Assembly (NCBI RefSeq): GCF_004217115.1
Contig: NZ_SHKN01000001.1
Coordinates: 871,781 to 935,780 of the forward strand
Direction: 5' to 3'
DNA from: Ancylomarina subtilis
Lineage (GTDB): Bacteria > Bacteroidota > Bacteroidia > Bacteroidales > Marinifilaceae
DNA: 64,000 nucleotides
Made by a program: the position numbers and the translations under genes. This document shows positions 1 to 64,000 of the stretch, piece after piece (position 1 is the stretch's first letter; every line of letters begins with the position of its first letter). The notes beneath the pieces were generated by a model. The model had not been told where the DNA came from. It was given only the letters and a program-made list of their open reading frames with translations, and ran no database searches.

Positions 1-205
1 GTCTTATTTTCTTAGCTAGCACAATAAGCTGTTTTTGCGATAAAACCTGATCCGTCCCATTAAGGTAATCTTGTATGATATTCGCAACATTGGTCTTATT
101 CATCCAAGTTAATCTCAGAAAAATTGTCACTAATAACAACACGAGTGAAATGGCTATAGCCCAATGAATCAACCTATATATTTTGGAATATTTTTTCTCT
201 TCCAT
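1..205 (-). CDS. Cytochrome b561-like membrane protein, N-terminal part (runs off window start)
   Basis: The minus-strand frame opens with ATG at 205-203 and stays open to base 1, giving 68 residues of an incomplete protein. It starts MEEKKYSKIYRLIHWAIAIS and continues into a hydrophobic helix (about residues 15-33) with a buried His (H15). This is the usual first helix of b561/b6-type di-heme cytochromes, where such His residues ligate heme. After the helix comes a polar stretch with a TDQVLS motif that I associate with Bacteroidota cytochrome b/b6-domain proteins. A role in membrane electron transfer is inferred from that family. The C-terminal helices and remaining heme ligands lie outside the window, so the assignment is provisional. 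Confidence 0.6.
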   Translation of the reverse strand, partial: MEEKKYSKIYRLIHWAIAISLVLLLVTIFLRLTWMNKTNVANIIQDYLNGTDQVLSQKQLIVLAKKIR

Positions 206-474
206 AATTGTCTATTTTTGAAATAAATACATAAAAATAATGTGAGCGTTTAAAAATTCGATTACACATTTAGGCATGAATTTCATCACATCAATCTTTT
301 CATGACAAATTTATCAAAACTGCCTGTTCTATTTATCATTTTATTAAAATGATGGGCTAAACTACAATTTTTTATATGAAAAATAGAATGCTTTATTCTT
401 TAATTAGTTTTCCAATAAACTTTTAATATCAATTTTAGAACTTCACAAAATCCATAAGTTTTATATTTTCAATC

Positions 475-693
475 CTATAATTCACGAACCATCATCTCTT
501 TAATCTTTATTGCCTTTTCGAAATGATCAAGCTTGTGTGTCATAATCCACCACTCCGCAACCGCCATTAATCGTTCAGGATTCGTGTTCTTATTGGCAAA
601 AAAGGCATAAAATGACAGACCTACATTTTCTCCTTTTTTCTCTATCTTCTCATTGCAAACCTCAATGATTCTTTGGCGCATGTTTTCATTCAT
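475..693 (-). CDS. Small conserved protein, DUF6500-like
   Basis: A 72-residue soluble protein with no signal peptide or membrane helix. It has a short N-terminal amphipathic helix, a central KKGENVGLSFYAFFANKN segment and a C-terminal DHFEKAIKIKEMM segment. The pattern resembles my recollection of the DUF6500 family, a short protein of unknown function in Bacteroidota and Proteobacteria; a profile search would settle it. It stands alone between a cytochrome gene and a beta-lactamase gene on the same strand, with more than 100 bases on each side, so it is probably monocistronic. Start ATG at 693; a second in-frame Met at residue 5 is possible. No function can be inferred. Confidence 0.6.
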   Translation of the reverse strand: MNENMRQRIIEVCNEKIEKKGENVGLSFYAFFANKNTNPERLMAVAEWWIMTHKLDHFEKAIKIKEMMVREL

Positions 694-817
694 AAAAATT
701 GCTCTTAAATATTTTAGGAGGTATAATTTAATCTGTAACGGATCGTCTTTTACCGAATCTCAATTCAGCGAAATTGTTCTTCAAACGACCTCTATAATAA
801 CTGGGAATGATACACTT

Positions 818-1660
818 TTATTTCATAAACCCCATTTGCTTCAAGGCTTTCAATGTAATCTCTTTTCTTTTTGCAACAAATTTGTCAAAATCAAATTCCT
901 TTTGAGGTTCTATATTTGTGGCAAAGAAATAAGTATCAGACTTGAATTCAATATACCCAACATACCAACCGTTATAAATGCTATTGGTATTGGATAAGCC
1001 AGTCTTTTCACTTAATTTATATTGATCGGTATGATCAGCAACAAACATCCGCTTCATTATTTTCTCTGTCCTTTCAGAAATGGGTAATTTTGACTGATAA
1101 AAGCTTTTCAAAAAATCTATTTGTTGAAACTGGTTAATTCGGGAATCTCCCTCCAACCAAAACATATCCAAATTGCTAGTATCCACTTTCATGCTACCGT
1201 ATTTCATTTTAGCCAAATAAGCATTCATCCTTTCCACACCAATGCTTCTGGCAATATCCTGGTAACAGGGCACACATGAAAAATGGAATGCATCCCGAAG
1301 AATGAGATCCTGTTCCCATTTTTTCATCCACCTTTTCTTTCCATCCCATTTCAATAATGTGCTGTCATTTTTAACAATACCTGTTTCGAGTGCAATAATT
1401 GAGTTGGCAATTTTAAATGTAGATGCAGGCAGATGCCCCATTTTTGCCCGCTCAAAATTATTGGAATAATAAATATCCTTATTTAAGTCATAAATCAATA
1501 CAGATCCTTCAACATTACAAGAATCAATAATGAACTGAAATTCTGGCTTTACTACCTGCTTTGTGATGATTGATTCATTCTTTTTATTGGTTGCAGATTT
1601 TTTCCCGTCAGAACAGGATAAAAACAAAATCACGATAGCAAGAAAAGGGAATATTTTCAT
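818..1660 (-). CDS. Class D (OXA-type) beta-lactamase, lipoprotein
   Basis: This 280-residue protein should hydrolyse beta-lactams by a serine acyl-enzyme mechanism. The class D landmarks are in order: S80-T-F-K83 (nucleophile and the lysine normally carboxylated), S128-C-V130, Y154-G-S (YGN in most OXA enzymes), a tryptophan in FWLEG at W168, and K219-T-G221 followed by GWYVGY. The N-terminus is a lipoprotein signal with lipobox LFLSC and acylated C16, so the enzyme is probably anchored to a membrane facing the periplasm. Length fits the family. YGS for YGN and Cys in the SxV motif are departures from common OXA types. It appears monocistronic, with no mobile-element genes beside it, which favours a resident chromosomal gene. 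Its spectrum cannot be predicted. Confidence 0.9.
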   Translation of the reverse strand: MKIFPFLAIVILFLSCSDGKKSATNKKNESIITKQVVKPEFQFIIDSCNVEGSVLIYDLNKDIYYSNNFERAKMGHLPASTFKIANSIIALETGIVKNDSTLLKWDGKKRWMKKWEQDLILRDAFHFSCVPCYQDIARSIGVERMNAYLAKMKYGSMKVDTSNLDMFWLEGDSRINQFQQIDFLKSFYQSKLPISERTEKIMKRMFVADHTDQYKLSEKTGLSNTNSIYNGWYVGYIEFKSDTYFFATNIEPQKEFDFDKFVAKRKEITLKALKQMGFMK

Positions 1661-1811
1661 TTTTTCAGGATTGGTTTTAAATGGTAAAATATTATAAATT
1701 TATAAACAAGATTAAGGTATAAATTCTAATTATGAAAGCTCAATCTAAAATAAAATGCCATTTTATTCTAAACCAAACCCCTCCTTCATCCAACAAATCA
1801 TCCGGCTAATT

Positions 1812-2720
1812 TTATAATTCAACATCCTCATTCTTTTCACTAAACTCTATATGTTCTTCGGGCTCGATATGCACATGAACATGACACCGTAAAATTTCAG
1901 CTTTGATTTTATCTTCAATAAAATGTGCAATATCATGTGATTGAGGGATACTCAATTCGGGACTCACATGAATATTAAGTTCTACAAAAAATTCAGCACC
2001 TGCTGCCCTGACCTTTAGATCGTGATAGCATTCTATTTCGGTTAAACCATCAAGAATAAAAACAATTTTCTGATAAGTCTCTTCCGGGACTCTATCCAAC
2101 AGAACATTGATTGAACGCTTCCCAAGTTTATAGGATATGTATATAACAATTGAGGCAACTATTAGAGCAGCAATACTATCTGCAATAAAAATTCCAAAAT
2201 TTGCACAAATTAAGCCCAATAACACAACTAAGGAACTCCATATATCTGTCGAAAAATGCAAAGCATCCGCTTCTAAGGCTTGACTGTTATATTTCTTAGC
2301 AACCCGCATTAAGGCTCGCGAACGGCTTATATCAATCACAATTGAGGTAATAACCACAATATAACTCCACAGGTTAACTTCAATATGTGTTTCCCCCGAA
2401 GACAATCGGCTCACAGCTTCGTAAATAATCCAAACACAGGTAATCAACAACAAAACGGTTTCCAATAAAGCCGACAAATTCTCAATTTTACCATGTCCGT
2501 AATGATGATCAGAATCTGCCGGTTTATCCGATAATCTCACTGCAAACCAAGTGATCCCGGCAGCTACAAAATCCAAGGCAGAATGTAAAGCTTCGGACAA
2601 AATTCCTAAACTACCAGTTAGTAAACCTACTACTAGCTTGAAACTTGTGAGAAGAATAGCAGCTGCAACAGATAAAAATGCCACTCTATTTTTTTCTTTC
2701 CTTGCGCTTTCAATATCCAT
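1812..2720 (-). CDS. Cation diffusion facilitator family metal exporter (FieF/CzcD-like)
   Basis: A 302-residue inner-membrane antiporter expected to export divalent metals (Zn2+, Fe2+, Mn2+ or Cd2+) in exchange for protons. The two HxxxD metal-site pairs of the CDF fold are visible: H46-SAL-D50 in TM2 and H155-FST-D159 in TM5. A DSDHHYGHGK segment near residue 70 is typical of the FieF-like branch. Six hydrophobic helices cover about residues 14-200, followed by a cytosolic ferredoxin-like domain rich in His (HVHVHIEPEEH near 280). The acidic end is normal for this group. Monocistronic on the minus strand, about 280 bases from the divergent lon gene. Metal preference cannot be read from the sequence. 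Confidence 0.93.
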   Translation of the reverse strand: MDIESARKEKNRVAFLSVAAAILLTSFKLVVGLLTGSLGILSEALHSALDFVAAGITWFAVRLSDKPADSDHHYGHGKIENLSALLETVLLLITCVWIIYEAVSRLSSGETHIEVNLWSYIVVITSIVIDISRSRALMRVAKKYNSQALEADALHFSTDIWSSLVVLLGLICANFGIFIADSIAALIVASIVIYISYKLGKRSINVLLDRVPEETYQKIVFILDGLTEIECYHDLKVRAAGAEFFVELNIHVSPELSIPQSHDIAHFIEDKIKAEILRCHVHVHIEPEEHIEFSEKNEDVEL

Positions 2721-3000
2721 AACAGATCCATTATAATATTAGTCTGATTCTTGCTTATAATCGGGTATAAAGTAAAAGGTCACTTTTGATGTCATTTCTT
2801 TAATATTGACTTACAACAACAGTTCTTATTATATGCGTTCATCTAATTTATAAAAATAAGTTTGCAAACAAGTTCGTTTATCTCAGGAATAACTCATTTA
2901 AGAGATTTCCATCTTATTTCATAAATCAATTTCACTTTTTCCTAAGTCAGATTTTGATTAAATTTATTAGACCGATTCGTTCATTTAAATCTGATTCACC

Positions 3001-5361
3001 ATGAATAAGAATAATCTTGTATTGGTTTCTGATATCTATCCCGATAATATTATTGTCTTACCCATTGAAGACAAACCTCTTTTCCCTGGAATCACGATCC
3101 CCTTAGAATATACAGGAATTGAATTTGTCAACTTGATTACCTATTCTTTTGAAAAAAATAATGGGTTTATGGGGATCTCCTATATCAAAGAGCTTGATGA
3201 AACTAATTTTTCCAATTCGGTTCTATTTAAAACAGGAACTTTTATCAAAATAATTAAGATTATTGATCGCACTGAAGACCAAATCAATTTTTTCGCTCAG
3301 GCTATTACCCGTTTCGAATACGTTAGAGAAACGAAGCGTGATCAGAAACGACACTGGACAGTCAAGTATCATATTCCTGAAAAAGTAAAAAAAACGGATG
3401 AACTCAAAGCCTATACTTTAGCCATTATCAATTCGGTAAAAGAACTGATCAAGCTAAATCCAATGTTGCAAGAGCAAATCCGCCTGTCTTTAACAAATGT
3501 CGGGATGCAAAACCCAGGCTTACTTATGGATATCATATCCTCATTTATGTCGAGTGATCCGCTCAAGTTGCAAGACTTACTTGAAACATTTGATCTGTAC
3601 AAACGCAGCGAAAAATTACTCATTCTTCTGAAAGAAGAACTTGAAATTACGCGCTTGCAGGAGGATATTCAATCCCAAATAAGCGAAAAATTAACCAGTG
3701 ATCAACGTGAATTCTTTCTTCGTGAACAGTTGAAAGTCATAAAAAAAGAGTTGGGACTGGAAAAGGATGAAAAAACGACTGAAATAGAAAAGATTGAAGA
3801 AAAAATCAAAAACCTTAAACTTTCAAAAGAAGCCGCAGATGTGATTTATGAAGAACTGGACAAATTAAAAATTCTGGATTCAGCCTCTTCAGAATTTCAT
3901 GTTTCCCGTTCTTACTTAAATTGGCTAACCGATTTACCTTGGGGTCTTTTTTCAAAAGACAATTACGATATCAAAAAAGCCCGCAAAATACTGGACGAAC
4001 AACACTATGGATTGGATGATGTGAAACAACGCATTCTCGAATTTGTAAGCACCATTGTTAAGAGAGGAAAGGTTTCGGGCTCAATCATATGCCTGGTAGG
4101 CCCTCCTGGTGTGGGTAAAACATCTATTGGTAAATCTATTGCTGAGGCTTTAGGGCGTGAATTCTACCGATTCTCACTAGGTGGCATGCGGGACGAAGCT
4201 GAGATAAAGGGACATCGGAGAACCTATATTGGAGCCATGCCCGGCAAAATCATACAAAGTTTAAAAAGAACAAAAACGTCCAATCCAGTCATCATGCTGG
4301 ATGAGATAGATAAAATAGGCATCAGTTATCAGGGCGATCCAGCCTCAGCATTGCTCGAAGTTCTGGACCCTGAACAAAATTCTAATTTTCTGGATCATTA
4401 TCTTGATGTTCGCTTCGATTTATCCAATATCTTATTTGTAACAACAGCTAATCAGTTGGATACCATTCCAAGGCCCTTATTAGATCGAATGGAGATCATT
4501 AAGCTCTCAGGATATATCTTAGAGGAGAAAATTGAGATTGCAAAGCGCTATTTAATTCCCCGACAGCGAAAAGAGCATGGATTAAAATCAAAAGAAATAG
4601 CAATAACCGACAGTGCCTTATCCAGATTGATTGATGCTTATGCCAGAGAAGCAGGTGTTAGGAGTCTTGAAAATCAAATCAAAAAAATAATGAGAAAAGC
4701 GACTCTAATTCTAGCCGAAGAAAAGCCTGGAAAACTTACTGTCAGCAATAGAAATATTATTGAATTTCTGGGGCAACCGATATTCTTCACAGAAGAGTTA
4801 TATAAAAGATTATCTCCCGGAGTGACCCTTGGCTTAGCATGGACGGCCTATGGTGGTGCAACGCTCTATATAGAAGCCTCATCAATAAAACACGCTTCGG
4901 AAGGATTTAAGCAAACAGGACAATTGGGCAATGTCATGCAGGAATCAGCCGAAATAGCTTATTCCTATATCCGTTCGATATTGAGTAAAGACAAAAATGA
5001 AACCATCAATTCTTTTTTTGATAAGCATCTCATTCACTTACATGTGCCTGCAGGGGCGACACCAAAAGATGGCCCATCGGCGGGTATCACCATGGCTCTG
5101 GCTCTTCACTCACTTGCAACAAACCAAACCGTTAAAAAAGGAATAGCCATGACAGGAGAATTAAGCTTAACAGGAAAAGTTCTCCCCATTGGTGGTGTTC
5201 GTGAAAAGACTATAGCTGCTATTCGCGTTGGAATTCATGAACTGATTTTCCCCAAGGACAACAAAAAAGATTTTGACGATTTACCAGACTTCCTAAAGAA
5301 TGAAATAAATGCTCACTTCGCTGATTACTTTGAAGATGTTTTGAAAATTGCTTATCCATAA
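3001..5361 (+). CDS. lon: ATP-dependent protease La (Lon)
   Basis: A 786-residue soluble AAA+ serine protease that unfolds and degrades damaged and regulatory proteins. Domains in order: N-terminal LON substrate-binding domain (about 15-215), coiled coil (220-285), AAA+ ATPase with Walker A GPPGVGKT at 367-374 and a Walker B-type VIMLDEIDK segment near 430, then the Lon protease domain. The catalytic dyad is Ser693 in DGPSAG and Lys736 in GGVREK; their 43-residue spacing equals that of E. coli Lon. Length is normal for bacterial LonA. The start is the first in-frame ATG after a noncoding gap; no strong Shine-Dalgarno is seen, which is common in Bacteroidota. No heat-shock promoter could be recognised. 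Confidence 0.97.
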   Translation: MNKNNLVLVSDIYPDNIIVLPIEDKPLFPGITIPLEYTGIEFVNLITYSFEKNNGFMGISYIKELDETNFSNSVLFKTGTFIKIIKIIDRTEDQINFFAQAITRFEYVRETKRDQKRHWTVKYHIPEKVKKTDELKAYTLAIINSVKELIKLNPMLQEQIRLSLTNVGMQNPGLLMDIISSFMSSDPLKLQDLLETFDLYKRSEKLLILLKEELEITRLQEDIQSQISEKLTSDQREFFLREQLKVIKKELGLEKDEKTTEIEKIEEKIKNLKLSKEAADVIYEELDKLKILDSASSEFHVSRSYLNWLTDLPWGLFSKDNYDIKKARKILDEQHYGLDDVKQRILEFVSTIVKRGKVSGSIICLVGPPGVGKTSIGKSIAEALGREFYRFSLGGMRDEAEIKGHRRTYIGAMPGKIIQSLKRTKTSNPVIMLDEIDKIGISYQGDPASALLEVLDPEQNSNFLDHYLDVRFDLSNILFVTTANQLDTIPRPLLDRMEIIKLSGYILEEKIEIAKRYLIPRQRKEHGLKSKEIAITDSALSRLIDAYAREAGVRSLENQIKKIMRKATLILAEEKPGKLTVSNRNIIEFLGQPIFFTEELYKRLSPGVTLGLAWTAYGGATLYIEASSIKHASEGFKQTGQLGNVMQESAEIAYSYIRSILSKDKNETINSFFDKHLIHLHVPAGATPKDGPSAGITMALALHSLATNQTVKKGIAMTGELSLTGKVLPIGGVREKTIAAIRVGIHELIFPKDNKKDFDDLPDFLKNEINAHFADYFEDVLKIAYP

Positions 5362-5396
5362 CCGATAAGCTCAAATAAAAGTTATCATAAAAAATT

Positions 5397-5424
5397 CAGG
5401 GACAGCTCAAATGAACTGCCCCTG
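5397..5424 (-). terminator. Rho-independent terminator of the 5472-6191 lipoprotein gene
   Basis: Arms CAGGGACAG and CTGCCCCTG pair over nine bases with one mismatch around a ten-base loop. Read on the minus strand, a run of six T follows, so it serves the minus-strand gene rather than lon. It belongs to a small group of look-alike hairpins (see 6331 and 7630). Confidence 0.7.
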
Positions 5425-5471
5425 TAATTGAATCTTTATCTTAAATTTTTCTTATTACATAAGACTCCTAA

Positions 5472-6191
5472 TTATTCATTTATATAATCATGAGACTGAA
5501 ACTTGCCATCACCTGTTTTTACAATTATTTTATCCAAACCCAAAGCAATAATTCGACCACTGCTTTTTACAGTATTATCATTTAAAGTTCTGGAGAAAAT
5601 ATACATATCACCCACCTTATAGCCTTTATAGTTTTTACTTTTGGTAAAGATTTTATCCGTAGATATTAATTTGGTTTTAGAATTTCCTTTAGGCGTTTTA
5701 ATCAGAACCCTAACCTTATCGATATCCTCAATTGAAAGAATAACAGCATCTTCGTTTCTGTCAATATAAACAGAATCGCCAATCTCAAATAGCTCATTCG
5801 CTAAACTCTTCTTTGATAGTCTCTCTTTATACTTATCCGTATATGGATCGGCTTTAGAATCGTCAGTAAAACTCACAACATCTGCACTAACAGTAGCTTT
5901 CGTTTTATTAAAGAATGGGAAAAATGAACGTTTAAAATCAACTGTGAAATTGGCGTAGGTTTCGTTTGGTTTTAAAGGTCTGTTATTAATTAATTCTCGC
6001 TTAGCTTCTAAAACTAAGGCATCTTTTGAAAGCCCTCCAATACACAAAACTTGTTTAGTCTGTGAAACACCATAGGCAATGTCTTCATACTTTACATTTC
6101 GATTTAAGGATGAAGAACTGATCGCACCTTGATGCACAGCACAGGAGCTTAATAGTAAAAGGACCGAAAGTGGAATTAATAACTTTTTCAT
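5472..6191 (-). CDS. Putative lipoprotein of unknown function, DUF6567-like
   Basis: The open frame extends upstream, but ATG at 6191 is the better start: it places MKKLLIPLSVLLLLSSC, a lipoprotein signal with lipobox LSSC, at the N-terminus, while the upstream extension has no matching feature. The mature protein of about 220 residues is soluble and beta-rich. It has a conserved-looking block VLCIGGLSKDALVLEAKREL early on and repeated strand patterns later (GDSVYI, GDMYIF). It resembles proteins annotated DUF6567 in Bacteroidota, from memory. No catalytic motif is seen. Likely anchored in the outer or inner membrane. Isolated transcription unit with its own terminator at 5397-5424. Confidence 0.7.
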   Translation of the reverse strand: MKKLLIPLSVLLLLSSCAVHQGAISSSSLNRNVKYEDIAYGVSQTKQVLCIGGLSKDALVLEAKRELINNRPLKPNETYANFTVDFKRSFFPFFNKTKATVSADVVSFTDDSKADPYTDKYKERLSKKSLANELFEIGDSVYIDRNEDAVILSIEDIDKVRVLIKTPKGNSKTKLISTDKIFTKSKNYKGYKVGDMYIFSRTLNDNTVKSSGRIIALGLDKIIVKTGDGKFQSHDYINE

Positions 6192-6330
6192 AATGGCGTG
6201 ATAATATTTAATTGTGTTCGTTTTGTTTATGTCAAATTTAACGAAACACAACAAGTAAACAATATTCAAAACAAAAGTAAAACTATAAAAAAGCTTAAAT
6301 AACCACCTCTTTATATATTAATATAAAAAA

Positions 6331-6354
6331 GGGATAGCTCTTATAAACCATCCC
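6331..6354 (-). terminator. Rho-independent terminator of the 6383-7282 gene
   Basis: Arms GGGATAG and CCATCCC form a short stem around an AT-rich loop. On the minus strand six T follow directly. Loop and stem resemble the hairpins at 5397 and 7630. Confidence 0.65.
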
Positions 6355-6382
6355 TCCATCATTATTATTTTAAACGACTCAA

Positions 6383-7282
6383 TTAATTCATCAATATCTT
6401 ATTAATGGTATTTTTTAGTTTCTCATTAACATCACCTTCCTTCACTTCAGCTTTTAAGCTCAACAACTCTTCAACAATCTGTTGCTTCTCCAAAGTTTGT
6501 TGCTGATTCTGTTTAAGAAGTCGTTCCTGAGTCTTATTATCACTATTCTTATCAGTTACGCCTGTCAACAAAGTATCAACTGTTGTAACTGCCCGATTCA
6601 AGATACGATAGAAAAGAGCAGCCGAAAAACCACCCAACATTGCCAATATAGGAACTGTCAAAAAACCAACCCCTGGTGATTGCTGCATCTCAAGTGAAGC
6701 CGGAATAAGAACAGCCATCATTAAACCCGCAATGAGTCCTAATACAAAACGGATCCAATAGGAACTTTCATATTTTGGATCGTATGTTCCATTGACGATG
6801 TATTTATTGGCCTGAAAAAGATTGCTAAAACAAGCCCCTAATGCAGCTGCCGAAAGAAAAAACATCAGATTAAGCAATAACTCAATACCATGATCAGCAA
6901 GTATGCCTTTTGAAACTGAAGCATTGTTGACGTGAGGAGATAAACTAATCAGAATAAAACCAACTAAAGAAAGTAGCGTTGTTGCCATCAACCTTCTAAC
7001 AAGACCAACCGGGCCAAGAAAAGCTAGCCACTTATTCTTCTGGGCTTCCTTGTATAAAAGAGAGATGGTTTTGGGGCGAGCCGGAGCTACTTTCAGCGAC
7101 AAACATTTATGTAGATTTAATATCTCATGACTCTCCCACTCGATAGCTTTCCCTTTATTGAGATCAATTATTTTCTTTGCCTCAACTGGAATTGCTGAAC
7201 CTTCGGCAGAAAGATATTTAACCATTGCGATACATTCATCAATGAGATATTGTCCGATATTATTGCACACATTGAGTTCCAT
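6383..7282 (-). CDS. Four-helix membrane protein with C-terminal coiled coil, unknown function
   Basis: I do not recognise this 299-residue protein. The first 95 residues are soluble and helical. Four hydrophobic helices follow: about 103-120, 133-152, 176-193 and 203-225. Residues 250-295 are rich in Gln, Glu and Leu (LEKQQIVEELLSLKAEVKEG) and look like a coiled coil, probably cytoplasmic. No enzyme motif, transporter signature or signal peptide is visible. It sits alone on the minus strand with its own terminator and a 400-base AT-rich gap upstream, so it is likely transcribed by itself. A scaffold or sensor role would be speculation. Confidence 0.65.
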   Translation of the reverse strand: MELNVCNNIGQYLIDECIAMVKYLSAEGSAIPVEAKKIIDLNKGKAIEWESHEILNLHKCLSLKVAPARPKTISLLYKEAQKNKWLAFLGPVGLVRRLMATTLLSLVGFILISLSPHVNNASVSKGILADHGIELLLNLMFFLSAAALGACFSNLFQANKYIVNGTYDPKYESSYWIRFVLGLIAGLMMAVLIPASLEMQQSPGVGFLTVPILAMLGGFSAALFYRILNRAVTTVDTLLTGVTDKNSDNKTQERLLKQNQQQTLEKQQIVEELLSLKAEVKEGDVNEKLKNTINKILMN

Positions 7283-7629
7283 ATTTTACGTTTAGGTGTA
7301 TACTATCATTAATTTAAAATTGTTATCAATTCGATTTCAAACTTCAAAAAAAGGCCTCTGTAAATGTGATTCAACTTTATAAACAAAAGACATAATCAAC
7401 TAATTCACAACACATAAAATACTAATTTAATCAATATTCATTAACAATAACAATTTAATTTATATAAACTATACATTCAAAACATCGACAATCAAGATAA
7501 AAAGCCCTAAGAGCAATCTCAATAGACATTCTGAAACATGTGAAACGCATATTGAACTTTGTAATCTCATAACGAGATCACAAAATCAAAATTCATTTTA
7601 CTCTTAAAAACGAATGGTTAAAACATAAA
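7283..7629. other. AT-rich intergenic region
   Basis: About 350 bases of low-complexity AT-rich sequence between two minus-strand genes. It should carry the promoter of the 6383-7282 gene, but I see no clear -7 box, riboswitch or small gene. Confidence 0.5.
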
Positions 7630-7660
7630 AAAGGGACAGCTCTTACGAACTGTCCCTTTC
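7630..7660 (-). terminator. Strong rho-independent terminator of rocD
   Basis: Arms AAAGGGACAG and CTGTCCCTTT pair perfectly over ten bases. On the minus strand a T run follows, ending the ornithine aminotransferase transcript. The loop GCTCTTACGAA is nearly shared with the hairpins at 5397 and 6331. Confidence 0.85.
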
Positions 7661-7682
7661 ATATAATTTAAGAATTCTTTAT

Positions 7683-8912
7683 TTACTCGAATTCAGCCAT
7701 TGTTTTCTTGATGATCTCAATAGCTTCACGCAATTGAGTTTCGTTAATTGTCAATGGAGGCGCGAAACGAATAATGTGTCCGTGAGTTGGCTTAGCTAAC
7801 ATACCGTTGTCGCGAAGACGCATACATACATCCCAAGCAGTTTTACCACCCTTAGGTTTAATCACAACTGCATTAAGCAGACCTTTACCACGAACAAGCT
7901 CAATCATATCCGATTTTACAGCTTGTAATTCTTCGCGGAAGATTTTACCCATAGCCTCAGCATTCTCAGCCAATTTTTCTTCTTTCACAACTTCAAGAGC
8001 TGCAATTGCAACTTCACAAGCAATTGGGTTACCACCAAAAGTAGAACCATGCTCACCTGGCTTAATGCAAAGCATAATATCATCATCAGCCAATACTGCC
8101 GATACAGGTACTACACCACCTGAAATAGCTTTACCAAGAATCAATACGTCTGGACGAACCCCTTCGTGATCAACAGCTAACAACTTACCTGTACGAGCGA
8201 TACCAGTTTGTACCTCATCAGCAACAAATAGAACATTGTTTGCCTTACACAAGTCGTAAGCTTTCTTCAAGAAACCATCGCCAGGAACATATACGCCTGC
8301 CTCACCTTGAATAGGCTCAACTAAGAATGCACATACATTAGGATCTTTCAATTCTTTCTCCAATGCCTCAACATCGTTGTAAGGAATCACAACAAAACCT
8401 GGTGTGAAAGGTCCAAATCCTTTATATGAATCCGGATCAGTTGACATCGAAATAATAGTAATAGTACGACCGTGGAAGTTGCCATCACATACAATAATCT
8501 TAGCTTCGTTCTCAGGAATCCCTTTTACATCGTATCCCCAACGACGAACAAGTTTAAGTGCTGTTTCATCAGCCTCTGCTCCTGTGTTCATTGGTAATAC
8601 TTTATCATATCCGAAATACTTCGTAACGTATTCCTCATATTTACCTAGATTGTTGCTATAGAAGGCTCGAGAAGTTAGGGTTAACTTTTTCGCTTGTTCC
8701 ATCATAGCTCCAATAATTTTTGGATGACAGTGTCCCTGATTAACAGCAGAATAAGCTGAAAGGAAATCATAATATTGTTTTCCATCAGTATCCCATACAT
8801 ATACGCCTTCCCCTCTTTCTAAGACTACTGGTAGTGGATGATAATTGTGAGCTCCAAAATTGGACTCTTTTTCCATGTAGTCTGCCGCTGTCATTTTTGT
8901 TGTAGTGGTCAT
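7683..8912 (-). CDS. rocD: Ornithine--oxo-acid transaminase
   Basis: A 409-residue cytosolic class III aminotransferase that moves the delta-amino group of ornithine to 2-oxoglutarate, giving glutamate semialdehyde for proline and glutamate metabolism. Visible features: GAEADETA (about 111-118, the phosphate-binding region), NFHGRT at 145-150, the pyridine-nitrogen aspartate D232 in FVADEVQTG, and the PLP lysine K261 in [10 protein letters not shown]. Overall similarity to eukaryote-type RocD is strong and length is normal. The related acetylornithine and GABA transaminases share these motifs, but the ARTGKLLA and [11 protein letters not shown] segments favour RocD. Single-gene unit with a strong terminator. 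Confidence 0.93.
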
Positions 8913-9239
8913 AAAAAACGATTTTATAAGGTTTGTAAATTTTAGGTTTATTTAATTTTGAATTTTGGTGAGCACAATTTTGTTATTTTTTTTAATAAAA
9001 CAAATACTTATTCATAATTTTTTCATGTTAATTAACGTCTTTTAAAAATCGCTTCAAAGCCTTTAGTTCAAACAAGTCTTAAAAAGTTTAACAGTAAATT
9101 TATGTAATTATTATGCTTCATCCAACAGATACAGTTCATTCACATTTTCAAGAAAAAAATAGTTCGAAAATTTACTGTTAAGATTATTTGAATGCCTTCC
9201 GTGCAATTTTTTTTGAAAAAGATGAAAACTAAAAAAAAA
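8913..9239. other. Intergenic region upstream of rocD
   Basis: About 325 bases holding the rocD promoter side and, at the far end, the T run that follows the transposase terminator on the minus strand. No small gene or recognisable operator was found. Confidence 0.5.
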
Positions 9240-9270
9240 GAAGAAATTGAGCCAAAAACTCTATTTCTTC
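9240..9270 (-). terminator. Rho-independent terminator of the Y1-transposase-like gene
   Basis: Arms GAAGAAATTGAG and CTATTTCTTC pair with one mismatch, and nine T follow on the minus strand (9231-9239). A full host-type terminator suggests the gene is a settled resident. Confidence 0.75.
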
Positions 9271-9302
9271 AATTATAATCAGTCATACAGACAATATTGA
9301 GA

Positions 9303-9758
9303 CTAATTCCAAAAGTATGATTCATCGTACTCAATAACTCCAAATTGTTCCATTATTTCGTCAACTTCTTCTTTATAGCTCTTATTATGGTGATGTTTTT
9401 TCTGATTTTGGATAAATCGTGTAACCACATCAATCTGGAAATGACTCACCGAAAATGCCCCATAACCATCCTGCCAATCGAAATCCTTATTGGTATGACC
9501 GATGCAACGAATCCATTCTGCAGACTCTTTTTTTACAGCATCAACAAGTGTCGAGAGTGCATAATCCTTTGATAAAGCAAATAGAATATGTACATGATCA
9601 CTAACTGAATTGATCGTTAAAACCGGACTTTCAAATCTTTTAAAAACGGAGCTGATACAGGTATGCAATTTCAGTTCCCATATTTCTTTAATATCGGGGT
9701 TACGATCTTTGGTACTAAACGTCAGATGAACATAGAGCTGCGATAATGATTGTCCCAT
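9303..9758 (-). CDS. IS200/REP-type Y1 transposase-like protein with Phe at the catalytic Tyr position
   Basis: A 151-residue HUH-fold protein of the Y1 transposase family (IS200/IS605 TnpA and REP-associated RAYT proteins). These cut single-stranded DNA hairpins using a His-hydrophobic-His metal site and a tyrosine. The HUH motif is H55-V-H57 in SDHVHILF, and DWQDGYGAFS near 94-103 is typical. In family members I remember, the nucleophile lies in a (K/R)YIxxQ helix. Here the helix reads TRFIQNQKKHH, so position 115 is Phe while Q119 is kept. The codon is TTT, a Tyr-to-Phe change one base from TAT. No left or right IS end was recognised, and no TnpB. It may be catalytically dead or repurposed as a hairpin-binding protein. 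Confidence 0.85.
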   Translation of the reverse strand: MGQSLSQLYVHLTFSTKDRNPDIKEIWELKLHTCISSVFKRFESPVLTINSVSDHVHILFALSKDYALSTLVDAVKKESAEWIRCIGHTNKDFDWQDGYGAFSVSHFQIDVVTRFIQNQKKHHHNKSYKEEVDEIMEQFGVIEYDESYFWN

Positions 9759-9951
9759 AACCTATTCTTTTTATAATTAATTAAAAAAAGGAAACTCAAT
9801 TAGATATTCTAAATCAAGCGCTTACCTAATTTAACCAATTGCAAACCAATTAGCAAAAGCTTATGACTAACAAATTCTAAATCTCATATCATAATCTAAA
9901 GGATCTGTTGTATCTTAGCTTTCCCTATAATAACCTCTATCACATTAAATA

Positions 9952-12363
9952 ATGCATAAAATTATCTTCATATATATTACATTTATCCTCATCGGTTTTT
10001 GCCCAAAGCTACATGCTCAGAATATGGCAACCATTAAAGGAGTTATTAAAAACGAAGACGGCAAAATCCTCTATGGTGTTCACATTTTAAACACAGCAAA
10101 TTCGCAAACCACGACCTCTGACAAAGAAGGAGCCTTCCTGATCCATTGTGAAGCCGGGAAAAACATCACTCTGGAATTCACACATATTGCTTATCAAACT
10201 CTAGAAAAAGAATTCAGCCTAAAATCAGGTCAGACCATCGTCTTTAATCCCATATTAAAAGAAAATCGTCAAAGCCTGGATGAGGTCAACATTGCAGCCC
10301 AAATTAAATTACATAATAAGGGCATATATTTACAAACCAAAGAAATTGACAAAATAGCTTCTGCCGGTGGTGAAAGTATTGAGAACTTGTTAAAAACCTT
10401 ACCCGGGGTGAGTTCGAATAACGAACTCAGTTCACAATACTCGGTGAGAGGTGGTAACTTCGATGAAAATTTGGTTTACATCAACGATATTGAGGTTTAC
10501 CGTCCAAATCTAGTTCGGTCAAGTCAGCAAGAAGGACTAAGTGTCATCAATCCAGACCTTGTATCTTCAGTGCTTTTCTCACCAGGTGGCTTCGATGCCA
10601 AGTATGGAGATAAACTCTCATCGGTATTGGATATAAAATACAAAAACCCTCGTCGTTTTGAAGCCTCAGCTGATCTAAGTCTATTGGGAACCAGCGCGCA
10701 CATTGCTAATGCAAGCAAAAATGGAAAACTGTCCTATCTTGCCGGATTTCGCTACAAAACAACCCGGTACCTATTAGCCTCACTTGATACCGAAGGCGAC
10801 TACAATCCCAACTATAAAGATTTTCAAGCACTGATAAATTATTCGTTTAATAAAAAATGGAGTCTTCACTTCTGGGCAAATATCAGTAAGAATGAATATG
10901 GTTTTAAACCCAAGGACAGAGAAACAAATTTTGGAACCATAAGCGATGCCCTGCAACTAAAAATGTATTTTGATGGTCAGGAAAAGGACGAATATATTAG
11001 CGACATGGAAGCCCTCACCCTTAAATATCATCCCAACAGTAAAAGCTTATTTCAACTCATTACCAATAGGTATTCGACCACAGAAAAAGAACGATTTGAT
11101 ATTCAAGCGCAATACTATTTGCAGGATTTATTTATCAGTCAAGGTGGAGAAAAAGATCAATCTCTGGAGAATTTAGGAATTGGGACCTATCTCGACCATG
11201 CCAATAACAAACTGGAACGTGAGGTAAATAGCATCAAACTTAAGGCCGATCATAGCTTCGACAAGCTGCACCTTCAATGGGGCATAAAAGCTTTACACGA
11301 GAAAGTTGATGATCGAATAAACGAATGGCAATATCGCGACTCTGCTGGCTATTCCATCCCCTCTTCAGACACGAACACAGGTCTTGCCTATTCACGCCAA
11401 GCCTTAAACAGTATTTCGGGCACACATTTATCAGGCTACACGCAAGCCAATTACAATTTCAGCAATCAAACAGGTGATTTTCAAATAACAGCCGGACTTC
11501 GATACCACCATTGGACCTATAACAACACTTCATTTCTATCGCCCCGTTTTTCGTTTAACTTTGTTCCAAACTGGGAACGCAAAATGAAATTTCGCCTGGC
11601 AGTGGGCAACTATCAACAAATGCCTTCGTACAGAGAAAGCTTAAAAATTGATGGAGGGATCAGTCCTCAATTAAACACTCAGGAAGCCTGGCATTATACT
11701 CTGGCACATGAATACCTGTTTAAAATTAAAGAACGTGACTTCCGCCTGTCTTCCGAACTCTATTATAAAGATTTAAAATCGCTCATCCCTTACGATATTG
11801 AAAATGTTCGTTTGCGTTATTATGGGGATCAAAAAGCCAAAGGCTATGCCGCCGGACTTGAATTTCGTCTGAATTGGGAATATGTCCCTGATAGCGAATC
11901 CTGGATTAGTCTTTCCCTGATGAAAACACGTGAGGATATTTTAGGCGACAATCAGGGCTATATTGCTCGTCCAAGCGATCAACGATTTAATTTCTCCATG
12001 TTTTTTCAGGATTACATGCCTGGCAATCCCACATACAAAATGCACCTGACTTTAATATATGCAGGTGGTTTACCCGTATGGGTTCCCAAGTTGGGCAAGC
12101 AGGGACAAAGTTTTAATATGCCTGATTACAAGCGAGCCGATTTGGGGTTTTCAAAGGAACTTCTCGATACAAAGAAGAATAAGTATAAGGGACTGTTGAA
12201 GCATTTCAAATCCATGTGGATTGGTTTGGAAATTTTTAATCTATTCGATATTAACAACACTGTTTCTTACCTTTGGATCAACGATATTCGGGGGAATCAA
12301 TACGCTATTCCTAACTATTTAACAGCCCGTAAACTAAACCTGAAGTTGAGTGCTAAATTCTAA
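9952..12363 (+). CDS. TonB-dependent outer-membrane receptor
   Basis: An 803-residue outer-membrane protein for TonB-driven uptake of an unknown ligand. Order: Sec signal peptide 1-22 ending FCPKLHAQ; carboxypeptidase-regulatory-like beta domain (about 27-105), typical of Bacteroidota receptors; plug domain (about 115-225) with SIENLLKTLPGVSSNNELSS and QYSVRGGNFDENLVYINDIE; then a long barrel with many alternating aromatic strands, ending in the terminal Phe expected for barrel assembly (LKLSAKF). There is no SusD partner next to it, so it is not a classic SusCD glycan system. It probably forms an operon with the BatA-like gene 25 bases downstream. The ligand (siderophore, cofactor or other) is unknown. 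Confidence 0.92.
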   Translation: MHKIIFIYITFILIGFCPKLHAQNMATIKGVIKNEDGKILYGVHILNTANSQTTTSDKEGAFLIHCEAGKNITLEFTHIAYQTLEKEFSLKSGQTIVFNPILKENRQSLDEVNIAAQIKLHNKGIYLQTKEIDKIASAGGESIENLLKTLPGVSSNNELSSQYSVRGGNFDENLVYINDIEVYRPNLVRSSQQEGLSVINPDLVSSVLFSPGGFDAKYGDKLSSVLDIKYKNPRRFEASADLSLLGTSAHIANASKNGKLSYLAGFRYKTTRYLLASLDTEGDYNPNYKDFQALINYSFNKKWSLHFWANISKNEYGFKPKDRETNFGTISDALQLKMYFDGQEKDEYISDMEALTLKYHPNSKSLFQLITNRYSTTEKERFDIQAQYYLQDLFISQGGEKDQSLENLGIGTYLDHANNKLEREVNSIKLKADHSFDKLHLQWGIKALHEKVDDRINEWQYRDSAGYSIPSSDTNTGLAYSRQALNSISGTHLSGYTQANYNFSNQTGDFQITAGLRYHHWTYNNTSFLSPRFSFNFVPNWERKMKFRLAVGNYQQMPSYRESLKIDGGISPQLNTQEAWHYTLAHEYLFKIKERDFRLSSELYYKDLKSLIPYDIENVRLRYYGDQKAKGYAAGLEFRLNWEYVPDSESWISLSLMKTREDILGDNQGYIARPSDQRFNFSMFFQDYMPGNPTYKMHLTLIYAGGLPVWVPKLGKQGQSFNMPDYKRADLGFSKELLDTKKNKYKGLLKHFKSMWIGLEIFNLFDINNTVSYLWINDIRGNQYAIPNYLTARKLNLKLSAKF

Positions 12364-12388
12364 ACGAACTTAAAATCATCTGTGTTTT

Positions 12389-14434
12389 ATGCCTTTACAC
12401 TTTCAAAATCCTAGTATCCTGTGGGGACTCTTAAGCTTGATGATTCCTATTATCATTCATCTATTCAACTTTAAGCGCTTTAAAAAAATCTATTTCAGTA
12501 ATCTGAAATTCTTAAAAGACCTTACAGCCGAAAATAAAAACCGATCTAAAATTAAAAAATGGCTATTGCTTGCCAGTCGTTTGATGGCTCTAAGCTGCTT
12601 AATTATAGCCTTTGCTCAACCCTATATTCCCAACCAAAACACATCAGTAATAAGTAAAAATCAAAAGAGTTCAGTTTATATTTATGTAGATAATTCCTTC
12701 AGTATGAATGCTGAAACTGAAAAAGGGATTGCCATTGAAATTGCAAAATCTAAAGCCATAGAACTTATTAATTCTTTAGCCGAAGATGTTCAAATAAAAA
12801 TTCTTGATAATAACAACAAGGGAAAACTCCCTACACTAAGCAAGCAAGGAGCAATCTCAAAAATTCAGGCACTAAAACCATCGGCTGAAAGCAAGCTTTT
12901 CTCTCAAATTTTAAAAGAATGTCTACAAAATGATTCCAATGAGAATGATAAAATTTACCTATTCTCAGATTTTCAGAAATATCAGGCAGATTTCAACAAA
13001 ATGTTACCTGATAGCAATCTACATGTTAACTTAATGGCTTTATCAACTCAAAGCCGAAACAATCTCTATATTGACTCCTGCTGGTTTGAAAATTCAGCGC
13101 ATAAGATCAATCAAACAGAAGAACTCAAAATCAACATCCGCAACGCATCGAATGAAAGCTTTCGTAAAATCCCAATCAAACTCTATATTAATGACAGTTT
13201 AAAAACCATTTCGAATTTTGATATTGAGGCTCAGGAAAACAAAGAATTAGATTTACGCTACAAGAATAATCAGTCAGGTATTTATTCCGGTCGAATAGAA
13301 ATAAGCGATTACCCAATTACCTATGACAACACATTTTACTTTTCTTATATGATTCAGAAAAGTGCTGAAATCATCAGTATTAATCAGGAAAACGAAAATC
13401 GCTACATCAATCAGCTTTTCTCGAATAAGCAATATTTCATCCTCAAAAACATTAACAAATCACAATTTCATCAGGAAGATCTAAGTAAAACCAAATTGAT
13501 TATCTTAAATCAACTTACGGATATGCAAAGCGGTTTCAGACAAAAGATATCAAACTATATCCACAAAGGCGGCCAGGTGCTTGTCCTTCCGGCAAATGAA
13601 AATAATGATTCAAATAATGAACTCCTGACCGAATTGGGTGCCAGCCAGTTTACACAAATGGACAGTTTGAATAAAACAGTTTCGAGTATCGAGCTTGATG
13701 CAGAAATCTACAAAAAAGTATTTACTCAACTGAAAGAGGACGCGCGCCTGCCACAAATCTATCGTCATTTTAAATTGAGTGAGGCAAAAACCGGAATCAG
13801 TACCCCACTTTGGAAAACCAATACGGGAGAGAATCTATTCTCTCAAACACAATTGGGCCAAGGCAAACTCTATATCTCCAGTTTTAACTTCCATCCCCAA
13901 TGGACCAATGCGATCAAGCATCCGATATTTGTCCCCGGGTTAATCAATATCGCACTAAACAACCAAGTTCATTCGCCAATCTATTATAAACTGGACGAAA
14001 GCGAATACGCTATTGCAAATGGCTTAAAATTAAACCACGAAAAAGCCATGTTTCACATCGAAAATAAAACACTCGGCATTGACCTGATTCCGGAACAAAT
14101 TTCTCATTTTGACAGAGGATTACTTTTAAATACACATGGACAAATTAAAAAGGCAGGGAATTATTTCATCAGTCAATCCAAGCAAATTCTATCGGGAATT
14201 TCGTTTAACTACCCTCGCCAGGAATCAGATCTGACTTTTTATTCATCGGGTGAAATTCAAGATCTTCTGCAAAAACACAAGCTAAATTACAGCTTATTCG
14301 ATATTGAAACTATAGATATGAGAAGCTTGATTGAGGAGCAAAAAAACGGAAACACCTACTGGAAATTATTTCTTCTTCTGTCTTTCTTGTTTCTGATAAT
14401 TGAGGTCTTAATTCAAAAAATCAAATTCTTTTAA
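12389..14434 (+). CDS. BatA-like double-transmembrane protein with VWA-like region
   Basis: A 681-residue inner-membrane protein. It starts with the N-terminal double-TM module (TIGR02226/BatA type): FQNPSILWGLLSLMIPIIIH, a basic loop with the FKRFKKIYFSNLKFL signature, then a second helix near 57-77. A von Willebrand A-like region follows, with a metal-site-type DNSFSMN at about 106-112. The middle is a large, probably periplasmic domain, and a final TM helix near 655-672 sits before the C-terminus. Relatives occur in Bacteroidota Bat (aerotolerance) clusters, but no batB-E or MoxR genes are nearby. Its place just after a TonB receptor suggests co-expression; a shared function is inference. 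Confidence 0.85.
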   Translation: MPLHFQNPSILWGLLSLMIPIIIHLFNFKRFKKIYFSNLKFLKDLTAENKNRSKIKKWLLLASRLMALSCLIIAFAQPYIPNQNTSVISKNQKSSVYIYVDNSFSMNAETEKGIAIEIAKSKAIELINSLAEDVQIKILDNNNKGKLPTLSKQGAISKIQALKPSAESKLFSQILKECLQNDSNENDKIYLFSDFQKYQADFNKMLPDSNLHVNLMALSTQSRNNLYIDSCWFENSAHKINQTEELKINIRNASNESFRKIPIKLYINDSLKTISNFDIEAQENKELDLRYKNNQSGIYSGRIEISDYPITYDNTFYFSYMIQKSAEIISINQENENRYINQLFSNKQYFILKNINKSQFHQEDLSKTKLIILNQLTDMQSGFRQKISNYIHKGGQVLVLPANENNDSNNELLTELGASQFTQMDSLNKTVSSIELDAEIYKKVFTQLKEDARLPQIYRHFKLSEAKTGISTPLWKTNTGENLFSQTQLGQGKLYISSFNFHPQWTNAIKHPIFVPGLINIALNNQVHSPIYYKLDESEYAIANGLKLNHEKAMFHIENKTLGIDLIPEQISHFDRGLLLNTHGQIKKAGNYFISQSKQILSGISFNYPRQESDLTFYSSGEIQDLLQKHKLNYSLFDIETIDMRSLIEEQKNGNTYWKLFLLLSFLFLIIEVLIQKIKFF

Positions 14435-14474
14435 ACCGACTGTCTTTAATTTTCAAAAAAAGTATAGAGCACTA

Positions 14475-14511
14475 AAAAGGGGAAAAGTTCATATCAGACT
14501 TCTCCCCTTTT
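14475..14511 (-). terminator. Terminator between convergent genes 12389-14434 and 14530-14922
   Basis: Arms AAAAGGGGAAAAGT and ACTTCTCCCCTTTT pair almost fully. T runs flank both sides, so it can act in both directions. Confidence 0.8.
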
Positions 14512-14529
14512 CTGCTCTTTACTCCAAAC

Positions 14530-14922
14530 CTAGTGCTGGCAAACGTGATCTGAATCACCATGTCCGGCACAAGTCGTTCCCGAGTCCACAACATTCTCTT
14601 GCAAGTAGGCCTCGGCCAACTCACGCACATCACCCGAACAGCCACGGTAAACCTGAATACCAGCCTGAGAAATTTTGTTAACAGCTCCCTGTCCCATATT
14701 CCCGGCAAGCATCACCTTTACGCCCATTTCGGCAAGCTGATTCGCTACATTTGATTTACAACCACACCCCTGTGGAGACTCCATTAATTCGATGCTACCA
14801 ATCTTATTATCGGCAGTCAATTCAACAATCGAAAAATACTCGCAATGTCCAAAATGCGAATCAACCTGATTGTCTTTAGTTGGAATAGCTATTTTCATCT
14901 CTTTGTTATTTTTAGTTTTCAT
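14530..14922 (-). CDS. NifX/NafY-like Fe-Mo-cofactor-binding domain protein (IPR003731)
   Basis: A 130-residue protein with the dinitrogenase iron-molybdenum cofactor biosynthesis fold: KIAIPTKDNQVDSHFGHCEY at the start, a Cys-rich GCGCK in the middle, then an RNase H-like core (VKVMLAGNMGQGAVNKI). The tail carries extra His and Cys (TTCAGHGDSDHVCQH), a likely metal ligand set. Proteins of this family, outside nif clusters, bind Fe-S or Mo-type clusters and often sit next to ParA/Mrp ATPases and DUF134 regulators. Here it is downstream of a second NifX-like gene and a DUF134 gene on the same strand. An AAGGGG ribosome site precedes ATG 14922; the in-frame Met at residue 9 is a weaker alternative. 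No nif genes are present. Confidence 0.85.
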   Translation of the reverse strand: MKTKNNKEMKIAIPTKDNQVDSHFGHCEYFSIVELTADNKIGSIELMESPQGCGCKSNVANQLAEMGVKVMLAGNMGQGAVNKISQAGIQVYRGCSGDVRELAEAYLQENVVDSGTTCAGHGDSDHVCQH

Positions 14923-14948
14923 TTACTGAATACCCCTTATTCTTATAT

Positions 14949-15272
14949 TTATTCGATACCCATCAATTTCAGAATATCCCCTAGTGTCTTGTTATTTTCA
15001 TTCAGAATAATGAATTGCAAGCCCTTTGTTTTTGCTAACTGCTGCAATTTCAATCCTAACTCAAAAGCAATGAATGTGTCAACACCATTGTCCTGACAGA
15101 GTAAAGTCAGAATTTTAGGACCAACACCTTTCTCATCGTTTGCAAATGGATTTTCAACAAAGCGATAAGTCTTATTGGATTTATCAACCAAGACAAAATA
15201 GGGGCTTCTTGCAAATTTCGAGGACAATTGAGCCTCATTTATATTACTCATTACGGGAATTGCTGCTACCAT
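14949..15272 (-). CDS. NifX-like protein, second copy
   Basis: A 107-residue protein with the same NifX-like fold in shorter form: VAAIPVMSNINEAQLSSKFA, then PYFVLVDKSN, then GVGPKILTLLCQDNGVDTFI and a C-terminal helix. It lacks the GCGCK motif and the Cys/His tail of its neighbour, so the pair is diverged and may act as a heterodimer or on different clusters. Translation looks coupled to the upstream DUF134 gene: stop and start overlap as TAATG, with GGAGGAAG just before. The next gene follows after 26 bases. A role in Fe-S or molybdenum cofactor handling is inferred from the family only. Confidence 0.8.
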   Translation of the reverse strand: MVAAIPVMSNINEAQLSSKFARSPYFVLVDKSNKTYRFVENPFANDEKGVGPKILTLLCQDNGVDTFIAFELGLKLQQLAKTKGLQFIILNENNKTLGDILKLMGIE

Positions 15273-15679
15273 TATGCTTCCTCCACTTTTAAAATATCAG
15301 AACTTGAACACAATGAACATCTTTTAAGCTCATCATCACCTGGCTTATTAAAATGCGACCGACAAGTCAAGCACTCATACCAGGTTTCATCATAAACAAT
15401 CTTTCCACCTTCGATACGAATAGGGCTTGCCTCAATCAATGCCTTAGCAATTTTCTTGCGAGCTCTATCGTATATACGCGTCAGACTGGGACGTGATATT
15501 TCCATAATTTTCGACGCCTCAAGCTGAGATAAATTCTCATAATCGAGTAAACGAATCACCTCAAACTCTTCAATATTTAAATTAACTTCGTTTGAAGGAT
15601 TGGCATAATACCCCTGGGGATTAAAACCTTTTACCCGCGGTGGAATTTGAATTTTAGAATTATTTCTAGGACGTGCCAT
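15272..15679 (-). CDS. DUF134 family DNA-binding protein
   Basis: A 135-residue protein with the DUF134 layout: basic start MARPRNNSKI, a sigma-70 region 4-like helix-turn-helix (about residues 35-85: EEFEVIRLLDYENLSQLEAS, then MEISRPSLTRIYDRARKKIA), and a C-terminal zinc-ribbon-like module with two Cys pairs (C102-LT-C105 and C121-SL-C124). The family is thought to regulate neighbouring Fe-S or NifX-like genes, perhaps sensing metal or oxygen through the Cys site; that is inference. It is the first gene of a three-gene operon with two NifX-like proteins, and overlaps the next start by one base. Most relatives lack the zinc ribbon or have it less well formed, so this is a fuller version. Confidence 0.88.
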   Translation of the reverse strand: MARPRNNSKIQIPPRVKGFNPQGYYANPSNEVNLNIEEFEVIRLLDYENLSQLEASKIMEISRPSLTRIYDRARKKIAKALIEASPIRIEGGKIVYDETWYECLTCRSHFNKPGDDELKRCSLCSSSDILKVEEA

Positions 15680-15835
15680 ATTCTTAAATTGATATTACGG
15701 CACAAATATAATGAACATATGTTCTAAACTGACTTTTTTCATAAAAAAAACGACCTCATTTTTTTGAGATCGTTCTAATTCGCTTTAAAAAGCAAGATTC
15801 CGTTTTGATTCCTTCATTGAATCAAGATTTTTAAA

Positions 15836-16198
15836 AGTTGGCAAACCTATAAGCCGGGTCCTGTTTTCCCCGAAAGGAACTTCTATCATTTATCTAGAAC
15901 ATAGGTCACCCTATGTCTCGAGCAATCTACCCCCCGACATCGACCGAGTAAAGTCTACAGCTGTCGGTATACTTGATCTTGCAAGCCATGAGGCACACAG
16001 CTGCCTATGTCACCACAAGCACTGGTGAGCTCTTACCTCACCTTTTCACCCTTACCCTATTTCCGAAAAAATAAGGCGGTTATTTTCTGTTCCACTACTA
16101 TAAGCTTTCGCCTATCTTCCCGTTAAGAAGCATGGTACTCTGCCTTGCCCGGACTTTCCTCTCTTTCTTGCGAAACAGCGATAGAACGGTTTGCCGCT
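15836..16198 (-). ncRNA. rnpB: RNase P RNA, bacterial class A
   Basis: The catalytic RNA of tRNA 5' maturation, about 363 nt on the minus strand. The universal P4 strand GAGGAAAGTCCGGGC and the 3' element ACAGGACCCGGCTTATAGG are both present at the right spacing. Ends were set from the P1 helix, where GGCAAACC near the 5' end pairs with GGTTTGCC near the 3' end. It lies between the DUF134 operon and the YchJ gene. Exact termini are uncertain by a few bases. Confidence 0.95.
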
Positions 16199-16305
16199 GC
16201 AAAGGTAATCTATTTTATGAGTTTATAATATCAGGCAATCGCCTTTCTCATTAAAAAAGTCAGTGTTTACTAACAACACAAGAAACAAGTCTCACTTTAA
16301 ACTTC

Positions 16306-16692
16306 TTATTTTCCATCGACATAGAACCATTGTCCTTGTTCAAATCGGAAATACGAATCTTCAAGCATTTCGTGAATCTTACCTGCTTCGCTATAAAGGG
16401 CTTTAAATTTGACACGTCCTTCCTTATCTCCAGGTTTCCCTTTTTGAGTTGAGATCACTTGCAAACCAAGCCACATAACTGAAGCCGCCCACCGTTTAAT
16501 TTCTGCTCGCTCACTATTGGGACGCGTTTCAGGAGCATAAGTTCTCATTATATAGTCGACATCAGCGACAGCAAAGGCTGAATACCGACTTCGCATCAAC
16601 TCTTCAGCTGATTGTGCACTTCTTTTTCCGGAATGCAATGCCCCACAACAATTTTCATAACTTAAAGCTCTTCCGCAAAAACACTTCTTCAT
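16306..16692 (-). CDS. YchJ/UPF0225 family SEC-C-motif protein
   Basis: A 128-residue soluble protein. The N-terminus has a SEC-C zinc-binding motif (C4-F-C6 and C15-C16, in CFCGRALSYENCC), followed by the YchJ-like NTF2-fold segment: AEELMRSRYSAFAVADVDYI and then a beta-rich part ending in WFYVDGK. Length is slightly shorter than E. coli YchJ, which carries a second SEC-C at its C-terminus; that motif is missing here. SEC-C zinc sites often bind ribosomes or SecB, but the role of YchJ is unknown. The next gene upstream starts 36 bases away on the same strand, so the two may be co-transcribed. Confidence 0.88.
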   Translation of the reverse strand: MKKCFCGRALSYENCCGALHSGKRSAQSAEELMRSRYSAFAVADVDYIMRTYAPETRPNSERAEIKRWAASVMWLGLQVISTQKGKPGDKEGRVKFKALYSEAGKIHEMLEDSYFRFEQGQWFYVDGK

Positions 16693-16728
16693 ATTAATAA
16701 TAAGCTTAAGGTTGAAAAATCGATAGCT

Positions 16729-17574
16729 CTATTTAAAATCTTTAAAGAAAACATCCAACTTATCGAAGTCCTGTTCTCCAATAAGTGACAAAAATCTCGC
16801 AAAGCCTGGTGCAACAGTTTTAAGTCCTTCCTTAATTTTAAACATAGCATTAAACTCTGTGATAAACTCAGCACGCATATCAAAAGTACTCACTAAAGTT
16901 TCATAGAACAATTTGAACAGATTCTTCTCGTTCTGCAACAAAGCATCGTCCAATGAGATGACCTTAAGTAAACTATTTAGTAACTCAGCATCTTTGTATT
17001 CAATCGCTACTGCTAACCCCTTTGTATAATGTGCAAATAACAACTGCAAGGACTCCTTGTCGTTGTAGGCAGGAATTGGTACGGGTGTAAACAAACAATC
17101 CTTATAGGTCTCAAGTGCCTTATCCTTTTCACCAAGACTCATCAACACAAATGCTTTCACATTGCAAAGAGCAAGCTGATAGAATTCTCTATACTGATCA
17201 AACACCAAATCCTTTTCTGATTGTTCCAATACGGGTAGTGCCTGTGAAAGCGATTCATTCAATTTAGCCTTCCCCCTGTTAATTGAAAACTCAGCCATAT
17301 ATTGCAAAGCCCAATTCAAGCCATAAACCCATTTTCCTGAAGTTGAACACGAAGAATACCCCTTAGCATATTCCTGCCCCGCTTCAGTCAATTCACCAAA
17401 TAAAGCAAAAGCTGCTGCACGATGTTGAAGAATATCCAAAAAGAATCTGGGCTCCTCCTTTAATGCCATGTGAGTATTGTCATTCAAAAACTCTCTAATG
17501 ATTTTTGGATCTTTCTCAGTAATTCCCTTGTTGTATAATTCAACCAGGCTTTTGTAGATATTTTCTGAAGTCAT
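16729..17574 (-). CDS. Helical-repeat protein of unknown function
   Basis: I do not recognise this 281-residue soluble protein. It is almost all alpha-helical, with repeated helix pairs rich in Ala, Leu and Tyr, much like tetratricopeptide repeats (for example ALCNVKAFVLMSLGEKDKAL near 145-165, a TPR-like A/G/Y pattern). There is no signal peptide, membrane helix or enzyme motif. It lies between an MFS permease gene (23 bases upstream) and a YchJ-like gene, all on the minus strand, so an operon is likely. A scaffold role is a guess based on the repeat type. Confidence 0.65.
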   Translation of the reverse strand: MTSENIYKSLVELYNKGITEKDPKIIREFLNDNTHMALKEEPRFFLDILQHRAAAFALFGELTEAGQEYAKGYSSCSTSGKWVYGLNWALQYMAEFSINRGKAKLNESLSQALPVLEQSEKDLVFDQYREFYQLALCNVKAFVLMSLGEKDKALETYKDCLFTPVPIPAYNDKESLQLLFAHYTKGLAVAIEYKDAELLNSLLKVISLDDALLQNEKNLFKLFYETLVSTFDMRAEFITEFNAMFKIKEGLKTVAPGFARFLSLIGEQDFDKLDVFFKDFK

Positions 17575-17597
17575 ATAATAATAGTTCTATTAGAAAC

Positions 17598-18734
17598 TTA
17601 ATTTTCTATTTTAATTTTTTGAACAAACACAAGTGACACAACACATAGTATTGCTCCTGCAATAAAAGGAATTTGCCAATGCCACATCCACAATAAACCA
17701 CCACAAACCGGTATCACAACAGCCGATATATGATTTATGGTAAAGCCAACTGCCATCGAAGGCGCAATATCTTTCTTATCTCCTGTTTTATGAAAATAGG
17801 TATTGATACCCATAGAAAAACCAAAGAAGATATGGTCGATGATATAAAGAATTGCAACCACCAATCCATTCTCAATAAAGGCATACCCCAAGAACACAAA
17901 AATCAGACTAATGTATTCCAAACTGAGCATTTTACGCTCACCGAATCGATTAATTCCCTTGGCGATATAAGGCGATATAAAATAAGTGATGATGTTATTA
18001 ATGATGAAAAGCAAAGCAATATTTTGCACACTAAACTGATATTTCTGAACCAGCATAAACACGGCAAAAACAACAAAAATCTGTCGACGTGCTCCACTTA
18101 AAAAATTCAAAACATAGAACAGCCAATAGCGCTTTCGAAGCACCATCCCTTTATTCTGCGCTGGAATATCCTTATTTTCCGGTTTCCAGAAAAAAGCCCA
18201 AAAGGCTAACAGTACGATTATGACACCCGCAACAATAAAATTCATTTGCAGTGATAAGTGCCCAGCCAACAACCAAATAAACGCTCCCATCGCAACATTG
18301 GCAACTGCAGCCCAACTCTTCTGTTTTGCAAACACAAGAGGAGCCTGTTCGTAATTAAAATACTGAAGCGTTAAAGATTTATTCGTCGTTTCAAAATAAT
18401 GAAAGCCAATCGACATGATTAGGGTAGTAAAAATCAGTCCATAAAACGAAGGGAAAAAACCTGTCATGGCCACACCTATACCAACCAACAATACTGAGAT
18501 AGCTGACAAGCGATGTTCGCGTACAAAAAACAGAACGTAAATCACCAGAAGGGCTAAAAAACCTGGAATCTCTCGAACAGATTGAATCACCCCCAACTGA
18601 AAGCCATTAATTCCAACTTCGTCAACGGCCAAATTATTAAAGAGTGTACGCCAAGCCTGATGTCCTGCAGTTGCTGCAACCACCAACAGCATCAAATAGG
18701 CATACATTTTATTTTGTTTGAGTTCCTTCAGCAT
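17598..18734 (-). CDS. MFS transporter
   Basis: A 378-residue inner-membrane permease with about twelve hydrophobic helices and no cleaved signal. The first loop carries the sequence NNLAVDEVGINGFQLGVIQS, and the middle loop between helices 6 and 7 is basic (NKGMVLRKRYW). The general topology is that of the major facilitator superfamily, with a shortish length. The DHIFFGFSMGINTYFHKTGD segment near 305-325 may belong to the substrate path. Substrate is unknown. It is the promoter-proximal gene of a possible operon with the helical-repeat gene and the YchJ-like gene, and is divergent from the nitroreductase at 18828. Confidence 0.85.
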   Translation of the reverse strand: MLKELKQNKMYAYLMLLVVAATAGHQAWRTLFNNLAVDEVGINGFQLGVIQSVREIPGFLALLVIYVLFFVREHRLSAISVLLVGIGVAMTGFFPSFYGLIFTTLIMSIGFHYFETTNKSLTLQYFNYEQAPLVFAKQKSWAAVANVAMGAFIWLLAGHLSLQMNFIVAGVIIVLLAFWAFFWKPENKDIPAQNKGMVLRKRYWLFYVLNFLSGARRQIFVVFAVFMLVQKYQFSVQNIALLFIINNIITYFISPYIAKGINRFGERKMLSLEYISLIFVFLGYAFIENGLVVAILYIIDHIFFGFSMGINTYFHKTGDKKDIAPSMAVGFTINHISAVVIPVCGGLLWMWHWQIPFIAGAILCVVSLVFVQKIKIEN

Positions 18735-18827
18735 AGTACATGTATAAATTAGGCCTGCAAAGTTATAAATAGAAACTTTAATGGACCTGAAAAATTCGTA
18801 TTTTTACAAAGAATTAAAAAGACAACT

Positions 18828-19343
18828 ATGAGCTTAATCGATATTATCAAAAACCGTTACTCGGTTCGTGCCTACTTAGATAAAGAGGTCGAAGAAGAAA
18901 AATTACTTCAGATACTTGAAGCGGGACAATATGCCCCCTCTGCTGTCAACTTTCAGCCCTGGCATTTTATTGTGATTCGCGAAAAAGAAAATCACGCTAA
19001 GTTTTCTGAAATTTATCATCGCGATTGGTTTAACGAAGCACCTGTTTACATTGTAATTTGTTCCGACCACAGTAAATCGTGGAAACGCGCTGAAGATGAA
19101 AAAGACCATGCCGATATCGATGCAGCAATCACAACCGATCACATGACTCTGCAAGCAACAGAACTCGGTCTTGGCACCTGCTGGATCTGCAACTTTCATG
19201 TTCAAAAATGCCGTGATTTCTTTAATCTTCCGGATCATATTGAACCTGTTGCCATCCTGTCTCTAGGTTACCCTGATACAGAGAAACAACCCGTGAAAAA
19301 GAGAAAAAGCCTAGAGGAAATTGTGCACTGGGAAAAATTTTAA
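18828..19343 (+). CDS. Nitroreductase family flavoprotein
   Basis: A 171-residue FMN-dependent oxidoreductase. N-terminal motif IKNRYSVRAYLDKEV carries the Arg and Ser pattern that binds the FMN phosphate, APSAVNFQPWHF (about 36-47) is the second flavin contact, and LGLGTCWICNF (about 122-132) plus AILSLGYPD near 150 complete the fold. These proteins reduce quinones, nitro compounds or other acceptors with NAD(P)H; the true substrate is not predictable. It is short but within the family range. The CobW-type gene starts 68 bases downstream in the same direction and may be co-transcribed. Confidence 0.9.
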   Translation: MSLIDIIKNRYSVRAYLDKEVEEEKLLQILEAGQYAPSAVNFQPWHFIVIREKENHAKFSEIYHRDWFNEAPVYIVICSDHSKSWKRAEDEKDHADIDAAITTDHMTLQATELGLGTCWICNFHVQKCRDFFNLPDHIEPVAILSLGYPDTEKQPVKKRKSLEEIVHWEKF

Positions 19344-19411
19344 TTGTTGATCTTTAATTGAAGACTTACAATTCACCATTTCACTATTAACAAGACGATT
19401 TAGCAACATAT

Positions 19412-20368
19412 ATGAGTAAGATACCCGTAACAGTTATTACTGGTTTTTTAGGAGCTGGAAAAACCAGTCTCCTAAATCAACTAATTAAAAATCATTCAGA
19501 AAAAAAATTCGTTGTTATCGAAAATGAATTTGGCGAAGAAAATATCGATTCTGAACTTGTCACAAACATTAACGATCAAAACTTATTTGAACTAAGCAAC
19601 GGGTGTATTTGCTGCAACCTATACACCGAACTCTTTCTGGTACTCGAAAACCTGATCAAAACCAATCACAATTTCAATCATCTCTTAATTGAAACAACCG
19701 GGATTGCTGATCCAGGCAATATTTTAGCTTCATTTATATCTGATCCGGGTATTAAAGCAAAATTCGAACTCGACTCTGTCATTTGTTTGGTTGATGCGGC
19801 TAATGCAACTCAGGATTTGAAAAATGAAGAAGTTCTCAACAAACAAATTGCCATTGCAGACACACTTATAATCAACAAAATTGATTTGGCCACAAATGAG
19901 ACTGTAAACAAACTCAGTTCAAAACTTAAAGAGATAAACCCGACTGCAAGCCTTCACAAAACAAGTCAGTCCGATATAAAAGACAAGCAATTACTGGATG
20001 TATATGCCTATAATCCACAGAACATCTATCAATTTTTGTTCTCAGTAGAAGGACAAACAAATTCGAAACACGAACACAGTATTGAAAATTTTTGTTTTAA
20101 AAGCGATCGCCCATTCAATCAAATGAAATTGGCTGCCTGGCTGGATGCCTTTTTACAATTCAATTCGGATACCATCTATCGTGTAAAAGGGATTCTGAAT
20201 ATCTCAGGAGTCGATAATCGCATTCTGTTACAATCCGTCCATACACAAATTCAGGCGACTGTAGGTCGCCCATGGACTAATGATAATAAAGAAAGTAAGA
20301 TTGTGTTTATCGGAAAAACACTGAATCGGGAAGTGCTGGAAAAAAATCTACTGGAACTCTGTGACTAA
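19412..20368 (+). CDS. CobW/COG0523 family metal-chaperone GTPase
   Basis: A 318-residue cytosolic GTPase of the G3E family, which delivers metals such as Zn or Co to target proteins or cofactors. Walker A is G11-FLGAGK-T18; the metal-binding CxCC motif is C65-I-C67-C68 in SNGCICCNL; ETTGIADPG (Walker B region) lies near 91-100, and the guanine-specificity motif is NKID near 150. The C-terminal CobW_C domain spans about 225-315, with HEHS just before it. No cobalamin genes are nearby and no zinc-regulator site was seen, so the target is unknown. Ends just before the terminator at 20374. Confidence 0.92.
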   Translation: MSKIPVTVITGFLGAGKTSLLNQLIKNHSEKKFVVIENEFGEENIDSELVTNINDQNLFELSNGCICCNLYTELFLVLENLIKTNHNFNHLLIETTGIADPGNILASFISDPGIKAKFELDSVICLVDAANATQDLKNEEVLNKQIAIADTLIINKIDLATNETVNKLSSKLKEINPTASLHKTSQSDIKDKQLLDVYAYNPQNIYQFLFSVEGQTNSKHEHSIENFCFKSDRPFNQMKLAAWLDAFLQFNSDTIYRVKGILNISGVDNRILLQSVHTQIQATVGRPWTNDNKESKIVFIGKTLNREVLEKNLLELCD

Positions 20369-20373
20369 ATAAA

Positions 20374-20405
20374 AGCCACAACGATAGATAAACATCGTTG
20401 TGGCT
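20374..20405. terminator. Bidirectional terminator between CobW and histidine kinase genes
   Basis: Arms AGCCACAACGAT and ATCGTTGTGGCT pair perfectly over twelve bases around an eight-base loop. The T-rich side is on the minus strand, so it mainly ends the histidine kinase transcript, but the stem should also stop the convergent one. Confidence 0.85.
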
Positions 20406-20430
20406 TCACAAACCAACCTATGAAAAATAT

Positions 20431-22338
20431 CTAATTAACTTCGCAAAACACATTCGGATTTATCAGTAATGCCGGGTCATAATCTACGTAAGGAAGTGTG
20501 AAATAAAAACAAGACCCCACGTTCTCAACAGATTCTACCCAAACTTTTCCTCCCATCGATTTCACAAAAGCACGTGTTATGGATAAACCCAGTCCCAATC
20601 CGCCATATTCTCGTATATCAGATTCCTGAACCTGTCTGAAATTTTCAAAAATAGTTTTAAACAGATCTTCTGAAATTCCTATTCCGGTATCTTTGACATA
20701 AAACTCAATCAAATCGCCCTTCTTATCATAGCCGATTTCAACACAACCATCGTCAGTAAATTTGATCGCATTATCGATAAGATTTCTGAATATTTTTTGA
20801 AGATATAATCGATCAGCACACACCTTTTTCACACTGATATTCTTAATCAATCTGATTTCCAAATTTTTCTGATCTGCTATTTTTTTATATTCCCTCTCCA
20901 TATCTGATAACAATCCATCAATATCAATCAGCTCCATTTTAATATCTGAATGCCCCGATTGCACCTTGGCAATATCGACTATCTCATTCACAACATTCAA
21001 CAACTGATTCGAGTTTTCAGAAATGATATCCAAATAACTAACTCGATCTTCCATACTAACATCGGGGGAGGCTAAAAATTCTGCAAAGCCAAGTATCCCA
21101 TTCATGGGGGTGCGGATCTCGTGTGAGATATTATTCAAAAATGCATTTTTAAGTTCATCAACCTTACTGGCATCCAATTGTGCCTGAATCAATTCATTTT
21201 TAAGCAGATTCTCTCTTTTTGCGTAGTATATGAAAAAAAACAACAGTCCAAAAACCAACAAACCAACCGATAAAATCAGATAGGCATACTTCCGACTCAT
21301 TTGAATAAAAGAGCTGGGTTTATTAATGACAATCCAGTCAGATGGAAAGGTTGAGGGAACAAGTTTTGCCTTCTTCAATTCCTTATAATCCAGATAACAT
21401 TGGTTTGGACTTTCCTCTAAAACCGGAATCTCTTCAATGGCTTTTCCTTTCAAAATTTGATCTGCAATCTTCAACGCTTCCTGAGTCTGTCTGTAATGAT
21501 GAATTAAAAAACCACCTACAATACCCTCATTCAGACCATGTTTCCATAAATGATAAATTGGCAAATCACTATTTTTCTTTAAAAAATCCAATCCTTCGTA
21601 AAAAGGCTTGTATTTAAAATCCTTATCCCTGTAAAGCGACAACAACAAAAGAGCCTTCTCCCCTTTTAGCTTTTTCAAATTCGTTTCAAACTCCGAAAAA
21701 CTAAGTTCAGCCAAATTAAGCTCATGAACATTAATTGCTGTATTGTAACCTTTTAGATTCAGAACCCTATTCAAATCGGTTTTCCCTGATTCACTATTGT
21801 CACTAATCACATACATTTCCTCGAGCTTGGGGTTTAACGTCTTTGCGAGATTTATCGTTTCCTTTATTGATATATCTTCAACCACCCCGGTACAATGGGC
21901 ATTTGCATTTTGTTTCCTGGCCAAGTCGATATTATTTATTCCCCAAAAAACAATGGGTTTGCCCTTAAACAGATCCTGCTCATATTTCAAAACATACTCC
22001 AAAGCATAATCATCTGCAACCAGAAATAAGTCATAGGGCTTCCTTTTGGACAATTTATAAGACAGAAAATCATGAAAATGCTGAACATATACATCGTCAA
22101 CAAATTCTTTGCTATTCATGAACTCCACATCAATATGATAATGGGTTGTATCTATAAATTCCTGAATTGCTTTCGCAGAATGAATATAAGTTGGAAAATT
22201 GCTATTGTAAGAGTCAATTAGGCAAATTCTTTGTCGTTTTGTTTCTCTTACTTTTTGTGAAAACAGATTAAAAGGTAAAAATAAAACGACAATCAGCAGA
22301 CAATAGTGCAAAGAACAGGCTCTATTCTTCACTCTCAT
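20431..22338 (-). CDS. Sensor histidine kinase with ABC-substrate-binding-type periplasmic domain
   Basis: The start is placed at the second Met (22338), giving a clean signal peptide; the annotated frame could begin eight codons earlier at 22362. Residue numbers here follow the longer frame (643 aa). A periplasmic domain (about 40-345) resembles the ABC_sub_bind family (RICLIDSYNSNFPTY, IVFWGINNID). A TM helix lies at 358-380. A short coiled linker leads to HisKA with phospho-acceptor H414 (NNISHEIRTPMNG), then HATPase_c with the N box (RNLIDNAIKF), G1 (DTGIGIS) and G2 (GGLGLGLSI). No receiver domain or adjacent response regulator is present, so the partner is unknown. The sensor probably binds a small solute. 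Confidence 0.9.
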   Translation of the reverse strand: MRVKNRACSLHYCLLIVVLFLPFNLFSQKVRETKRQRICLIDSYNSNFPTYIHSAKAIQEFIDTTHYHIDVEFMNSKEFVDDVYVQHFHDFLSYKLSKRKPYDLFLVADDYALEYVLKYEQDLFKGKPIVFWGINNIDLARKQNANAHCTGVVEDISIKETINLAKTLNPKLEEMYVISDNSESGKTDLNRVLNLKGYNTAINVHELNLAELSFSEFETNLKKLKGEKALLLLSLYRDKDFKYKPFYEGLDFLKKNSDLPIYHLWKHGLNEGIVGGFLIHHYRQTQEALKIADQILKGKAIEEIPVLEESPNQCYLDYKELKKAKLVPSTFPSDWIVINKPSSFIQMSRKYAYLILSVGLLVFGLLFFFIYYAKRENLLKNELIQAQLDASKVDELKNAFLNNISHEIRTPMNGILGFAEFLASPDVSMEDRVSYLDIISENSNQLLNVVNEIVDIAKVQSGHSDIKMELIDIDGLLSDMEREYKKIADQKNLEIRLIKNISVKKVCADRLYLQKIFRNLIDNAIKFTDDGCVEIGYDKKGDLIEFYVKDTGIGISEDLFKTIFENFRQVQESDIREYGGLGLGLSITRAFVKSMGGKVWVESVENVGSCFYFTLPYVDYDPALLINPNVFCEVN

Positions 22339-22698
22339 AATTAAGGCATTATCTAATAGCATTCGGGTATATTTTGATCATAGATTAGTTGTAATGAATG
22401 CCCAATTTACTAATAAAGATAGGGACTTCCAAATTTTGACAAAAATACAAATAACATACACTAACATTTTAATTTAACCCATCAAACACTCTTTTCATAT
22501 AGATTAATAGATACTTAAAGCTTAACATATCAATACAGTAATAATTAATCTTATATCGAATTTATTTATTAAATAATTCATCCTGTTAATGATCCAATCT
22601 TAATTAAATAATCCCAAAATAGAATCGGACATTTTTTTAAAACAAATGACAGAAAAACGAACAAGATGAATATCAGCTTAATAAGTAAGAAAAAAACT
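22339..22698. other. AT-rich intergenic region between divergent genes
   Basis: About 360 AT-rich bases holding the promoter zones of the histidine kinase (minus) and the phosphoesterase (plus). Nothing beyond the -7 box listed next could be recognised. Confidence 0.5.
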
Positions 22699-22706
22699 TA
22701 TCTTTG
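22699..22706 (+). promoter_or_regulatory. Bacteroidota-type -7 box (TATCTTTG)
   Basis: Exact match to the TAnnTTTG -7 consensus, 32 bases before the phosphoesterase start. No TTG -33 element is seen at the usual distance. Confidence 0.5.
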
Positions 22707-22737
22707 TCGATGTTATTTTAAAAGATAAGAATCGAAT

Positions 22738-24003
22738 ATGAAAGCCAGCGCCTTTTTGATCATTCCACTTTTAATCTTCATGCTCATTGTGGATTTATAT
22801 ACCTACCGAGGTTTAAAACCGCTTATAAATAAAATCCCCAATGCCTTTGTCAGGAAGATATTTAAACAACTTTACTGGTTGATTTCAATAGGTATGTTTG
22901 CTGCTTTCGTTCTGTTCTTCTTACGAATAAAGTATGTCCAGAGAGCAGAAGCCTATGTCTATTTCAGCTACTTAATAGGTGCTTTTGCCCTATTTTATAT
23001 ACCCAAATTTGTTCTGATTCTTTTCGTATTACTTAAAGATGTGCAGAAGGCTGTGAGTTGGCTCATTAGAGCGCTTACAAATGTGAAGAAAGAAAATAAG
23101 TTTGAATCAAAATCGAAAAGAAAAATGGAACGATCCGAATTCCTGTATCAAATGGGCTTAGTGCTTGCCGCAATCCCCTTTGCCTCTATCCTGTATGGGG
23201 TCACCAAAGGGAAATTCAAATTTCGAATCATGCATGAAAGTTTGAACTTCCCTAACCTACCCAAGGCATTTCAGGGTCTGAGAATTGTACAAATTTCAGA
23301 TATACATCTGGGGAGTTTTAATAAAAATTTCGAAAAAATTGAAAAAGCCGTTGAACTTATCAACGAACAAAAGCCTGATATCATTCTCTTCACAGGCGAT
23401 TTGGTGAACAACTTTGCCGAAGAAACCGAAGGCTGGGCGCCAATATTGGACAAAATGGAAGCCCCAATGGGTAAATATTCAATTTTGGGCAACCACGATT
23501 ACGGGGATTATTCCCACTGGCCATCACCTGAAGACAAAGCCGATAATCTTAAACGAATCAAAGACTTCCACAAAAAAATTGGTTTTAAGTTACTCTTAAA
23601 TGAAACCGAAAGACTGAAGATTAATGATGATGAAATTGCACTGATTGGTGTTGAGAACTGGGGTAAACCACCTTTCCCTCAGCATGGAGATCTGGATCTT
23701 GCTATGAAAAACACGGACGATTTATCATTCAAACTCCTCATGAGCCACGATCCGTCACACTGGGAACAAAAAGTATTGGATACGGATATTGACCTCACCT
23801 TCGCAGGCCATACACATGGTATGCAATTTGGTATTGAAAGAGCTGGAATAAAGTGGAGTCCTGTACAATACAAATACCCACGCTGGGGCGGCTTATACAA
23901 CGAAGGCAAGCAATTTATATATGTCAACCGTGGCTTTGGCTATATCGGCTTTCCCGGACGAATCGGGATGCCACCTGAGATCACTTTAATTGAACTCAAC
24001 TAA
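22738..24003 (+). CDS. Membrane-anchored metallophosphoesterase (YkuE/YaeI-like)
   Basis: A 421-residue protein with four N-terminal membrane helices (about 2-20, 44-62, 76-104 and 133-152), followed by a calcineurin-like phosphoesterase domain. The metal-binding blocks are in order: DIHLGS (about 186), FTGDLVNN (about 220), LGNHDYGDY (about 250) and GHTHGMQFG (about 360). The NHD and GHTH motifs are typical of YaeI-type enzymes, some of which hydrolyse UDP-diacylglucosamine or phospholipids. The substrate is unknown here. It is a single gene, convergent with the SpoIIE gene downstream. Confidence 0.92.
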   Translation: MKASAFLIIPLLIFMLIVDLYTYRGLKPLINKIPNAFVRKIFKQLYWLISIGMFAAFVLFFLRIKYVQRAEAYVYFSYLIGAFALFYIPKFVLILFVLLKDVQKAVSWLIRALTNVKKENKFESKSKRKMERSEFLYQMGLVLAAIPFASILYGVTKGKFKFRIMHESLNFPNLPKAFQGLRIVQISDIHLGSFNKNFEKIEKAVELINEQKPDIILFTGDLVNNFAEETEGWAPILDKMEAPMGKYSILGNHDYGDYSHWPSPEDKADNLKRIKDFHKKIGFKLLLNETERLKINDDEIALIGVENWGKPPFPQHGDLDLAMKNTDDLSFKLLMSHDPSHWEQKVLDTDIDLTFAGHTHGMQFGIERAGIKWSPVQYKYPRWGGLYNEGKQFIYVNRGFGYIGFPGRIGMPPEITLIELN

Positions 24004-24104
24004 GAGAATAAGCGTAAAAGTTATAAGGACAGGGCTTAAAAGGAACACGTTTACAAGGGTAAAAAGTGCACTTTGCTCTTTCTGATTTTCAGCCTTGAAA
24101 AAGT

Positions 24105-25289
24105 TTAAATAAAATTCAAATTCACATCCTTCAGGAACTTCTCCTCGAGCAAACGTACCACACGTTTGACTACAGTGCGGCGAATTTCCAACTCAACCGG
24201 CAGATTGGGATCCTGATGAGCCAGATTAATACGTGTTCCGTTGATGATAGAGATCTGATCACTTTGAAGCAGATAGTGTACAATCTGATCAGCGGGCCCT
24301 TCTCCCAATTGATAATTGGAATCATAATCCTCTAATATTCGAGCCACCTTACCAATGGTTAGAATCCCTTCAGTCACCAGATTAATGCCCTCCATATAAG
24401 CAATTGGAGGCAGTTCCGGATCGCTGATCGTCATACCCGGTGCAAATTTCAAGCCCAATTCTCTGGCAATAATTTCAGCTGTAGAACCACCACAAATGAT
24501 TTTCTTTCCTTTAAAATGATAGACTCTCATAGCCAATTCCGAATCCTTTTCCATCTCGAATGGAGGTCCTGTACACAATAACAATTTGCGAGGCTCTCTA
24601 AAATAGATCACGCCTGCACTGGTGTCGTCCTTGGGTTCATCCTGATCGTTGCGCGAGGCACGTTTCACAATCCTCTTCCCAAGTGCATTGGACGAAATAT
24701 AGGGTGAGGTTTTTATAACCTGTGTCACAAAATCAACAACATTATCGAGTCCCCAACCAAAAGGATAAGCCTGACTTCCCATACCCGACTGCATAATACC
24801 GTCAGACCAAAAAAGAATTCGATCCTCTTTTTTTGCATTAAACTGACAGGCTCTTAATACTTTTCCTTTGTTCTCTTCACTTTCAAGTTCAATATTCTCC
24901 CAGCCCGGATCGAAAAATTTGTCCCCCCGCATGATCACGCAATCGGGATTATCGAACTCCATAATTCGAGTCGTTCCATCGTATTCAATATCGACAATGG
25001 TAAACGTAGAATAGCTCACCTTTCTCACACTACACACAGGCAGCGTGTTCATAATAATCTCAGCAATGGTTTTAAAATCCTTATGCTCAATGGTAAAATT
25101 CATTGCCATAGATGCTGTCAGTGTAGCCAAAACATTGGCTTTCACACCGCTCCCCATGCCATCGCTAAGAATAACGATTGTGCGGTTTTCTTCCTTAATT
25201 CGTCGCGACAGAAAGACATCTCCACAAATCATGTCGCCATGATGAAACAATTGTGGGCAATCTATATCCAGGTGAAACTTCTCCTCCAT
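24105..25289 (-). CDS. SpoIIE-type PP2C serine phosphatase (second copy of the module)
   Basis: A 394-residue protein with an N-terminal PP2C/SpoIIE phosphatase domain (about 18-215). Metal-binding aspartates are D43 in LSDGMGSG, an Asp in ILFWSDGIMQSGMG near 178, and DD in PKDDTSAG near 222. The C-terminal 170 residues form a separate domain with KKIICGGSTAEIIARELG, shared with the SpoIIE gene at 27557, which has exactly the same length. Such phosphatases dephosphorylate anti-anti-sigma factors or other Ser/Thr targets. It is the last gene of the operon and follows a HydS-like gene by 49 bases. Gene context suggests that hydrogenase redox state is its input; the target is unknown. Confidence 0.9.
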   Translation of the reverse strand: MEEKFHLDIDCPQLFHHGDMICGDVFLSRRIKEENRTIVILSDGMGSGVKANVLATLTASMAMNFTIEHKDFKTIAEIIMNTLPVCSVRKVSYSTFTIVDIEYDGTTRIMEFDNPDCVIMRGDKFFDPGWENIELESEENKGKVLRACQFNAKKEDRILFWSDGIMQSGMGSQAYPFGWGLDNVVDFVTQVIKTSPYISSNALGKRIVKRASRNDQDEPKDDTSAGVIYFREPRKLLLCTGPPFEMEKDSELAMRVYHFKGKKIICGGSTAEIIARELGLKFAPGMTISDPELPPIAYMEGINLVTEGILTIGKVARILEDYDSNYQLGEGPADQIVHYLLQSDQISIINGTRINLAHQDPNLPVELEIRRTVVKRVVRLLEEKFLKDVNLNFI

Positions 25290-25337
25290 AGGGATTTATA
25301 GTGTTAGTTTGGGCATTACCTCATTTATCCATCACAT

Positions 25338-27176
25338 CTACTTATCGGTCGTGTGAGATTTGATGATAGAATTCAAAATTTTCTCTGTTTTAGATGCTGA
25401 TTCGCCCAACAAAAAGGCAATTTGCTGAACCGTTTGCAGGTTCTCCTTTATCACATCTTTAGCACGGCCAATCACTTCCTCTTTGCGAACTTCCGGAGCA
25501 TACAAATCGCGGACAATACCACCAACGACTTTATTCTTCTTAATGGTAAATACAGAGACATTAAATAAGCGACTACCAAAATGCACATCCTTTTTCAGAA
25601 TATCTTCACCATTCATTAGTACGGTTGAAAACAGGCGATGAAAAGGAATAACTTTGGATAAGTCAGCATCAACCAAACCCGGGATAATTTCGTTTAACAG
25701 CTTGGTTTCTTCTCCCAGGAGATTAACAAAACTGTTATTCGACTCAATAATTTTAAGATTCTCATCAACAATGACAACACCTGTGGGAAGCTTCTGAAGC
25801 ATAGCAGAAACCGTTTCGCTGGCTTCCATAGCTAATCGGTGTTCCTCTTTAGCTTTACTTTCCGATTCTTTAAGCGCAATCTTCGTTTGAGTCAGTTTTT
25901 CATTGGTTTCGCCTAATTTCTTGATATAGGCATTCATATTTTTAATGGTAACCGAAGAGCATTGCTCAAACTTGGCAAGCCCCTGAACCTTGGCTTCTGC
26001 AAATTTCCTGCAGGTTTCGTAACCACATGACCCACAGCCCAGCTGATCTTCAATTTTACTTTTCCCCATTTTATCGAGAACAGCCTGTACCTCTTCCTCT
26101 GTAGGAATAGGAAGTCTCATATCCTTCACCTTAAAATTTCGTGATAAATCGATATGCCTATAGGTATCTATTTCTTTTTGCCATTGCTTTTCATCAAAGG
26201 TGTTCAAGCGCTTACGCACATATTGAACAACCTGTGAGCGACGAGAAAATTTACGCCCCCCTTTTGATGTTCCAGGTCCCATAATACAACCATCACAATA
26301 AAAAAGATCGAGATGTTGATTCAGATTGCTACTGCTGTGAAATTCTTCCAGTGAGCGAAGAAAATTATTACGTCCCTCTGTGCTGATGATATTTCCCCGA
26401 AGCATGCTGTTATCAATTTCAGCAGCCTGAAACAAACCGTGGCTCACCGGGAAAAGCCCTCCAATACGAGCGAATGGTGGATCAAATTCTGAAAATTCAA
26501 CCTTCTTCTCCGTAATGCCACTTTCCTTAAAAAGTTTTCTTAATTCAATAAAACTGAGAACAGCTTGAATCTCCCCATCGCTTTTATTAAAATATTTCAC
26601 ATCATCCTTACTCGCGACACAAGGAGAAAGCGAGACAATTTTAACATCCTGTCCGTATTTCTCACGAACCACCTTAGCCATTGCAATTATTGGATTGACT
26701 ATAGGCGCCAAATTCTCAACCAAATCAGGGTAATAACGCTCCACATGATTCACTAAAACCGGACACTTGGTTGACAGGTAATACTTCCCGTGAAAATTAT
26801 TGAATAACTCTTTGTACTTAAAGGCAACCAAATCTGCCCCGAAAGCTGCTTCAACCACGTAATTAAAACCCAACTCCCTAATCATCCCCACAAAGTGACG
26901 GTAATCGCTTATATCATCGAACTCACCGGAAATGCTTGGATCACAAATAGCAACAACCTTCTCATCACGTTTGAGAAGATCCTTCACGTAATCTTCCTCA
27001 TTGCGATACACAATAGCCTCCTGAGCACAAATACTAACACAATTACCACAACCAATACAACGATTTGCAATAATATGGGCGTGATTATCTTCAATTTTAA
27101 TAGCCTTAGCAGGACAAACCCGAATACAGGTATAACTCAGGTTACATTTATCCTTATTTGTGGTAATCAGTTGCAT
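25338..27176 (-). CDS. HydS-like sensory [FeFe]-hydrogenase with degenerate H-cluster motifs
   Basis: A 612-residue protein. Order: two N-terminal [4Fe-4S] sites (Cys 11, 17 and 21; Cys 40, 43, 46 and 50), [FeFe]-hydrogenase large-subunit domain (about 70-320), PF04060-type Fe-S module (C381, C384, C389, C406), coiled coil (415-450), PAS domain (about 455-570) and an amphipathic tail. The active-site loops are altered. L1 is TKC138P, with Lys where catalytic enzymes have the proton-transfer Cys. L2 is PC186VASKDD, so the cyanide-contacting Lys position is Ser. L3 is C294DGC297, one residue shorter than CxxGC. I expect a poor or absent H-cluster, so this is probably a redox or PAS sensor. The neighbours support a signalling role. 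Confidence 0.88.
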   Translation of the reverse strand: MQLITTNKDKCNLSYTCIRVCPAKAIKIEDNHAHIIANRCIGCGNCVSICAQEAIVYRNEEDYVKDLLKRDEKVVAICDPSISGEFDDISDYRHFVGMIRELGFNYVVEAAFGADLVAFKYKELFNNFHGKYYLSTKCPVLVNHVERYYPDLVENLAPIVNPIIAMAKVVREKYGQDVKIVSLSPCVASKDDVKYFNKSDGEIQAVLSFIELRKLFKESGITEKKVEFSEFDPPFARIGGLFPVSHGLFQAAEIDNSMLRGNIISTEGRNNFLRSLEEFHSSSNLNQHLDLFYCDGCIMGPGTSKGGRKFSRRSQVVQYVRKRLNTFDEKQWQKEIDTYRHIDLSRNFKVKDMRLPIPTEEEVQAVLDKMGKSKIEDQLGCGSCGYETCRKFAEAKVQGLAKFEQCSSVTIKNMNAYIKKLGETNEKLTQTKIALKESESKAKEEHRLAMEASETVSAMLQKLPTGVVIVDENLKIIESNNSFVNLLGEETKLLNEIIPGLVDADLSKVIPFHRLFSTVLMNGEDILKKDVHFGSRLFNVSVFTIKKNKVVGGIVRDLYAPEVRKEEVIGRAKDVIKENLQTVQQIAFLLGESASKTEKILNSIIKSHTTDK

Positions 27177-27224
27177 GGGACAGCGAATTTAGGGTGTAAA
27201 AATACGGGGATCAAAAGTCAGAAC

Positions 27225-27476
27225 TTAGACTTCTTCAAACACCTTTTTCAGGATATCAATGGCTCCTTCGGCATCAACTTCCTTATAAACTTCGTCTTCG
27301 ATCTTTAAAATTGGACCAACAGAACAGTTTCCTGTACAAAGTTCTCCATGAAAAAAGACCAGATCGTTCAAATTATTCTTGTCGAAAAATTCTTTTACAG
27401 ACTGTAATGTCTTGCCATTACCTCTTGAGAAACAGGAACTCCCCAAACAAATGGTAACATCCTTTTTATCACTCAT
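27225..27476 (-). CDS. Thioredoxin-like [2Fe-2S] ferredoxin (HydC/NuoE-like)
   Basis: An 83-residue protein with the short thioredoxin-like [2Fe-2S] fold of the 24-kDa complex I subunit. The ligands are C10-x4-C15 and C47-x3-C51 (in CTGNCSVGP). It lacks the helical N-terminal domain of NuoE, which fits stand-alone electron carriers in clostridial hydrogenase clusters. It is the middle gene of the operon, 81 bases after one SpoIIE gene and 49 bases before the next HydS-like gene. It may pass electrons to or from either sensor hydrogenase. In clostridial HydS clusters, a protein of this kind is often present, from memory. Confidence 0.92.
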   Translation of the reverse strand: MSDKKDVTICLGSSCFSRGNGKTLQSVKEFFDKNNLNDLVFFHGELCTGNCSVGPILKIEDEVYKEVDAEGAIDILKKVFEEV

Positions 27477-27556
27477 GGTATTATTTGATTATGTTTTGTT
27501 TTTAATTTTGATTATCGAAAATTTAACGGATTTCATCGCCGCAAGCTTCCAACCAT

Positions 27557-28741
27557 TTAAATATAGCTAAGATCTACATCTTTCAAAAACTTTTCCTCCA
27601 AAAGCATCGCAATGTTTTTCACTACGGTTCGGCGAATTTCCAACTCGACAGGCAAATTGGGATCCTGATGAGCCACATTAATTTTTGTCCCGATAATGAT
27701 CTCGATTCGATCACTCTCAAGCAATAATTTCACAATCTGATCGGCTGGTCCCTGATGAAGAACCGTGTTCTGATTGTAAGCTTTTAATAATCGCTGAACT
27801 TTTCCCAAAGTCAGAATGCCTTCGGTTAGGAAATCCAAGCCTTTTAAATAGGAAACCGGAGGCAGCTCAGAGTCTGTTATATTTAAATCGATTTTCAACT
27901 CTTCACCAAACTCTCTGGACAAAATACTGGCCGTTGTCCCGCCACAAGCAATCTTCTTCCCTTTAAATTCACTCACCTGTTTGGCCAGTTGTGTATCTTT
28001 CGATTTGCTGTAAGGAGGTCCTGTGCAAAGCAACAAATCACGGGGTTCACGCAAATACACTACCGCACATGAGGTATCATCCTTTGGTACGGCACCATAA
28101 TTAGCCACAGCTCTGTCAACCACAGCACGTCCCAATTGCTTAGCTGACAAAAAGGGCTGACGCCTGATCATTCCCCTTACAAATTCATTTAAATTCTCCT
28201 GGCCCCATCCGAAAGGGAAACGCCTGCTCCCCATACCCGAATTGGTCACCCCATCCGAACAAAAAACAATCCGATCTTCTTTCTCTGCTTTGAAACGATA
28301 GGAAAACAAACTTTTACCGGAGTTGTTAGCCCCCTCTATACTCAATTCTTCACACTGAGGTTGAAAAACGTCCAGTCCTCTTAGAACCAGACATTCAGGA
28401 CTATCGTAGCGTATAATACGTGTTTCACCATCGCATTCAATATCAACAATGGTGAAGGTCGAATAGCTGGCTTTGCGTTTACTGCAGATAGGCAGGGTTT
28501 TCATGATCACCTCGGCTGCCTTTCGGATATCCTTATTCACCCGCATGTAATTCAAAACCATCGAAGCCGTCAAGGTCCCCAAAACATTGGCTTTAACACC
28601 ACTGCCCAAGCCATCGGAAAGAACCAGCAGGGTACGTCCCTCCTCTTTAATTTTCTCCGACATAAACACATCGCCGCAAATCACCTGTTTACCAGGATTC
28701 GTTTGCAAACACTCAACTTCTATATAATAATCAGAATGCAT
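27557..28741 (-). CDS. SpoIIE-type PP2C serine phosphatase (first copy of the module)
   Basis: A 394-residue paralogue of the phosphatase at 24105, with the same two-domain plan. The N-terminal PP2C domain has VLSDGLGSGVKANVLG (metal Asp) near 42, FCSDGVTNSGMGS near 178 and PKDDTSCA near 220; the C-terminal domain has KKIACGGTTASILSREFG. The ends are also alike (LEEKFLKDVDLSYI against LEEKFLKDVNLNFI), so the two arose by duplication of a gene pair. It starts 35 bases after the HydS gene and precedes the [2Fe-2S] protein by 81 bases. Its likely substrate is a phosphorylated STAS- or anti-sigma-type protein, but none is encoded in the window. Confidence 0.9.
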   Translation of the reverse strand: MHSDYYIEVECLQTNPGKQVICGDVFMSEKIKEEGRTLLVLSDGLGSGVKANVLGTLTASMVLNYMRVNKDIRKAAEVIMKTLPICSKRKASYSTFTIVDIECDGETRIIRYDSPECLVLRGLDVFQPQCEELSIEGANNSGKSLFSYRFKAEKEDRIVFCSDGVTNSGMGSRRFPFGWGQENLNEFVRGMIRRQPFLSAKQLGRAVVDRAVANYGAVPKDDTSCAVVYLREPRDLLLCTGPPYSKSKDTQLAKQVSEFKGKKIACGGTTASILSREFGEELKIDLNITDSELPPVSYLKGLDFLTEGILTLGKVQRLLKAYNQNTVLHQGPADQIVKLLLESDRIEIIIGTKINVAHQDPNLPVELEIRRTVVKNIAMLLEEKFLKDVDLSYI

Positions 28742-28775
28742 ATCTGTTTCGGGTTCTTAATTTTAATATTTCTGA

Positions 28776-30494
28776 TCAATTCTTATCTTCTGAAAGCGTA
28801 TAAAACTCCACAATAGAGTTAAGCATATCCTCTGTTTCGGATGCATTCTCACCCAACAGATAAGCAATTTTCTGAACCGTTTCCAGATTCTTTTGGTTGA
28901 CAGCCTTGGCCCGATTAATCACCTCCTCCTGTTGAATAAAAGGCTGAGACATATCACGAAGAATCGCCCCAACAATCTTATTTCGTTGAATGGTAAACAA
29001 ACTCAAATGCAACATTTTATTCCCCAATCGAAAATCCCTTTCTAAATTATCTTCCCCTGTGGCCAGAACCGATGAAAAGAGTTTGTAAAATGGTGCGATC
29101 TTCTTCAAATCAGCATCTTTCAAACCCGGAATTGTTTCAAACAATTGCTCCATCTCCTCGCCCATTATACGGGCAAAACTCTGATTAGCCTCAACCACCT
29201 TCAGATCCTCGTTTACAATTAAAACTCCGGAAGGTATTTTGCCCAAAAGTGCTGTTGATTTATCGTGAGCAATTTTGCGCATATAGGAAGCGCACATATT
29301 GGGTTCGGACTTATCTTCGAGGTAAGCCTTGGCAAATTCCCGACAGGAATTGTATCCACAACCACCACAATTAATCTCATCCTTATCGGAGTATTTACCA
29401 ATCATGTTCAGAGCCTCCTTGATCTTATTTTCAGGATGTTCTGGTTTCATAGCAACATCAATATTATCAAAATCTCTATCAATCGAAAAATTGACAACTT
29501 GTTCTTTAACTTCCGGTTCGGTCCGATTGATAATCTCCAATCGCTTTAATGCCCGGGAATATGATTTTCGGGTTCCCGGCCCATTGATACAGCCCCCTTC
29601 ACAAGCCAAAAGTTCCAGAAACAACAAGCCCGATTTGCGATAATAATTCAAATCCTTAAGCACATCGTAAATGCTGCTAATGCCCGAGAAAGTCATAAAA
29701 ACCGCATCGGTTGTCGAAGCATTATCCTTAATCCCGGCAATCATCCCCCCATCGATGGGATACAAAGCACCTCTTCCTGCCCGTCGGGGAACAAATTTCG
29801 ACTCTGCATCCGACTCGTGAAACAATTCAGGCTCGAGCCCCTCTTCATCAAGCCATTCAGCCAAATCTTTAAACGATAGGGAAGCTTCGAGCAAATCTCC
29901 AAAAGCATCGCTTTCTGATTTTTTGGCAATGCAAGGACCAATAAAAACAATTTTACAGTCCTCGCCATATTCTTGCTTTAACAGCTTGCAATGCGCTAAC
30001 AAGGGTGATAAAAAAGGCGTGATATAATTCTTATACTGAGGAAAGTGTTTACAAATCATCTCAACCACCGAAGGACAAGCTGAGGAAATATAAATACCGG
30101 ATTGTTTTTCTTCTAAAAACGCGTTCACTTTTTGCGAAACCATCTCAGCACCCAATGCTGTTTCTGAAACATGAGCGAAGCCTAATTCCTTAAGGGCAGC
30201 AAGCAATTGCTCATCCTTTAGATTAGGGAATTCTGACATATACGAAGGGGCTAAAGACACCACCACCTTATCATGACGCTTCAATAAGGATTTCACTCGT
30301 GTTAAATCGTTGCGAACTTTTTTCGCATTCACAGGACAAACCAGCGTACAACTGCCACAGTAAATACAATCTTCATGTAAAATTTGTGCCGAATTATTAA
30401 TCACTTTTATGGCTTTCAACTGGCACTCACGTATGCATTTATAACAATCCTGACAATCGTTTTGTTCGGTATAAACGGGCTTAAAAACATCCAT
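28776..30494 (-). CDS. HydS-type sensory [FeFe]-hydrogenase (group C-like)
   Basis: A 572-residue protein. Two classical [4Fe-4S] motifs (C14-x2-C17-x2-C20-x3-C24; C43-x2-C46-x2-C49-x3-C53) lead to an [FeFe]-hydrogenase domain (about 70-325), a PF04060-type Fe-S module (C376, C379, C384, C401) and a PAS domain (about 415-520). The H-cluster loops are well kept: L1 SSAC140P, L2 PC188IAKKSE (Cys, Lys191, Glu194), L3 C298EGGC302. Ala139 replaces the proton-transfer Cys of catalytic enzymes, as I recall for sensory HydS proteins. It heads a five-gene operon, 35 bases before a SpoIIE phosphatase. It probably senses H2 or redox state and signals through the phosphatase. Maturation genes hydEFG are not in the window. 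Confidence 0.93.
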   Translation of the reverse strand: MDVFKPVYTEQNDCQDCYKCIRECQLKAIKVINNSAQILHEDCIYCGSCTLVCPVNAKKVRNDLTRVKSLLKRHDKVVVSLAPSYMSEFPNLKDEQLLAALKELGFAHVSETALGAEMVSQKVNAFLEEKQSGIYISSACPSVVEMICKHFPQYKNYITPFLSPLLAHCKLLKQEYGEDCKIVFIGPCIAKKSESDAFGDLLEASLSFKDLAEWLDEEGLEPELFHESDAESKFVPRRAGRGALYPIDGGMIAGIKDNASTTDAVFMTFSGISSIYDVLKDLNYYRKSGLLFLELLACEGGCINGPGTRKSYSRALKRLEIINRTEPEVKEQVVNFSIDRDFDNIDVAMKPEHPENKIKEALNMIGKYSDKDEINCGGCGYNSCREFAKAYLEDKSEPNMCASYMRKIAHDKSTALLGKIPSGVLIVNEDLKVVEANQSFARIMGEEMEQLFETIPGLKDADLKKIAPFYKLFSSVLATGEDNLERDFRLGNKMLHLSLFTIQRNKIVGAILRDMSQPFIQQEEVINRAKAVNQKNLETVQKIAYLLGENASETEDMLNSIVEFYTLSEDKN

Positions 30495-30901
30495 TTTATG
30501 CAGATCTTACTTGTATTTAAATTTTAATCAAAGCTCTGAATTTATGTTTTTTATCGGAGCGATTTCAGGATATTCTAAAACACATACAAGTTATTCAGAT
30601 GGGATTTAAATAAGCTTCTGCAAGTCCAAATGACCGATCCCGTCAGTCCCTAATTCGACAAGAGGAGAACAATAAAGGATAAAAACGTCTTTTTAATCAA
30701 ATATCTTACATCTTTTTTGAAAAATATACTTAAATTAAGTACAGATCAAAGCTTAACATCATATCAAATATCAGAGATATAATTAAAAGCCATTGGAATG
30801 ACAATCTGAAAACTATTTTAACAGCACCTGCTCTCAGGTCTGTTATAAGCTGAATACACACTAGAGAATAAACTTATCTTACAAGCTAAACATAGTTATT
30901 G
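30495..30901. other. Divergent intergenic region between the HydS operon and the carbamoyltransferase gene
   Basis: About 400 bases that must hold both promoters. One perfect dyad, TACTTAA-A-TTAAGTA at 30727-30741, could be an operator, but it is AT-rich and may be chance. No small gene was found. Confidence 0.45.
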
Positions 30902-32767
30902 ATGAAAAAAATCCTCGGAATATCTGCGTTTTATCACGACTCAGCTGCTGCCATCACAATTGGGGGGCAGATTATTGCTGCCGCTCAGGAAGAACGATTT
31001 ACAAGAATCAAACACACGCCCGATTTCCCAATTCATGCAATTAAATATTGCCTGGAAGAGGCCGGACTTGAAATTGATGAGCTCGATGCTGTTGTTTTTT
31101 ACGATAAACCCCTGCTCAAGTTCGAAAGACTTTTACAAACCTATTATGCTTTTGCGCCCAAAGGTCTCCTGTCCTTTCTGAAGGCTATTCCTGTTTGGAT
31201 CAACGAGAAAATGTTTCTTAAAAAGCAAATCTACAACGGTTTGAAAGAGATCGGCCCATACAATAAGAAGTCATTGAAACTCTTGTTCTCAGAACATCAT
31301 CTGGCTCATGCTGCAAGTGCTTTTTTACCATCGGCCTATGAAAAATCGGCCATCTTAACCATTGATGGTGTAGGTGAATGGTGTACCGCTTCGATAGGAA
31401 TTGGGGAAAAAGGTCAGATTAAAATATTAAAGGAAATGGAATTCCCTCACTCAGTGGGGCTACTCTATAGTGCTTTTACCTACTACATTGGGTTTACGGT
31501 GAATTCCGGAGAATACAAACTTATGGGACTGGCGCCCTATGGCGATCCCCAGGCTGATGAAACCCACGAATTTGTAAAACGGATTAAAAAGCATTTAATC
31601 GATATAAAGGAAGATGGTTCCATTTGGCTGGATCAATCCTATTTCAACTATGCCACAGGTTTACGAATGGTAAAAGAAGACAAATGGGAAAAATTGTTTG
31701 GTTTAAAACGTCGCGAACCTGAAGCAAAACTCGAACAGAAACATTGCAACCTGGCCCTTGCCATACAAATGGTAACCGAAGAGATTGTGATCAAAATGGC
31801 CAAAGAAGCGAAGCGACTAACTGAGGCTAATTTTCTCTGCATGGCGGGTGGCGTTGCGCTCAACTGTGTGGCCAATGGCAAACTGCTTCGTGAAAATGTA
31901 TTTGATGACATTTACATACAACCCGCTGCGGGTGATGCCGGCGGTGCACTTGGCGCAGCCTTAGCTGTAAGCTCCATGTATTTTGGGGAAGAACGACTTT
32001 TCGATCCGAAAAAAGACCAAATGCGAGGGGCGTATTTGGGTCCTGAATTTTCTGAAAAAGAAGTGCAACTGATGAACCGAAAGGTCAAAAGTGTGCATCA
32101 CTATTACGACAACTTTGCTGAACTGACGGAGTTTGCCGCTCAGCAACTCACCCAGGGCAATGTGGTAGGCTGGTATCAGGGCAAAATGGAATTTGGTCCC
32201 AGAGCGCTTGGCAACCGAAGTATTTTAGGTGATGCCCGAAACCCGGAAATGCAGAAAAAACTCAATCTTAAAATCAAATATCGCGAGGGGTTCAGACCCT
32301 TTGCCCCCTCTGTTCTGGCAGAAAAATGCAACGATTATTTTGATCTGAAAACGGGTTCTCCCTACATGCTATTGGTTGCTCCCGTTAAGGAAGAGAGACG
32401 CAAAGAATTGCCGGAGAATTATTCACAGCTTCCCCTTTGGGATAAGCTCTATTTTACACGAAGCGATATTCAATCGATCACCCATCTGGATTTCTCGGCT
32501 CGTGTGCAAACCGTACACCGGGATACCAACCCCAAATATTGGGATCTGATTACCGAATTCGAAAGACAAACCGGATATGGCCTGGTCGTTAATACCAGTT
32601 TTAATGTCAGGGGCGAACCCATTGTTTGCACCCCATACGATGCCTACCGTTGCTTTATGAGCACCGAAATGGATTATCTGGTTATCGGCAATTTTGTGTA
32701 TTGTAAAACCGAACAACCCGATTGGGAAAACAAGGAAAAATGGACCGTTAAATTCAAGATGGACTAA
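30902..32767 (+). CDS. Carbamoyltransferase family protein (NodU/CmcH/SxtI-like)
   Basis: A 621-residue enzyme expected to carbamoylate an alcohol or amine from carbamoyl phosphate and ATP. The N-terminal Kae1/HSP70-like fold shows GISAFYHDSAAAI and EERFTRIKHT (carbamoyl-phosphate site His and Arg region), HHLAHAASAF with the HxxxH-type motif near 133-142, and a TIDGVGEW nucleotide loop. The C-terminal domain has GKMEFGPRALGNRSIL (about 430-445) and FRPFAPSVL. ATG 30902 is preferred over a TTG one codon upstream. It is followed by DUF5989 and SxtJ genes, a grouping also known from saxitoxin loci (sxtI-J). The acceptor substrate is unknown; no toxin pathway is implied. Confidence 0.93.
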   Translation: MKKILGISAFYHDSAAAITIGGQIIAAAQEERFTRIKHTPDFPIHAIKYCLEEAGLEIDELDAVVFYDKPLLKFERLLQTYYAFAPKGLLSFLKAIPVWINEKMFLKKQIYNGLKEIGPYNKKSLKLLFSEHHLAHAASAFLPSAYEKSAILTIDGVGEWCTASIGIGEKGQIKILKEMEFPHSVGLLYSAFTYYIGFTVNSGEYKLMGLAPYGDPQADETHEFVKRIKKHLIDIKEDGSIWLDQSYFNYATGLRMVKEDKWEKLFGLKRREPEAKLEQKHCNLALAIQMVTEEIVIKMAKEAKRLTEANFLCMAGGVALNCVANGKLLRENVFDDIYIQPAAGDAGGALGAALAVSSMYFGEERLFDPKKDQMRGAYLGPEFSEKEVQLMNRKVKSVHHYYDNFAELTEFAAQQLTQGNVVGWYQGKMEFGPRALGNRSILGDARNPEMQKKLNLKIKYREGFRPFAPSVLAEKCNDYFDLKTGSPYMLLVAPVKEERRKELPENYSQLPLWDKLYFTRSDIQSITHLDFSARVQTVHRDTNPKYWDLITEFERQTGYGLVVNTSFNVRGEPIVCTPYDAYRCFMSTEMDYLVIGNFVYCKTEQPDWENKEKWTVKFKMD

Positions 32768-32876
32768 ATCAATTAAAAATTACGATAGGGTCAAAAAGGA
32801 TGTTTATTAGAAAAACCTGAACAAATATCGGTATTGACCGTATGAATAAAATAGTTGCAACTAAAAAAATTGAAAG

Positions 32877-33026
32877 ATGGATTTTTTAACTGACTTGTGG
32901 CTCTTTATGAAAGAGCGAAAAAAATTTTGGTTAGCACCCATTATCATCATCCTTTTACTGATTGGTTTATTAATTGTATTTGGGGGTAGTAGTGCCGTTG
33001 CTCCGTTTATTTACACCATATTCTAA
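32877..33026 (+). CDS. DUF5989-type small membrane protein (SxtK-like)
   Basis: A 49-residue protein found by reading the gap between the carbamoyltransferase and SxtJ genes. It opens with MDFLTDLWLFMKERKKFWLA, runs through one strong membrane helix (about 20-36), and ends SSAVAPFIYTIF. The KKFW-helix-APFIY pattern matches the DUF5989 family, which accompanies carbamoyltransferase and SxtJ genes. ATG is preceded by a weak GAAAG and lies 109 bases after the enzyme; stop 33026 is five bases before the SxtJ start, so translation is probably coupled. Likely a membrane anchor for the enzyme, by inference. Confidence 0.88.
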   Translation: MDFLTDLWLFMKERKKFWLAPIIIILLLIGLLIVFGGSSAVAPFIYTIF

Positions 33027-33031
33027 ACGCT

Positions 33032-33406
33032 ATGAAACAATTGCAAGCAAAATCAGACCCCATAAAAACCGTTTTGGTTATTACAGTGGGAATGCTCATT
33101 GTATTTTCTATCAGCCATTGGAGATGGGCCTTTAATGCGGCAGTCATCATTGGTATATTGGGTATCGTATCCCCTTTTCTGGCGAAACAAATCGACTTTT
33201 TGTGGATGAAACTGGCTTGGGTCATGAGCCTTATCGTTCCTAATATTATCTTATCCCTTGTCTTTTATCTGTTTCTGACGCCCATTGCACTTCTGTCCAG
33301 AATTTTTGGAGAGAAGAATCAGCTCAATCTCAAAAATGCCAAACTCAGTGTCTTTAAAGTTTACAAAAAAGACTTTAATAAATCGAGTTTTGAGAAACCC
33401 TGGTAA
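33032..33406 (+). CDS. SxtJ family membrane protein
   Basis: A 124-residue membrane protein with three hydrophobic helices (about 12-26, 32-49 and 60-95) and a basic C-terminal tail (KVYKKDFNKSSFEKPW). The pattern fits the SxtJ family, always next to SxtI-like carbamoyltransferases. Five bases separate it from the DUF5989 gene, so the three form an operon. Its function is unknown; a membrane complex with the carbamoyltransferase is plausible. A GAKQIDFLW-like segment near helix 2-3 is typical of the family, from memory. Confidence 0.85.
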   Translation: MKQLQAKSDPIKTVLVITVGMLIVFSISHWRWAFNAAVIIGILGIVSPFLAKQIDFLWMKLAWVMSLIVPNIILSLVFYLFLTPIALLSRIFGEKNQLNLKNAKLSVFKVYKKDFNKSSFEKPW

Positions 33407-33565
33407 GGCAAAAAGGTTCCCCATAAAAGGCTGCTCATTCAAAATTGGCAGCCACTTTGGCATTAGGAACAAACAGGTAATGCCTCAGAAGATAAAAATT
33501 AGGTCAAAGGCTCTATGTCATCGATAAAAAATAATTGACTCCTAACCAACAATTCACTAATTTTA

Positions 33566-33579
33566 TGTAACACGTTACA
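33566..33579. promoter_or_regulatory. Dyad TGTAAC-AC-GTTACA upstream of the YtxH gene
   Basis: Perfect six-base arms with a two-base spacer, 41 bases before the YtxH start, near a TATTTTG stretch. A possible repressor or sigma-linked operator. The protein that binds it cannot be named. Confidence 0.4.
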
Positions 33580-33619
33580 AATCAAACTATTTTGTTGTCT
33601 CATTTAAAACATTAGCCTT

Positions 33620-33880
33620 ATGTCAAATTCAGGAGGAGTTATTGCAGCTTTGTTAGCAGGCTGTGCAATAGGTGTGGGTTTAGGAGTTCTTTATGCGCCC
33701 GACAAAGGGGAAGTAACCCGCAAAAAGATGAAGAAAAAGGCAAAGGAAAAAGCTGAGGAATTCGAAGTTGCCTTTGACAAGAACATGGAGAAAGTCCGGT
33801 CTAAAATCGATGAGTTGATTGATGATCTGGAGAAAAAGATTGATTCTTTCAAAAGAAAAGAGAAAGAACAGGAAACCTAA
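33620..33880 (+). CDS. YtxH domain protein
   Basis: An 86-residue protein with one N-terminal membrane helix (GVIAALLAGCAIGVGLGVLY) followed by the YtxH signature APDKGEVTRKKMKKKAKEKA and a long charged coiled coil to the end. YtxH-like proteins belong to general stress regulons in several bacteria, usually with small membrane partners. Here a holin-like protein and a 67-residue protein follow on the same strand, spaced by 71 and 22 bases, so the three look like one stress or envelope unit. The dyad at 33566 may control it. Confidence 0.85.
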   Translation: MSNSGGVIAALLAGCAIGVGLGVLYAPDKGEVTRKKMKKKAKEKAEEFEVAFDKNMEKVRSKIDELIDDLEKKIDSFKRKEKEQET

Positions 33881-33951
33881 TCCTGATTGTCACAACAGTT
33901 CATCACAACAAGCAGAGTATTCTTAAATCAGTTCACTAAAAAACGACCGTA

Positions 33952-34308
33952 TTGGAAAATATCCCAGAACAATTCACTCAACTGAAAGAATTACTAACTG
34001 AGTATTTCGACTCCAATCTGGAATATTACAAATTTTCCGGTTTTGAAAAACTGGTACGCCTTTCTGTGGCCCTCAGTATAACAGCCTTGTTTTTCTTGCT
34101 GACGATGTTTGCTCTGCTCTTTTTTGGTTTTGGAACAGCAGCTTGGCTGACCGATATCCTGGAGAGTGAAATATTTGGGTACGCAGGAACAGGCGCCCTG
34201 TTTCTGATATTGATCGGCCTGATTTATCTGCTTAGGAAGCCCTTGATTGAGCGCCCTTTAATCAAGCTCTTTTATAAGATACTATACAGCCAAAAGCACA
34301 AGGATTGA
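33952..34308 (+). CDS. Phage_holin_3_6 (DUF1469) family membrane protein
   Basis: A 118-residue protein with two membrane helices (about 41-68 and 76-92) between charged ends. The layout fits the Phage_holin_3_6/YqjE-like family, which despite its name is a host envelope-stress protein often next to YtxH or YqjD-type genes. The start is TTG at 33952; no nearer ATG preserves the N-terminal amphipathic helix EQFTQLKELLTEYFDSN. No lysin or phage genes are nearby, so a real holin is unlikely. Co-transcribed with its neighbours. Confidence 0.82.
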   Translation: MENIPEQFTQLKELLTEYFDSNLEYYKFSGFEKLVRLSVALSITALFFLLTMFALLFFGFGTAAWLTDILESEIFGYAGTGALFLILIGLIYLLRKPLIERPLIKLFYKILYSQKHKD

Positions 34309-34330
34309 AACAGAATAAAAAAGATTTCGG

Positions 34331-34534
34331 ATGAACAGATACAGATCACTTAAGGATATCGAAAAAGAGAAATATCGCCTTCACCTTGAACGGGAATTGG
34401 CCTACTACAAACTGAACTATTTTGTTCGGAATGCCAAAAACAATTGGAACCCGGAAAAACTGATTCAGAATAGCATTGGCGGTATGGTCTGCCGCTTTGT
34501 GAAAGGATTCATCCGAAACAAAAAAGAAGTCTAG
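34331..34534 (+). CDS. Small basic protein of the YtxH cluster, unknown function
   Basis: A 67-residue basic protein with no membrane helix (MNRYRSLKDIEKEKYRLHLE at the start). A helical first half rich in Lys, Glu and Arg leads to a short GGMVCRF segment and a basic end. It begins 22 bases after the holin-like gene and is followed by a clear terminator, so it is the last gene of the envelope unit. No family was recognised. Confidence 0.65.
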   Translation: MNRYRSLKDIEKEKYRLHLERELAYYKLNYFVRNAKNNWNPEKLIQNSIGGMVCRFVKGFIRNKKEV

Positions 34535-34570
34535 AGTGCATCCATTTTATAAATCAAAGGAAGGTTAAAT

Positions 34571-34593
34571 CCTCTTATCAATACGATAAGAGG
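34571..34593 (+). terminator. Rho-independent terminator of the YtxH cluster
   Basis: Perfect nine-base stem CCTCTTATC/GATAAGAGG with a five-base loop and GTTTTTC after it. Confidence 0.9.
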
Positions 34594-34946
34594 GTTTTTC
34601 ATTCCTGTGAAAACGCGGATTTATTTCTCCTCCACAGTGCTTCAAAATCATCACAGCCCTTCCCCTGTTTTTCAGTATAAATAAACATATCGAATCATCA
34701 ATTCAGCCAAAATTAAGCTGATAGTTTTCGATTTTGCTTAGATTTGATTGTTGAGAAACGGACAACAAGTAAAATAACACCAACAGAAAGATGAAATAAT
34801 CAATTTGATCCTGACATGCCTTCTTTACATTCAGGTGATGGCAAAATGGGATGGCAAAAGATTCAAACTCTTTAGACTGGATCATGTTGGGAAGTTTGAA
34901 ATCTCGGGGGTAATTTGAATGTTAAAATTTAACTATTTGTTTAAAA
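34594..34946. other. Intergenic region before the first Crp/Fnr gene
   Basis: About 350 bases with no convincing gene, repeat or operator. A 60-codon minus-strand frame here looks spurious. Confidence 0.5.
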
Positions 34947-35537
34947 ATGATCGTGCCTAATCAAGACTTAAAACAACTCTTTGAGAAACTGGAACTACCG
35001 GTTGAATTTGAAAACGAGTTTAAAAACAAAGCTGAAATATTAAGCCTACAAAAAAATGATTTCTTCATAAAAGAAGGTGACGTCTGTTCATACATTGGAA
35101 TCGTTAAATCGGGGAGTTTATATTCTTTTTTTGAAGATGATAATACAGACATACAGGTGAACGAATTATATCAGGCTTCATCATTTATTTCATCCTACCG
35201 AAGCTTTTTATCTCAAACACCTTCGCCAGCAAACTTCAAGGCTAATATGGATTCTGAAATATATGTGATTCCCTATGAAAAATACTTAAGCTTACAGAAG
35301 TCTATAAACTGGCTGACTTTTTTTAAAACTTTTAGTGATGCGCTTTTTGTCAGAAAATGCCTGAAAGAAACGGCTTTAATGAACTTCTCAACTAAAAAAA
35401 GATATGAGCTTTTAATTGAGCAACGTCGTTCAATTGAACAATTATTTCCCCAATACATTATAGCCTCTTATCTTAAAATGAGACCTGAAACACTATCAAG
35501 ATTAAAAAGTCTTGACCTACATCAAGAGAAAGTTTAA
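34947..35537 (+). CDS. Crp/Fnr family transcription regulator (partner of the hydrolase at 35582)
   Basis: A 196-residue regulator. The cyclic-nucleotide-binding-like beta roll covers about 15-125 (FFIKEGDVCSYIGIVKSGSL). A dimer helix and a DNA-binding winged helix follow, with IIASYLKMRPETLSRLKSLD as the helix-turn-helix near 169-188. No Fe-S Cys cluster is seen, so it is not a classical Fnr; Bacteroidota members often have no known ligand. The gene is 45 bases upstream of an isochorismatase-type gene on the same strand. The end of its coding sequence contains a CTTGAC-CTAC-ATCAAG dyad that may be its own operator for the next gene. A paralogous pair lies at 46098-47597. Confidence 0.9.
   Translation: MIVPNQDLKQLFEKLELPVEFENEFKNKAEILSLQKNDFFIKEGDVCSYIGIVKSGSLYSFFEDDNTDIQVNELYQASSFISSYRSFLSQTPSPANFKANMDSEIYVIPYEKYLSLQKSINWLTFFKTFSDALFVRKCLKETALMNFSTKKRYELLIEQRRSIEQLFPQYIIASYLKMRPETLSRLKSLDLHQEKV
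35511..35526. promoter_or_regulatory. FNR-like dyad CTTGAC-CTAC-ATCAAG inside the regulator's 3' end
   Basis: Five of six arm bases pair, with four-base spacing like the TTGAT-N4-ATCAA FNR type. Its centre is about 30 bases upstream of the -7 box at 35549, near -44 if transcription starts seven bases past that box. The same geometry occurs at 46675. Confidence 0.6.
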
Positions 35538-35548
35538 TCACCTTCGAT

Positions 35549-35556
35549 TAGTTTTG
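35549..35556 (+). promoter_or_regulatory. -7 box TAGTTTTG before the isochorismatase-type gene
   Basis: Matches TAnnTTTG; 26 bases before the ATG at 35582. No TTG is seen 19-21 bases upstream, consistent with activator dependence. A second dyad, TAATC-N6-GATTA at 35535-35550, overlaps its start. Confidence 0.5.
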
Positions 35557-35581
35557 TTTTAAAATTTAATCCGCATTTAAA

Positions 35582-36196
35582 ATGAAAAAAACAGTCGTCA
35601 TTGCATTCTTTCTAATTTCAATCTGTTCACTAAAAGCACAAGTAAAAGATATGAAAACAGCTCTCGTACTCATTGATATCCAAAACGATTATTTTAAAGA
35701 CGGTAAAATGGAACTTTACAATCCGGAAAAAGCTGGAGACAATGCAAAGATTCTATTAAACGCCTTTAGAAAAAATAACATGCCCGTAATTCATATTCAA
35801 CATCTATCAACACGAGCAGGATCTACTTTTTTTATCCCCAAAACATTAGGGGCAGAGATTAATGAACGGGTTAAACCCCTAAACAACGAGAAGATAATCA
35901 TTAAACACTATCCCAATAGTTTCAGAGAAACTAACCTTTGGGATTATTTAAAAAGCATGGACATCGAAAAATTAGTTATTTGCGGAATGATGACTCATAT
36001 GTGTGTGGATGCAACGGTCAGAGCTGCAAAAGACTATGGTTTTGAATGCCTTGTTGTTGGAGATGCTTGTGCGACTAAAAATCTTGAAATAAACCATGAA
36101 ACGGTCAAAGCAAGTGACGTTCAGAAAGCCTTTTTAAGTGCTTTGAACTATTTTTATGCCTCGGTTGTAACAACTGAACAATTCTTAAAGCAATAA
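35582..36196 (+). CDS. Exported isochorismatase-like cysteine hydrolase
   Basis: A 204-residue hydrolase of the isochorismatase superfamily with a Sec-type signal peptide (MKKTVVIAFFLISICSLKAQ), unusual for this mostly cytosolic family. The triad is D32 in LIDIQNDYF, K108 in IIIKHYPNS and C141 in GMMTHMCVDATVRAA. The substrate (nicotinamide, a carbamoylated amine or another amide) is not predictable. It follows the Crp/Fnr gene by 45 bases, with a promoter-like element between them. A periplasmic location is inferred from the signal. Confidence 0.88.
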   Translation: MKKTVVIAFFLISICSLKAQVKDMKTALVLIDIQNDYFKDGKMELYNPEKAGDNAKILLNAFRKNNMPVIHIQHLSTRAGSTFFIPKTLGAEINERVKPLNNEKIIIKHYPNSFRETNLWDYLKSMDIEKLVICGMMTHMCVDATVRAAKDYGFECLVVGDACATKNLEINHETVKASDVQKAFLSALNYFYASVVTTEQFLKQ

Positions 36197-36204
36197 GAAA
36201 TACA

Positions 36205-36229
36205 GCACACAACATTTTGTAGAAGTAAT
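36205..36229. repeat. Solo left arm of the ACAACATTTTGTA palindromic element
   Basis: GCACACAACATTTTGTA then GAAGTAAT matches the left arm of the element at 40573 almost base for base. Here it stops at the ATG of the YcaQ gene, so the right arm is missing or displaced. Confidence 0.7.
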
Positions 36230-37427
36230 GACAAAAACAGAAAGCCTATCCCCCCAACAAGCCAGAAAACTGGTTCTGCTCTCGCAGGGATTGCCACCTG
36301 CCAGACAGACAGGATCAGCCATAGATGCAACACTCTCGGCTATCGAGCAGCTGGGGTACATTCAGATTGACACCATCTCTGTGGTTCAGCGGGCTCATCA
36401 TCATACCCTGTGGAATCGAAACCCTCGTTACCAGAATGCCCATCTCGATCAGCTGATTGCCGACAAGCAGGTATTTGAATACTGGTCGCATGCGGCCGCC
36501 TACCTGCCCATGCGCGACTACCGGTACAGCCTGATTCGCAAACAGGCCATCGCCAGTGGGGAGCAAAATCATTGGTACGAACCCGATAAAAAACGGATGT
36601 CTGAGGTGCTCAAGCGAATTGAAAATGAAGGCCCCTTAATGGCCAAAGACTTTGAGCATACAGGAAAAAAAGGCGTTGACTGGATGAGCAAACCCGCCAA
36701 GCGCGCGCTGGAACACCTGTTTATGCAGGGCGACCTGATGGTGCCTTCCCGCAACAATTTCCATAAGGTGTACGACCTGACCGAACGGGTTCTGCCCAAA
36801 GAGGTGGACACCCGAATCCCCACACCTGAGGAACATGCCCGTTTTCTGATTACACGATATCTGGAAGCTAACGGACTGGGACAGGCAAGCGAAATGGGCT
36901 ATTTGCTGAAAAACACAAAAAAAGAACTTGCTGCCGCTCTTAAGGACATGCTTGCCAATGACGAACTGATACAAATACAAACCGCCGGCAACAGCTATTA
37001 TGCCTTGCCCCATGCCCTGGAGCTTTTGAGCAAACCGCTTTCCCGCAGCAAACTAAAGATCCTCTCCCCTTTCGATAACCTGCTTATCCAGCGAAAGCGC
37101 ATGCAGGCTCTCTTCAATTTCGACTATCAAATAGAGTGTTATCTTCCCGAGGCAAAACGCCAGTATGGCTATTTCTCCTTACCCGTTTTGTGGGATGGGA
37201 AACTGGTCGCGCGAATGGACTGCAAAGCGGATAGAAAAACAGCTGTGCTGCACATCAGGCATATCGTTCTGGAAGCTAAACTTGTAAAAACCGAGGCTTT
37301 TGCTTTGGCCCTGTCAAAAGAACTGACAGCCTTTATGCTCTTTAATGCTTGTAGCTCGATACAATTGCACAAAACAACACCAACCAGCTTTAAGAATACA
37401 GTTCAAAATGCACTTAAAGGTTCATAA
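36228..37427 (+). CDS. YcaQ/AlkX-type winged-helix DNA glycosylase family protein
   Basis: A 399-residue protein of the HTH_42 family. YcaQ-type members unhook DNA interstrand crosslinks and alkylated bases. The catalytic QxD motif is Q46-I-D48 in GYIQIDTISVV; HHHTLWNRNPRY and FEYWSHAAAYLPM are also typical. Length fits the family. The coding sequence is clearly GC-richer than its neighbours: the 60-base line from 36721 is 52% GC by hand count, against 35% for the line from 35701. Its ATG touches a solo palindromic arm at 36205, and no terminator is seen after it. Both points suggest a transferred insert. Confidence 0.88.
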   Translation: MTKTESLSPQQARKLVLLSQGLPPARQTGSAIDATLSAIEQLGYIQIDTISVVQRAHHHTLWNRNPRYQNAHLDQLIADKQVFEYWSHAAAYLPMRDYRYSLIRKQAIASGEQNHWYEPDKKRMSEVLKRIENEGPLMAKDFEHTGKKGVDWMSKPAKRALEHLFMQGDLMVPSRNNFHKVYDLTERVLPKEVDTRIPTPEEHARFLITRYLEANGLGQASEMGYLLKNTKKELAAALKDMLANDELIQIQTAGNSYYALPHALELLSKPLSRSKLKILSPFDNLLIQRKRMQALFNFDYQIECYLPEAKRQYGYFSLPVLWDGKLVARMDCKADRKTAVLHIRHIVLEAKLVKTEAFALALSKELTAFMLFNACSSIQLHKTTPTSFKNTVQNALKGS

Positions 37428-38086
37428 GCTAAATTAGCCTTTCGCTTAAGCCACTAGCCTTTTATATTTTCTTCCACTCAATCCGCCTTAGGCGGATCCT
37501 ACTTTCTCCTACAGTCGAGAAAGTAGGCAAAGAGTCCGCCGACTGCAGCACTCGCTTACCCACTATCGATTCGAATCCTAAACGGCAAAAACTCCCTTCG
37601 GTCAAACAGCTTGCCGTTTTTTACGGCTTCTACATCGAGTGGGTCCCAAGCTGCGATGCTGAGGTCGGAGTCTCCTGCGTTTATTTAGCTTGTAAGATTC
37701 TATTTTTAGATTGGCCTCGGCAACGCAAGTGGGGCCCCATAGGTGAAAAAGGCGTTAAAAACAGACTGCTGTTTGAGTGAGGAACGAGCGAGTTCAGTCT
37801 GTTTAGACTTTGAACCGTTATGGGTCACTGAGTGCCGGAGCCATTGATTTTTGTTACTTTTCATCAAGGAAAAGTAAAGAAAGTAGCTTGAGCGAAAGGA
37901 AAAGCGTTCCCATTTCAGCAAGCTCAATGTCCACATTTTTGTTGCAAGTCCATTTAAATACCTAAGACCACCCCGCCGAACACGTTCGGCACCCCTCCTC
38001 TACGAGAGGGGAATTTATTCGTTTTTTTCAACTTTCGTAATTCGTAATTGAAAACTCGTCATTCTCAATTCGTAATTAAAAAGGAA
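37428..38086. repeat. Noncoding palindrome-rich island
   Basis: About 660 bases with at least five strong hairpins: ATCCGCC-TTA-GGCGGAT (37481-37497), CCTACTTTCTC/GAGAAAGTAGG (37498-37527), a long imperfect one with AAACGGCAA/TTGCCGTTT and a CTCCCTTCGGTC loop near 37580-37620, TTACTTTTC/GAAAAGTAA (37854-37877), and GCCGAACACGTTCGGC near 37977. The CTCCCTTCGGTC loop recurs in the element at 40573. The frame on the minus strand here looks spurious. Confidence 0.6.
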
Positions 38087-38113
38087 AGCCCCCATCGCAA
38101 TGATAAGAGGGCT
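38087..38113 (-). terminator. Terminator of the 38144-38851 gene
   Basis: AGCCC/GGGCT stem with an internal loop and ATC/GAT top; T-rich sequence follows on the minus strand. Confidence 0.55.
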
Positions 38114-38143
38114 AAACCTATAAAAAAAAAACGGTTGGCAAGA

Positions 38144-38851
38144 CTAAGCCATATCCTCCTGAGTCTCTAGCTCGGTCGACTCTTCTTTAGAGCCCTTACT
38201 CGTAACCGGAAACTTAAACCATCTCAACATTTCCTGATTGTCGGCGTATATAATTTTGGCAGCTTTCATATATTTTGCCAATTTCTCGTAAATCTTATTC
38301 AAGCAAACAACACGATCATCCGTCGCCCGGCCTCTGTCAACACGACATTTGGTTTGCTGATCCATATTCATTTTTAACTTATCCTTTAGCTCAGCTATTT
38401 TTGTATACGTTTCTTCGGTCCAGGCCGATTCGGTCATGGCCTGCTTGTGAAGATTGGCAATGAGTATAAAGTCGGAATAGAACATGAACATGGCCCGACC
38501 CGATTTTCGTGCCGCTTCGTAGTCGTTAAACCCAAACTGATTCCAAATATGTTTCTTGTTGGGAAACACCGTTTCGATATCGAACTTACAGGACTGATAA
38601 AACCGGGCACATTCCTCTACACAGGTATTGATATTCTCAGTGGCCTGAGCCTGAATATCAATAAACACCTTATCCGAAGGAATCGTATTGGCCTCTGCAT
38701 AAAGCACCTCTATTTCCTGTATGCGTTCAGGCGTGAAAAACACAGAAAAGTCTGTAAAACGAGACTGTTCCTCTTTAATTAAATTGACACTTTGGCTCAC
38801 CCAGCTCATAAAAACTGCATCGGAGCAACTATACAATCGAGAATGGTTCAT
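38144..38851 (-). CDS. Helical protein of unknown function
   Basis: I do not recognise this 235-residue soluble protein. It is almost all alpha-helical, with long polar helices, a cluster of Cys residues (NTCVEECARFYQSC near 94-107) and a conserved-looking FNDYEAARKSGRAMFMFYSD stretch. The C-terminal tail is charged and disordered-looking (KGSKEESTELETQED). It stands alone on the minus strand between the palindrome-rich island and the 21-bp minisatellite. Similar proteins occur in many Bacteroidota, as I recall, with no known function. A phage- or element-linked role is only a guess from the setting. Confidence 0.65.
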   Translation of the reverse strand: MNHSRLYSCSDAVFMSWVSQSVNLIKEEQSRFTDFSVFFTPERIQEIEVLYAEANTIPSDKVFIDIQAQATENINTCVEECARFYQSCKFDIETVFPNKKHIWNQFGFNDYEAARKSGRAMFMFYSDFILIANLHKQAMTESAWTEETYTKIAELKDKLKMNMDQQTKCRVDRGRATDDRVVCLNKIYEKLAKYMKAAKIIYADNQEMLRWFKFPVTSKGSKEESTELETQEDMA

Positions 38852-39137
38852 AATACAATAAATTTAAATTTTCACTTAATGTCATATGAAGCTACAAAGA
38901 CTTATGATTACATCCAAGAATTTTAAATTTATTTTTATGTAATAGAAACGAAAGAACTAATGCAAAAGTCGTAGAACACCAACAAACATATAACAATCTA
39001 TAAAACAAACATCAAGCAAAACAAACCCATATACAAAAAGGCATTTCTCAAAATATAAACCGATAAGCAAACCCTTTAATTATGATACACTACAGTACAA
39101 CAAAGCAAATAAAGGGAAAATCGTTTAGCTGCTCCTC

Positions 39138-39434
39138 CTATCCCTTGCAAGGGTTCCCAAGTCGGTTGAAGTGTTCCGCCATCGCGTTGCAACACGCCGC
39201 CACTCGGTTGACATCTTCCGCCATCGCGTTGCAACATTTCGCTACTCGGTTGATGCATTCCGCCATCGCGTTATAACATTCCGCCACTCCGTTGGGACGT
39301 TCCGCCACAGCGTTGTTACTTTCCGCCACTCGGTTGATACATTCCGCCGCTCGGTTGAAGCGTTCCGCCACCGCCCAAAGACAACTCAGTGCTGCCCCTA
39401 AACAAACTGCTAACAAGAAAGAAAAAAACGACAC
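39138..39434 (-). other. Heptad-repeat open frame inside the minisatellite, expression doubtful
   Basis: A 98-codon frame with a GTG start. A short hydrophobic leader (MSFFSFLLAVCLGAALSCLW) is followed by ten heptads of the form AExxNxV/A (for example AECINRV, AESNNAV, AECYNAM). Because the DNA period is 21 bases, all other frames also give heptads, so an open frame alone is weak evidence. No ribosome site was seen. It could be a membrane-tethered coiled coil or a by-product of the repeat. Confidence 0.3.
39153..39383. repeat. 21-bp tandem minisatellite (about ten and a half units)
   Basis: Units begin TTCCGCCA and alternate in two flavours, ATCGCGTTGCAACA and ACTCGGTTGATACA, giving a 42-bp higher-order period. 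Full units run 39174-39362, with degenerate ones at both ends. The GC-rich, in-frame 21-base period in an AT-rich zone stands out. Confidence 0.9.
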
Positions 39435-39912
39435 AAAGCATTAACAGTACACTAAAACCGAAACACAAAACAAGGCCTGAATGAAACAAAGCCGTGCCGC
39501 CAGCCCACAACGCTTTCATCTAACATGACAAATGAATAAATACAAATCACAAACAAGGCAAGGCATTTATTCATAAAGAGAAAGGAAAACAAATTGGACT
39601 AAAGGCATAAAACAAAATAAGACGAAGAACGCCTTTCCCACAACACACCTACCCTAAAGTGTAGGTGTTCATAAGTTCCTAACAAAAAGAATCATAATTA
39701 TTGAATAAAGCGGAATAATATCAGTGGATTATGCTTATTTTAGGTTTCGAAAAAATAAATCGGGATCTCTTTAGTCATTCGATTTATTAAAGAGCTGTTT
39801 TTATCCCTCCACTATGGCAGGATAACAACACCTTTTTTAAAAGATATATAAGAAATAACAGCCATATGGCTGTTTTAAACAAGTTGTGTGCAAGGCTAAG
39901 AAACAAACCATT
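39384..39912. other. Noncoding region before the orphan gene
   Basis: About 530 bases with no convincing gene. It ends with an 18-bp perfect palindrome AACAGCCATATGGCTGTT (39857-39874) and then GTTGTGTGC (39883-39891), the exact inverse of GCACACAAC after the next gene. Confidence 0.6.
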
Positions 39913-40569
39913 ATGAAAAAGAGTAAAATATTTGTTTTTAGAATTTCAAAAGGAAATGAATCAGGAAATCCGATAGGGAGATGCCCTTTAGATTATAGTA
40001 GAATTAAGAAAATTATTCGAGATTTAGACGAAGCGGAAATTTCGCCCATAGACTATGATAACAATGGGCATCTTGATTTTATTCACAATGAATTATGGAA
40101 TATTAAAGTTCTAAGACAAGGTTGGGGAATTAAAAATCTAGATTTAAATCAAAAAATTCAACCTTGGATTGAAAATTATATGCTTTCAGGTAAAATTTAT
40201 TGGGATACTGATATTGATTGTAACCAAGCAAAAGGAAGATGGAACATTTTAAAAAGGATTTTAGATATTAATGAAAATGACATTCTAATTATACCGAAAA
40301 CATCTGAAAAGCACTTAAATGATTATAATAAGTTCACTGTCTGTCAAGCAAAAGAAACTTATTTTTTTGACTATCCTTTAGAAATACAAGATTTTGGACA
40401 TTGTATCAAAATTAAAAATATAAAAGAATTTACATACGATAAAGCTACTTTAGAAAGAGGGGATTTTGGAACTCCTTATTTATGGGCTGTAACTGAAGTT
40501 AAAAATCACCATAGTAGATTCATGAAAATTAAAGATTTTATTCAAAGAGAATTTGAGGTAATAATATAA
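39913..40569 (+). CDS. Orphan 218-residue protein next to the Gabija-like pair, unknown function
   Basis: A soluble, basic protein that I do not recognise. Start ATG 39913 (MKKSKIFVFRISKGNESG) is preferred over an upstream in-frame GTG at 39886. The fold looks mixed alpha/beta; KNHHSRFMKIKDFIQREFEV forms the end. No nuclease, kinase or membrane motif is seen. It is extremely AT-rich (the line from 40261 is 23% GC by hand count), unlike core genes. It is bounded by GTTGTGTGC at 39883 and GCACACAAC at 40576, so it resembles a single-gene mobile cassette. Its position beside a defence pair makes an anti-phage role possible but unproven. Confidence 0.75.
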   Translation: MKKSKIFVFRISKGNESGNPIGRCPLDYSRIKKIIRDLDEAEISPIDYDNNGHLDFIHNELWNIKVLRQGWGIKNLDLNQKIQPWIENYMLSGKIYWDTDIDCNQAKGRWNILKRILDINENDILIIPKTSEKHLNDYNKFTVCQAKETYFFDYPLEIQDFGHCIKIKNIKEFTYDKATLERGDFGTPYLWAVTEVKNHHSRFMKIKDFIQREFEVII

Positions 40570-40572
40570 AGT

Positions 40573-40746
40573 CCTGCACACAACATTTTGTATAAGTAAT
40601 AGCAGGAAATGTAGTGAATATCAAAGTTTGTATCCCGCTCAAACTGCGTAGTGGTTTACTTACTTCGCTTCGTTAGGCTCCCTTCGGTCGGTTGACGGAA
40701 AGTACCACGCAATCTGCCACTACTCATACAATTTGCCGTTATGCAC
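40573..40746. repeat. 174-bp imperfect palindromic element, complete copy
   Basis: Left arm GCACACAACATTTTGTATAA pairs with the right arm ending TTATGCAC: the shared inner part is TTGTAT(A/G)AGTA then (G/A)(T/G)GCAG. Inside are a CTCCCTTCGGTCGG loop and weaker inner pairing. Copies or fragments lie at 36205 and 47598, with a related loop near 46000. It separates single-gene units, as integron attC sites do, but no integrase was found. A MITE is an alternative. Confidence 0.7.
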
Positions 40747-40794
40747 AATTAATAAAATGACAATCTTAACACCTATTGAAAACTAAACTAGATT

Positions 40795-42993
40795 ATGAAA
40801 ATAGAATTTATAGACATTCAAAATTTTAGAAAGCTTAAGAAATCAAGAATTGATTTTTCTGAAAAAGAGACACTATTAGTCGGTGCTAACAATAGTGGTA
40901 AAACTAGTGCAATGGATGCAATGATTCTATTTTTTAAATCAAAGAATAAATTTGAAACTAGAGATTTTACTCTTTCCAATTGGAAAACAATTAATTCAAT
41001 AGGTGAAAAATGGATAAACACCAAAGAAAAAGAAGACCTTGATTTAGGTATTAAACAATGGGAGAGTCTAGTCCCGACAATTGATGTTTGGCTAAATGTA
41101 AAACCAAATGAAATTCATTATGTCCACCACTTAATACCAACTTTAGATTGGAAAGGTGGATTACTTGGAGTTAGGTTAAGGTTGGAACCAAACAACTTAG
41201 AAGAACTATATACGGAATTCTCAACCAATTTTGATAATGCAAAGACAATATTACAGGCAAGTAAATCAAAGAAAACTGATTTCAAAATGTGGCCTAAGGA
41301 TATGTGGGATTTCTTGGATAAGAAGATAAATAATTTATTCTCAGTCAAGTCTTATTTGCTTAACCCTGAGCTAAACAAAGAAATGCAAGAATTACCTGAT
41401 ACTTCCGTTGCTCTTGAAACCGACGCATTTTCAGGTTTAATAAAAGTAGATATTATTAATGCACAACGGGGATTTTCAGGGACTAATGCTGAAGAAACAG
41501 AATTATCAAATGTTAAGAATTTATCAAGTCAGTTAAGAAGTTATTATGACAAACACCTTAACCCTTTTGAGAACCCAACCCCTGACGATATTGATGCTTT
41601 AAAAGCAATACAAGAAGCAAAAGATATTTTCGATACTAATCTAAAAGAAAGCTTTAAGGATTCATTAGGAGAATTAGAACTCTTAAACTACCCAGGTTTT
41701 GGAAATCCTAAGATTACCTTATCAAGCAGATTTAATACAGTTGAAAGCTTAAATCATGATTCGTCTGTTCAGTATAGTCTAGATGATAAACAACCAGAAT
41801 TAAGTTTACCTGAGAAATATAACGGATTAGGTTATCAAAATTTGATTTCAATTATTTTTAAACTAATTAGATTTCGCGATGAATGGATGCAAGTTGGTAA
41901 AACATATAAGCAAACACCAGATGCTCCTATAGATGATGATTTTGAGCCTTTGCATCTAGTTTTAATTGAAGAGCCAGAGGCTCATTTGCATGCTCAAGTT
42001 CAACAAGTGTTTATCAACCATGCCTATAAGGTTCTACGGAATAATAAAAATTTAAAAGGCAATGATAATTTCTCTACTCAGTTATTAATTAGTACTCATT
42101 CTAACCATATAGCTCACGAAGTAGATTTTGCATCATTAAGATATTTTAAGAGGTTAAAAGCGGATAATGGAGATGTTAATACATCTACAATTATCAACCT
42201 TTCAGAAACGTTTGGAACAGAAGATTCTTCAACTCGATTTGCGATAAGGTATCTTAAGACAACGCACTGTGATTTATTTTTTGCAGATGCGGTAATTATG
42301 GTTGAAGGCCCAGTAGAAAGAATGCTTGTGCCTTATTTTATTAAGAAAATGACCAATCTAAATAGTTGTTATATCTCAATACTTGAAATTGGTGGTAGTC
42401 ATGCGCATAGACTTCAACCATTAGTTGAAAAACTTGGGATAATTACACTTGTGATAACTGATTTAGATTCAATAAACAAAGATGGCGTAAGTAATGGTAA
42501 AGTACAGCCAGAAAAGCTTAAAGAATATAGAACGGGTAATGACACATTAAAGAAATGGCTACCAATAGAAGAAAAATTAGATGCTATTTTAGAACTTGAT
42601 GAGTCTAAAATGTCTCATGCCAAACTCCCAATTAGGGTGGCTTTTCAAAAAGGAGTTAAAGTATCAGATGGCTCAAAAGATATTGAAGTCTATCCATATA
42701 CTTTTGAAGATTCTTTGGTAATGGAGAATCGGGATATTTTTAAGAAAATATCAGAGTCCTCTGGATTAATGAAAAAGATGCATTTAGCTTCTATGGAAAC
42801 TGACATCAAAGAATCAGCAAAAAAAATGTATGAGGCAATAACAGCAGATGGTGCAAAAAAAGCTGAATTTGCTCTTGAATTGTTGTTTTTTGAAGAACCA
42901 AATAAATTAGAAGTTCCTAATTATATAAATAAGGGGTTGGAATGGCTTGAGAAACAATTATTAAGTATTGATAAAGGAATAACAACTAAATAA
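40795..42993 (+). CDS. gajA: GajA-like OLD-family ATP-dependent endonuclease (Gabija defence)
   Basis: A 732-residue protein of the class 2 OLD family. The N-terminal ABC-type ATPase has Walker A GANNSGKT (30-37), Walker B LVLIEEPEAHLHA with E392/E393, and a STHSNHI switch region near 434. The C-terminal TOPRIM nuclease has E504 in MVEGPVER and D556-L-D558 in VITDLDSI. In Gabija, GajA is a nucleotide-regulated nicking nuclease that acts with the GajB helicase against phages. This protein is longer than the well-known GajA (578 residues), with extra sequence between the ATPase halves and after TOPRIM, so it is a divergent form. gajB starts 11 bases downstream. It is AT-rich and follows a palindromic element. 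Confidence 0.88.
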   Translation: MKIEFIDIQNFRKLKKSRIDFSEKETLLVGANNSGKTSAMDAMILFFKSKNKFETRDFTLSNWKTINSIGEKWINTKEKEDLDLGIKQWESLVPTIDVWLNVKPNEIHYVHHLIPTLDWKGGLLGVRLRLEPNNLEELYTEFSTNFDNAKTILQASKSKKTDFKMWPKDMWDFLDKKINNLFSVKSYLLNPELNKEMQELPDTSVALETDAFSGLIKVDIINAQRGFSGTNAEETELSNVKNLSSQLRSYYDKHLNPFENPTPDDIDALKAIQEAKDIFDTNLKESFKDSLGELELLNYPGFGNPKITLSSRFNTVESLNHDSSVQYSLDDKQPELSLPEKYNGLGYQNLISIIFKLIRFRDEWMQVGKTYKQTPDAPIDDDFEPLHLVLIEEPEAHLHAQVQQVFINHAYKVLRNNKNLKGNDNFSTQLLISTHSNHIAHEVDFASLRYFKRLKADNGDVNTSTIINLSETFGTEDSSTRFAIRYLKTTHCDLFFADAVIMVEGPVERMLVPYFIKKMTNLNSCYISILEIGGSHAHRLQPLVEKLGIITLVITDLDSINKDGVSNGKVQPEKLKEYRTGNDTLKKWLPIEEKLDAILELDESKMSHAKLPIRVAFQKGVKVSDGSKDIEVYPYTFEDSLVMENRDIFKKISESSGLMKKMHLASMETDIKESAKKMYEAITADGAKKAEFALELLFFEEPNKLEVPNYINKGLEWLEKQLLSIDKGITTK

Positions 42994-43004
42994 AGTCTTC
43001 AAAA

Positions 43005-44894
43005 ATGGCTATTCAAACAATAGACAATAATATTGATAACGGTGTAGACAGTGAACTTTTTGATTGCTTAAAACTTGAATCTCCTAAGAGTTTTTTTCTG
43101 TTTGCTGGTGCAGGTTCTGGAAAAACTCGTTCGTTAGTCAATATATTAAGAGAATTTGAGCAAAAGTATGGTAAACAATTTCGTTTAGAAAGGAAAAAAG
43201 TTGCAATCATAACTTATACAAATGCAGCGGCTGATGAAATAATACATAGGTCAGAACATAGCTCGATTTTTCAAGTTAGCACTATTCACAGCTTTGCATG
43301 GGGCTTGATTAAAAACTTCACCAATGATATTAAGTCATGGATTAAAAGCAATTTAACAGATGAGATTGCAGACCTAGAAGAAAAGCAAGCAAAAAGTAAA
43401 AACTTGCAAAATAAAACTTCACTAGATAGGGCAAAGAAGATTACATCCAAAAAGAAAAGATATGCAAATCTGGATAACATCGTTAAATTCACATACAATC
43501 CTAATGGAGATAATATTACTAAGGATTCTTTAAATCATTCCGAAGTAATTAGCATTGCTGCATCTTTTATTGATAATAAAGCATTAATGCAAGATATACT
43601 CGTTTGCAAATACCCAATTGTATTAATAGATGAAAGTCAAGATACAAAGAAAGAGCTAGTAGACTCATTCTTTCAATTATATAATCGAAAAAAGGATTCT
43701 TTTTCATTGGGACTTTTTGGAGATACAATGCAAAGAATATACTCAGATGGTAAAGAGAAGCTAGGAGAAAATCTTCCTGCTGATATGCTGCAGCCAGCAA
43801 AAATAATGAATCATCGTTCTAATAAACGCATTATCAGATTAATAAACAACATTAGGAAAGATGTTGATGGACAAGAACAAAGACCAAGAACAGAAAAAGC
43901 AGAAGGTGTTGTGCATTTCTTTATCTGTAGCAGGGGGTTAGATAAAAATGAAGTAGAAAATGATATTTCTGTTCGTATGTCTAAAATCACTGAAGATTCA
44001 AAATGGGATATTGGTTCGGAAGAACACGAAGTAAAAACTCTGATTCTTGAACATCATATGGCTGCTCGCCGTATGGGGTTTATCAATTTCTTTGAACCAT
44101 TATATAGAGTAAGTAAATTAAAGACAGGCCTACTCGATGGGTCATTAAGTAGTTTGAATTTTTTCACAAAGACTATTTTGCCACTTGTAAAGGCTTACGA
44201 AAGTGATGATAAATTTGAATTGGCTCGGATAGTCAAAAAGAACAGTAGGCTTTTAAAAAAGGAAACGTTAAAGAAAAGTGAAAATCAAATTGTAGATATA
44301 CAAAAAACTAATGAAGCTCTCTCATCTTTATTTTCATTATTTAAAGATAGTAATGAACCGAATTTATTGGCTGTTCTTAAAAATATCCATAAGTCTCAAT
44401 TGTTTCCCATTCCAGAAACCTTGTTGCCAATAGCCTTAAGAGAAGATAGAGCAGTATCAGATAGTGCAGAAGAGAATATAGATGAAATTATAAATGCTTG
44501 GGACTCTGCTTTGTTAAGCCCATTCTCTGAAATCAGAAATTATGATGTTTACTTATCAGAAGATTCAAAGTTTGGAACACACCAAGGGGTAAAAGGTCTT
44601 GAATACGATAGAGTAATGGTAATAATTGATGATGAAGAAGCAAGTGGATTCATGTTTAGTTATGACAAACTTTTTGGAGCTAAGGGACTAACAACGACTG
44701 ATGAAAAGAACTTGGACGAAGGTAAGGAAACTGGTATCGACAGAACAAAACGGCTATTTTATGTTGCATGTAGTAGAGCAAAAGAGAGCTTAGCAATTGT
44801 AGCATATACTGATAATATGGAAAGTGTGAAATCTACAATAATGTCAAACAATTGGTTTGAGGAAAATGAAATAGAAATGATAAAAGAAATATAA
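43005..44894 (+). CDS. gajB: GajB-like UvrD/Rep-type helicase (Gabija defence)
   Basis: A 629-residue SF1A helicase-like protein. Walker A is G35-AGSGK-T41, the Q-rich Walker B is L207-I-D-E-S-Q-D213, GVKGLEYDRV (about 528-537) is motif V-like, and RLFYVACSRAKE (R583 onward) is motif VI. It also has a mid-region insertion (about 115-185, very Lys-rich) and another around 340-460. In Gabija, GajB acts downstream of or with GajA, sensing DNA ends. It begins 11 bases after gajA, and a terminator-like hairpin follows at 44961. GajB is normally about 490 residues, so this one is also enlarged. UvrD repair helicases are the alternative, but pairing with an OLD nuclease argues for Gabija. Confidence 0.88.
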   Translation: MAIQTIDNNIDNGVDSELFDCLKLESPKSFFLFAGAGSGKTRSLVNILREFEQKYGKQFRLERKKVAIITYTNAAADEIIHRSEHSSIFQVSTIHSFAWGLIKNFTNDIKSWIKSNLTDEIADLEEKQAKSKNLQNKTSLDRAKKITSKKKRYANLDNIVKFTYNPNGDNITKDSLNHSEVISIAASFIDNKALMQDILVCKYPIVLIDESQDTKKELVDSFFQLYNRKKDSFSLGLFGDTMQRIYSDGKEKLGENLPADMLQPAKIMNHRSNKRIIRLINNIRKDVDGQEQRPRTEKAEGVVHFFICSRGLDKNEVENDISVRMSKITEDSKWDIGSEEHEVKTLILEHHMAARRMGFINFFEPLYRVSKLKTGLLDGSLSSLNFFTKTILPLVKAYESDDKFELARIVKKNSRLLKKETLKKSENQIVDIQKTNEALSSLFSLFKDSNEPNLLAVLKNIHKSQLFPIPETLLPIALREDRAVSDSAEENIDEIINAWDSALLSPFSEIRNYDVYLSEDSKFGTHQGVKGLEYDRVMVIIDDEEASGFMFSYDKLFGAKGLTTTDEKNLDEGKETGIDRTKRLFYVACSRAKESLAIVAYTDNMESVKSTIMSNNWFEENEIEMIKEI

Positions 44895-44910
44895 ATAAAA
44901 GCGCATACAC

Positions 44911-44952
44911 CCCGCTAGCGCGAGTTGTAGCTCGTGCTCTGCAGAGCAGAAA
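44911..44952. repeat. REP-like double hairpin, copy 1
   Basis: CCCGCTAGCGCGAG, then hairpin GAG-TTGTAG-CTC, then CTCTGCAGAGCAG. Same family as 45794 and 48358. With the hairpin at 44961 it forms an ~83-bp block repeated directly at 48358-48441. Confidence 0.75.
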
Positions 44953-44960
44953 TGAAAAAT

Positions 44961-44993
44961 AAAGGCTGCCTCTCTCACGATTGGCAGTCTTTT
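44961..44993 (+). terminator. Terminator after gajB
   Basis: Arms AAAGGCTGCC and GGCAGTCTTT with a T run. Nearly identical to the hairpin at 48409. Confidence 0.75.
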
Positions 44994-45029
44994 AAGGCAA
45001 AATCGTTGCTACAAATATCAAAGATTACT

Positions 45030-45785
45030 ATGAAAAAACTACTACTATTTTTAATCATCACCTCATACCTATTACCAAACACTTTAAAAGCTCAAAATGA
45101 AGGTGAAATTGCAGTTGCTGCAGCAGGAGCACTTCTTACGATTGGTGCAGGAGTAGCTGCTGTTGAACAAATGAAAGAAAGGGCTGAGTTAACAGCAACG
45201 CAATGGATTTTAGCGAACCATCCTGAACTTACTAGTTTCTCATTAACAACATTAGATTTTGATGGAAAAAGATTAAAAGATCTATCTGCAACTTCAGTGA
45301 TTTCTTTCAAAATTCAAGAATTTAAACCTACTGACAATCCTGTTCTTGATGGGAAAAGACAAATATTATTTGGTTTTACAAGCCATGGTTGGATTACACA
45401 GTATGGAATTGATTTTGACAAGGTAGATTGGTTTTTAATAGACCAATCAGAATGGATGAATATGATGACTTCATATGTAAAAGTTGCATCTACTGAAACA
45501 GATGACAATAGTATCAAAGAGAAATTAAAGAATGGTAAAGTTGTAAACAGAGGAGTGAAAATAAACAGCAAGCTAGTCATTCCTTTCTTTAAGCTATCAG
45601 GGGATATGTATGTCGTTACAGATTATTCAGACAAACTAAAATTACTTTATAATGAAAGATCTCTAGGTATATATCTTAAGGAAACAATGAGTTTGGTTCA
45701 AATTGAAAGAAAAAATATAATTGACATCCACTATTTCTTTTTAAATAAAGCCCGGGCGGCGCATAATAATTATGCCGGTTGGTAA
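45030..45785 (+). CDS. Exported protein of unknown function
   Basis: The true start is ATG 45030: the upstream part of the frame runs through the REP element and terminator, whereas this Met starts a clean signal peptide (MKKLLLFLIITSYLLPNTLK, cut near AQ). The mature protein of about 230 residues has a glycine- and alanine-rich helix early (AVAAAGALLTIGAGVAAVEQ) and then mixed alpha/beta sequence without a known motif. Its last residues overlap a GCATAAT-A-ATTATGC palindrome (45761-45775), so the C-terminus may be partly derived from a repeat. A REP-like element follows at once. Function unknown. Confidence 0.7.
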   Translation: MKKLLLFLIITSYLLPNTLKAQNEGEIAVAAAGALLTIGAGVAAVEQMKERAELTATQWILANHPELTSFSLTTLDFDGKRLKDLSATSVISFKIQEFKPTDNPVLDGKRQILFGFTSHGWITQYGIDFDKVDWFLIDQSEWMNMMTSYVKVASTETDDNSIKEKLKNGKVVNRGVKINSKLVIPFFKLSGDMYVVTDYSDKLKLLYNERSLGIYLKETMSLVQIERKNIIDIHYFFLNKARAAHNNYAGW

Positions 45786-45793
45786 AAGTATCC

Positions 45794-45837
45794 CCCGCTA
45801 GCGCGAGCTTGTAGCTCGTGCTCTGCGAATGCAGAAA
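45794..45837. repeat. REP-like double hairpin, copy 2
   Basis: CCCGCTAGCGCGAGCTTGTA then GCTCGTGCTCTGCG and GCAGAAA: the AGCT arms pair around TTGT, with a second small stem after. It lacks the terminator extension of copies 1 and 3. Confidence 0.75.
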
Positions 45838-46090
45838 CAAAAAACTACTGGTAACGAAAGCTAAATTTCATGTGCGGTGATACCAATTTGAAAGCTAAGT
45901 TCAATTAACAAACACCAGCAAGCCAACTAAATGGATTTGTATAAAATTATAAATTTATGCGGTGTGCTTCTTTAGGGTGTTACTCACTGCGTTTGTGAGC
46001 TCCCGTTAATCGGTGGGCAAGAAAACTGTTTTAATCGCCCACGCAACTTAACAAGACCCTTGCTAATGCAAAGAAAGCTCAGTTCATATT
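45838..46090. other. Noncoding region with a decayed palindromic element
   Basis: About 250 bases upstream of the second Crp/Fnr gene. The GAGCTCCCGTTAATCGGTGG loop at about 45998-46017 matches the loop of the element at 47598 (GAGCTCCCGTTGGTCGGTGG), but the outer arms are eroded. No gene seen. Confidence 0.5.
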
Positions 46091-46097
46091 TGAAAAC

Positions 46098-46679
46098 ATG
46101 AATAGATTAATAGAAAATATAAAAGCATATATCCCACTTCGTGAACATGAAATTCAGTTGCTTAAAGGCGCTGTGGATAAAAAAAATTATCAAAAGAATG
46201 AGATAATTTTCACCGAAGGAAAAATATCGGACGAAATCTATTTTGTTACAAAGGGGTGTGTCAGACTGTTTTATAATGTAGATGGTAACGATAAAACAGC
46301 CTTCTTTTATACAGAAGGACAATTTATATGTGCCGGAGAAAGCTATACGTTTAATACACCTGCAATTGAAAATTATCAAGCAATTGAACAAACCGAGATA
46401 TTTGTCTTTGGAAAATCAAAAATTGAAAGCTTATTAAAAGAAGTTCCCAAATTTGAGGTGATTGCCCGAATAGCCACTGAGAATGAATTAATAACTTGCC
46501 AAAAGGTCATTGCCTCGTTTGTAACAAAATCAGCAGAAGAACGCTACATCGATTTATTAAATACAAACGGAGAATTATTCCAGCGTGCTCCACAGCAATA
46601 TATTGCATCGTTTTTAGGTGTATCTCCTGAAACTTTAAGTCGAATTAAAACCCGGGTATTCAATAAAAAACGTTCTTGA
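46098..46679 (+). CDS. Crp/Fnr family transcription regulator (partner of the reductase at 46731)
   Basis: A 193-residue paralogue-type Crp/Fnr regulator. The N-terminal beta roll is at about 15-120 (IIFTEGKISDEIYFVTKGCV), and the C-terminal helix-turn-helix is QYIASFLGVSPETLSRIKTR near 167-186. There are no Cys ligands for an Fe-S cluster. Two bases of its stop codon lie within a perfect CTTGAC-GATA-GTCAAG dyad (46675-46690), 30 bases before a -7 box for the reductase gene. The layout copies the pair at 34947-36196. It probably activates the neighbouring gene; the signal is unknown. Confidence 0.9.
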   Translation: MNRLIENIKAYIPLREHEIQLLKGAVDKKNYQKNEIIFTEGKISDEIYFVTKGCVRLFYNVDGNDKTAFFYTEGQFICAGESYTFNTPAIENYQAIEQTEIFVFGKSKIESLLKEVPKFEVIARIATENELITCQKVIASFVTKSAEERYIDLLNTNGELFQRAPQQYIASFLGVSPETLSRIKTRVFNKKRS

Positions 46680-46690
46680 CGATAGTCAAG
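46675..46690. promoter_or_regulatory. Perfect FNR-like dyad CTTGAC-GATA-GTCAAG
   Basis: All six arm bases pair, four-base spacer. Its centre lies at about -41.5 if transcription starts seven bases past the -7 box at 46712, the textbook class II activator position. It overlaps the end of the Crp/Fnr gene. Confidence 0.7.
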
Positions 46691-46711
46691 AAAATATGGA
46701 TCTGGAACCTC

Positions 46712-46719
46712 TAACTTTG
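46712..46719 (+). promoter_or_regulatory. -7 box TAACTTTG before the reductase gene
   Basis: Exact TAnnTTTG match, 12 bases before ATG 46731. No TTG -33 element at the proper distance, which suits activation by the dyad-bound regulator. Confidence 0.55.
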
Positions 46720-46730
46720 TAATAAAAAAG

Positions 46731-47597
46731 ATGAATTCAAAGAAAGTTTTAGTGGCAGGAGCAACCGGATATTTAGGTCAGTATTTGGTAAGAGAACTCA
46801 AAAATAGAGGTTTTTGGGTGAGAGTTTTAATTAGAAAAGAAGCTCAAAAAAGTAAATTTCAAGATGTTGACGATTTCTTTATAGGTCAGATAACCGAACC
46901 AAATTCAATAAAAGGAATAACAAAAAATATTGATTGGGTTTTCTCTACCATTGGCATTACCCGACAAAAAGATGGAATGACTTATATGGATGTTGATTAT
47001 CAGGGGAATTCAAATTTACTGAACGATGCTTTGAAAAATAAAGTTGAAGCATTCCAATATATTTCCGCAATTAATGGAGAAAAGCTGAGAAATCTAAAAA
47101 TATTTGAAGCTAAAGAACGATTTGTGGATGAATTGAAAGATTCAGGAATCAATTACTGTGTGTTACGTCCGAACGGATTCTTCTCCGACATGAAAGATTT
47201 TCTTAATATGGCAAAAGCTGGTCGGGTTTACTTATTTGGAGATGGAAACCTGAAGCTTAATCCAATTCATGGCAAAGATTTGGCAAAGGTTTGTATTGAT
47301 AAAATGATTTCGGGTATAGAGGAAGAAACAGTAGGTGGCATTGATATATTCACTCAAAATGAATTGGCTGAGCTGGCATTAAAGGCATGGCAAAAACCAG
47401 TAAAAATCAGTCATCTTCCTGATTGGACAAGACGATTTACGATTGGCTTATTAAGAACCTTCACATCTTCAAAAACTTATGGTCCAATTGAATTTTTCTT
47501 GACAGCAATGGCTTTTGATAACATTGCAAAGCAATATGGTACCAATAGACTTGAAGATTTTTTTAATTTAGAGGTGAAAAGAATGAAGGAAAAATAA
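46731..47597 (+). CDS. NAD(P)-binding NmrA/SDR-like reductase
   Basis: A 288-residue atypical short-chain dehydrogenase. The Rossmann loop is GATGYLGQYLV at about 10-20; R/K residues after the second strand (VLIRKEAQ) suggest NADPH. The DVDYQGNSNLLNDALKNKV and FQYISAIN segments fit NmrA-like or complex I 39-kDa-like families. The C-terminal part (FFLTAMAFDNIAKQYG) is helical. The usual Tyr-Lys active pair is not obvious. It probably reduces or binds NADPH, or acts as a redox sensor. It is followed at once by the palindromic element at 47598, and preceded by its Crp/Fnr partner. Confidence 0.85.
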   Translation: MNSKKVLVAGATGYLGQYLVRELKNRGFWVRVLIRKEAQKSKFQDVDDFFIGQITEPNSIKGITKNIDWVFSTIGITRQKDGMTYMDVDYQGNSNLLNDALKNKVEAFQYISAINGEKLRNLKIFEAKERFVDELKDSGINYCVLRPNGFFSDMKDFLNMAKAGRVYLFGDGNLKLNPIHGKDLAKVCIDKMISGIEEETVGGIDIFTQNELAELALKAWQKPVKISHLPDWTRRFTIGLLRTFTSSKTYGPIEFFLTAMAFDNIAKQYGTNRLEDFFNLEVKRMKEK

Positions 47598-47740
47598 GCA
47601 CTAGCTACAACATTTTGTATCAGTAAGGGCAGGCAATGTGTTAAATCTTAAAGTTTAGCTTTGCTGAGCTCCCGTTGGTCGGTGGACAGGAAACTAGCGC
47701 ACAATTTGCCACGACTCATACAACTTACCATTATAGCACA
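47598..47740. repeat. 143-bp imperfect palindromic element, second copy
   Basis: Starts GCACTAGCTACAACATTTTG directly after the reductase stop codon and ends CCATTATAGCACA. Arms TTGTATCAGTA and TTGTATGAGT(C) pair when inverted. The loop GAGCTCCCGTTGGTCGGTGG is in the middle. Same family as 40573. Confidence 0.7.
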
Positions 47741-47759
47741 TTAAAGGAAAACCCATCAG

Positions 47760-48311
47760 ATGACAAATAAGACGATAGAAGAAAGATGTAGTTTTAATAC
47801 TCAGCGACTAAGTGTGAGTAGCTGGACTAATCAGCTTAAAGAACCGGATTCTGAGAAAAACCTTGCAGAAAAAGTAATTGAAATATTAACTCCGAATGTT
47901 ACTAAAGCGCTACCCGATGGATGGCAAAATATTTCGACAATAGTTGGTGCTCAGGAATGGATAAATGAAAGAGATGAAGAAAGCCATTTTCTAACTGTCC
48001 GACTATTAAAAACCAATGAAACAATAGGCTTTATTTTTCTCTACGAAGCTGATTCGGAACAAAAATACGATGATCTGCGTTTTGGTTATCTCTTATCAGA
48101 AAAAGTTTGGGGTAAAGGACTGGGAACAGAATTGATTGAAGGTTTAATCAATTGGTGTAAAGCTGAAGGAGATATTAAACGAATTTCAGGGGGCGTAGAG
48201 TCTGATAATATTGGGTCTATTAAAGTCTTGGAAAAGACTGGATTCATAGCTTCAACAGTAGACAATCCAACAGAAGATGTGGTTTTTTATGAATATCAAT
48301 TTGATATTTAA
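47760..48311 (+). CDS. GNAT family N-acetyltransferase
   Basis: A 183-residue acetyltransferase of the RimJ/RimL-like type. The acetyl-CoA loop is in EKVWGKGLGTELIEGL (about 114-129), preceded by the strand LRFGYLLS and followed by SDNIGSIKVLEKTGF (about 147-161), all typical of ribosomal-protein or small-molecule acetyltransferases. The substrate is unknown. It is the last single-gene unit of the palindrome-separated region, and its stop is 46 bases before REP-like copy 3. ATG 47760 is 19 bases after the element's end. Confidence 0.88.
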   Translation: MTNKTIEERCSFNTQRLSVSSWTNQLKEPDSEKNLAEKVIEILTPNVTKALPDGWQNISTIVGAQEWINERDEESHFLTVRLLKTNETIGFIFLYEADSEQKYDDLRFGYLLSEKVWGKGLGTELIEGLINWCKAEGDIKRISGGVESDNIGSIKVLEKTGFIASTVDNPTEDVVFYEYQFDI

Positions 48312-48357
48312 TAAACATATGATGATGTTTAAAGGAAAAGGAAAATTTATTTGGACA

Positions 48358-48400
48358 CCCGCTAACGCAAGCTTGTAGCTCGTGCTCTGCGGAGCAGAAA
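48358..48400. repeat. REP-like double hairpin, copy 3
   Basis: CCCGCTAACGCAAGCTTGTA then GCTCGTGCTCTGCGGAGCAG. Differs from copy 1 at a few sites and continues into the same 40-base extension. A short remnant CCCGCTAGCGG lies at 49177-49187. Confidence 0.75.
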
Positions 48401-48408
48401 TGAAAAAT

Positions 48409-48441
48409 AAAGGCTGCCTCTCTCACGATTGGCAGCCTTTT
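48409..48441. terminator. Bidirectional terminator between GNAT and oxygenase genes
   Basis: Perfect arms AAAGGCTGCC/GGCAGCCTTT, with T or A runs on both sides. Its loop matches the hairpin after gajB. Confidence 0.85.
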
Positions 48442-48465
48442 ATTTTCATCTCATCGGCAAAGCAA

Positions 48466-49080
48466 TTAACCCGTTTTAAACCAGCCCGTAATACTAAGGC
48501 GTTGCTGATTGCAGCTTAAAACTTCGTGTTCGAGATCGGTACTTTTAAAGAACACACAAGAGCCATTCTTTGGGTTGATTATTTGCTTGTGGTTTTCATG
48601 ATAGATGCATAGGTTGCCTCCATCCTCTTCTTTCCAGTCCACATTTAAATACATTATCATGGTAAAGGCCCGGCTCTTATTATCCTGAAATTGATCGAGG
48701 TGCCTTTTATAGAAAGTTCCCTTTTCGTAGAGGGCGTAATGAAATTCGTAAGCTGTAATGCCCGTATAGCAGGTCCGGTTCAGATAGCTTACAAATTCAT
48801 CCATTTGGTCGAGAAATTGGTTCTCAAACACATCCTTATGGCTGCGATCTAACCAAAAAATCTTATCGCCACGATTCGATAAATCGATGGTTCGTTTGGC
48901 CCTATTCCCTATACCTGCTTCTTTAAGCTGATTCCCGGAATTTAAGGCGATTAAATTAACTCTAAGTGCTGTGGCCAGGCTATCGCTTAAAAAGCGCTGA
49001 CTTACACCAACCTGCTTGTCGATATAAGTGCTGACAATATCTTCATATGCTTTCTGCATCCTTGTGGAATAAAACGACAC
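48466..49080 (-). CDS. 2-oxoglutarate/Fe(II)-dependent oxygenase (prolyl hydroxylase-like)
   Basis: A 204-residue double-stranded beta-helix oxygenase. The iron ligands are H127-L-D129 in FYKRHLDQF and H185 in DLEHEV; R194 in NQQRLSITGWF should bind 2-oxoglutarate. The N-terminal half is helical. It resembles prolyl 4-hydroxylase-type enzymes such as those acting on EF-Tu or ribosomal proteins, but the substrate is not known. It lies between two hairpin terminators and is probably monocistronic. It needs O2, which hints that the host meets oxygen despite its hydrogenase-like sensors. Confidence 0.9.
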   Translation of the reverse strand: MSFYSTRMQKAYEDIVSTYIDKQVGVSQRFLSDSLATALRVNLIALNSGNQLKEAGIGNRAKRTIDLSNRGDKIFWLDRSHKDVFENQFLDQMDEFVSYLNRTCYTGITAYEFHYALYEKGTFYKRHLDQFQDNKSRAFTMIMYLNVDWKEEDGGNLCIYHENHKQIINPKNGSCVFFKSTDLEHEVLSCNQQRLSITGWFKTG

Positions 49081-49192
49081 TCAGTGTGTGTATCGCTTAA
49101 ACAATGTAATCTTTTTTAAGGCAGAAACAGCACAATACCGGATTTATAAATCCGGTATCTCAAAAGCAGACAAGCACCCGCTAGCGGAATAA

Positions 49193-49224
49193 AAAGGCTA
49201 CCAATCCCCGATTGGCAGCCTTTC
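49193..49224 (-). terminator. Terminator of the citrate synthase-family gene
   Basis: Arms AAAGGCTACCAATC and GATTGGCAGCCTTT pair with one mismatch around CCC. T-rich sequence follows on the minus strand. Confidence 0.85.
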
Positions 49225-49321
49225 TTTATCTCATCAGCATCAGGTAAGGATGCAGTGCATTTTTTACAAATTCGATTCAAACACATCCGGATGCATGAAA
49301 TCCTGATTGGGTAACATTCTC

Positions 49322-50614
49322 TTAAGCTTGCGCATTAAGTCTATCAATGACCCATTTATTGGTCACACTTTTAGGCCTGATAATTGGCTGTCCCAATCCC
49401 TGTGCAAGGATATTCTGGGCACAAAATCCCATGACTCTGGACACTCCAAACAAAACGGTATAAAAATCGAATTCATTCACCCCGTAATAATGCAGAAGTG
49501 AACCCGACATGGCATCAACATTTGGCCATGGATTTGCCACTTTACCTTCCTTATAATGCATTAAAATATCCGGAACAATTGAGAAGAGTTTCTTTGCAAT
49601 CTTAAAACAAGGGCTACTCGCGCAATTGCTCTCACCAAAATTCATAAAAGCCGTAAATCGTGGGTCGGTCACACGCAATACCGCATGCCCGTAACCCGGA
49701 ATCACATGACCTGAATTAAGAACGTCTAAAATATGCGTTCTCAACACATCCTCATCCGGATCGGCCCCAAGTTTTTCATGAATATTGAGAATAAATCGTA
49801 AACATTCCTGATTGGCTAATCCATGCAATGGACCGGCCAAGCCGTTGAGTCCGGCAGATACGGCATAATACAAATCCGAAAGCGCTGAATTGACCACCCT
49901 TGATGTAAATGCGCTGACATTGCCGCCTTCATGATCGCAATGCAAAACCAAATACAGACGCATTAAATCGGCAAAGCCCTCATCATCGTTCACACCCAGC
50001 ATATGTGCCAAATTAGCCGACCAATTTAAACCGGAATCATGTGGAATTAATTGGCCATCGCCAAATCGTATTCGATAGATCCCGCCTGCAAGTGCGGGTA
50101 ACTTTGCAAGTATATTCATGGCATCCTCCAGGGTATATTGCCAATAATCCATTTTTTTCAGACCTTTTTGATAGGCCTTCTTAAAAACAGACTCATTCTC
50201 CATGGATAAAATACCGAGGCTCAGCATGGTCATTGGATGTGTATCTTTGGGCAGACTACGCAAAACATCCCATACGTATTGAGGGACCTGGGCACGTTTA
50301 TTCAACTCAGTCTGAAAATTAACCAACGATTCCTTATCCGGAAATTTCCCGGTAGACAAGAGAAAAAATATTTCCTCAGGCAACTTATCCGAAAATTCAT
50401 CTGTGGTATACCCGCCAATATAAAGCCCCGAATAAGGATCAACATAGGATGTGTTACAAGCCAATGCAACCAATCCACGCATTCCACCATATATTTGCCC
50501 GACGCTAACTTCCGCAACAACAGAATCACGACCTTTGGCAAAAATTTCATCAATTTCTAACTGCAATTCAAGTAGATGATTTTGAATTCCTTTTTTTAGA
50601 TCAGACATACCCAT
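49322..50614 (-). CDS. Citrate/2-methylcitrate synthase family protein
   Basis: A 430-residue enzyme that should condense oxaloacetate with acetyl-CoA (or propionyl-CoA). Family blocks are HCDHEGGNVSAFTSRVV (H228), GLAGPLHGLANQE (catalytic H264), PGYGHAVLRVTDPR (H310) and PWPNVDAMSG (D367). The N-terminal part (VSVGQIYGGMRGLVALACNT) and the HCDHEGGN block are typical of the eukaryote-like citrate synthase branch found in some Bacteroidota. ATG at 50614; a Met three codons later is possible. Whether it works in the TCA cycle or in a methylcitrate route cannot be told. Single gene with a terminator. Confidence 0.92.
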   Translation of the reverse strand: MGMSDLKKGIQNHLLELQLEIDEIFAKGRDSVVAEVSVGQIYGGMRGLVALACNTSYVDPYSGLYIGGYTTDEFSDKLPEEIFFLLSTGKFPDKESLVNFQTELNKRAQVPQYVWDVLRSLPKDTHPMTMLSLGILSMENESVFKKAYQKGLKKMDYWQYTLEDAMNILAKLPALAGGIYRIRFGDGQLIPHDSGLNWSANLAHMLGVNDDEGFADLMRLYLVLHCDHEGGNVSAFTSRVVNSALSDLYYAVSAGLNGLAGPLHGLANQECLRFILNIHEKLGADPDEDVLRTHILDVLNSGHVIPGYGHAVLRVTDPRFTAFMNFGESNCASSPCFKIAKKLFSIVPDILMHYKEGKVANPWPNVDAMSGSLLHYYGVNEFDFYTVLFGVSRVMGFCAQNILAQGLGQPIIRPKSVTNKWVIDRLNAQA

Positions 50615-50935
50615 TTAATTAATACGTTTAAAAACAAATCTGCAATACAGTGTATAAAACGACACTTTATAAGAGAAGGAGGACTCTTAGTAAGTTACGA
50701 AAAAAAGGCTAATCAAGGAAGTCAACACATAGATTACGAACCGCTTAGCAAGTAATATATAGTGAGAATAAACAGTCCCTTATTTTTTGTTCCTTCCCTA
50801 TACCACCCACTCTCATTTTAATCAGTTCATGAAAAATAAAACAGGGCAAATGCAGCTTGCTGTAGCGAGCTCTTCAAAAGACAAGAAAATATTTCGTATT
50901 TTTAAATCAATATTTAAATCTAAAAAGTAAAAATT
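50615..50935. other. Intergenic region between citrate synthase and PspC genes
   Basis: About 320 bases holding divergent promoters. No clear -7 box, repeat or small gene apart from the PspC gene that follows. Confidence 0.5.
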
Positions 50936-51085
50936 ATGATTTTAGGCGTTGCCGAATGGCTAAGTGGAAAATTGGGTTGGGATGTGAAACTGATCAGAAT
51001 AGCTTTTGTTGTGTCTGTGCTATTTTTTGGAGCTGGTATAGGGCTGTACCTAATCTTGTGGTTGGTAAAAATGTTTTCGAAATAA
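50936..51085 (+). CDS. PspC-domain small membrane protein
   Basis: A 49-residue protein. MILGVAEWLSGKLGWDVKLI is the amphipathic PspC start, followed by R21 and one strong membrane helix (about 22-44) ending LWLVKMFSK. The G-x-x-x-W-L-x-x-K and IR patterns match short PspC-domain proteins, which are common in Bacteroidota and linked to envelope stress. It is much shorter than E. coli PspC, as usual for this clade. Monocistronic, ended by a hairpin at 51125. No RBS is obvious. Confidence 0.82.
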   Translation: MILGVAEWLSGKLGWDVKLIRIAFVVSVLFFGAGIGLYLILWLVKMFSK

Positions 51086-51124
51086 GACTGTTACTTCAAA
51101 ACACATCATCCTTTAAAATACATA

Positions 51125-51155
51125 AAAGGCTGCAAATCGTGGATTAGCAGCCTTT
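51125..51155. terminator. Bidirectional terminator between PspC and RidA genes
   Basis: Arms AAAGGCTGC and GCAGCCTTT pair perfectly. T-rich sequence after it on the plus strand. Same GGCTGC family as 48409. Confidence 0.8.
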
Positions 51156-51179
51156 CATTATATCATCACGAAAGTGAAA

Positions 51180-51557
51180 TTATTTCACAGCAATGGTTTC
51201 GATTTCAACCAAGGCACCCAAAGGCAAATCTTTAACGGCAAAAGCTGCACGAGCCGGACAATCTTCGGTGTAATACTCACCATAAACCGCATTCATTTCA
51301 GCAAAACCGGCGATATCGCTCAACAAACAAGTTGATTTTACCACATCCTTATAACTGTAACCCGCTTCTTCAAGAATGTAACCAATGTTTTTCATTACCT
51401 GCTCGGTTTGCTCTTTCACGCCACCTTCAACAAATTTTCCTGTAGCCACATCAACCGGTAGCTGACCTGAAATATATAAAGTCCCGTTAGCTTCTACGGC
51501 TTGAGAATAAGGACCAATAGCCTTAGGGGCTTTTTCTGAATTGATAAAACGTTTCAT
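51180..51557 (-). CDS. ridA: RidA family reactive-intermediate deaminase
   Basis: A 125-residue homotrimeric enzyme that hydrolyses toxic enamine/imine intermediates from PLP-dependent dehydratases to 2-keto acids. Typical blocks: IGPYSQAVEANGTLYISGQL (14-33), VMKNIGYILEEAG, TCLLSDIAGFAEMN, and CPARAAFAVKDLPLGALVEI with the substrate-binding Arg R103. The active-site Tyr and Glu positions look normal. It is transcribed on its own. Confidence 0.94.
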   Translation of the reverse strand: MKRFINSEKAPKAIGPYSQAVEANGTLYISGQLPVDVATGKFVEGGVKEQTEQVMKNIGYILEEAGYSYKDVVKSTCLLSDIAGFAEMNAVYGEYYTEDCPARAAFAVKDLPLGALVEIETIAVK

Positions 51558-51752
51558 GTTTATAGTTTAAATGTTTGTTAATAGTTGAAGCCTTTCAGTA
51601 GATATCAAAAAGCAAATCTGCTTAAAGCCTGATAACTTTAAATCTTCATGAACAAAAATAAAAAAAAATGGATAAGCCCCTTTCCCGATAAACAAATTTG
51701 TGAGGATTGTTTAATATTCTTTATCTTCAGTTTGAAATCTAATACGAATTAT

Positions 51753-52166
51753 ATGAAACGGGTAACAGGAATAGGCGGCATCTTTTTCAAGTGCCAAAAT
51801 CCAAAATCGATGAAAGATTGGTATACCAAACATTTGGGTTTTAATACCGATGATTATGGCACATCATTCGAATGGCGCCAGGCGGATGATGCCAATAAAA
51901 AGGGGTTTTCGGTCTGGAGTCCTTTTGATGCCAATACCAAATACTTTGAACCTTCGGATAAGGAATTCATGGTGAACTACCGGGTAGAAAACCTGGAATG
52001 GTTGCTTGAAGAACTCCAAAAAGAAGGCGTGGAAGTTTTAGACGAAATTGAGTGCCTGGAATATGGGAAGTTTGCCCACATCATCGACCCCGAAGGCAAT
52101 AAAATTCAGCTTTGGGAAGCCGACGACGAGGAATACGATACTATGGCAGAAGGAAGAACCAAATAA
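51753..52166 (+). CDS. VOC (glyoxalase/bleomycin resistance-like) superfamily protein
   Basis: The frame opens at 51648, but ATG 51753 fits the domain start (MKRVTGIGGIFFKCQNPKSM), giving 137 residues. It has paired beta-alpha-beta-beta-beta modules, with KDWYTKHLGF in the first, FMVNYRVENLEWLLEELQKE in the second, and DPEGNKIQLWEA at the end; E in IQLWE is a usual metal ligand. Function is not predictable: the fold serves glyoxalases, dioxygenases and binding proteins. The C-terminal tail is acidic. Single gene. Confidence 0.85.
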   Translation: MKRVTGIGGIFFKCQNPKSMKDWYTKHLGFNTDDYGTSFEWRQADDANKKGFSVWSPFDANTKYFEPSDKEFMVNYRVENLEWLLEELQKEGVEVLDEIECLEYGKFAHIIDPEGNKIQLWEADDEEYDTMAEGRTK

Positions 52167-52269
52167 AGGTTAAAGGAAACAAGATTAAAGTGTAAAGAAA
52201 AAAGATTAAAATATTGATTTGGGATTGATGCTTTTCCAAACAATGGAAAAACACCCCTCTCCCTGCCGG

Positions 52270-52291
52270 AATCTCCCCTAAAAGGGAGATT
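52270..52291 (+). terminator. Terminator of the VOC gene
   Basis: AATCTCCC/GGGAGATT stem with eight T after it. Confidence 0.8.
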
Positions 52292-52594
52292 TTTTTTGTT
52301 GGAGCTTTCGGAAAAATACGGACATTGAGCAAAATTGAAATGCGAGTATTTAAATGATGGCACTAACGAATCGGGACTTCAACTACAATCAGAAGACATC
52401 AGGATATTTTCTATGACTTTGTGAGCTTTTTAGACCTTTTGACTTTTTATCCTTTATCCTTTCACCTTCAAAAGAAATCGTGCAAAGATCACCTTTCATC
52501 TAATTCTTATTTTGTTCACAACTTCTTACGGGTAAACATGCTTATCTTAGGTATGAAAACAAAACAACATTTCTAAACCCTGGAAAAACCCAAA
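52292..52594. other. Intergenic region before the propeller gene
   Basis: About 300 bases with pyrimidine-rich near-repeats (GACCTTTTGACTTTTTATCC around 52431-52450) that resemble 55124-55150 and, inverted, 59212-59232. TATCTTAG at 52543 is a weak -7 candidate. Confidence 0.45.
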
Positions 52595-53824
52595 ATGAAG
52601 AAACGAACAATCTATTCATCCATGCTGGCATTTGTCTTAATGCTGCAGTCCCCCATCACTTTTGCTCAAAAAAGTGAAGACTGGACCCAATTCAGAGGAC
52701 CTTCCCGTTCGGGAATCTCAACGGAAACTATAGCAGACAGCCCAATGATCAATCCTACACCAGAATTAATCTGGAAGAAAAAAATTGGTTGCGCCTTTTC
52801 AGAAATAACCATCTCAGGCGATAAACTCTATACCATGCTCAGTGAAAAAACAGACAGTCTTTCCGGCTGGGAATATATGGCAGCCTTCGATGCCCAAACA
52901 GGGAAAGAAATTTGGCGAAACAAAGTCGATTCTATCTTTATCGATAAGGATGGCTTTGGCGACGGTCCCCGATCGACCCCACTGATTGGCGAAAACACAA
53001 TTTTCAGTTTTAGTAGCTACGGCAAGTTAACCGCACATGCTAAAACAGATGGCAAACAATTGTGGCAGGTCGACTTTATGAAAGAGTTTGGCAGCACACT
53101 GCCTCGTTGGGGCTTCTCCTCATCTCCTGTACTGGTTGACGACGTCCTGATTATGGAAGCGGGTGGCACCGAATCGAGAGCTTTTGTGGCCTTCGATCAG
53201 AACACAGGCAAATTACTTTGGGCTAAAGGCAAGGGAAATGCCTCCTACTGCTCTCCTCTTGTGGCTGAAATTGAGGGTCAAACACAAATCATCTTCGCCA
53301 ATCAGAAAACCTTATCCTCTTACAACAGCAAGGGCGAAACCCTTTGGACTTACGCCATGAAAATGAACGCCCCTACAGCCATGCCCACATTGGTTGATGC
53401 GAATAAGATTTTTATTTCTACTGTCCGCAGCTCGGGTTTCGAAATTGTAGAAGTTAAAAACAATACGGTAAGTGAAGTCCTGCAAGCACCTACCATGAAA
53501 AACGACTACAGCTCAACCATCTATTACAAGGGTTATTTTTATGGTTTTAATGTGGCGGCCCTACAATGCATATCTGCTGAAACAGGTGAGAAAAAATGGA
53601 CCAAAAGAGGTTTTGGAAAAGGGAGTCTGATTTTAGTTGGTGATAAACTTCTGGTGCTTTCAGACAAGGGGCAGTTGATTCAAATTAAAGCCGACCCAAC
53701 AGCCTACAGCGAGCAAAGACGCTTTCAGGCCATTGAAGGAAAATCGTGGACAGCCCCCTCATTTGTTAAGGGTAAAATCTACGTAAGAAACCAAACTGAA
53801 ATGGCTTGTTACAAATTAAATTAA
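52595..53824 (+). CDS. Exported PQQ-like beta-propeller protein
   Basis: A 409-residue secreted or periplasmic protein. After the signal peptide (cut near PITFAQ), residues about 30-400 form repeated PQQ-like beta-propeller blades (for example WEYMAAFDAQTGKEIW, FVAFDQNTGKLLWAKG, LQCISAETGEKKWTKRG). The blades start with WTQFRGPSRSGIS, seen in many quinoprotein-like scaffolds without bound PQQ. No dehydrogenase residues are evident. The next gene starts 38 bases later on the same strand, so they may be co-transcribed. Likely a binding or assembly scaffold. Confidence 0.88.
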   Translation: MKKRTIYSSMLAFVLMLQSPITFAQKSEDWTQFRGPSRSGISTETIADSPMINPTPELIWKKKIGCAFSEITISGDKLYTMLSEKTDSLSGWEYMAAFDAQTGKEIWRNKVDSIFIDKDGFGDGPRSTPLIGENTIFSFSSYGKLTAHAKTDGKQLWQVDFMKEFGSTLPRWGFSSSPVLVDDVLIMEAGGTESRAFVAFDQNTGKLLWAKGKGNASYCSPLVAEIEGQTQIIFANQKTLSSYNSKGETLWTYAMKMNAPTAMPTLVDANKIFISTVRSSGFEIVEVKNNTVSEVLQAPTMKNDYSSTIYYKGYFYGFNVAALQCISAETGEKKWTKRGFGKGSLILVGDKLLVLSDKGQLIQIKADPTAYSEQRRFQAIEGKSWTAPSFVKGKIYVRNQTEMACYKLN

Positions 53825-53862
53825 TTGGATTAGTGATTTATTACGATTTAAATATTCGAACA

Positions 53863-55026
53863 ATGAACAAAAAAATATATCAACTCGTCTTAGTCTGTCT
53901 TTCGCTTTGTTTGCCAAGCCTGCTTGTAGCTGAAAATGTAGAGACCATCATCGCCAAACATATAAAGGCACACGGCGGACTCGAAAAATGGAATCAGGTT
54001 GAAACAATGAAAATATCTGGTCGGTTTACAGCCTTTAGTATCGAGAAGGAATATATGGCCTGGAAAACACGTTCGGGTCAGTATTACGCCGACTTTCAAT
54101 TGGGACAACATCGGGTTATTGAGGCTTTCGATGGCAAAAATGGCTGGACGATAGATCCCTGGCAGGAAATCGCTTATGCCCGACGCATTAACTCGGGCGA
54201 AGAAAATGTTTTTGCTCAGAAAGCGGAATTCACGACCCCATTTTTCAATTACAAAGAAAAAGGGCATCAGGTGGAATTCATTGGGAAAGAAAAACTTGAA
54301 GGACTTGACGTTTTTGTTTTGAAGCTCATACGCTCAAACGGCAAGATTGAAAAATGGTATCTGGATGCCAACAGCTATCTGGAATACAAATGCGAATCCA
54401 AGTGGGTCGACTTTGCATTTGAAATGCCTTCAGAGACTTTCTTTGATGATTTTAGAACCGTTGATGGTCTCGTTATGCCCTTCTTTATTGAACGGACTTT
54501 TTGGCAACGCGACCGAGTGCTACAAATTGAAAAGGTGGAAATCAACCCGGGCTTTGATCAAAACTGGCTGATAATGCCCAAAAGAGAAGAGATAAAAAAA
54601 CTGGCCTTCATGCAAGGGAAATGGAATGTGAAAATTGAGGCCTTGACACGAAGAGGAACCTGGCGCCCTATGGGGCAGACCCGTTCTGTTATTGACTTTT
54701 CAGATACAAATATCCTTCAGGAAAAGATAAAACTCGAACCCGACCTTCCCAGGAATATGACCATAAACTATACCTATAATGAAGCAAAGGGAAAATACAG
54801 GATTTCTGCCCTCGACGATTTATCCTCTACCTTTGAAGTTTTCGAGGGGGATTTCTCAGGTCAGGATTTTGTTTTTGATAATTCAGTTGAGAAAGAAGAA
54901 ACTTATACCCAATTCTCAATTGGTGACAGAACGGATAAGCGTTTTATTCTGACGAAGAAGATCTCTCACGATCAGGGAAAAACCTGGCAACCAAACAGTA
55001 GGTATACTTATACACGTAGCGAATAA
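53863..55026 (+). CDS. LolA-like outer-membrane lipoprotein-sorting-type exported protein
   Basis: The frame reaches back into the preceding gene, but ATG 53863 starts a clean signal peptide (MNKKIYQLVLVCLSLCLPSL, cut near LVAEN). The first 230 residues after it have a LolA/LppX-like half-barrel: IIAKHIKAHGGLEKWNQVE, FDGKNGWTI and KWYLDANSYLE. The rest (about 250-385) is a second, beta-rich domain with KLAFMQGKWNVKIEAL, similar to DUF1579-type lipocalin folds. It may carry a lipid or lipoprotein in the periplasm. Shares an operon with the propeller gene. A fusion of the two folds is uncommon. Confidence 0.78.
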   Translation: MNKKIYQLVLVCLSLCLPSLLVAENVETIIAKHIKAHGGLEKWNQVETMKISGRFTAFSIEKEYMAWKTRSGQYYADFQLGQHRVIEAFDGKNGWTIDPWQEIAYARRINSGEENVFAQKAEFTTPFFNYKEKGHQVEFIGKEKLEGLDVFVLKLIRSNGKIEKWYLDANSYLEYKCESKWVDFAFEMPSETFFDDFRTVDGLVMPFFIERTFWQRDRVLQIEKVEINPGFDQNWLIMPKREEIKKLAFMQGKWNVKIEALTRRGTWRPMGQTRSVIDFSDTNILQEKIKLEPDLPRNMTINYTYNEAKGKYRISALDDLSSTFEVFEGDFSGQDFVFDNSVEKEETYTQFSIGDRTDKRFILTKKISHDQGKTWQPNSRYTYTRSE

Positions 55027-55047
55027 TACAATTTCAATCAGAATATT

Positions 55048-55075
55048 AGCCATCTCAATCTTAGTTGAGGTGGCT
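55048..55075 (+). terminator. Terminator of the propeller/LolA-like unit
   Basis: Eleven-base arms AGCCATCTCAA/TTGAGGTGGCT (one G-U), then TATTTTTTC. Confidence 0.85.
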
Positions 55076-55171
55076 TATTTTTTCATTAATCATTATAGGA
55101 TTGTTTTCTCTTACTTCACCTTTTTTAGACCTTCGACTTTTGGACTCTTTAACTTTTCAATCTTTTCGCCC

Positions 55172-58100
55172 TTACAAATCAAAGCTGTACGACAAAAGTA
55201 AATTCCCAAATACCGAATTTGTTTCATTCTCATAGCCCAATCGGAATCCCAAATTCAAAGGAATGGGTAAACGTAAGACATGCATATCAGCCGTAAACTC
55301 AAGTCCGGCAGAAGCGATTTTATTATCAAAATTCACCCTTAAATTGTCAGTATTGATATAATGCCCCTGCTCCATTCCATAATCGATAAAAGCTCCCATC
55401 TTAATTCGTTTGATATAGGCTAAACCGCCCAAACTCCAATCCGGATAAGCAAGAGGCAGACGATAATCCAAGCTCATGATTGAACAATCCAGACCCAAAA
55501 GATTGGATACCCCACGCGGTGATTTTATTGTATTTCCAAAACTTGTATTGAGTGTGGTACGATGCTGATAAGCTGCATAAACACTTAAACCGTGATGCTT
55601 AACCAAACCCGGGAAATGAAAGAGTCCAATTCCGGAGAACACATTCCCCGCATTAGATGCTTTCGAAAGACTATTGCGATAGTCGACCTGTAGAAATTGA
55701 GCCCAGGGCGATTGCAAATCGCGCTGCGAAGCCTTGATTGAATGACTGAAGTATAACTGGTATTCCAGTTCCTCGAAAGTTCTGTTTGCAATATTCAAAT
55801 TATAAGACTGAGGGTTGAATCCAGGACTCAAGATTTGTGTTTGATAATCCGTAAACTGATAGATATTATATGAAAACTTGGGTCTTAAAAATGTCGCATG
55901 TCGCCCCGATGATAAATTAAAAGGCAGGCTTACCGAATTTTCCCACTCCAGTTGCTTCCACTCCGTATCAAGGGGTAATGTATCGTCTTCTCCCGTACTC
56001 ATATTCTTACGTTGTCCCAAATAGGCCAAAGAAGGCTTTCCATATTCCAGTTTTGAATTGAAGATGGGAAAGAAACGCTGATAGGATAAATTCAGATAGA
56101 ATTGGCCCTTATCGTAGCCCTCCTGCTTTTTGTATCCCACCGTTGTAAATAACGTATTCAATAAATTTTGACTGGAAGCCGAAATGCCAATATCCATATT
56201 TTCTTCAGTAGGCGAAATAAAAACGGGTGCCCAGGAATGAAAATTAAAGCTATGTGCCAAACGATTGTAAGGCTTAACATGCCATTGCGCCAAGTTAGAA
56301 GTATCAGGATGAAGCTTCTCACCCAACTGATCTGATAACTGCTCTGCCAATGGGAACTGATAAAGCTCACCCTCCTGCTTTTTCCACAAGCAGTTATCAA
56401 TATCTACAGCATGTGGCTCATAACCATCGGCCGAATAGTCCGAATAGTAGAGCGTATTGTGGCTTGCATCGAAATAGGGGTCTCTGGCTCCAAAACGAGA
56501 GGATGTCAGCTGTGACACTTGTCCACTCTCCCATTCATAGGCAAAAATATTATCAATGCCCGTGTGTGAAGACGTGAAAAACACATACTGATCACTAATC
56601 TGAGGCTGTGAAATATTTGTTTTCCCAGAGCGATACAAAAGCCTTCTTTTTTCAGACTTCAGATCAATCTCAACCAGACACTTTTCATCATTGGACTGTA
56701 TCATCACAACAATGCTTTCATCATTTTTAGCCCATTGGGGTGTCATGAATAATTCATTTACACCTGCCTTTATCCTCTGAATAATTTCATTGGTGTTTTC
56801 ATCTATAATCACGAGCGCACCCGTTCCATCAGTATGCATTTCAACGGTTAAAATACGTTTCCCATCCTTAGAAAATACGGGAGCAAAACAATTGTGCTTC
56901 TGCTTGTATGTTTTTCGCTTGCCGGTTTTTGTATCGTAGCTCACCATTAAGGCTTTATCGGCATGTTGCCAACGCAGATCAGCCTTATATTCCGACCATA
57001 AGAGCTTTCCGTTTTTATAATCATACCCTATTCTGTAATCAAAACCAGGAATAAAAACCGTCTTTTCCTTCCCTTGCGCATCAATTGAAACAAAGGACAG
57101 TGCATCTGCCAATCCTGTTTTGCTTAGCAAGAGGTCTCCTTCATCACTTAGGTGCGGGAAACGGTAATGGGTGTAAATAGCCTTGGGCTGAATAATCGAT
57201 TTTGATGGCGCAGCAATAAGCTTTCTATCCTGAACTTGCCACTCCCATTTCAATTCCGACATGACGTCCGCATACAGGGTCAATTTGCCGTCTTTGTGCG
57301 TGTTGAGTTCTTGCACTTGATCCCAATCGATGTTTTCCACATCAAATTCAGCATTTGCATAAGCAGCCTGCCTCTCTTTAAAGGCATCAAACACGCTATT
57401 TCGCTTATGCATCATCCCTAACTTTAAACCTGTAGAGAAACAATTCACCTTCATCGACTCCTCCCCAACTTTACGAAGGGTCTTTTTCCAAAAGTCATCG
57501 CCATAATGCTCTCGCGATTTTCCAACCAAATAATAACCCAAGGTGTAACGATTTGGGATAAAATCCTTATAAGATCCCAAAACAGCTTTGTCATAAGAAT
57601 AAGCGCCTTTTTCGAGTAACTGAGCTCTTAACTCCTGTTCAAATTCAGGTTGACGTCCTCTCCCCGATTCACTCAGTGCCGTTTCCATACAAACAGCGTC
57701 GCCTTCCATAAACCAGCCTGGCAAATACAAGCCAACAACCAAAGCTGTAGCCTGCTGCCCCAATAGGGTATTCAGAATACGTGTAAACCCCCGCTCCAAT
57801 ATATCCATCTGAATAATATGACGATACTCGTGTGTTGCCAGATGATTCAACCAATCCTGACTGTCACCATCCTGAGGGGCTGTTGCATAAAGTTCCATCC
57901 GCTTGGGTGCCCAAACAACCAAACCATTTGATGTGGCAGATTGCGTATGCAGTACAATTGAAAACTTCTTGGGAATGTGTTTCAAATCTTTACCGGCTTT
58001 GGTTTTCAAATCCTGAAAAAGAGAAGCTAAATAACGCGCCTTAGACTCGTATTGAATTGGAAATACGATTCGAAAATCTTTGGTATTAATCTGCTTCCAT

Positions 58101-58195
58101 TCCAGGCTTGATGGCTCTTGACCCGTGCTGTAATACTGAGAAAAGGAAGCCGTTGAAATCAACATCAACGCCAGAAAATAGAGAATCGTTTTCAT
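55172..58195 (-). CDS. Exported HExxH-type peptidase-like, WD40/TolB-propeller and outer-membrane barrel protein
   Basis: ATG 58195 (MKTILYFLALMLISTASFSQ) starts the signal peptide; a frame five codons longer is possible and its numbers are used here (1012 aa). An N-terminal gluzincin-like domain has H127-E-Y-R-H131 in ATHEYRHIIQ and a downstream E169 in WFMEGDAVCMET, so zinc is expected. A TolB/WD40-like propeller covers about 290-640. The last 370 residues look like an outer-membrane barrel (alternating aromatic strands, final LLLSYSFDL). Such fusions are annotated as TolB-like proteins in Bacteroidota. It could be a surface protease or a scaffold. Single large gene. Confidence 0.82.
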   Translation of the reverse strand: MKTILYFLALMLISTASFSQYYSTGQEPSSLEWKQINTKDFRIVFPIQYESKARYLASLFQDLKTKAGKDLKHIPKKFSIVLHTQSATSNGLVVWAPKRMELYATAPQDGDSQDWLNHLATHEYRHIIQMDILERGFTRILNTLLGQQATALVVGLYLPGWFMEGDAVCMETALSESGRGRQPEFEQELRAQLLEKGAYSYDKAVLGSYKDFIPNRYTLGYYLVGKSREHYGDDFWKKTLRKVGEESMKVNCFSTGLKLGMMHKRNSVFDAFKERQAAYANAEFDVENIDWDQVQELNTHKDGKLTLYADVMSELKWEWQVQDRKLIAAPSKSIIQPKAIYTHYRFPHLSDEGDLLLSKTGLADALSFVSIDAQGKEKTVFIPGFDYRIGYDYKNGKLLWSEYKADLRWQHADKALMVSYDTKTGKRKTYKQKHNCFAPVFSKDGKRILTVEMHTDGTGALVIIDENTNEIIQRIKAGVNELFMTPQWAKNDESIVVMIQSNDEKCLVEIDLKSEKRRLLYRSGKTNISQPQISDQYVFFTSSHTGIDNIFAYEWESGQVSQLTSSRFGARDPYFDASHNTLYYSDYSADGYEPHAVDIDNCLWKKQEGELYQFPLAEQLSDQLGEKLHPDTSNLAQWHVKPYNRLAHSFNFHSWAPVFISPTEENMDIGISASSQNLLNTLFTTVGYKKQEGYDKGQFYLNLSYQRFFPIFNSKLEYGKPSLAYLGQRKNMSTGEDDTLPLDTEWKQLEWENSVSLPFNLSSGRHATFLRPKFSYNIYQFTDYQTQILSPGFNPQSYNLNIANRTFEELEYQLYFSHSIKASQRDLQSPWAQFLQVDYRNSLSKASNAGNVFSGIGLFHFPGLVKHHGLSVYAAYQHRTTLNTSFGNTIKSPRGVSNLLGLDCSIMSLDYRLPLAYPDWSLGGLAYIKRIKMGAFIDYGMEQGHYINTDNLRVNFDNKIASAGLEFTADMHVLRLPIPLNLGFRLGYENETNSVFGNLLLSYSFDL

Positions 58196-58342
58196 AGGTG
58201 TAGCAATCATTTTTTGTTAAGTCCCAAAAGATACTTTCTTTTCTTGAAATGACAATACATTCAGCAGATATGCGAGCAAAATCGAGCAAATTTTGTCTTC
58301 AATCTAAAAAATTAACAATTCCTTAAACTGAATTCTAAAACA

Positions 58343-58362
58343 ATGTCGTATGTTTGCGACAT
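58343..58362. promoter_or_regulatory. ArsR-type operator overlapping a -7 box
   Basis: Inverted repeat ATGTCG-TATGTTTG-CGACAT. The eight-base spacer is itself an exact TAnnTTTG -7 box (58349-58356), so a bound repressor would sit on the promoter. 14 bases before the arsR ATG. Confidence 0.75.
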
Positions 58363-58375
58363 AAAACATTAGCCG

Positions 58376-58702
58376 ATGAAAAAATTAGAACTATTCGATA
58401 AACATCAACAGGACTTGGCCAAGTGGGCAAAAGTTTTGTCACATCCCGCACGTATTGCCATTCTCCAATACTTAGCCTCATGCAATACCTGTATATCTGG
58501 TGATATTTCAGATCATTTGCCCCTGAGCCGAACAACAGTCTCACAACATTTAAAAGAACTGAAGGAGATTGGCTTAATCAAAGGTGAAGTTGAGGGATTA
58601 AAAATGAGATACTGCCTAGATGATAACGCAATAGAAGCATTAAATCAGATTTTTTCTGATTTTGTCACCAGCATTCAACCCAAAAACAAAGAAAAGTGCT
58701 GA
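58376..58702 (+). CDS. arsR: ArsR family metalloid-sensing repressor
   Basis: A 108-residue winged-helix repressor. The helix-turn-helix is LPLSRTTVSQHLKELKEIGL (about 48-67), and HPARIAILQYL precedes it. Sensor Cys candidates are C36 and C39 (ASCNTCIS), with C80 and C108 as extras, a layout that differs from the E. coli ELCVCDL site. It should leave the operator at 58343 on binding As(III), releasing arsC and acr3. The gene is 78 bases before arsC. Confidence 0.93.
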   Translation: MKKLELFDKHQQDLAKWAKVLSHPARIAILQYLASCNTCISGDISDHLPLSRTTVSQHLKELKEIGLIKGEVEGLKMRYCLDDNAIEALNQIFSDFVTSIQPKNKEKC

Positions 58703-58779
58703 ATCATTAACAATCGGTATTTAAGAAAAGAAAGAACTAAAGTCATAAAGTCAAATTCTAAAATAATAAAAACAAATAT

Positions 58780-59211
58780 ATGAAAGTCCTTATTTTATGC
58801 ACGGGCAATTCGTGCCGTAGCCAAATGGGTGAAGCCATTTTAAGAGATATTAATCCGGAACTAACCGTTGTATCAGCCGGAACAAAAATTGCCAGTGAGG
58901 TTCACCCTTTGGCCGTGAAGGCGATGGCTGAAATTGGAATCGACATCAGCGATTTAAGACCTAAAATGGTCGATGTTTTCCTTGAAGAAGGTGTTGACTT
59001 TTTGATCTCGGTTTGTGGTGGCGCTAAAGAGGCTTGTCCGGCATTTATTGGCCCGGTTGGCAAGCGTTTACACATTGGCTTTGACGATCCGGCTTATGCT
59101 GAAGGCAACGAAGAAGAAGTCATGAATGTTTTCAGACGGGTGCGTGATGAAATTCGCCGTGATTTTGCCAAATTCAACGAAGACTATATTCTTAAGGGTC
59201 AAAAAGCCTAA
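58780..59211 (+). CDS. arsC: Arsenate reductase, thioredoxin-coupled low-molecular-weight phosphatase type
   Basis: A 143-residue cytosolic enzyme that reduces arsenate to arsenite. The P-loop is C7-TGNSC-R13, and the redox pair is C79 and C86 (SVCGGAKEACP), seven residues apart as in S. aureus ArsC. So it should use a Cys relay and thioredoxin, not glutaredoxin. The Asp before the relay (VDFLIS) and DDPA near 106 are also in place. Part of the ars operon, 76 bases before acr3. Confidence 0.94.
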   Translation: MKVLILCTGNSCRSQMGEAILRDINPELTVVSAGTKIASEVHPLAVKAMAEIGIDISDLRPKMVDVFLEEGVDFLISVCGGAKEACPAFIGPVGKRLHIGFDDPAYAEGNEEEVMNVFRRVRDEIRRDFAKFNEDYILKGQKA

Positions 59212-59286
59212 AGGTCGAAAAGTCAAAAGAAATTTTTAATAACTAACTAAAGACAACTGTTAACCAAAATAAACCACAAAAATAAA

Positions 59287-60366
59287 ATGGGAAGTTTAAC
59301 TAAAAAATTATCTTTTCTGGATCGGTATTTAACCCTCTGGATATTTGTAGCCATGGCTGCAGGCGTTGGATCAGGATTTCTTTTTCCAAACATTGCCAAT
59401 TTCTGGAATTCCATGTCATCAGGCAGTACCAATATACCAATTGCCATCGGACTGATCATTATGATGTATCCTCCCCTGGCAAAAGTAAAATATGAAGAAC
59501 TAAAGGATGTTTTTAAAAACCGAAAAATCCTCTTACTCTCCTTGGTTCAAAACTGGATTCTAGGCCCCACATTAATGTTTGGTCTGGCTATTTTATTTCT
59601 AAGAGATTACCCCGAATATATGACGGGCTTAATCCTGATAGGCTTAGCACGATGTATTGCCATGGTGATTGTTTGGAATGATTTAGCAAAAGGAGACACC
59701 GAGTATGCAGCAGGTTTGGTTGCTTTCAACAGCATATTTCAAGTCTTCTTCTTCTCGATATATGCCTACGTTTTCATCACCCTTTTACCACAATATTTCG
59801 GTTTGGAAGGCTCGGTAGTCAATATTACCATGAGTGAAGTTGCTGAATCCGTTTTCATCTATCTTGGAATTCCTTTCTTAGCAGGGATGTTGACACGTTA
59901 CTTGCTTCTGAAAAGAAAAAGTAAAGAATGGTATCAGAAGAAATTCATTCCAAAAATCAGTCCTCTGACTTTGGTAGCCCTGTTGTTTACCATCTTTGTG
60001 ATGTTCTCTTTAAAAGGCGAACACATCGTTCAACTGCCTTTCGACGTGGTGAAAATTGCGATTCCTTTATTGATCTATTTTGTGATCATGTTTTTGGTTT
60101 CGTTCTTTATGGGTAAAAAAATAGATGCGGGTTATGAGAAAACAGCAACCCTTTCATTCACTGCGGCGAGCAATAATTTTGAGCTTGCCATCGCAGTTGC
60201 CATTGCAGTCTTTGGGATTGATTCAGGCGTTGCTTTTGCTGCAGTTATTGGTCCACTGGTTGAAGTTCCGGTACTGATTGCCCTTGTTAATCTATCTCTT
60301 CTATTCAAAAGACAATATTTCAAGAATAAGGTCGTTGTTAAGAAATGTGCTAATGATATAAACTAG
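59287..60366 (+). CDS. acr3: ACR3-type arsenite efflux permease
   Basis: A 359-residue inner-membrane transporter that exports As(III). Ten helices, with the family motif [19 protein letters not shown] (about 118-136; the Cys is the arsenite-binding residue) and [19 protein letters not shown] near 294-312. The start [20 protein letters not shown] is typical of ACR3. It completes the arsR-arsC-acr3 operon and ends before a hairpin at 60429. Confidence 0.95.
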
Positions 60367-60428
60367 AATAGCATATTTCTATTTCATGAACGTTTATACT
60401 TACAACTAAACCGATATGAATATGCTAA

Positions 60429-60452
60429 AAGCCATCCTGAAAAGGGTGGCTT
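60429..60452 (+). terminator. Terminator of the ars operon
   Basis: AAGCCATCC/GGTGGCTT stem with a T-rich tail. Resembles the hairpin at 61223. Confidence 0.75.
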
Positions 60453-60631
60453 TGTTGTTTCCTTTTTATTCGATGAGAGCTAAATCATTTCTTAAACTAC
60501 TTTAATTTTAATGATCTTTTAATTGCAGAGCTTTGTATTAGTAAGAAAGAGAGGTATCAGCCGGATAAACCATATACGGTTTACGAACTGACTCTCCTAT
60601 TTGTTAAATCTTTTAAAATAAAATAATACAG

Positions 60632-61162
60632 ATGAAAAAAATTGCAGGAATCTCAACCAGTAGCAGTTCTAACTCAATTAACAGAAAACTATTAATCAAT
60701 GCATTAAATCAGATTGATCAGAACAATACCACATTAATAGACTTAAACCCAAACATTCCAATTTATAGTATTGATATTGAAGAACGAGATGGCATTCCAG
60801 AGGAAATTCAGAGCTTATTCACCGAACTTCAGAGCTACGATGCTTACCTGATAGCCATACCGGAACATAACGGATCCATTACGGCCTTGTTCAAAAACAC
60901 GCTGGATTGGCTGTCACGTATCAATCAAAATATCTTTGGAAAAAAAGATATCTTATTACTAAGCACTTCTCCCGGTCCTAATGGCGGTAAGTATGCCACT
61001 GCTCATGTGAAAAACTTTATTCCTTTTCTAGGTGGTAATGTCGTATCTGACTTTAATTTAGGAAGTTTTTACGACAATTTCCAAAACGATTTCATTACAG
61101 ATAAACTGATAAATACTGAATATACCGAAGCACTTAAGCATTTCAGAACCGTTTCAGTATAA
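60632..61162 (+). CDS. NADPH-dependent FMN reductase-like flavoprotein
   Basis: A 176-residue flavodoxin-like protein. STSSSSNSINRKLL (about 8-21) is the FMN phosphate loop, AIPEHNGSITALFKNTLDWL (about 78-97) is the family block, and STSPGPNGG near 115 follows. These reduce FMN or quinones with NAD(P)H. It sits after the ars operon but has its own terminator and a 180-base gap, so it is likely separate and not ArsH. Single gene. Confidence 0.9.
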   Translation: MKKIAGISTSSSSNSINRKLLINALNQIDQNNTTLIDLNPNIPIYSIDIEERDGIPEEIQSLFTELQSYDAYLIAIPEHNGSITALFKNTLDWLSRINQNIFGKKDILLLSTSPGPNGGKYATAHVKNFIPFLGGNVVSDFNLGSFYDNFQNDFITDKLINTEYTEALKHFRTVSV

Positions 61163-61222
61163 AGCAAGCTTTAGGAATTGGATTTTCAACATTCTGATCC
61201 TACTACAAAATTAATAGACTTT

Positions 61223-61248
61223 AAGCCATCCCTAAGGGTGGCTTTTTT
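61223..61248 (+). terminator. Terminator of the FMN reductase gene
   Basis: AAGCCATCCC/GGGTGGCTT stem with three-base loop, then six T. Confidence 0.85.
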
Positions 61249-61412
61249 ATTACACCTTCATAGACATTTTTCATTTGGAAACGAATTGGCATTAAAATTG
61301 CTTTGTTATCATCTTTATCGAGTAAATAATAATTTGTGAAAAGGTGTTAACTTAACGCAACCATTCAAGATTATCGGAATCATAAAAAGTAATTAACTAA
61401 AAACATATTAGT

Positions 61413-62117
61413 ATGAGACAACTTATTCTATTGGGCTTTGCCCTTATGATGACACAGTTTTCGTTCGCTCAAGCCGGAACGAAAAATTTTATCGACCAAA
61501 ATTATATCGAGGTTAACGGAAAAGCTAAAATTGAGGTTGTGCCTGACCAAATCTATCTGAACATTAATTTGAGTGAAAGAGATACCAAGAATAAAGAGAG
61601 TGTCGACAAGCTGGAAAAAGAAATGCTGAACACCTTAACAAAAATTGGTCTTGATATCGAAAAACAAGTTTCAGTTGTTGATTTCACAAGTAATTTCCAA
61701 ACCTACTTTCTTAAGAAAAAAGATATCATGAAATCGAAAGTCTATCAGGTTATTGTTCATGATACAAAGACCCTTTCGATGCTATATCGTTCTTTGGAAG
61801 AAATTGGAATTTCGAATATTAATATTCAGAAAGTTGAACATTCCAAGATAGAAGATCTTAAGCTTGAATTAAAAGTGAAAGCCATTAAATCTGCCAAAAC
61901 AAAAGCAAAGACTTTAACGGCTGCACTTGATCAGGAAATTGGCAAGGCCATTTACATCAATGAAAGTTCTTACAGTACCTATCAAGCTCGTCCGCAAGCT
62001 AAAAGAATGATGATAAGAGGTGTGTCAAGTCTGGAAATGGCAGATGAGGCTCCTCAGATTGAATTCGAAAAAATCAAACTTGAATGCCAGATCATGGTGC
62101 GTTTCGAACTGAAATAA
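61413..62117 (+). CDS. SIMPL domain (DUF541) exported protein
   Basis: A 234-residue exported protein: signal peptide to about residue 19 (FSFAQ), then YIEVNGKAKIEVVPDQIYLN, the usual DUF541 start, and a long alpha/beta domain including KSAKTKAKTLTAALDQEIGK. E. coli YggE, a relative, eases oxidative stress; the mechanism is unknown. The C-terminus FEKIKLECQIMVRFEL is also typical. Single gene, ended by a strong hairpin. Confidence 0.88.
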   Translation: MRQLILLGFALMMTQFSFAQAGTKNFIDQNYIEVNGKAKIEVVPDQIYLNINLSERDTKNKESVDKLEKEMLNTLTKIGLDIEKQVSVVDFTSNFQTYFLKKKDIMKSKVYQVIVHDTKTLSMLYRSLEEIGISNINIQKVEHSKIEDLKLELKVKAIKSAKTKAKTLTAALDQEIGKAIYINESSYSTYQARPQAKRMMIRGVSSLEMADEAPQIEFEKIKLECQIMVRFELK

Positions 62118-62173
62118 GCTGACTTATAGAAAAGTAAATTCTTATATCGAAAGTATTATTCCGATATTTACAA

Positions 62174-62204
62174 ACGATAGTTGAAAATCAACTATCGTTT
62201 TTTA
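62174..62204 (+). terminator. Terminator of the SIMPL gene
   Basis: Perfect ten-base arms ACGATAGTTG/CAACTATCGT with five-base loop and six T. Confidence 0.92.
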
Positions 62205-62305
62205 ATTTTGTGCAGTTTAAAATTTAAGGATTCGATAGAACTTAAGCTTGATAAAACGAATCGCAACAGATACATTAATTAAATCGCATAAAATATTTCT
62301 TATTG

Positions 62306-63040
62306 ATGAAAAAGTTACTGTCATATATAAGCACCCCACTTTTCTATTTTTCATTCATCCTGGCTTTAGTGGTTTTTCATCCCATACAAGTGATTTGCAG
62401 AACCCTATTCGGCTATAAAGCCCATAAGGTTTCTGTTGATATCCTGAATTATATCCTGATGCGATTGGTCATCCTTATCGGCTTCAGAGTAAAATTCAAT
62501 AATAGAGTTGATCTACCAACAGATCGCCCCATTATTGTTGTATCAAACCATCAGGGAACCTACGATATCCCTCCCATTGTTTGGATGTTCAGAAAACACC
62601 ATCCCAAGTTTATTTCAAAAATCGAACTGGCTAAAAATTTACCCAGTATCTCCTACAACCTGCGTCATTCAGGAGCTGCCCTAATCAATCGCAAGAACAG
62701 AACACAGGCTTTGGCAGAAATCCGAAAGCTTGGAAAATTAATTGCTGATAATAATTATTGTGCGTGTATCTTTGCAGAAGGAACACGAAGCAGAACAGGT
62801 AAACTGAAACAATTTAAGTCGGGCGGACTGGCAACTTTATTGGAAGAAGCTCCCAATGCTCTAGTTGTCCCTTTTGTGGTTGATGGCAACTATAAAATCG
62901 AAAAAAATGGTAAATTTCCACTCTCTTTTGGTGAGAAAGGAACCTACACCGTATTGGAACCAATTGAACCTTCTGCCTACACGCCTGAGGATTTAACCCT
63001 GAAAATTGAAAACCTTATCCGAACCGAACTCGGTCAATAA
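62306..63040 (+). CDS. 1-acyl-sn-glycerol-3-phosphate acyltransferase (PlsC-like)
   Basis: A 244-residue membrane enzyme that adds a second acyl chain to lysophosphatidate. ATG 62306 is preferred over a TTG one codon upstream. Motifs are NHQGTYD (H83 and D88 in the upstream-frame numbering), SKIELAKNLP (motif II), FAEGTRSR (motif III) and VPFVVDG (motif IV). An N-terminal hydrophobic helix anchors it. Its end lies ten bases before the patatin gene, so both probably belong to one lipid unit. Confidence 0.92.
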   Translation: MKKLLSYISTPLFYFSFILALVVFHPIQVICRTLFGYKAHKVSVDILNYILMRLVILIGFRVKFNNRVDLPTDRPIIVVSNHQGTYDIPPIVWMFRKHHPKFISKIELAKNLPSISYNLRHSGAALINRKNRTQALAEIRKLGKLIADNNYCACIFAEGTRSRTGKLKQFKSGGLATLLEEAPNALVVPFVVDGNYKIEKNGKFPLSFGEKGTYTVLEPIEPSAYTPEDLTLKIENLIRTELGQ

Positions 63041-63050
63041 AAACTATGTT

Positions 63051-63893
63051 ATGCCAGCAAAAACTGCTTTAGTTGTCGAAGGAGGTGCCATGAGAGGCAT
63101 ATTCTCAGCTGGAATCATGGACCAATTCCTTGAAGATCAATTTAATCCATTCGATATAATTATCGGCGTTTCGGCAGGTTCAATTAATGCAGCAGCCTAT
63201 CTGGCAGATCACAAAGGACGTAACTTTGAAGTTTATACCAACTACTCGCTCCATCCCGGATACATTAGTCTTAAAAACTTTATAAAGGGAAAACATTTTA
63301 TCGATCTCGATTGGCTCTGGCAGGTTACCGAAAAGGAACTTCCCATCAACACAGACTTGCTGTTTGAAAAAGATATTGATTTTGAAATTGGTTTTACAAA
63401 AAATGAAAGTGGAGAAGCCTTCTTTCTAAATCCAAATGCAGAAAACCTAAGCCATTACCTCAAAGCCTCGTGCACGATTCCGCTCTTCTATCGTAATTTT
63501 CTTAAAGTAGATGGACAGATTGTTTCTGATGGCGGTGTTGCAGCCCCTATTCCTGTTGAACGAGCCTATGAAAAAGGCGCTACTCGTATTATGGTGCTGC
63601 GTTCGAGACCCGAATCGTACCGCATGCAGAACGGTTTTGAATTCAAACTAGCCAACCTGATATTTGGCAAACACAAGGGACTTCTGGAAGCCATCAAGAA
63701 TCGTTACAAAGTTTACAATCAATCTATCGATTTCATGAAAAATCCGCCTGAGGGCGTCGAAATAATAGAAATATGTCCTCCGGAACATTTCAAGACCACC
63801 CGATTCACTCAAGACTACGAAACCCTTATTACAGATTATGAAATCGGTAAAAAGATGGGCAAAGTTGCCATTGAAAAATTCAACCAGATCTAA
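63051..63893 (+). CDS. Patatin-like phospholipase
   Basis: A 280-residue lipase. ATG 63051 (MPAKTALVVEGGAMRGIFSA) is chosen because the longer frame from 63006 overlaps the acyltransferase. The oxyanion loop is GGAMRG, the nucleophile Ser is in GVSAGS, and the catalytic Asp is in SDGGV. A dyad of Ser and Asp is expected, with no His. It may remodel phospholipids together with the PlsC-like enzyme just upstream. Resembles the YjjU/RssA branch, where the substrate is unknown. Confidence 0.92.
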   Translation: MPAKTALVVEGGAMRGIFSAGIMDQFLEDQFNPFDIIIGVSAGSINAAAYLADHKGRNFEVYTNYSLHPGYISLKNFIKGKHFIDLDWLWQVTEKELPINTDLLFEKDIDFEIGFTKNESGEAFFLNPNAENLSHYLKASCTIPLFYRNFLKVDGQIVSDGGVAAPIPVERAYEKGATRIMVLRSRPESYRMQNGFEFKLANLIFGKHKGLLEAIKNRYKVYNQSIDFMKNPPEGVEIIEICPPEHFKTTRFTQDYETLITDYEIGKKMGKVAIEKFNQI

Positions 63894-63936
63894 TTCAATG
63901 AAGACTTCAATCCAATAAGAAACCTTTAGATATAAA

Positions 63937-63964
63937 AAAAGCCTTCCAAATGGAAGGCTTTTTT
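63937..63964. terminator. Terminator after the patatin gene
   Basis: AAAAGCCTTCC/GGAAGGCTTTT stem with four-base loop and T or A runs on both sides, so it can act both ways. A minus-strand TAA at 63986-63984, preceded by codons for Arg-Arg-Phe, may be the end of a convergent gene that lies beyond the window. Confidence 0.9.
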
Positions 63965-64000
63965 CAATATTCTTAAAAGCTGATTAGAATCTTCTTTCTT

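Follow-up and report, generated by a model that had tools for sequence, protein, structure and literature searches.

Two HydS–SpoIIE modules of separate HydS ancestry, one keeping and one lacking checked H-cluster residues, in a five-gene operon of Ancylomarina subtilis

Sensory [FeFe]-hydrogenases are presumed to be detectors of H2, and the onward route of their signal is an open question. The locus described here raises the question of what two such proteins, each followed by a phosphatase gene, report from within a single operon. In the window (the whole 64,000-nucleotide stretch of DNA that was analysed), five ORFs lie on the minus strand at 24105–30494, in the transcription order HydS-A, SpoIIE-A, [2Fe-2S] protein, HydS-B and SpoIIE-B. 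An initial annotation had given these five same-strand genes in this order, which stands, and gaps of 35–81 bases, which were measured as 34, 80, 48 and 48 bases. Its description of HydS-type and SpoIIE modules in tandem agrees with the Pfam domains of all five proteins, and both SpoIIE proteins are indeed 394 residues long with a shared LEEKFLKDV ending, an alignment giving 56% identity end to end. The five-gene order was identical in 14 of 58 related genomes (13 besides the window genome), all 14 from one family. The initial annotation had named a lack of conserved linkage as counting against its proposal; the linkage is kept, with the same order in 14/14 tandem genomes. The arrangement is more than chance, as its order is repeated in 13 further genomes. 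In a literature search, we recognised no publication describing either a tandem of this kind or a HydS devoid of the H-cluster.

Fragments and the near-copies L062, L067, L086–L092, L113, L129, L134 and L164 were omitted from the motif tallies and from part of the trees. One SpoIIE gene (genome G031, locus L084), masked in the gene calls by a longer overlapping ORF, is absent from every tally, and the sample held only three HydS from Bacillota.

HydS-A (572 aa, 28776–30494, minus strand) comprises two N-terminal [4Fe-4S] motifs, an H-domain, a C-terminal Cx2Cx4Cx16C motif, a PAS domain and a conserved C-terminal tail, and fits the layout of group C sensory [FeFe]-hydrogenases. Both HydS matched Fer4-type and FeS (PF04060) domains in Pfam, as well as Fe_hyd_lg_C (E 1.8e-44 for HydS-A and 1.6e-36 for HydS-B), and their PAS matches were below the Pfam cut-off (PAS_9, E 7.1e-5, for HydS-A; E 0.0017 for HydS-B). 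Among the matches listed against solved structures, no chain was named as a group C HydS. The cysteines of the H-cluster and the lysine close to the diiron unit, which were also placed in HydS-A by alignment to 8a6t, are present in 12/12 tandem A rows. Across A-type, kinase-fused and Bacillota-like HydS, the lysine at the CpI 358 position was found in 31 of 32 sequences and the CxxxC motif in all 32.

HydS-B (612 aa, 25338–27176, minus strand) is 34% identical to HydS-A. Its layout is the same, except that serine replaces the second cysteine in the first N-terminal cluster. The H-cluster site is altered: a serine occupies the Lys358-equivalent position, and the third H-cluster motif reads YCDGC, i.e. 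CxxC rather than CxxxC. The equivalents of C300 and C355 are retained in HydS-B, as are two cysteines in motif 3. Neither the lysine nor CxxxC was found in any of the 13 tandem-like B rows (12 tandem and one solitary, L064), and among all 91 B-type HydS the lysine was found in none and CxxxC in three. Four cysteines are still present at the site in 72/91, including the HydS-B of the window, so that the site could hold a cubane or even a modified H-cluster; in 4/91 all four H-cluster cysteines are gone, and HydS and SpoIIE are still found together. The second N-terminal Fe-S motif is complete in 91/91 B-type sequences and the C-terminal one in 90/91. The first N-terminal motif is complete in only 44/91, with serine for its second cysteine in 45/91, including all 13 tandem-like rows; the Fe-S relay is therefore also altered. 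Estimates of dN/dS were 0.034 for HydS-A and 0.025 for the H-domain of HydS-B, each finite in 4/10 pairs with dS near saturation. What is new here is that the two inputs differ, since the A-type keeps the checked H-cluster residues, whereas the B-type lacks some of them.

The two phosphatases, SpoIIE-A (27557–28741) and SpoIIE-B (24105–25289), both on the minus strand, matched the Pfam SpoIIE domain with E-values of 1.3e-10 and 1.6e-9. In SpoIIE-A, the SpoIIE/PP2C domain spans residues 34–228 and is followed by a conserved C-terminal part (residues ~237–394), for which a Pfam scan of the whole protein gave no match and comparison with solved structures gave no more than a faint lead (3trj, E 0.031). 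The acidic residues D24, D43, D221 and D222, which we take to be metal-site residues, are invariant in 59 sequences. SpoIIE lies directly 3' of HydS for 82 of 88 SpoIIE genes (80 named loci), and 72 of the 80 named loci hold one SpoIIE each. At two loci (L172 and L183, in two genomes), SpoIIE is preceded by a PAS–PAS protein in which the Fe-S domains and the H-domain are absent and the final portion shares homology with the PAS and tail of HydS; the PAS tail thus adjoins SpoIIE even without a hydrogenase domain.

The initial annotation had regarded the modules as a duplicated gene pair, which does not hold for HydS. In the HydS tree, tandem A joins the single A-type modules and tandem B the single B-type modules (support 100/99 and 100/100), and a rooted quick tree gave the same split. 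HydS-A and HydS-B are two old, separate lineages, and a recent tandem duplication of HydS was ruled out, the A and B copies forming no clade (p-AU 5.4e-45, quick tree). For SpoIIE, a tandem-only clade was not rejected (p-AU 0.167 and 0.185). A mosaic origin of tandem A, with A-type input and B-type output, was also considered and not adopted. Mean identities pointed towards it, with PAS at 51% to tandem B versus 42% to single A, but neither grouping was rejected when PAS, tail and SpoIIE were combined (p-AU 0.717 and 0.712).

The thioredoxin-like [2Fe-2S] protein (83 aa, 27225–27476, minus strand; 2Fe-2S_thioredx, E 2.3e-8, Pfam) is the sole copy in the tandem. Its gene lies 5' of HydS-B in 12/12 tandem-like rows and 5' of tandem HydS-A in 0/11; among single modules, such a gene precedes 10 of 13 A-type HydS and 73 of the 76 B-type HydS scored. 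Having one gene per two modules fits the earlier suggestion of a shared electron carrier, a role that would be consistent with this placement. Upstream of the operon, 74 bases 5' of the start codon of HydS-A, a 17-base box, ATGTGTTTTAGAATATC (30569–30585, minus strand), is possibly an operator. It occurs 5' of HydS-A across the genus in one or two copies, and in an altered form with three mismatches at L060, L066, L067 and L068. A wider regulon was searched for and discarded, the genome having one exact site and four with two mismatches, and a reversed-pattern control one. Sigma-70-like and terminator-like sites were found only at shuffle level.

In the wider genome, HydEFG had been proposed as worth looking for, and HydG and HydF are encoded, together with two group A hydrogenases and one group B hydrogenase; the latter lies at C2:182308, and no group B gene adjoins the tandem. 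For Marinifilaceae, the available text of PMC9765461 names A3, B and C1 with hydS. A neighbourhood of HydS, phosphatase and group B hydrogenase was found at 13 of 15 single A-type loci in Bacteroidales; HydA- or HydB-like genes accompany 55 of 72 single-module named loci, and most of the sampled B-type modules adjoin HydABC-type genes. HydG was found in 81/90 genomes with this SpoIIE family versus 74/157 other genomes (hand count); catalytic hydrogenases need HydG too. Genomes without maturases were considered as evidence for independence from the H-cluster. Nine of the 90 SpoIIE genomes have no HydG match, three of these having HydF; all nine carry hydrogenase-domain genes and the test is therefore not clean. 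At five loci (L093–L096 and L105), SpoIIE directly precedes genes of a hydrogenase operon that are labelled DRTGG-like and HATPase_c_2-like, labels that denote BLAST similarity to the copies of the window genome, whose own DRTGG matches are below the Pfam cut-off. The window genome retains such a kinase-bearing hydrogenase operon (L019, with the RsbW-like protein at 14216–14629), far from the tandem, and encodes two stand-alone HATPase_c_2 proteins (~135 aa) and four SpoIIE. No STAS gene was found beside the tandem or the kinase operon in this genome, which has three STAS matches elsewhere.

Our main reading, to which we assign a probability of roughly one half (0.48), is that the operon pairs a sensor of H2 with a sensor of electron supply. 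The two would have one [2Fe-2S] carrier in common, and each would govern a phosphatase that acts in the control of hydrogenase or fermentation. The ligands and signals, the direction of control, the phosphatase substrate and the role of the [2Fe-2S] protein are here as we infer them. Two old sensor–phosphatase modules would have been joined, in which HydS-A, as a sensory hydrogenase of group C type, most likely reports H2, and HydS-B most likely uses its remaining Fe-S clusters to report how reduced the electron pool is, be it reduced ferredoxin or the small [2Fe-2S] protein of the preceding gene. The signal may pass from each HydS through the PAS domain and conserved C-terminal tail; these would make contact with the SpoIIE-type Ser/Thr phosphatase from the next gene and switch it. 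Both phosphatases would probably reverse the work of the RsbW-like kinase from the hydrogenase operon elsewhere in the genome, and hydrogenase or fermentation output would then be set jointly by H2 level and electron supply. The residue tallies, the dN/dS values, the PAS–PAS proteins at L172 and L183, the gene neighbourhoods, the SpoIIE and HATPase_c_2 genes of the genome and the invariant acidic SpoIIE residues speak for this reading. Against it count the four cysteines left at the site in most B-type HydS, the altered first N-terminal cluster, the association of this SpoIIE family with HydG, the lack of a neighbouring STAS gene and the distance between the tandem and the kinase operon. The two-input redox/H2 device of the initial annotation is retained as to its two modules; it is improbable, however, that both inputs sense H2, because the HydS-B lineage lacks H-cluster residues that other HydS keep.

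That both HydS do sense H2, differing in H2 affinity or redox set point, with the HydS-B motifs merely tuning the H-cluster, is an explanation we consider unlikely. The cysteines retained in HydS-B argue for it, as do the frequency of HydG in genomes with this SpoIIE and the T. maritima HydS, which is functional with altered second-sphere residues according to the available text of PMC10055695. However, the Lys358 equivalent is absent in 91/91 and CxxxC in 88/91 B-type sequences, the same source describes the cluster-ligating cysteines and [2Fe]-holding residues as conserved in sensory enzymes, and the four relatives that have lost all four cysteines still pair HydS with SpoIIE. It is improbable that HydS-B is instead a partner subunit of HydS-A, whether in a heterodimer, as an electron relay or as a scaffold, with one common output. 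In favour of this, there is one [2Fe-2S] gene per two modules, the order is fixed in 14 genomes, and the PAS and tail are similar in A and B (mean identities of 51% and 58%). Against it, the B-type module in the sample usually occurs alone with its own SpoIIE (72/80 named loci hold one SpoIIE), and one genome (G015) has its B module on a different contig from an A module of the single type.

A tandem duplication within the family, after which HydS-B changed rapidly, is highly improbable. It would account for SpoIIE-A being closer to SpoIIE-B (56%) than to most single A-type SpoIIE (45–51%), and the tandem-only SpoIIE clade was not rejected; against it stand the rejection of the HydS clade and the presence of B-type HydS and SpoIIE in Marinilabiliaceae and many other families. 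Finally, we give hardly any credence to one or both HydS being ordinary catalytic hydrogenases with an incidental SpoIIE linkage. The ligand residues kept in HydS-A and the presence of HydG and HydF would suit this explanation, which is opposed by the position of SpoIIE directly 3' of HydS, the PAS domain, the lost HydS-B motifs and the other hydrogenases of the genome.

Returning to the reading of two differing sensors, the family offers a natural series in which the H-cluster residues are kept, partly lost or fully lost, or the hydrogenase domain is missing. A PAS tail and a phosphatase of one kind accompany every state, and two of the states occur within one operon; the series suggests that signalling centres on the PAS tail and SpoIIE. 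We tentatively propose, at somewhat less than even odds, that a broad Bacteroidales lineage of so-called sensory hydrogenases has lost H2 chemistry and turned into H-cluster-free redox sensors acting via SpoIIE phosphatases, and that Marinifilaceae pair one of these in a single operon with an intact H2-sensing relative. Such a pair, using one [2Fe-2S] carrier in common, would compare H2 with electron supply. Surveys may be mistaken where they score B-type HydS as sensors of H2.

Among known systems, the hfsABCD operon of Thermoanaerobacterium resembles the single A-type Bacteroidales modules in combining HydS, phosphatase and group B hydrogenase. According to the available text of PMC5707799, PMC11837493, PMC12288451 and PMC8924675, HfsB is an [FeFe]-hydrogenase with a PAS domain, HfsC is homologous to serine phosphatases, HfsD belongs to the group B hydrogenases and HfsA has no good match to any known protein; deletions of hfsA/B and of hfsC/D shift fermentation in different directions. 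The Ancylomarina operon differs in its two tandem modules with a [2Fe-2S] gene between them, in having no adjacent group B hydrogenase and in the altered H-cluster site of its second module. Plasmid pRUMAL01 of Ruminococcus albus 7 (L187) carries two 2Fe-2S genes, HydS, SpoIIE and a group B hydrogenase, and resembles the A-type module; unlike the present operon, it is a single module, with PCxxK and CxxxC motifs present. Rex and AdhE lie upstream of it. HydS here adjoins a predicted serine/threonine phosphatase gene, as in HydDB group C3, labelled "phosphatase-linked (putative)" and suggested to sense H2 in the available text of PMC5037454, an idea from which the B-type HydS, without H-cluster residues, departs. 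The HydS of T. maritima (group C) and T. mathranii (group D) share the N-terminal clusters, the H-domain and the C-terminal Cx2Cx4Cx16C with those described here, the PAS domain being found in group C; both contain the H-cluster, and the word "phosphatase" is absent from the available text of the papers in question (PMC10055695, PMC8163306, PMC13104023). Finally, the SpoIIE/PP2C domain with its acidic residues is common to the partner-switching phosphatases of the SpoIIE and RsbU/RsbX type, and the HATPase_c_2 kinase in the hydrogenase operon is a further likeness. In contrast to partner switching, the window genome has DRTGG-like proteins instead of a nearby STAS gene, and its phosphatases bear an extra conserved C-terminal part.

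The five ORFs of the tandem were confirmed on the minus strand at window positions 24105–30494 in the order HydS-A, SpoIIE-A, an 83-aa [2Fe-2S] protein, HydS-B and SpoIIE-B, with intergenic gaps of 34, 80, 48 and 48 bases. In domain searches, both HydS matched the hydrogenase domain, both 394-aa proteins the SpoIIE phosphatase domain, and the 83-aa protein a thioredoxin-like [2Fe-2S] family, which bore out the gene content proposed in the initial annotation. HydS-A and HydS-B share 34% identity and the two SpoIIE 56% over their full length; the closest named relative among the best 80 of at least 574 in a species-genome scan was Ancylomarina salipaludis (SpoIIE-B 97%), which places the window in an Ancylomarina-like member of Marinifilaceae. 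The gene at 20431–22362 encodes a sensor kinase in which HisKA and HATPase_c are combined with an ABC substrate-binding-like region (ABC_sub_bind), and a carbamoyltransferase gene at 30899–32767 is divergent from the HydS-A operon, as it is in two relatives (L055 and L056). Upstream of HydS-A, a 17-base box, ATGTGTTTTAGAATATC, was found at 30569–30585 (minus strand) and in the related loci L054–L057, L060 and L066–L068. L054 and L056 each have two copies, spaced 22 bases apart, and in four loci from other genera with the tandem the box differs at three positions; it is a possible operator.

The window genome has six Fe_hyd_lg_C proteins, both HydS included, with two HydA in HydABC-type operons, both scoring above the cut-offs of NCBIfam for group A, a group B hydrogenase above the FeFe_hydrog_B1 cut-off, and a 452-aa protein without PAS that is group-D-like by layout only. 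The maturases HydG and HydF are present. Two order-level genomes (G036 and G102, listed as 98–99% complete) gave strong hydrogenase-domain matches (E 5e-94 and 7e-97), and a search for HydG and HydF yielded no match in either.

With SpoIIE-B as the query, a match was obtained in 31/58 relatives. The tandem was read in 14 genomes, all with identical gene order, so that the linkage check proposed at the outset came out positive; by rank, it was found in 5/5 members of the genus (window genome included), 9/29 other family members and 0/24 from other families of the order. Among the named loci, which represent the best 80 of at least 574 relatives and thus under-sample distant ones, eight were tandem (Ancylomarina, Marinifilum and Labilibaculum) and 72 had one SpoIIE. 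In an order-wide draw, the HydS-linked SpoIIE family was present in 90/247 genomes, and listed coordinates placed two copies within a few kb only in the window genome and in G118. The latter, from another family, carries an independent tandem of two A-type HydS–SpoIIE modules (locus L176, G118:C11), with a single [2Fe-2S] gene seen.

The two HydS are, on tree evidence, old paralogues that were brought or kept together, since tandem A groups with single A (100/99) and tandem B with Marinilabiliaceae B (100/100) in the 66-row tree, and a tandem-only clade was rejected in the quick tree (p-AU 5.4e-45). An 82-row quick tree with a Bacillota outgroup, made unclean by the Bacteroidales-derived L182 falling inside it, resolved two main branches, one of A-type HydS (support 93, not starred) and one that unites the B-type with the kinase-fused HydS (support 100). 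This conclusion covers HydS and not the output half (PAS, tail and SpoIIE). In the SpoIIE tree, tandem B was starred with Marinilabiliaceae B and tandem A lay near the base; a tandem-only clade was 15 log units worse and was not rejected (p-AU 0.167 with 61 rows and 0.185 with 83). By mean identity, tandem A is closer to tandem B than to single A in PAS, tail and SpoIIE, and closer to single A in the N-terminal part and the H-domain; trees of the output half did not discriminate between the two groupings. The duplicated gene pair originally suggested thus fails for HydS and stands unrejected for SpoIIE.

The [2Fe-2S] gene was scored by tblastn of the stretch upstream of each HydS, with the window outside the count and showing the same pattern by ORFs. 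It precedes HydS-B in 12/12 tandem-like and 73/76 single B-type loci (two more had too little sequence to score), and A-type HydS in 10/13 single and 0/11 tandem loci. Because tandem A has no carrier gene of its own beside it, a carrier shared by both modules would fit, as the initial annotation had it; its overall interpretation is partly supported, in that the linkage is conserved and a shared carrier is compatible with the gene pattern, and a recent duplication of HydS is rejected.

The unexpected feature, as read from aligned proteins, is a phosphatase-linked HydS lineage lacking H-cluster residues that is paired with a relative keeping them. After near-copies and fragments were dropped, 123 HydS were compared, with the window genome's own HydA as the reference: 32 non-B rows (12 tandem A, 13 single A, three kinase-fused, four outgroup-like) and 91 B-type rows (13 tandem-like, the solitary L064 among them, and 78 single). 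Lys358 (CpI position) was found in 31/32 non-B HydS, with one Arg, versus 0/91 B-type, and the CxxxC of the third H-cluster motif in 32/32 versus 3/91 (L140 excluded as a false pattern match). This motif had no Cys at all in seven B-type HydS, and four (L071, L108, L136 and L159) had lost all four H-cluster Cys, which probably happened at least twice, because L136 and L159 are sisters in the 82-row tree and L071 is placed elsewhere (L108 is not in that tree). The first N-terminal cluster was complete in 32/32 non-B versus 44/91 B-type HydS, with Ser for its second Cys in 45/91, all 13 tandem-like included; the second N-terminal motif was complete in 91/91 B-type and the C-terminal one in 90/91. 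Four Cys are kept at the H-cluster site in 72/91 B-type HydS, enough for a cubane, which counts against reading the B-type as an electron-supply sensor instead of an H2 sensor. At ~0.025 (4/10 pairs finite, dS near saturation), the dN/dS of the HydS-B H-domain does not resemble that of a decaying pseudogene.

On the output side, the PAS and following tail are conserved in both HydS. In two genomes of another family (L172, 5967–6893; L183, 5549–6475), a 308-aa PAS-PAS protein, with domains checked for L172, precedes SpoIIE; its final portion shares homology with the PAS and tail of HydS, and an Fe-S or hydrogenase part is absent. Because PAS-tail there precedes SpoIIE without a hydrogenase part, PAS-tail may be the contact to SpoIIE and the HydS front part an exchangeable input. 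The two PAS-PAS proteins resemble HydS with the whole hydrogenase part swapped for a second PAS. Three hydrogenase-domain matches are listed for the L172 genome, none immediately upstream of SpoIIE; in L180, an HydS-type SpoIIE gene (6033–7226) has no adjoining HydS. SpoIIE keeps the predicted acidic metal-site residues, and its strongly conserved C-terminal part (residues 237–394, ~160 aa; motifs TEGILTL and AHQDP-LPVELEIRR) had no Pfam match in a whole-protein domain search and a weak profile match to phosphoheptose isomerase (3trj, E 0.031). The window genome has four SpoIIE and two stand-alone HATPase_c_2 proteins of ~135 aa, one inside the hydrogenase operon L019; a third match above the cut-off lies within a 274-aa frame. 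As no STAS match in this genome lay beside the stand-alone HATPase_c_2 or SpoIIE genes, a guess at the phosphatase substrate would be one of the DRTGG-like proteins or some other protein on which the L019 kinase acts.

In the sampled loci, the B-type single module ([2Fe-2S], HydS-B, SpoIIE-B) mostly lies beside HydABC-type genes. A HydA- or HydB-like gene was within the fetched stretch of 55/72 single named loci (best 80 of at least 574 relatives), and several of the other 17 were short contigs. In Marinilabiliaceae and kin (L093–L096 and L105), the genes after the module encode, in order, DRTGG-like, RsbW-like (HATPase_c_2-like) and 452-aa-type proteins, another DRTGG-like protein, PHP, another ATPase, and HydB/HydA. 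In three loci followed over a longer stretch (L166–L168, domains checked in L166 only), the divergent operon extends, next to HydABC-type genes, into genes for a HydS–histidine kinase fusion, a protein combining response regulator and kinase, and a Rex-like protein; the fusion reads CCEGC, keeping the CxxxC spacing although one residue short of CxGGC. A group-B-like hydrogenase gene was in the stretch of 13/15 loci with a single A-type HydS and SpoIIE (L065, L078–L083, L085, L176, L181, L182, L184 and L185; ~2.4 kb away in L181, checked against NCBIfam in L078) and absent from that fetched for L070 and L077.

HydDB lists its group C3 as phosphatase-linked, with an undetermined role (PMC5037454). 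HydS in Marinifilaceae is already on record, as the portion of PMC9765461 available lists hydABC, hydS and hydM (groups A3, B and C1) in almost all members of two subgroups; that portion makes no mention of a tandem or lost residues. The simplest relay model is disfavoured because, according to the accessible text of PMC13104023, H2 does not reduce the C-terminal cluster of a group D enzyme. Excerpts of PMC5707799 and PMC11837493 describe fermentation shifts in different directions upon deletion of hfsA or hfsB versus hfsC or hfsD, which provides genetic evidence for a HydS–phosphatase module of this sort. The gene set of the single A-type loci with a group B hydrogenase is the same as that on pRUMAL01 of Ruminococcus albus 7, and Thermoanaerobacterium hfsBCD is described with a similar one in the available sections of PMC11837493 and PMC8924675.
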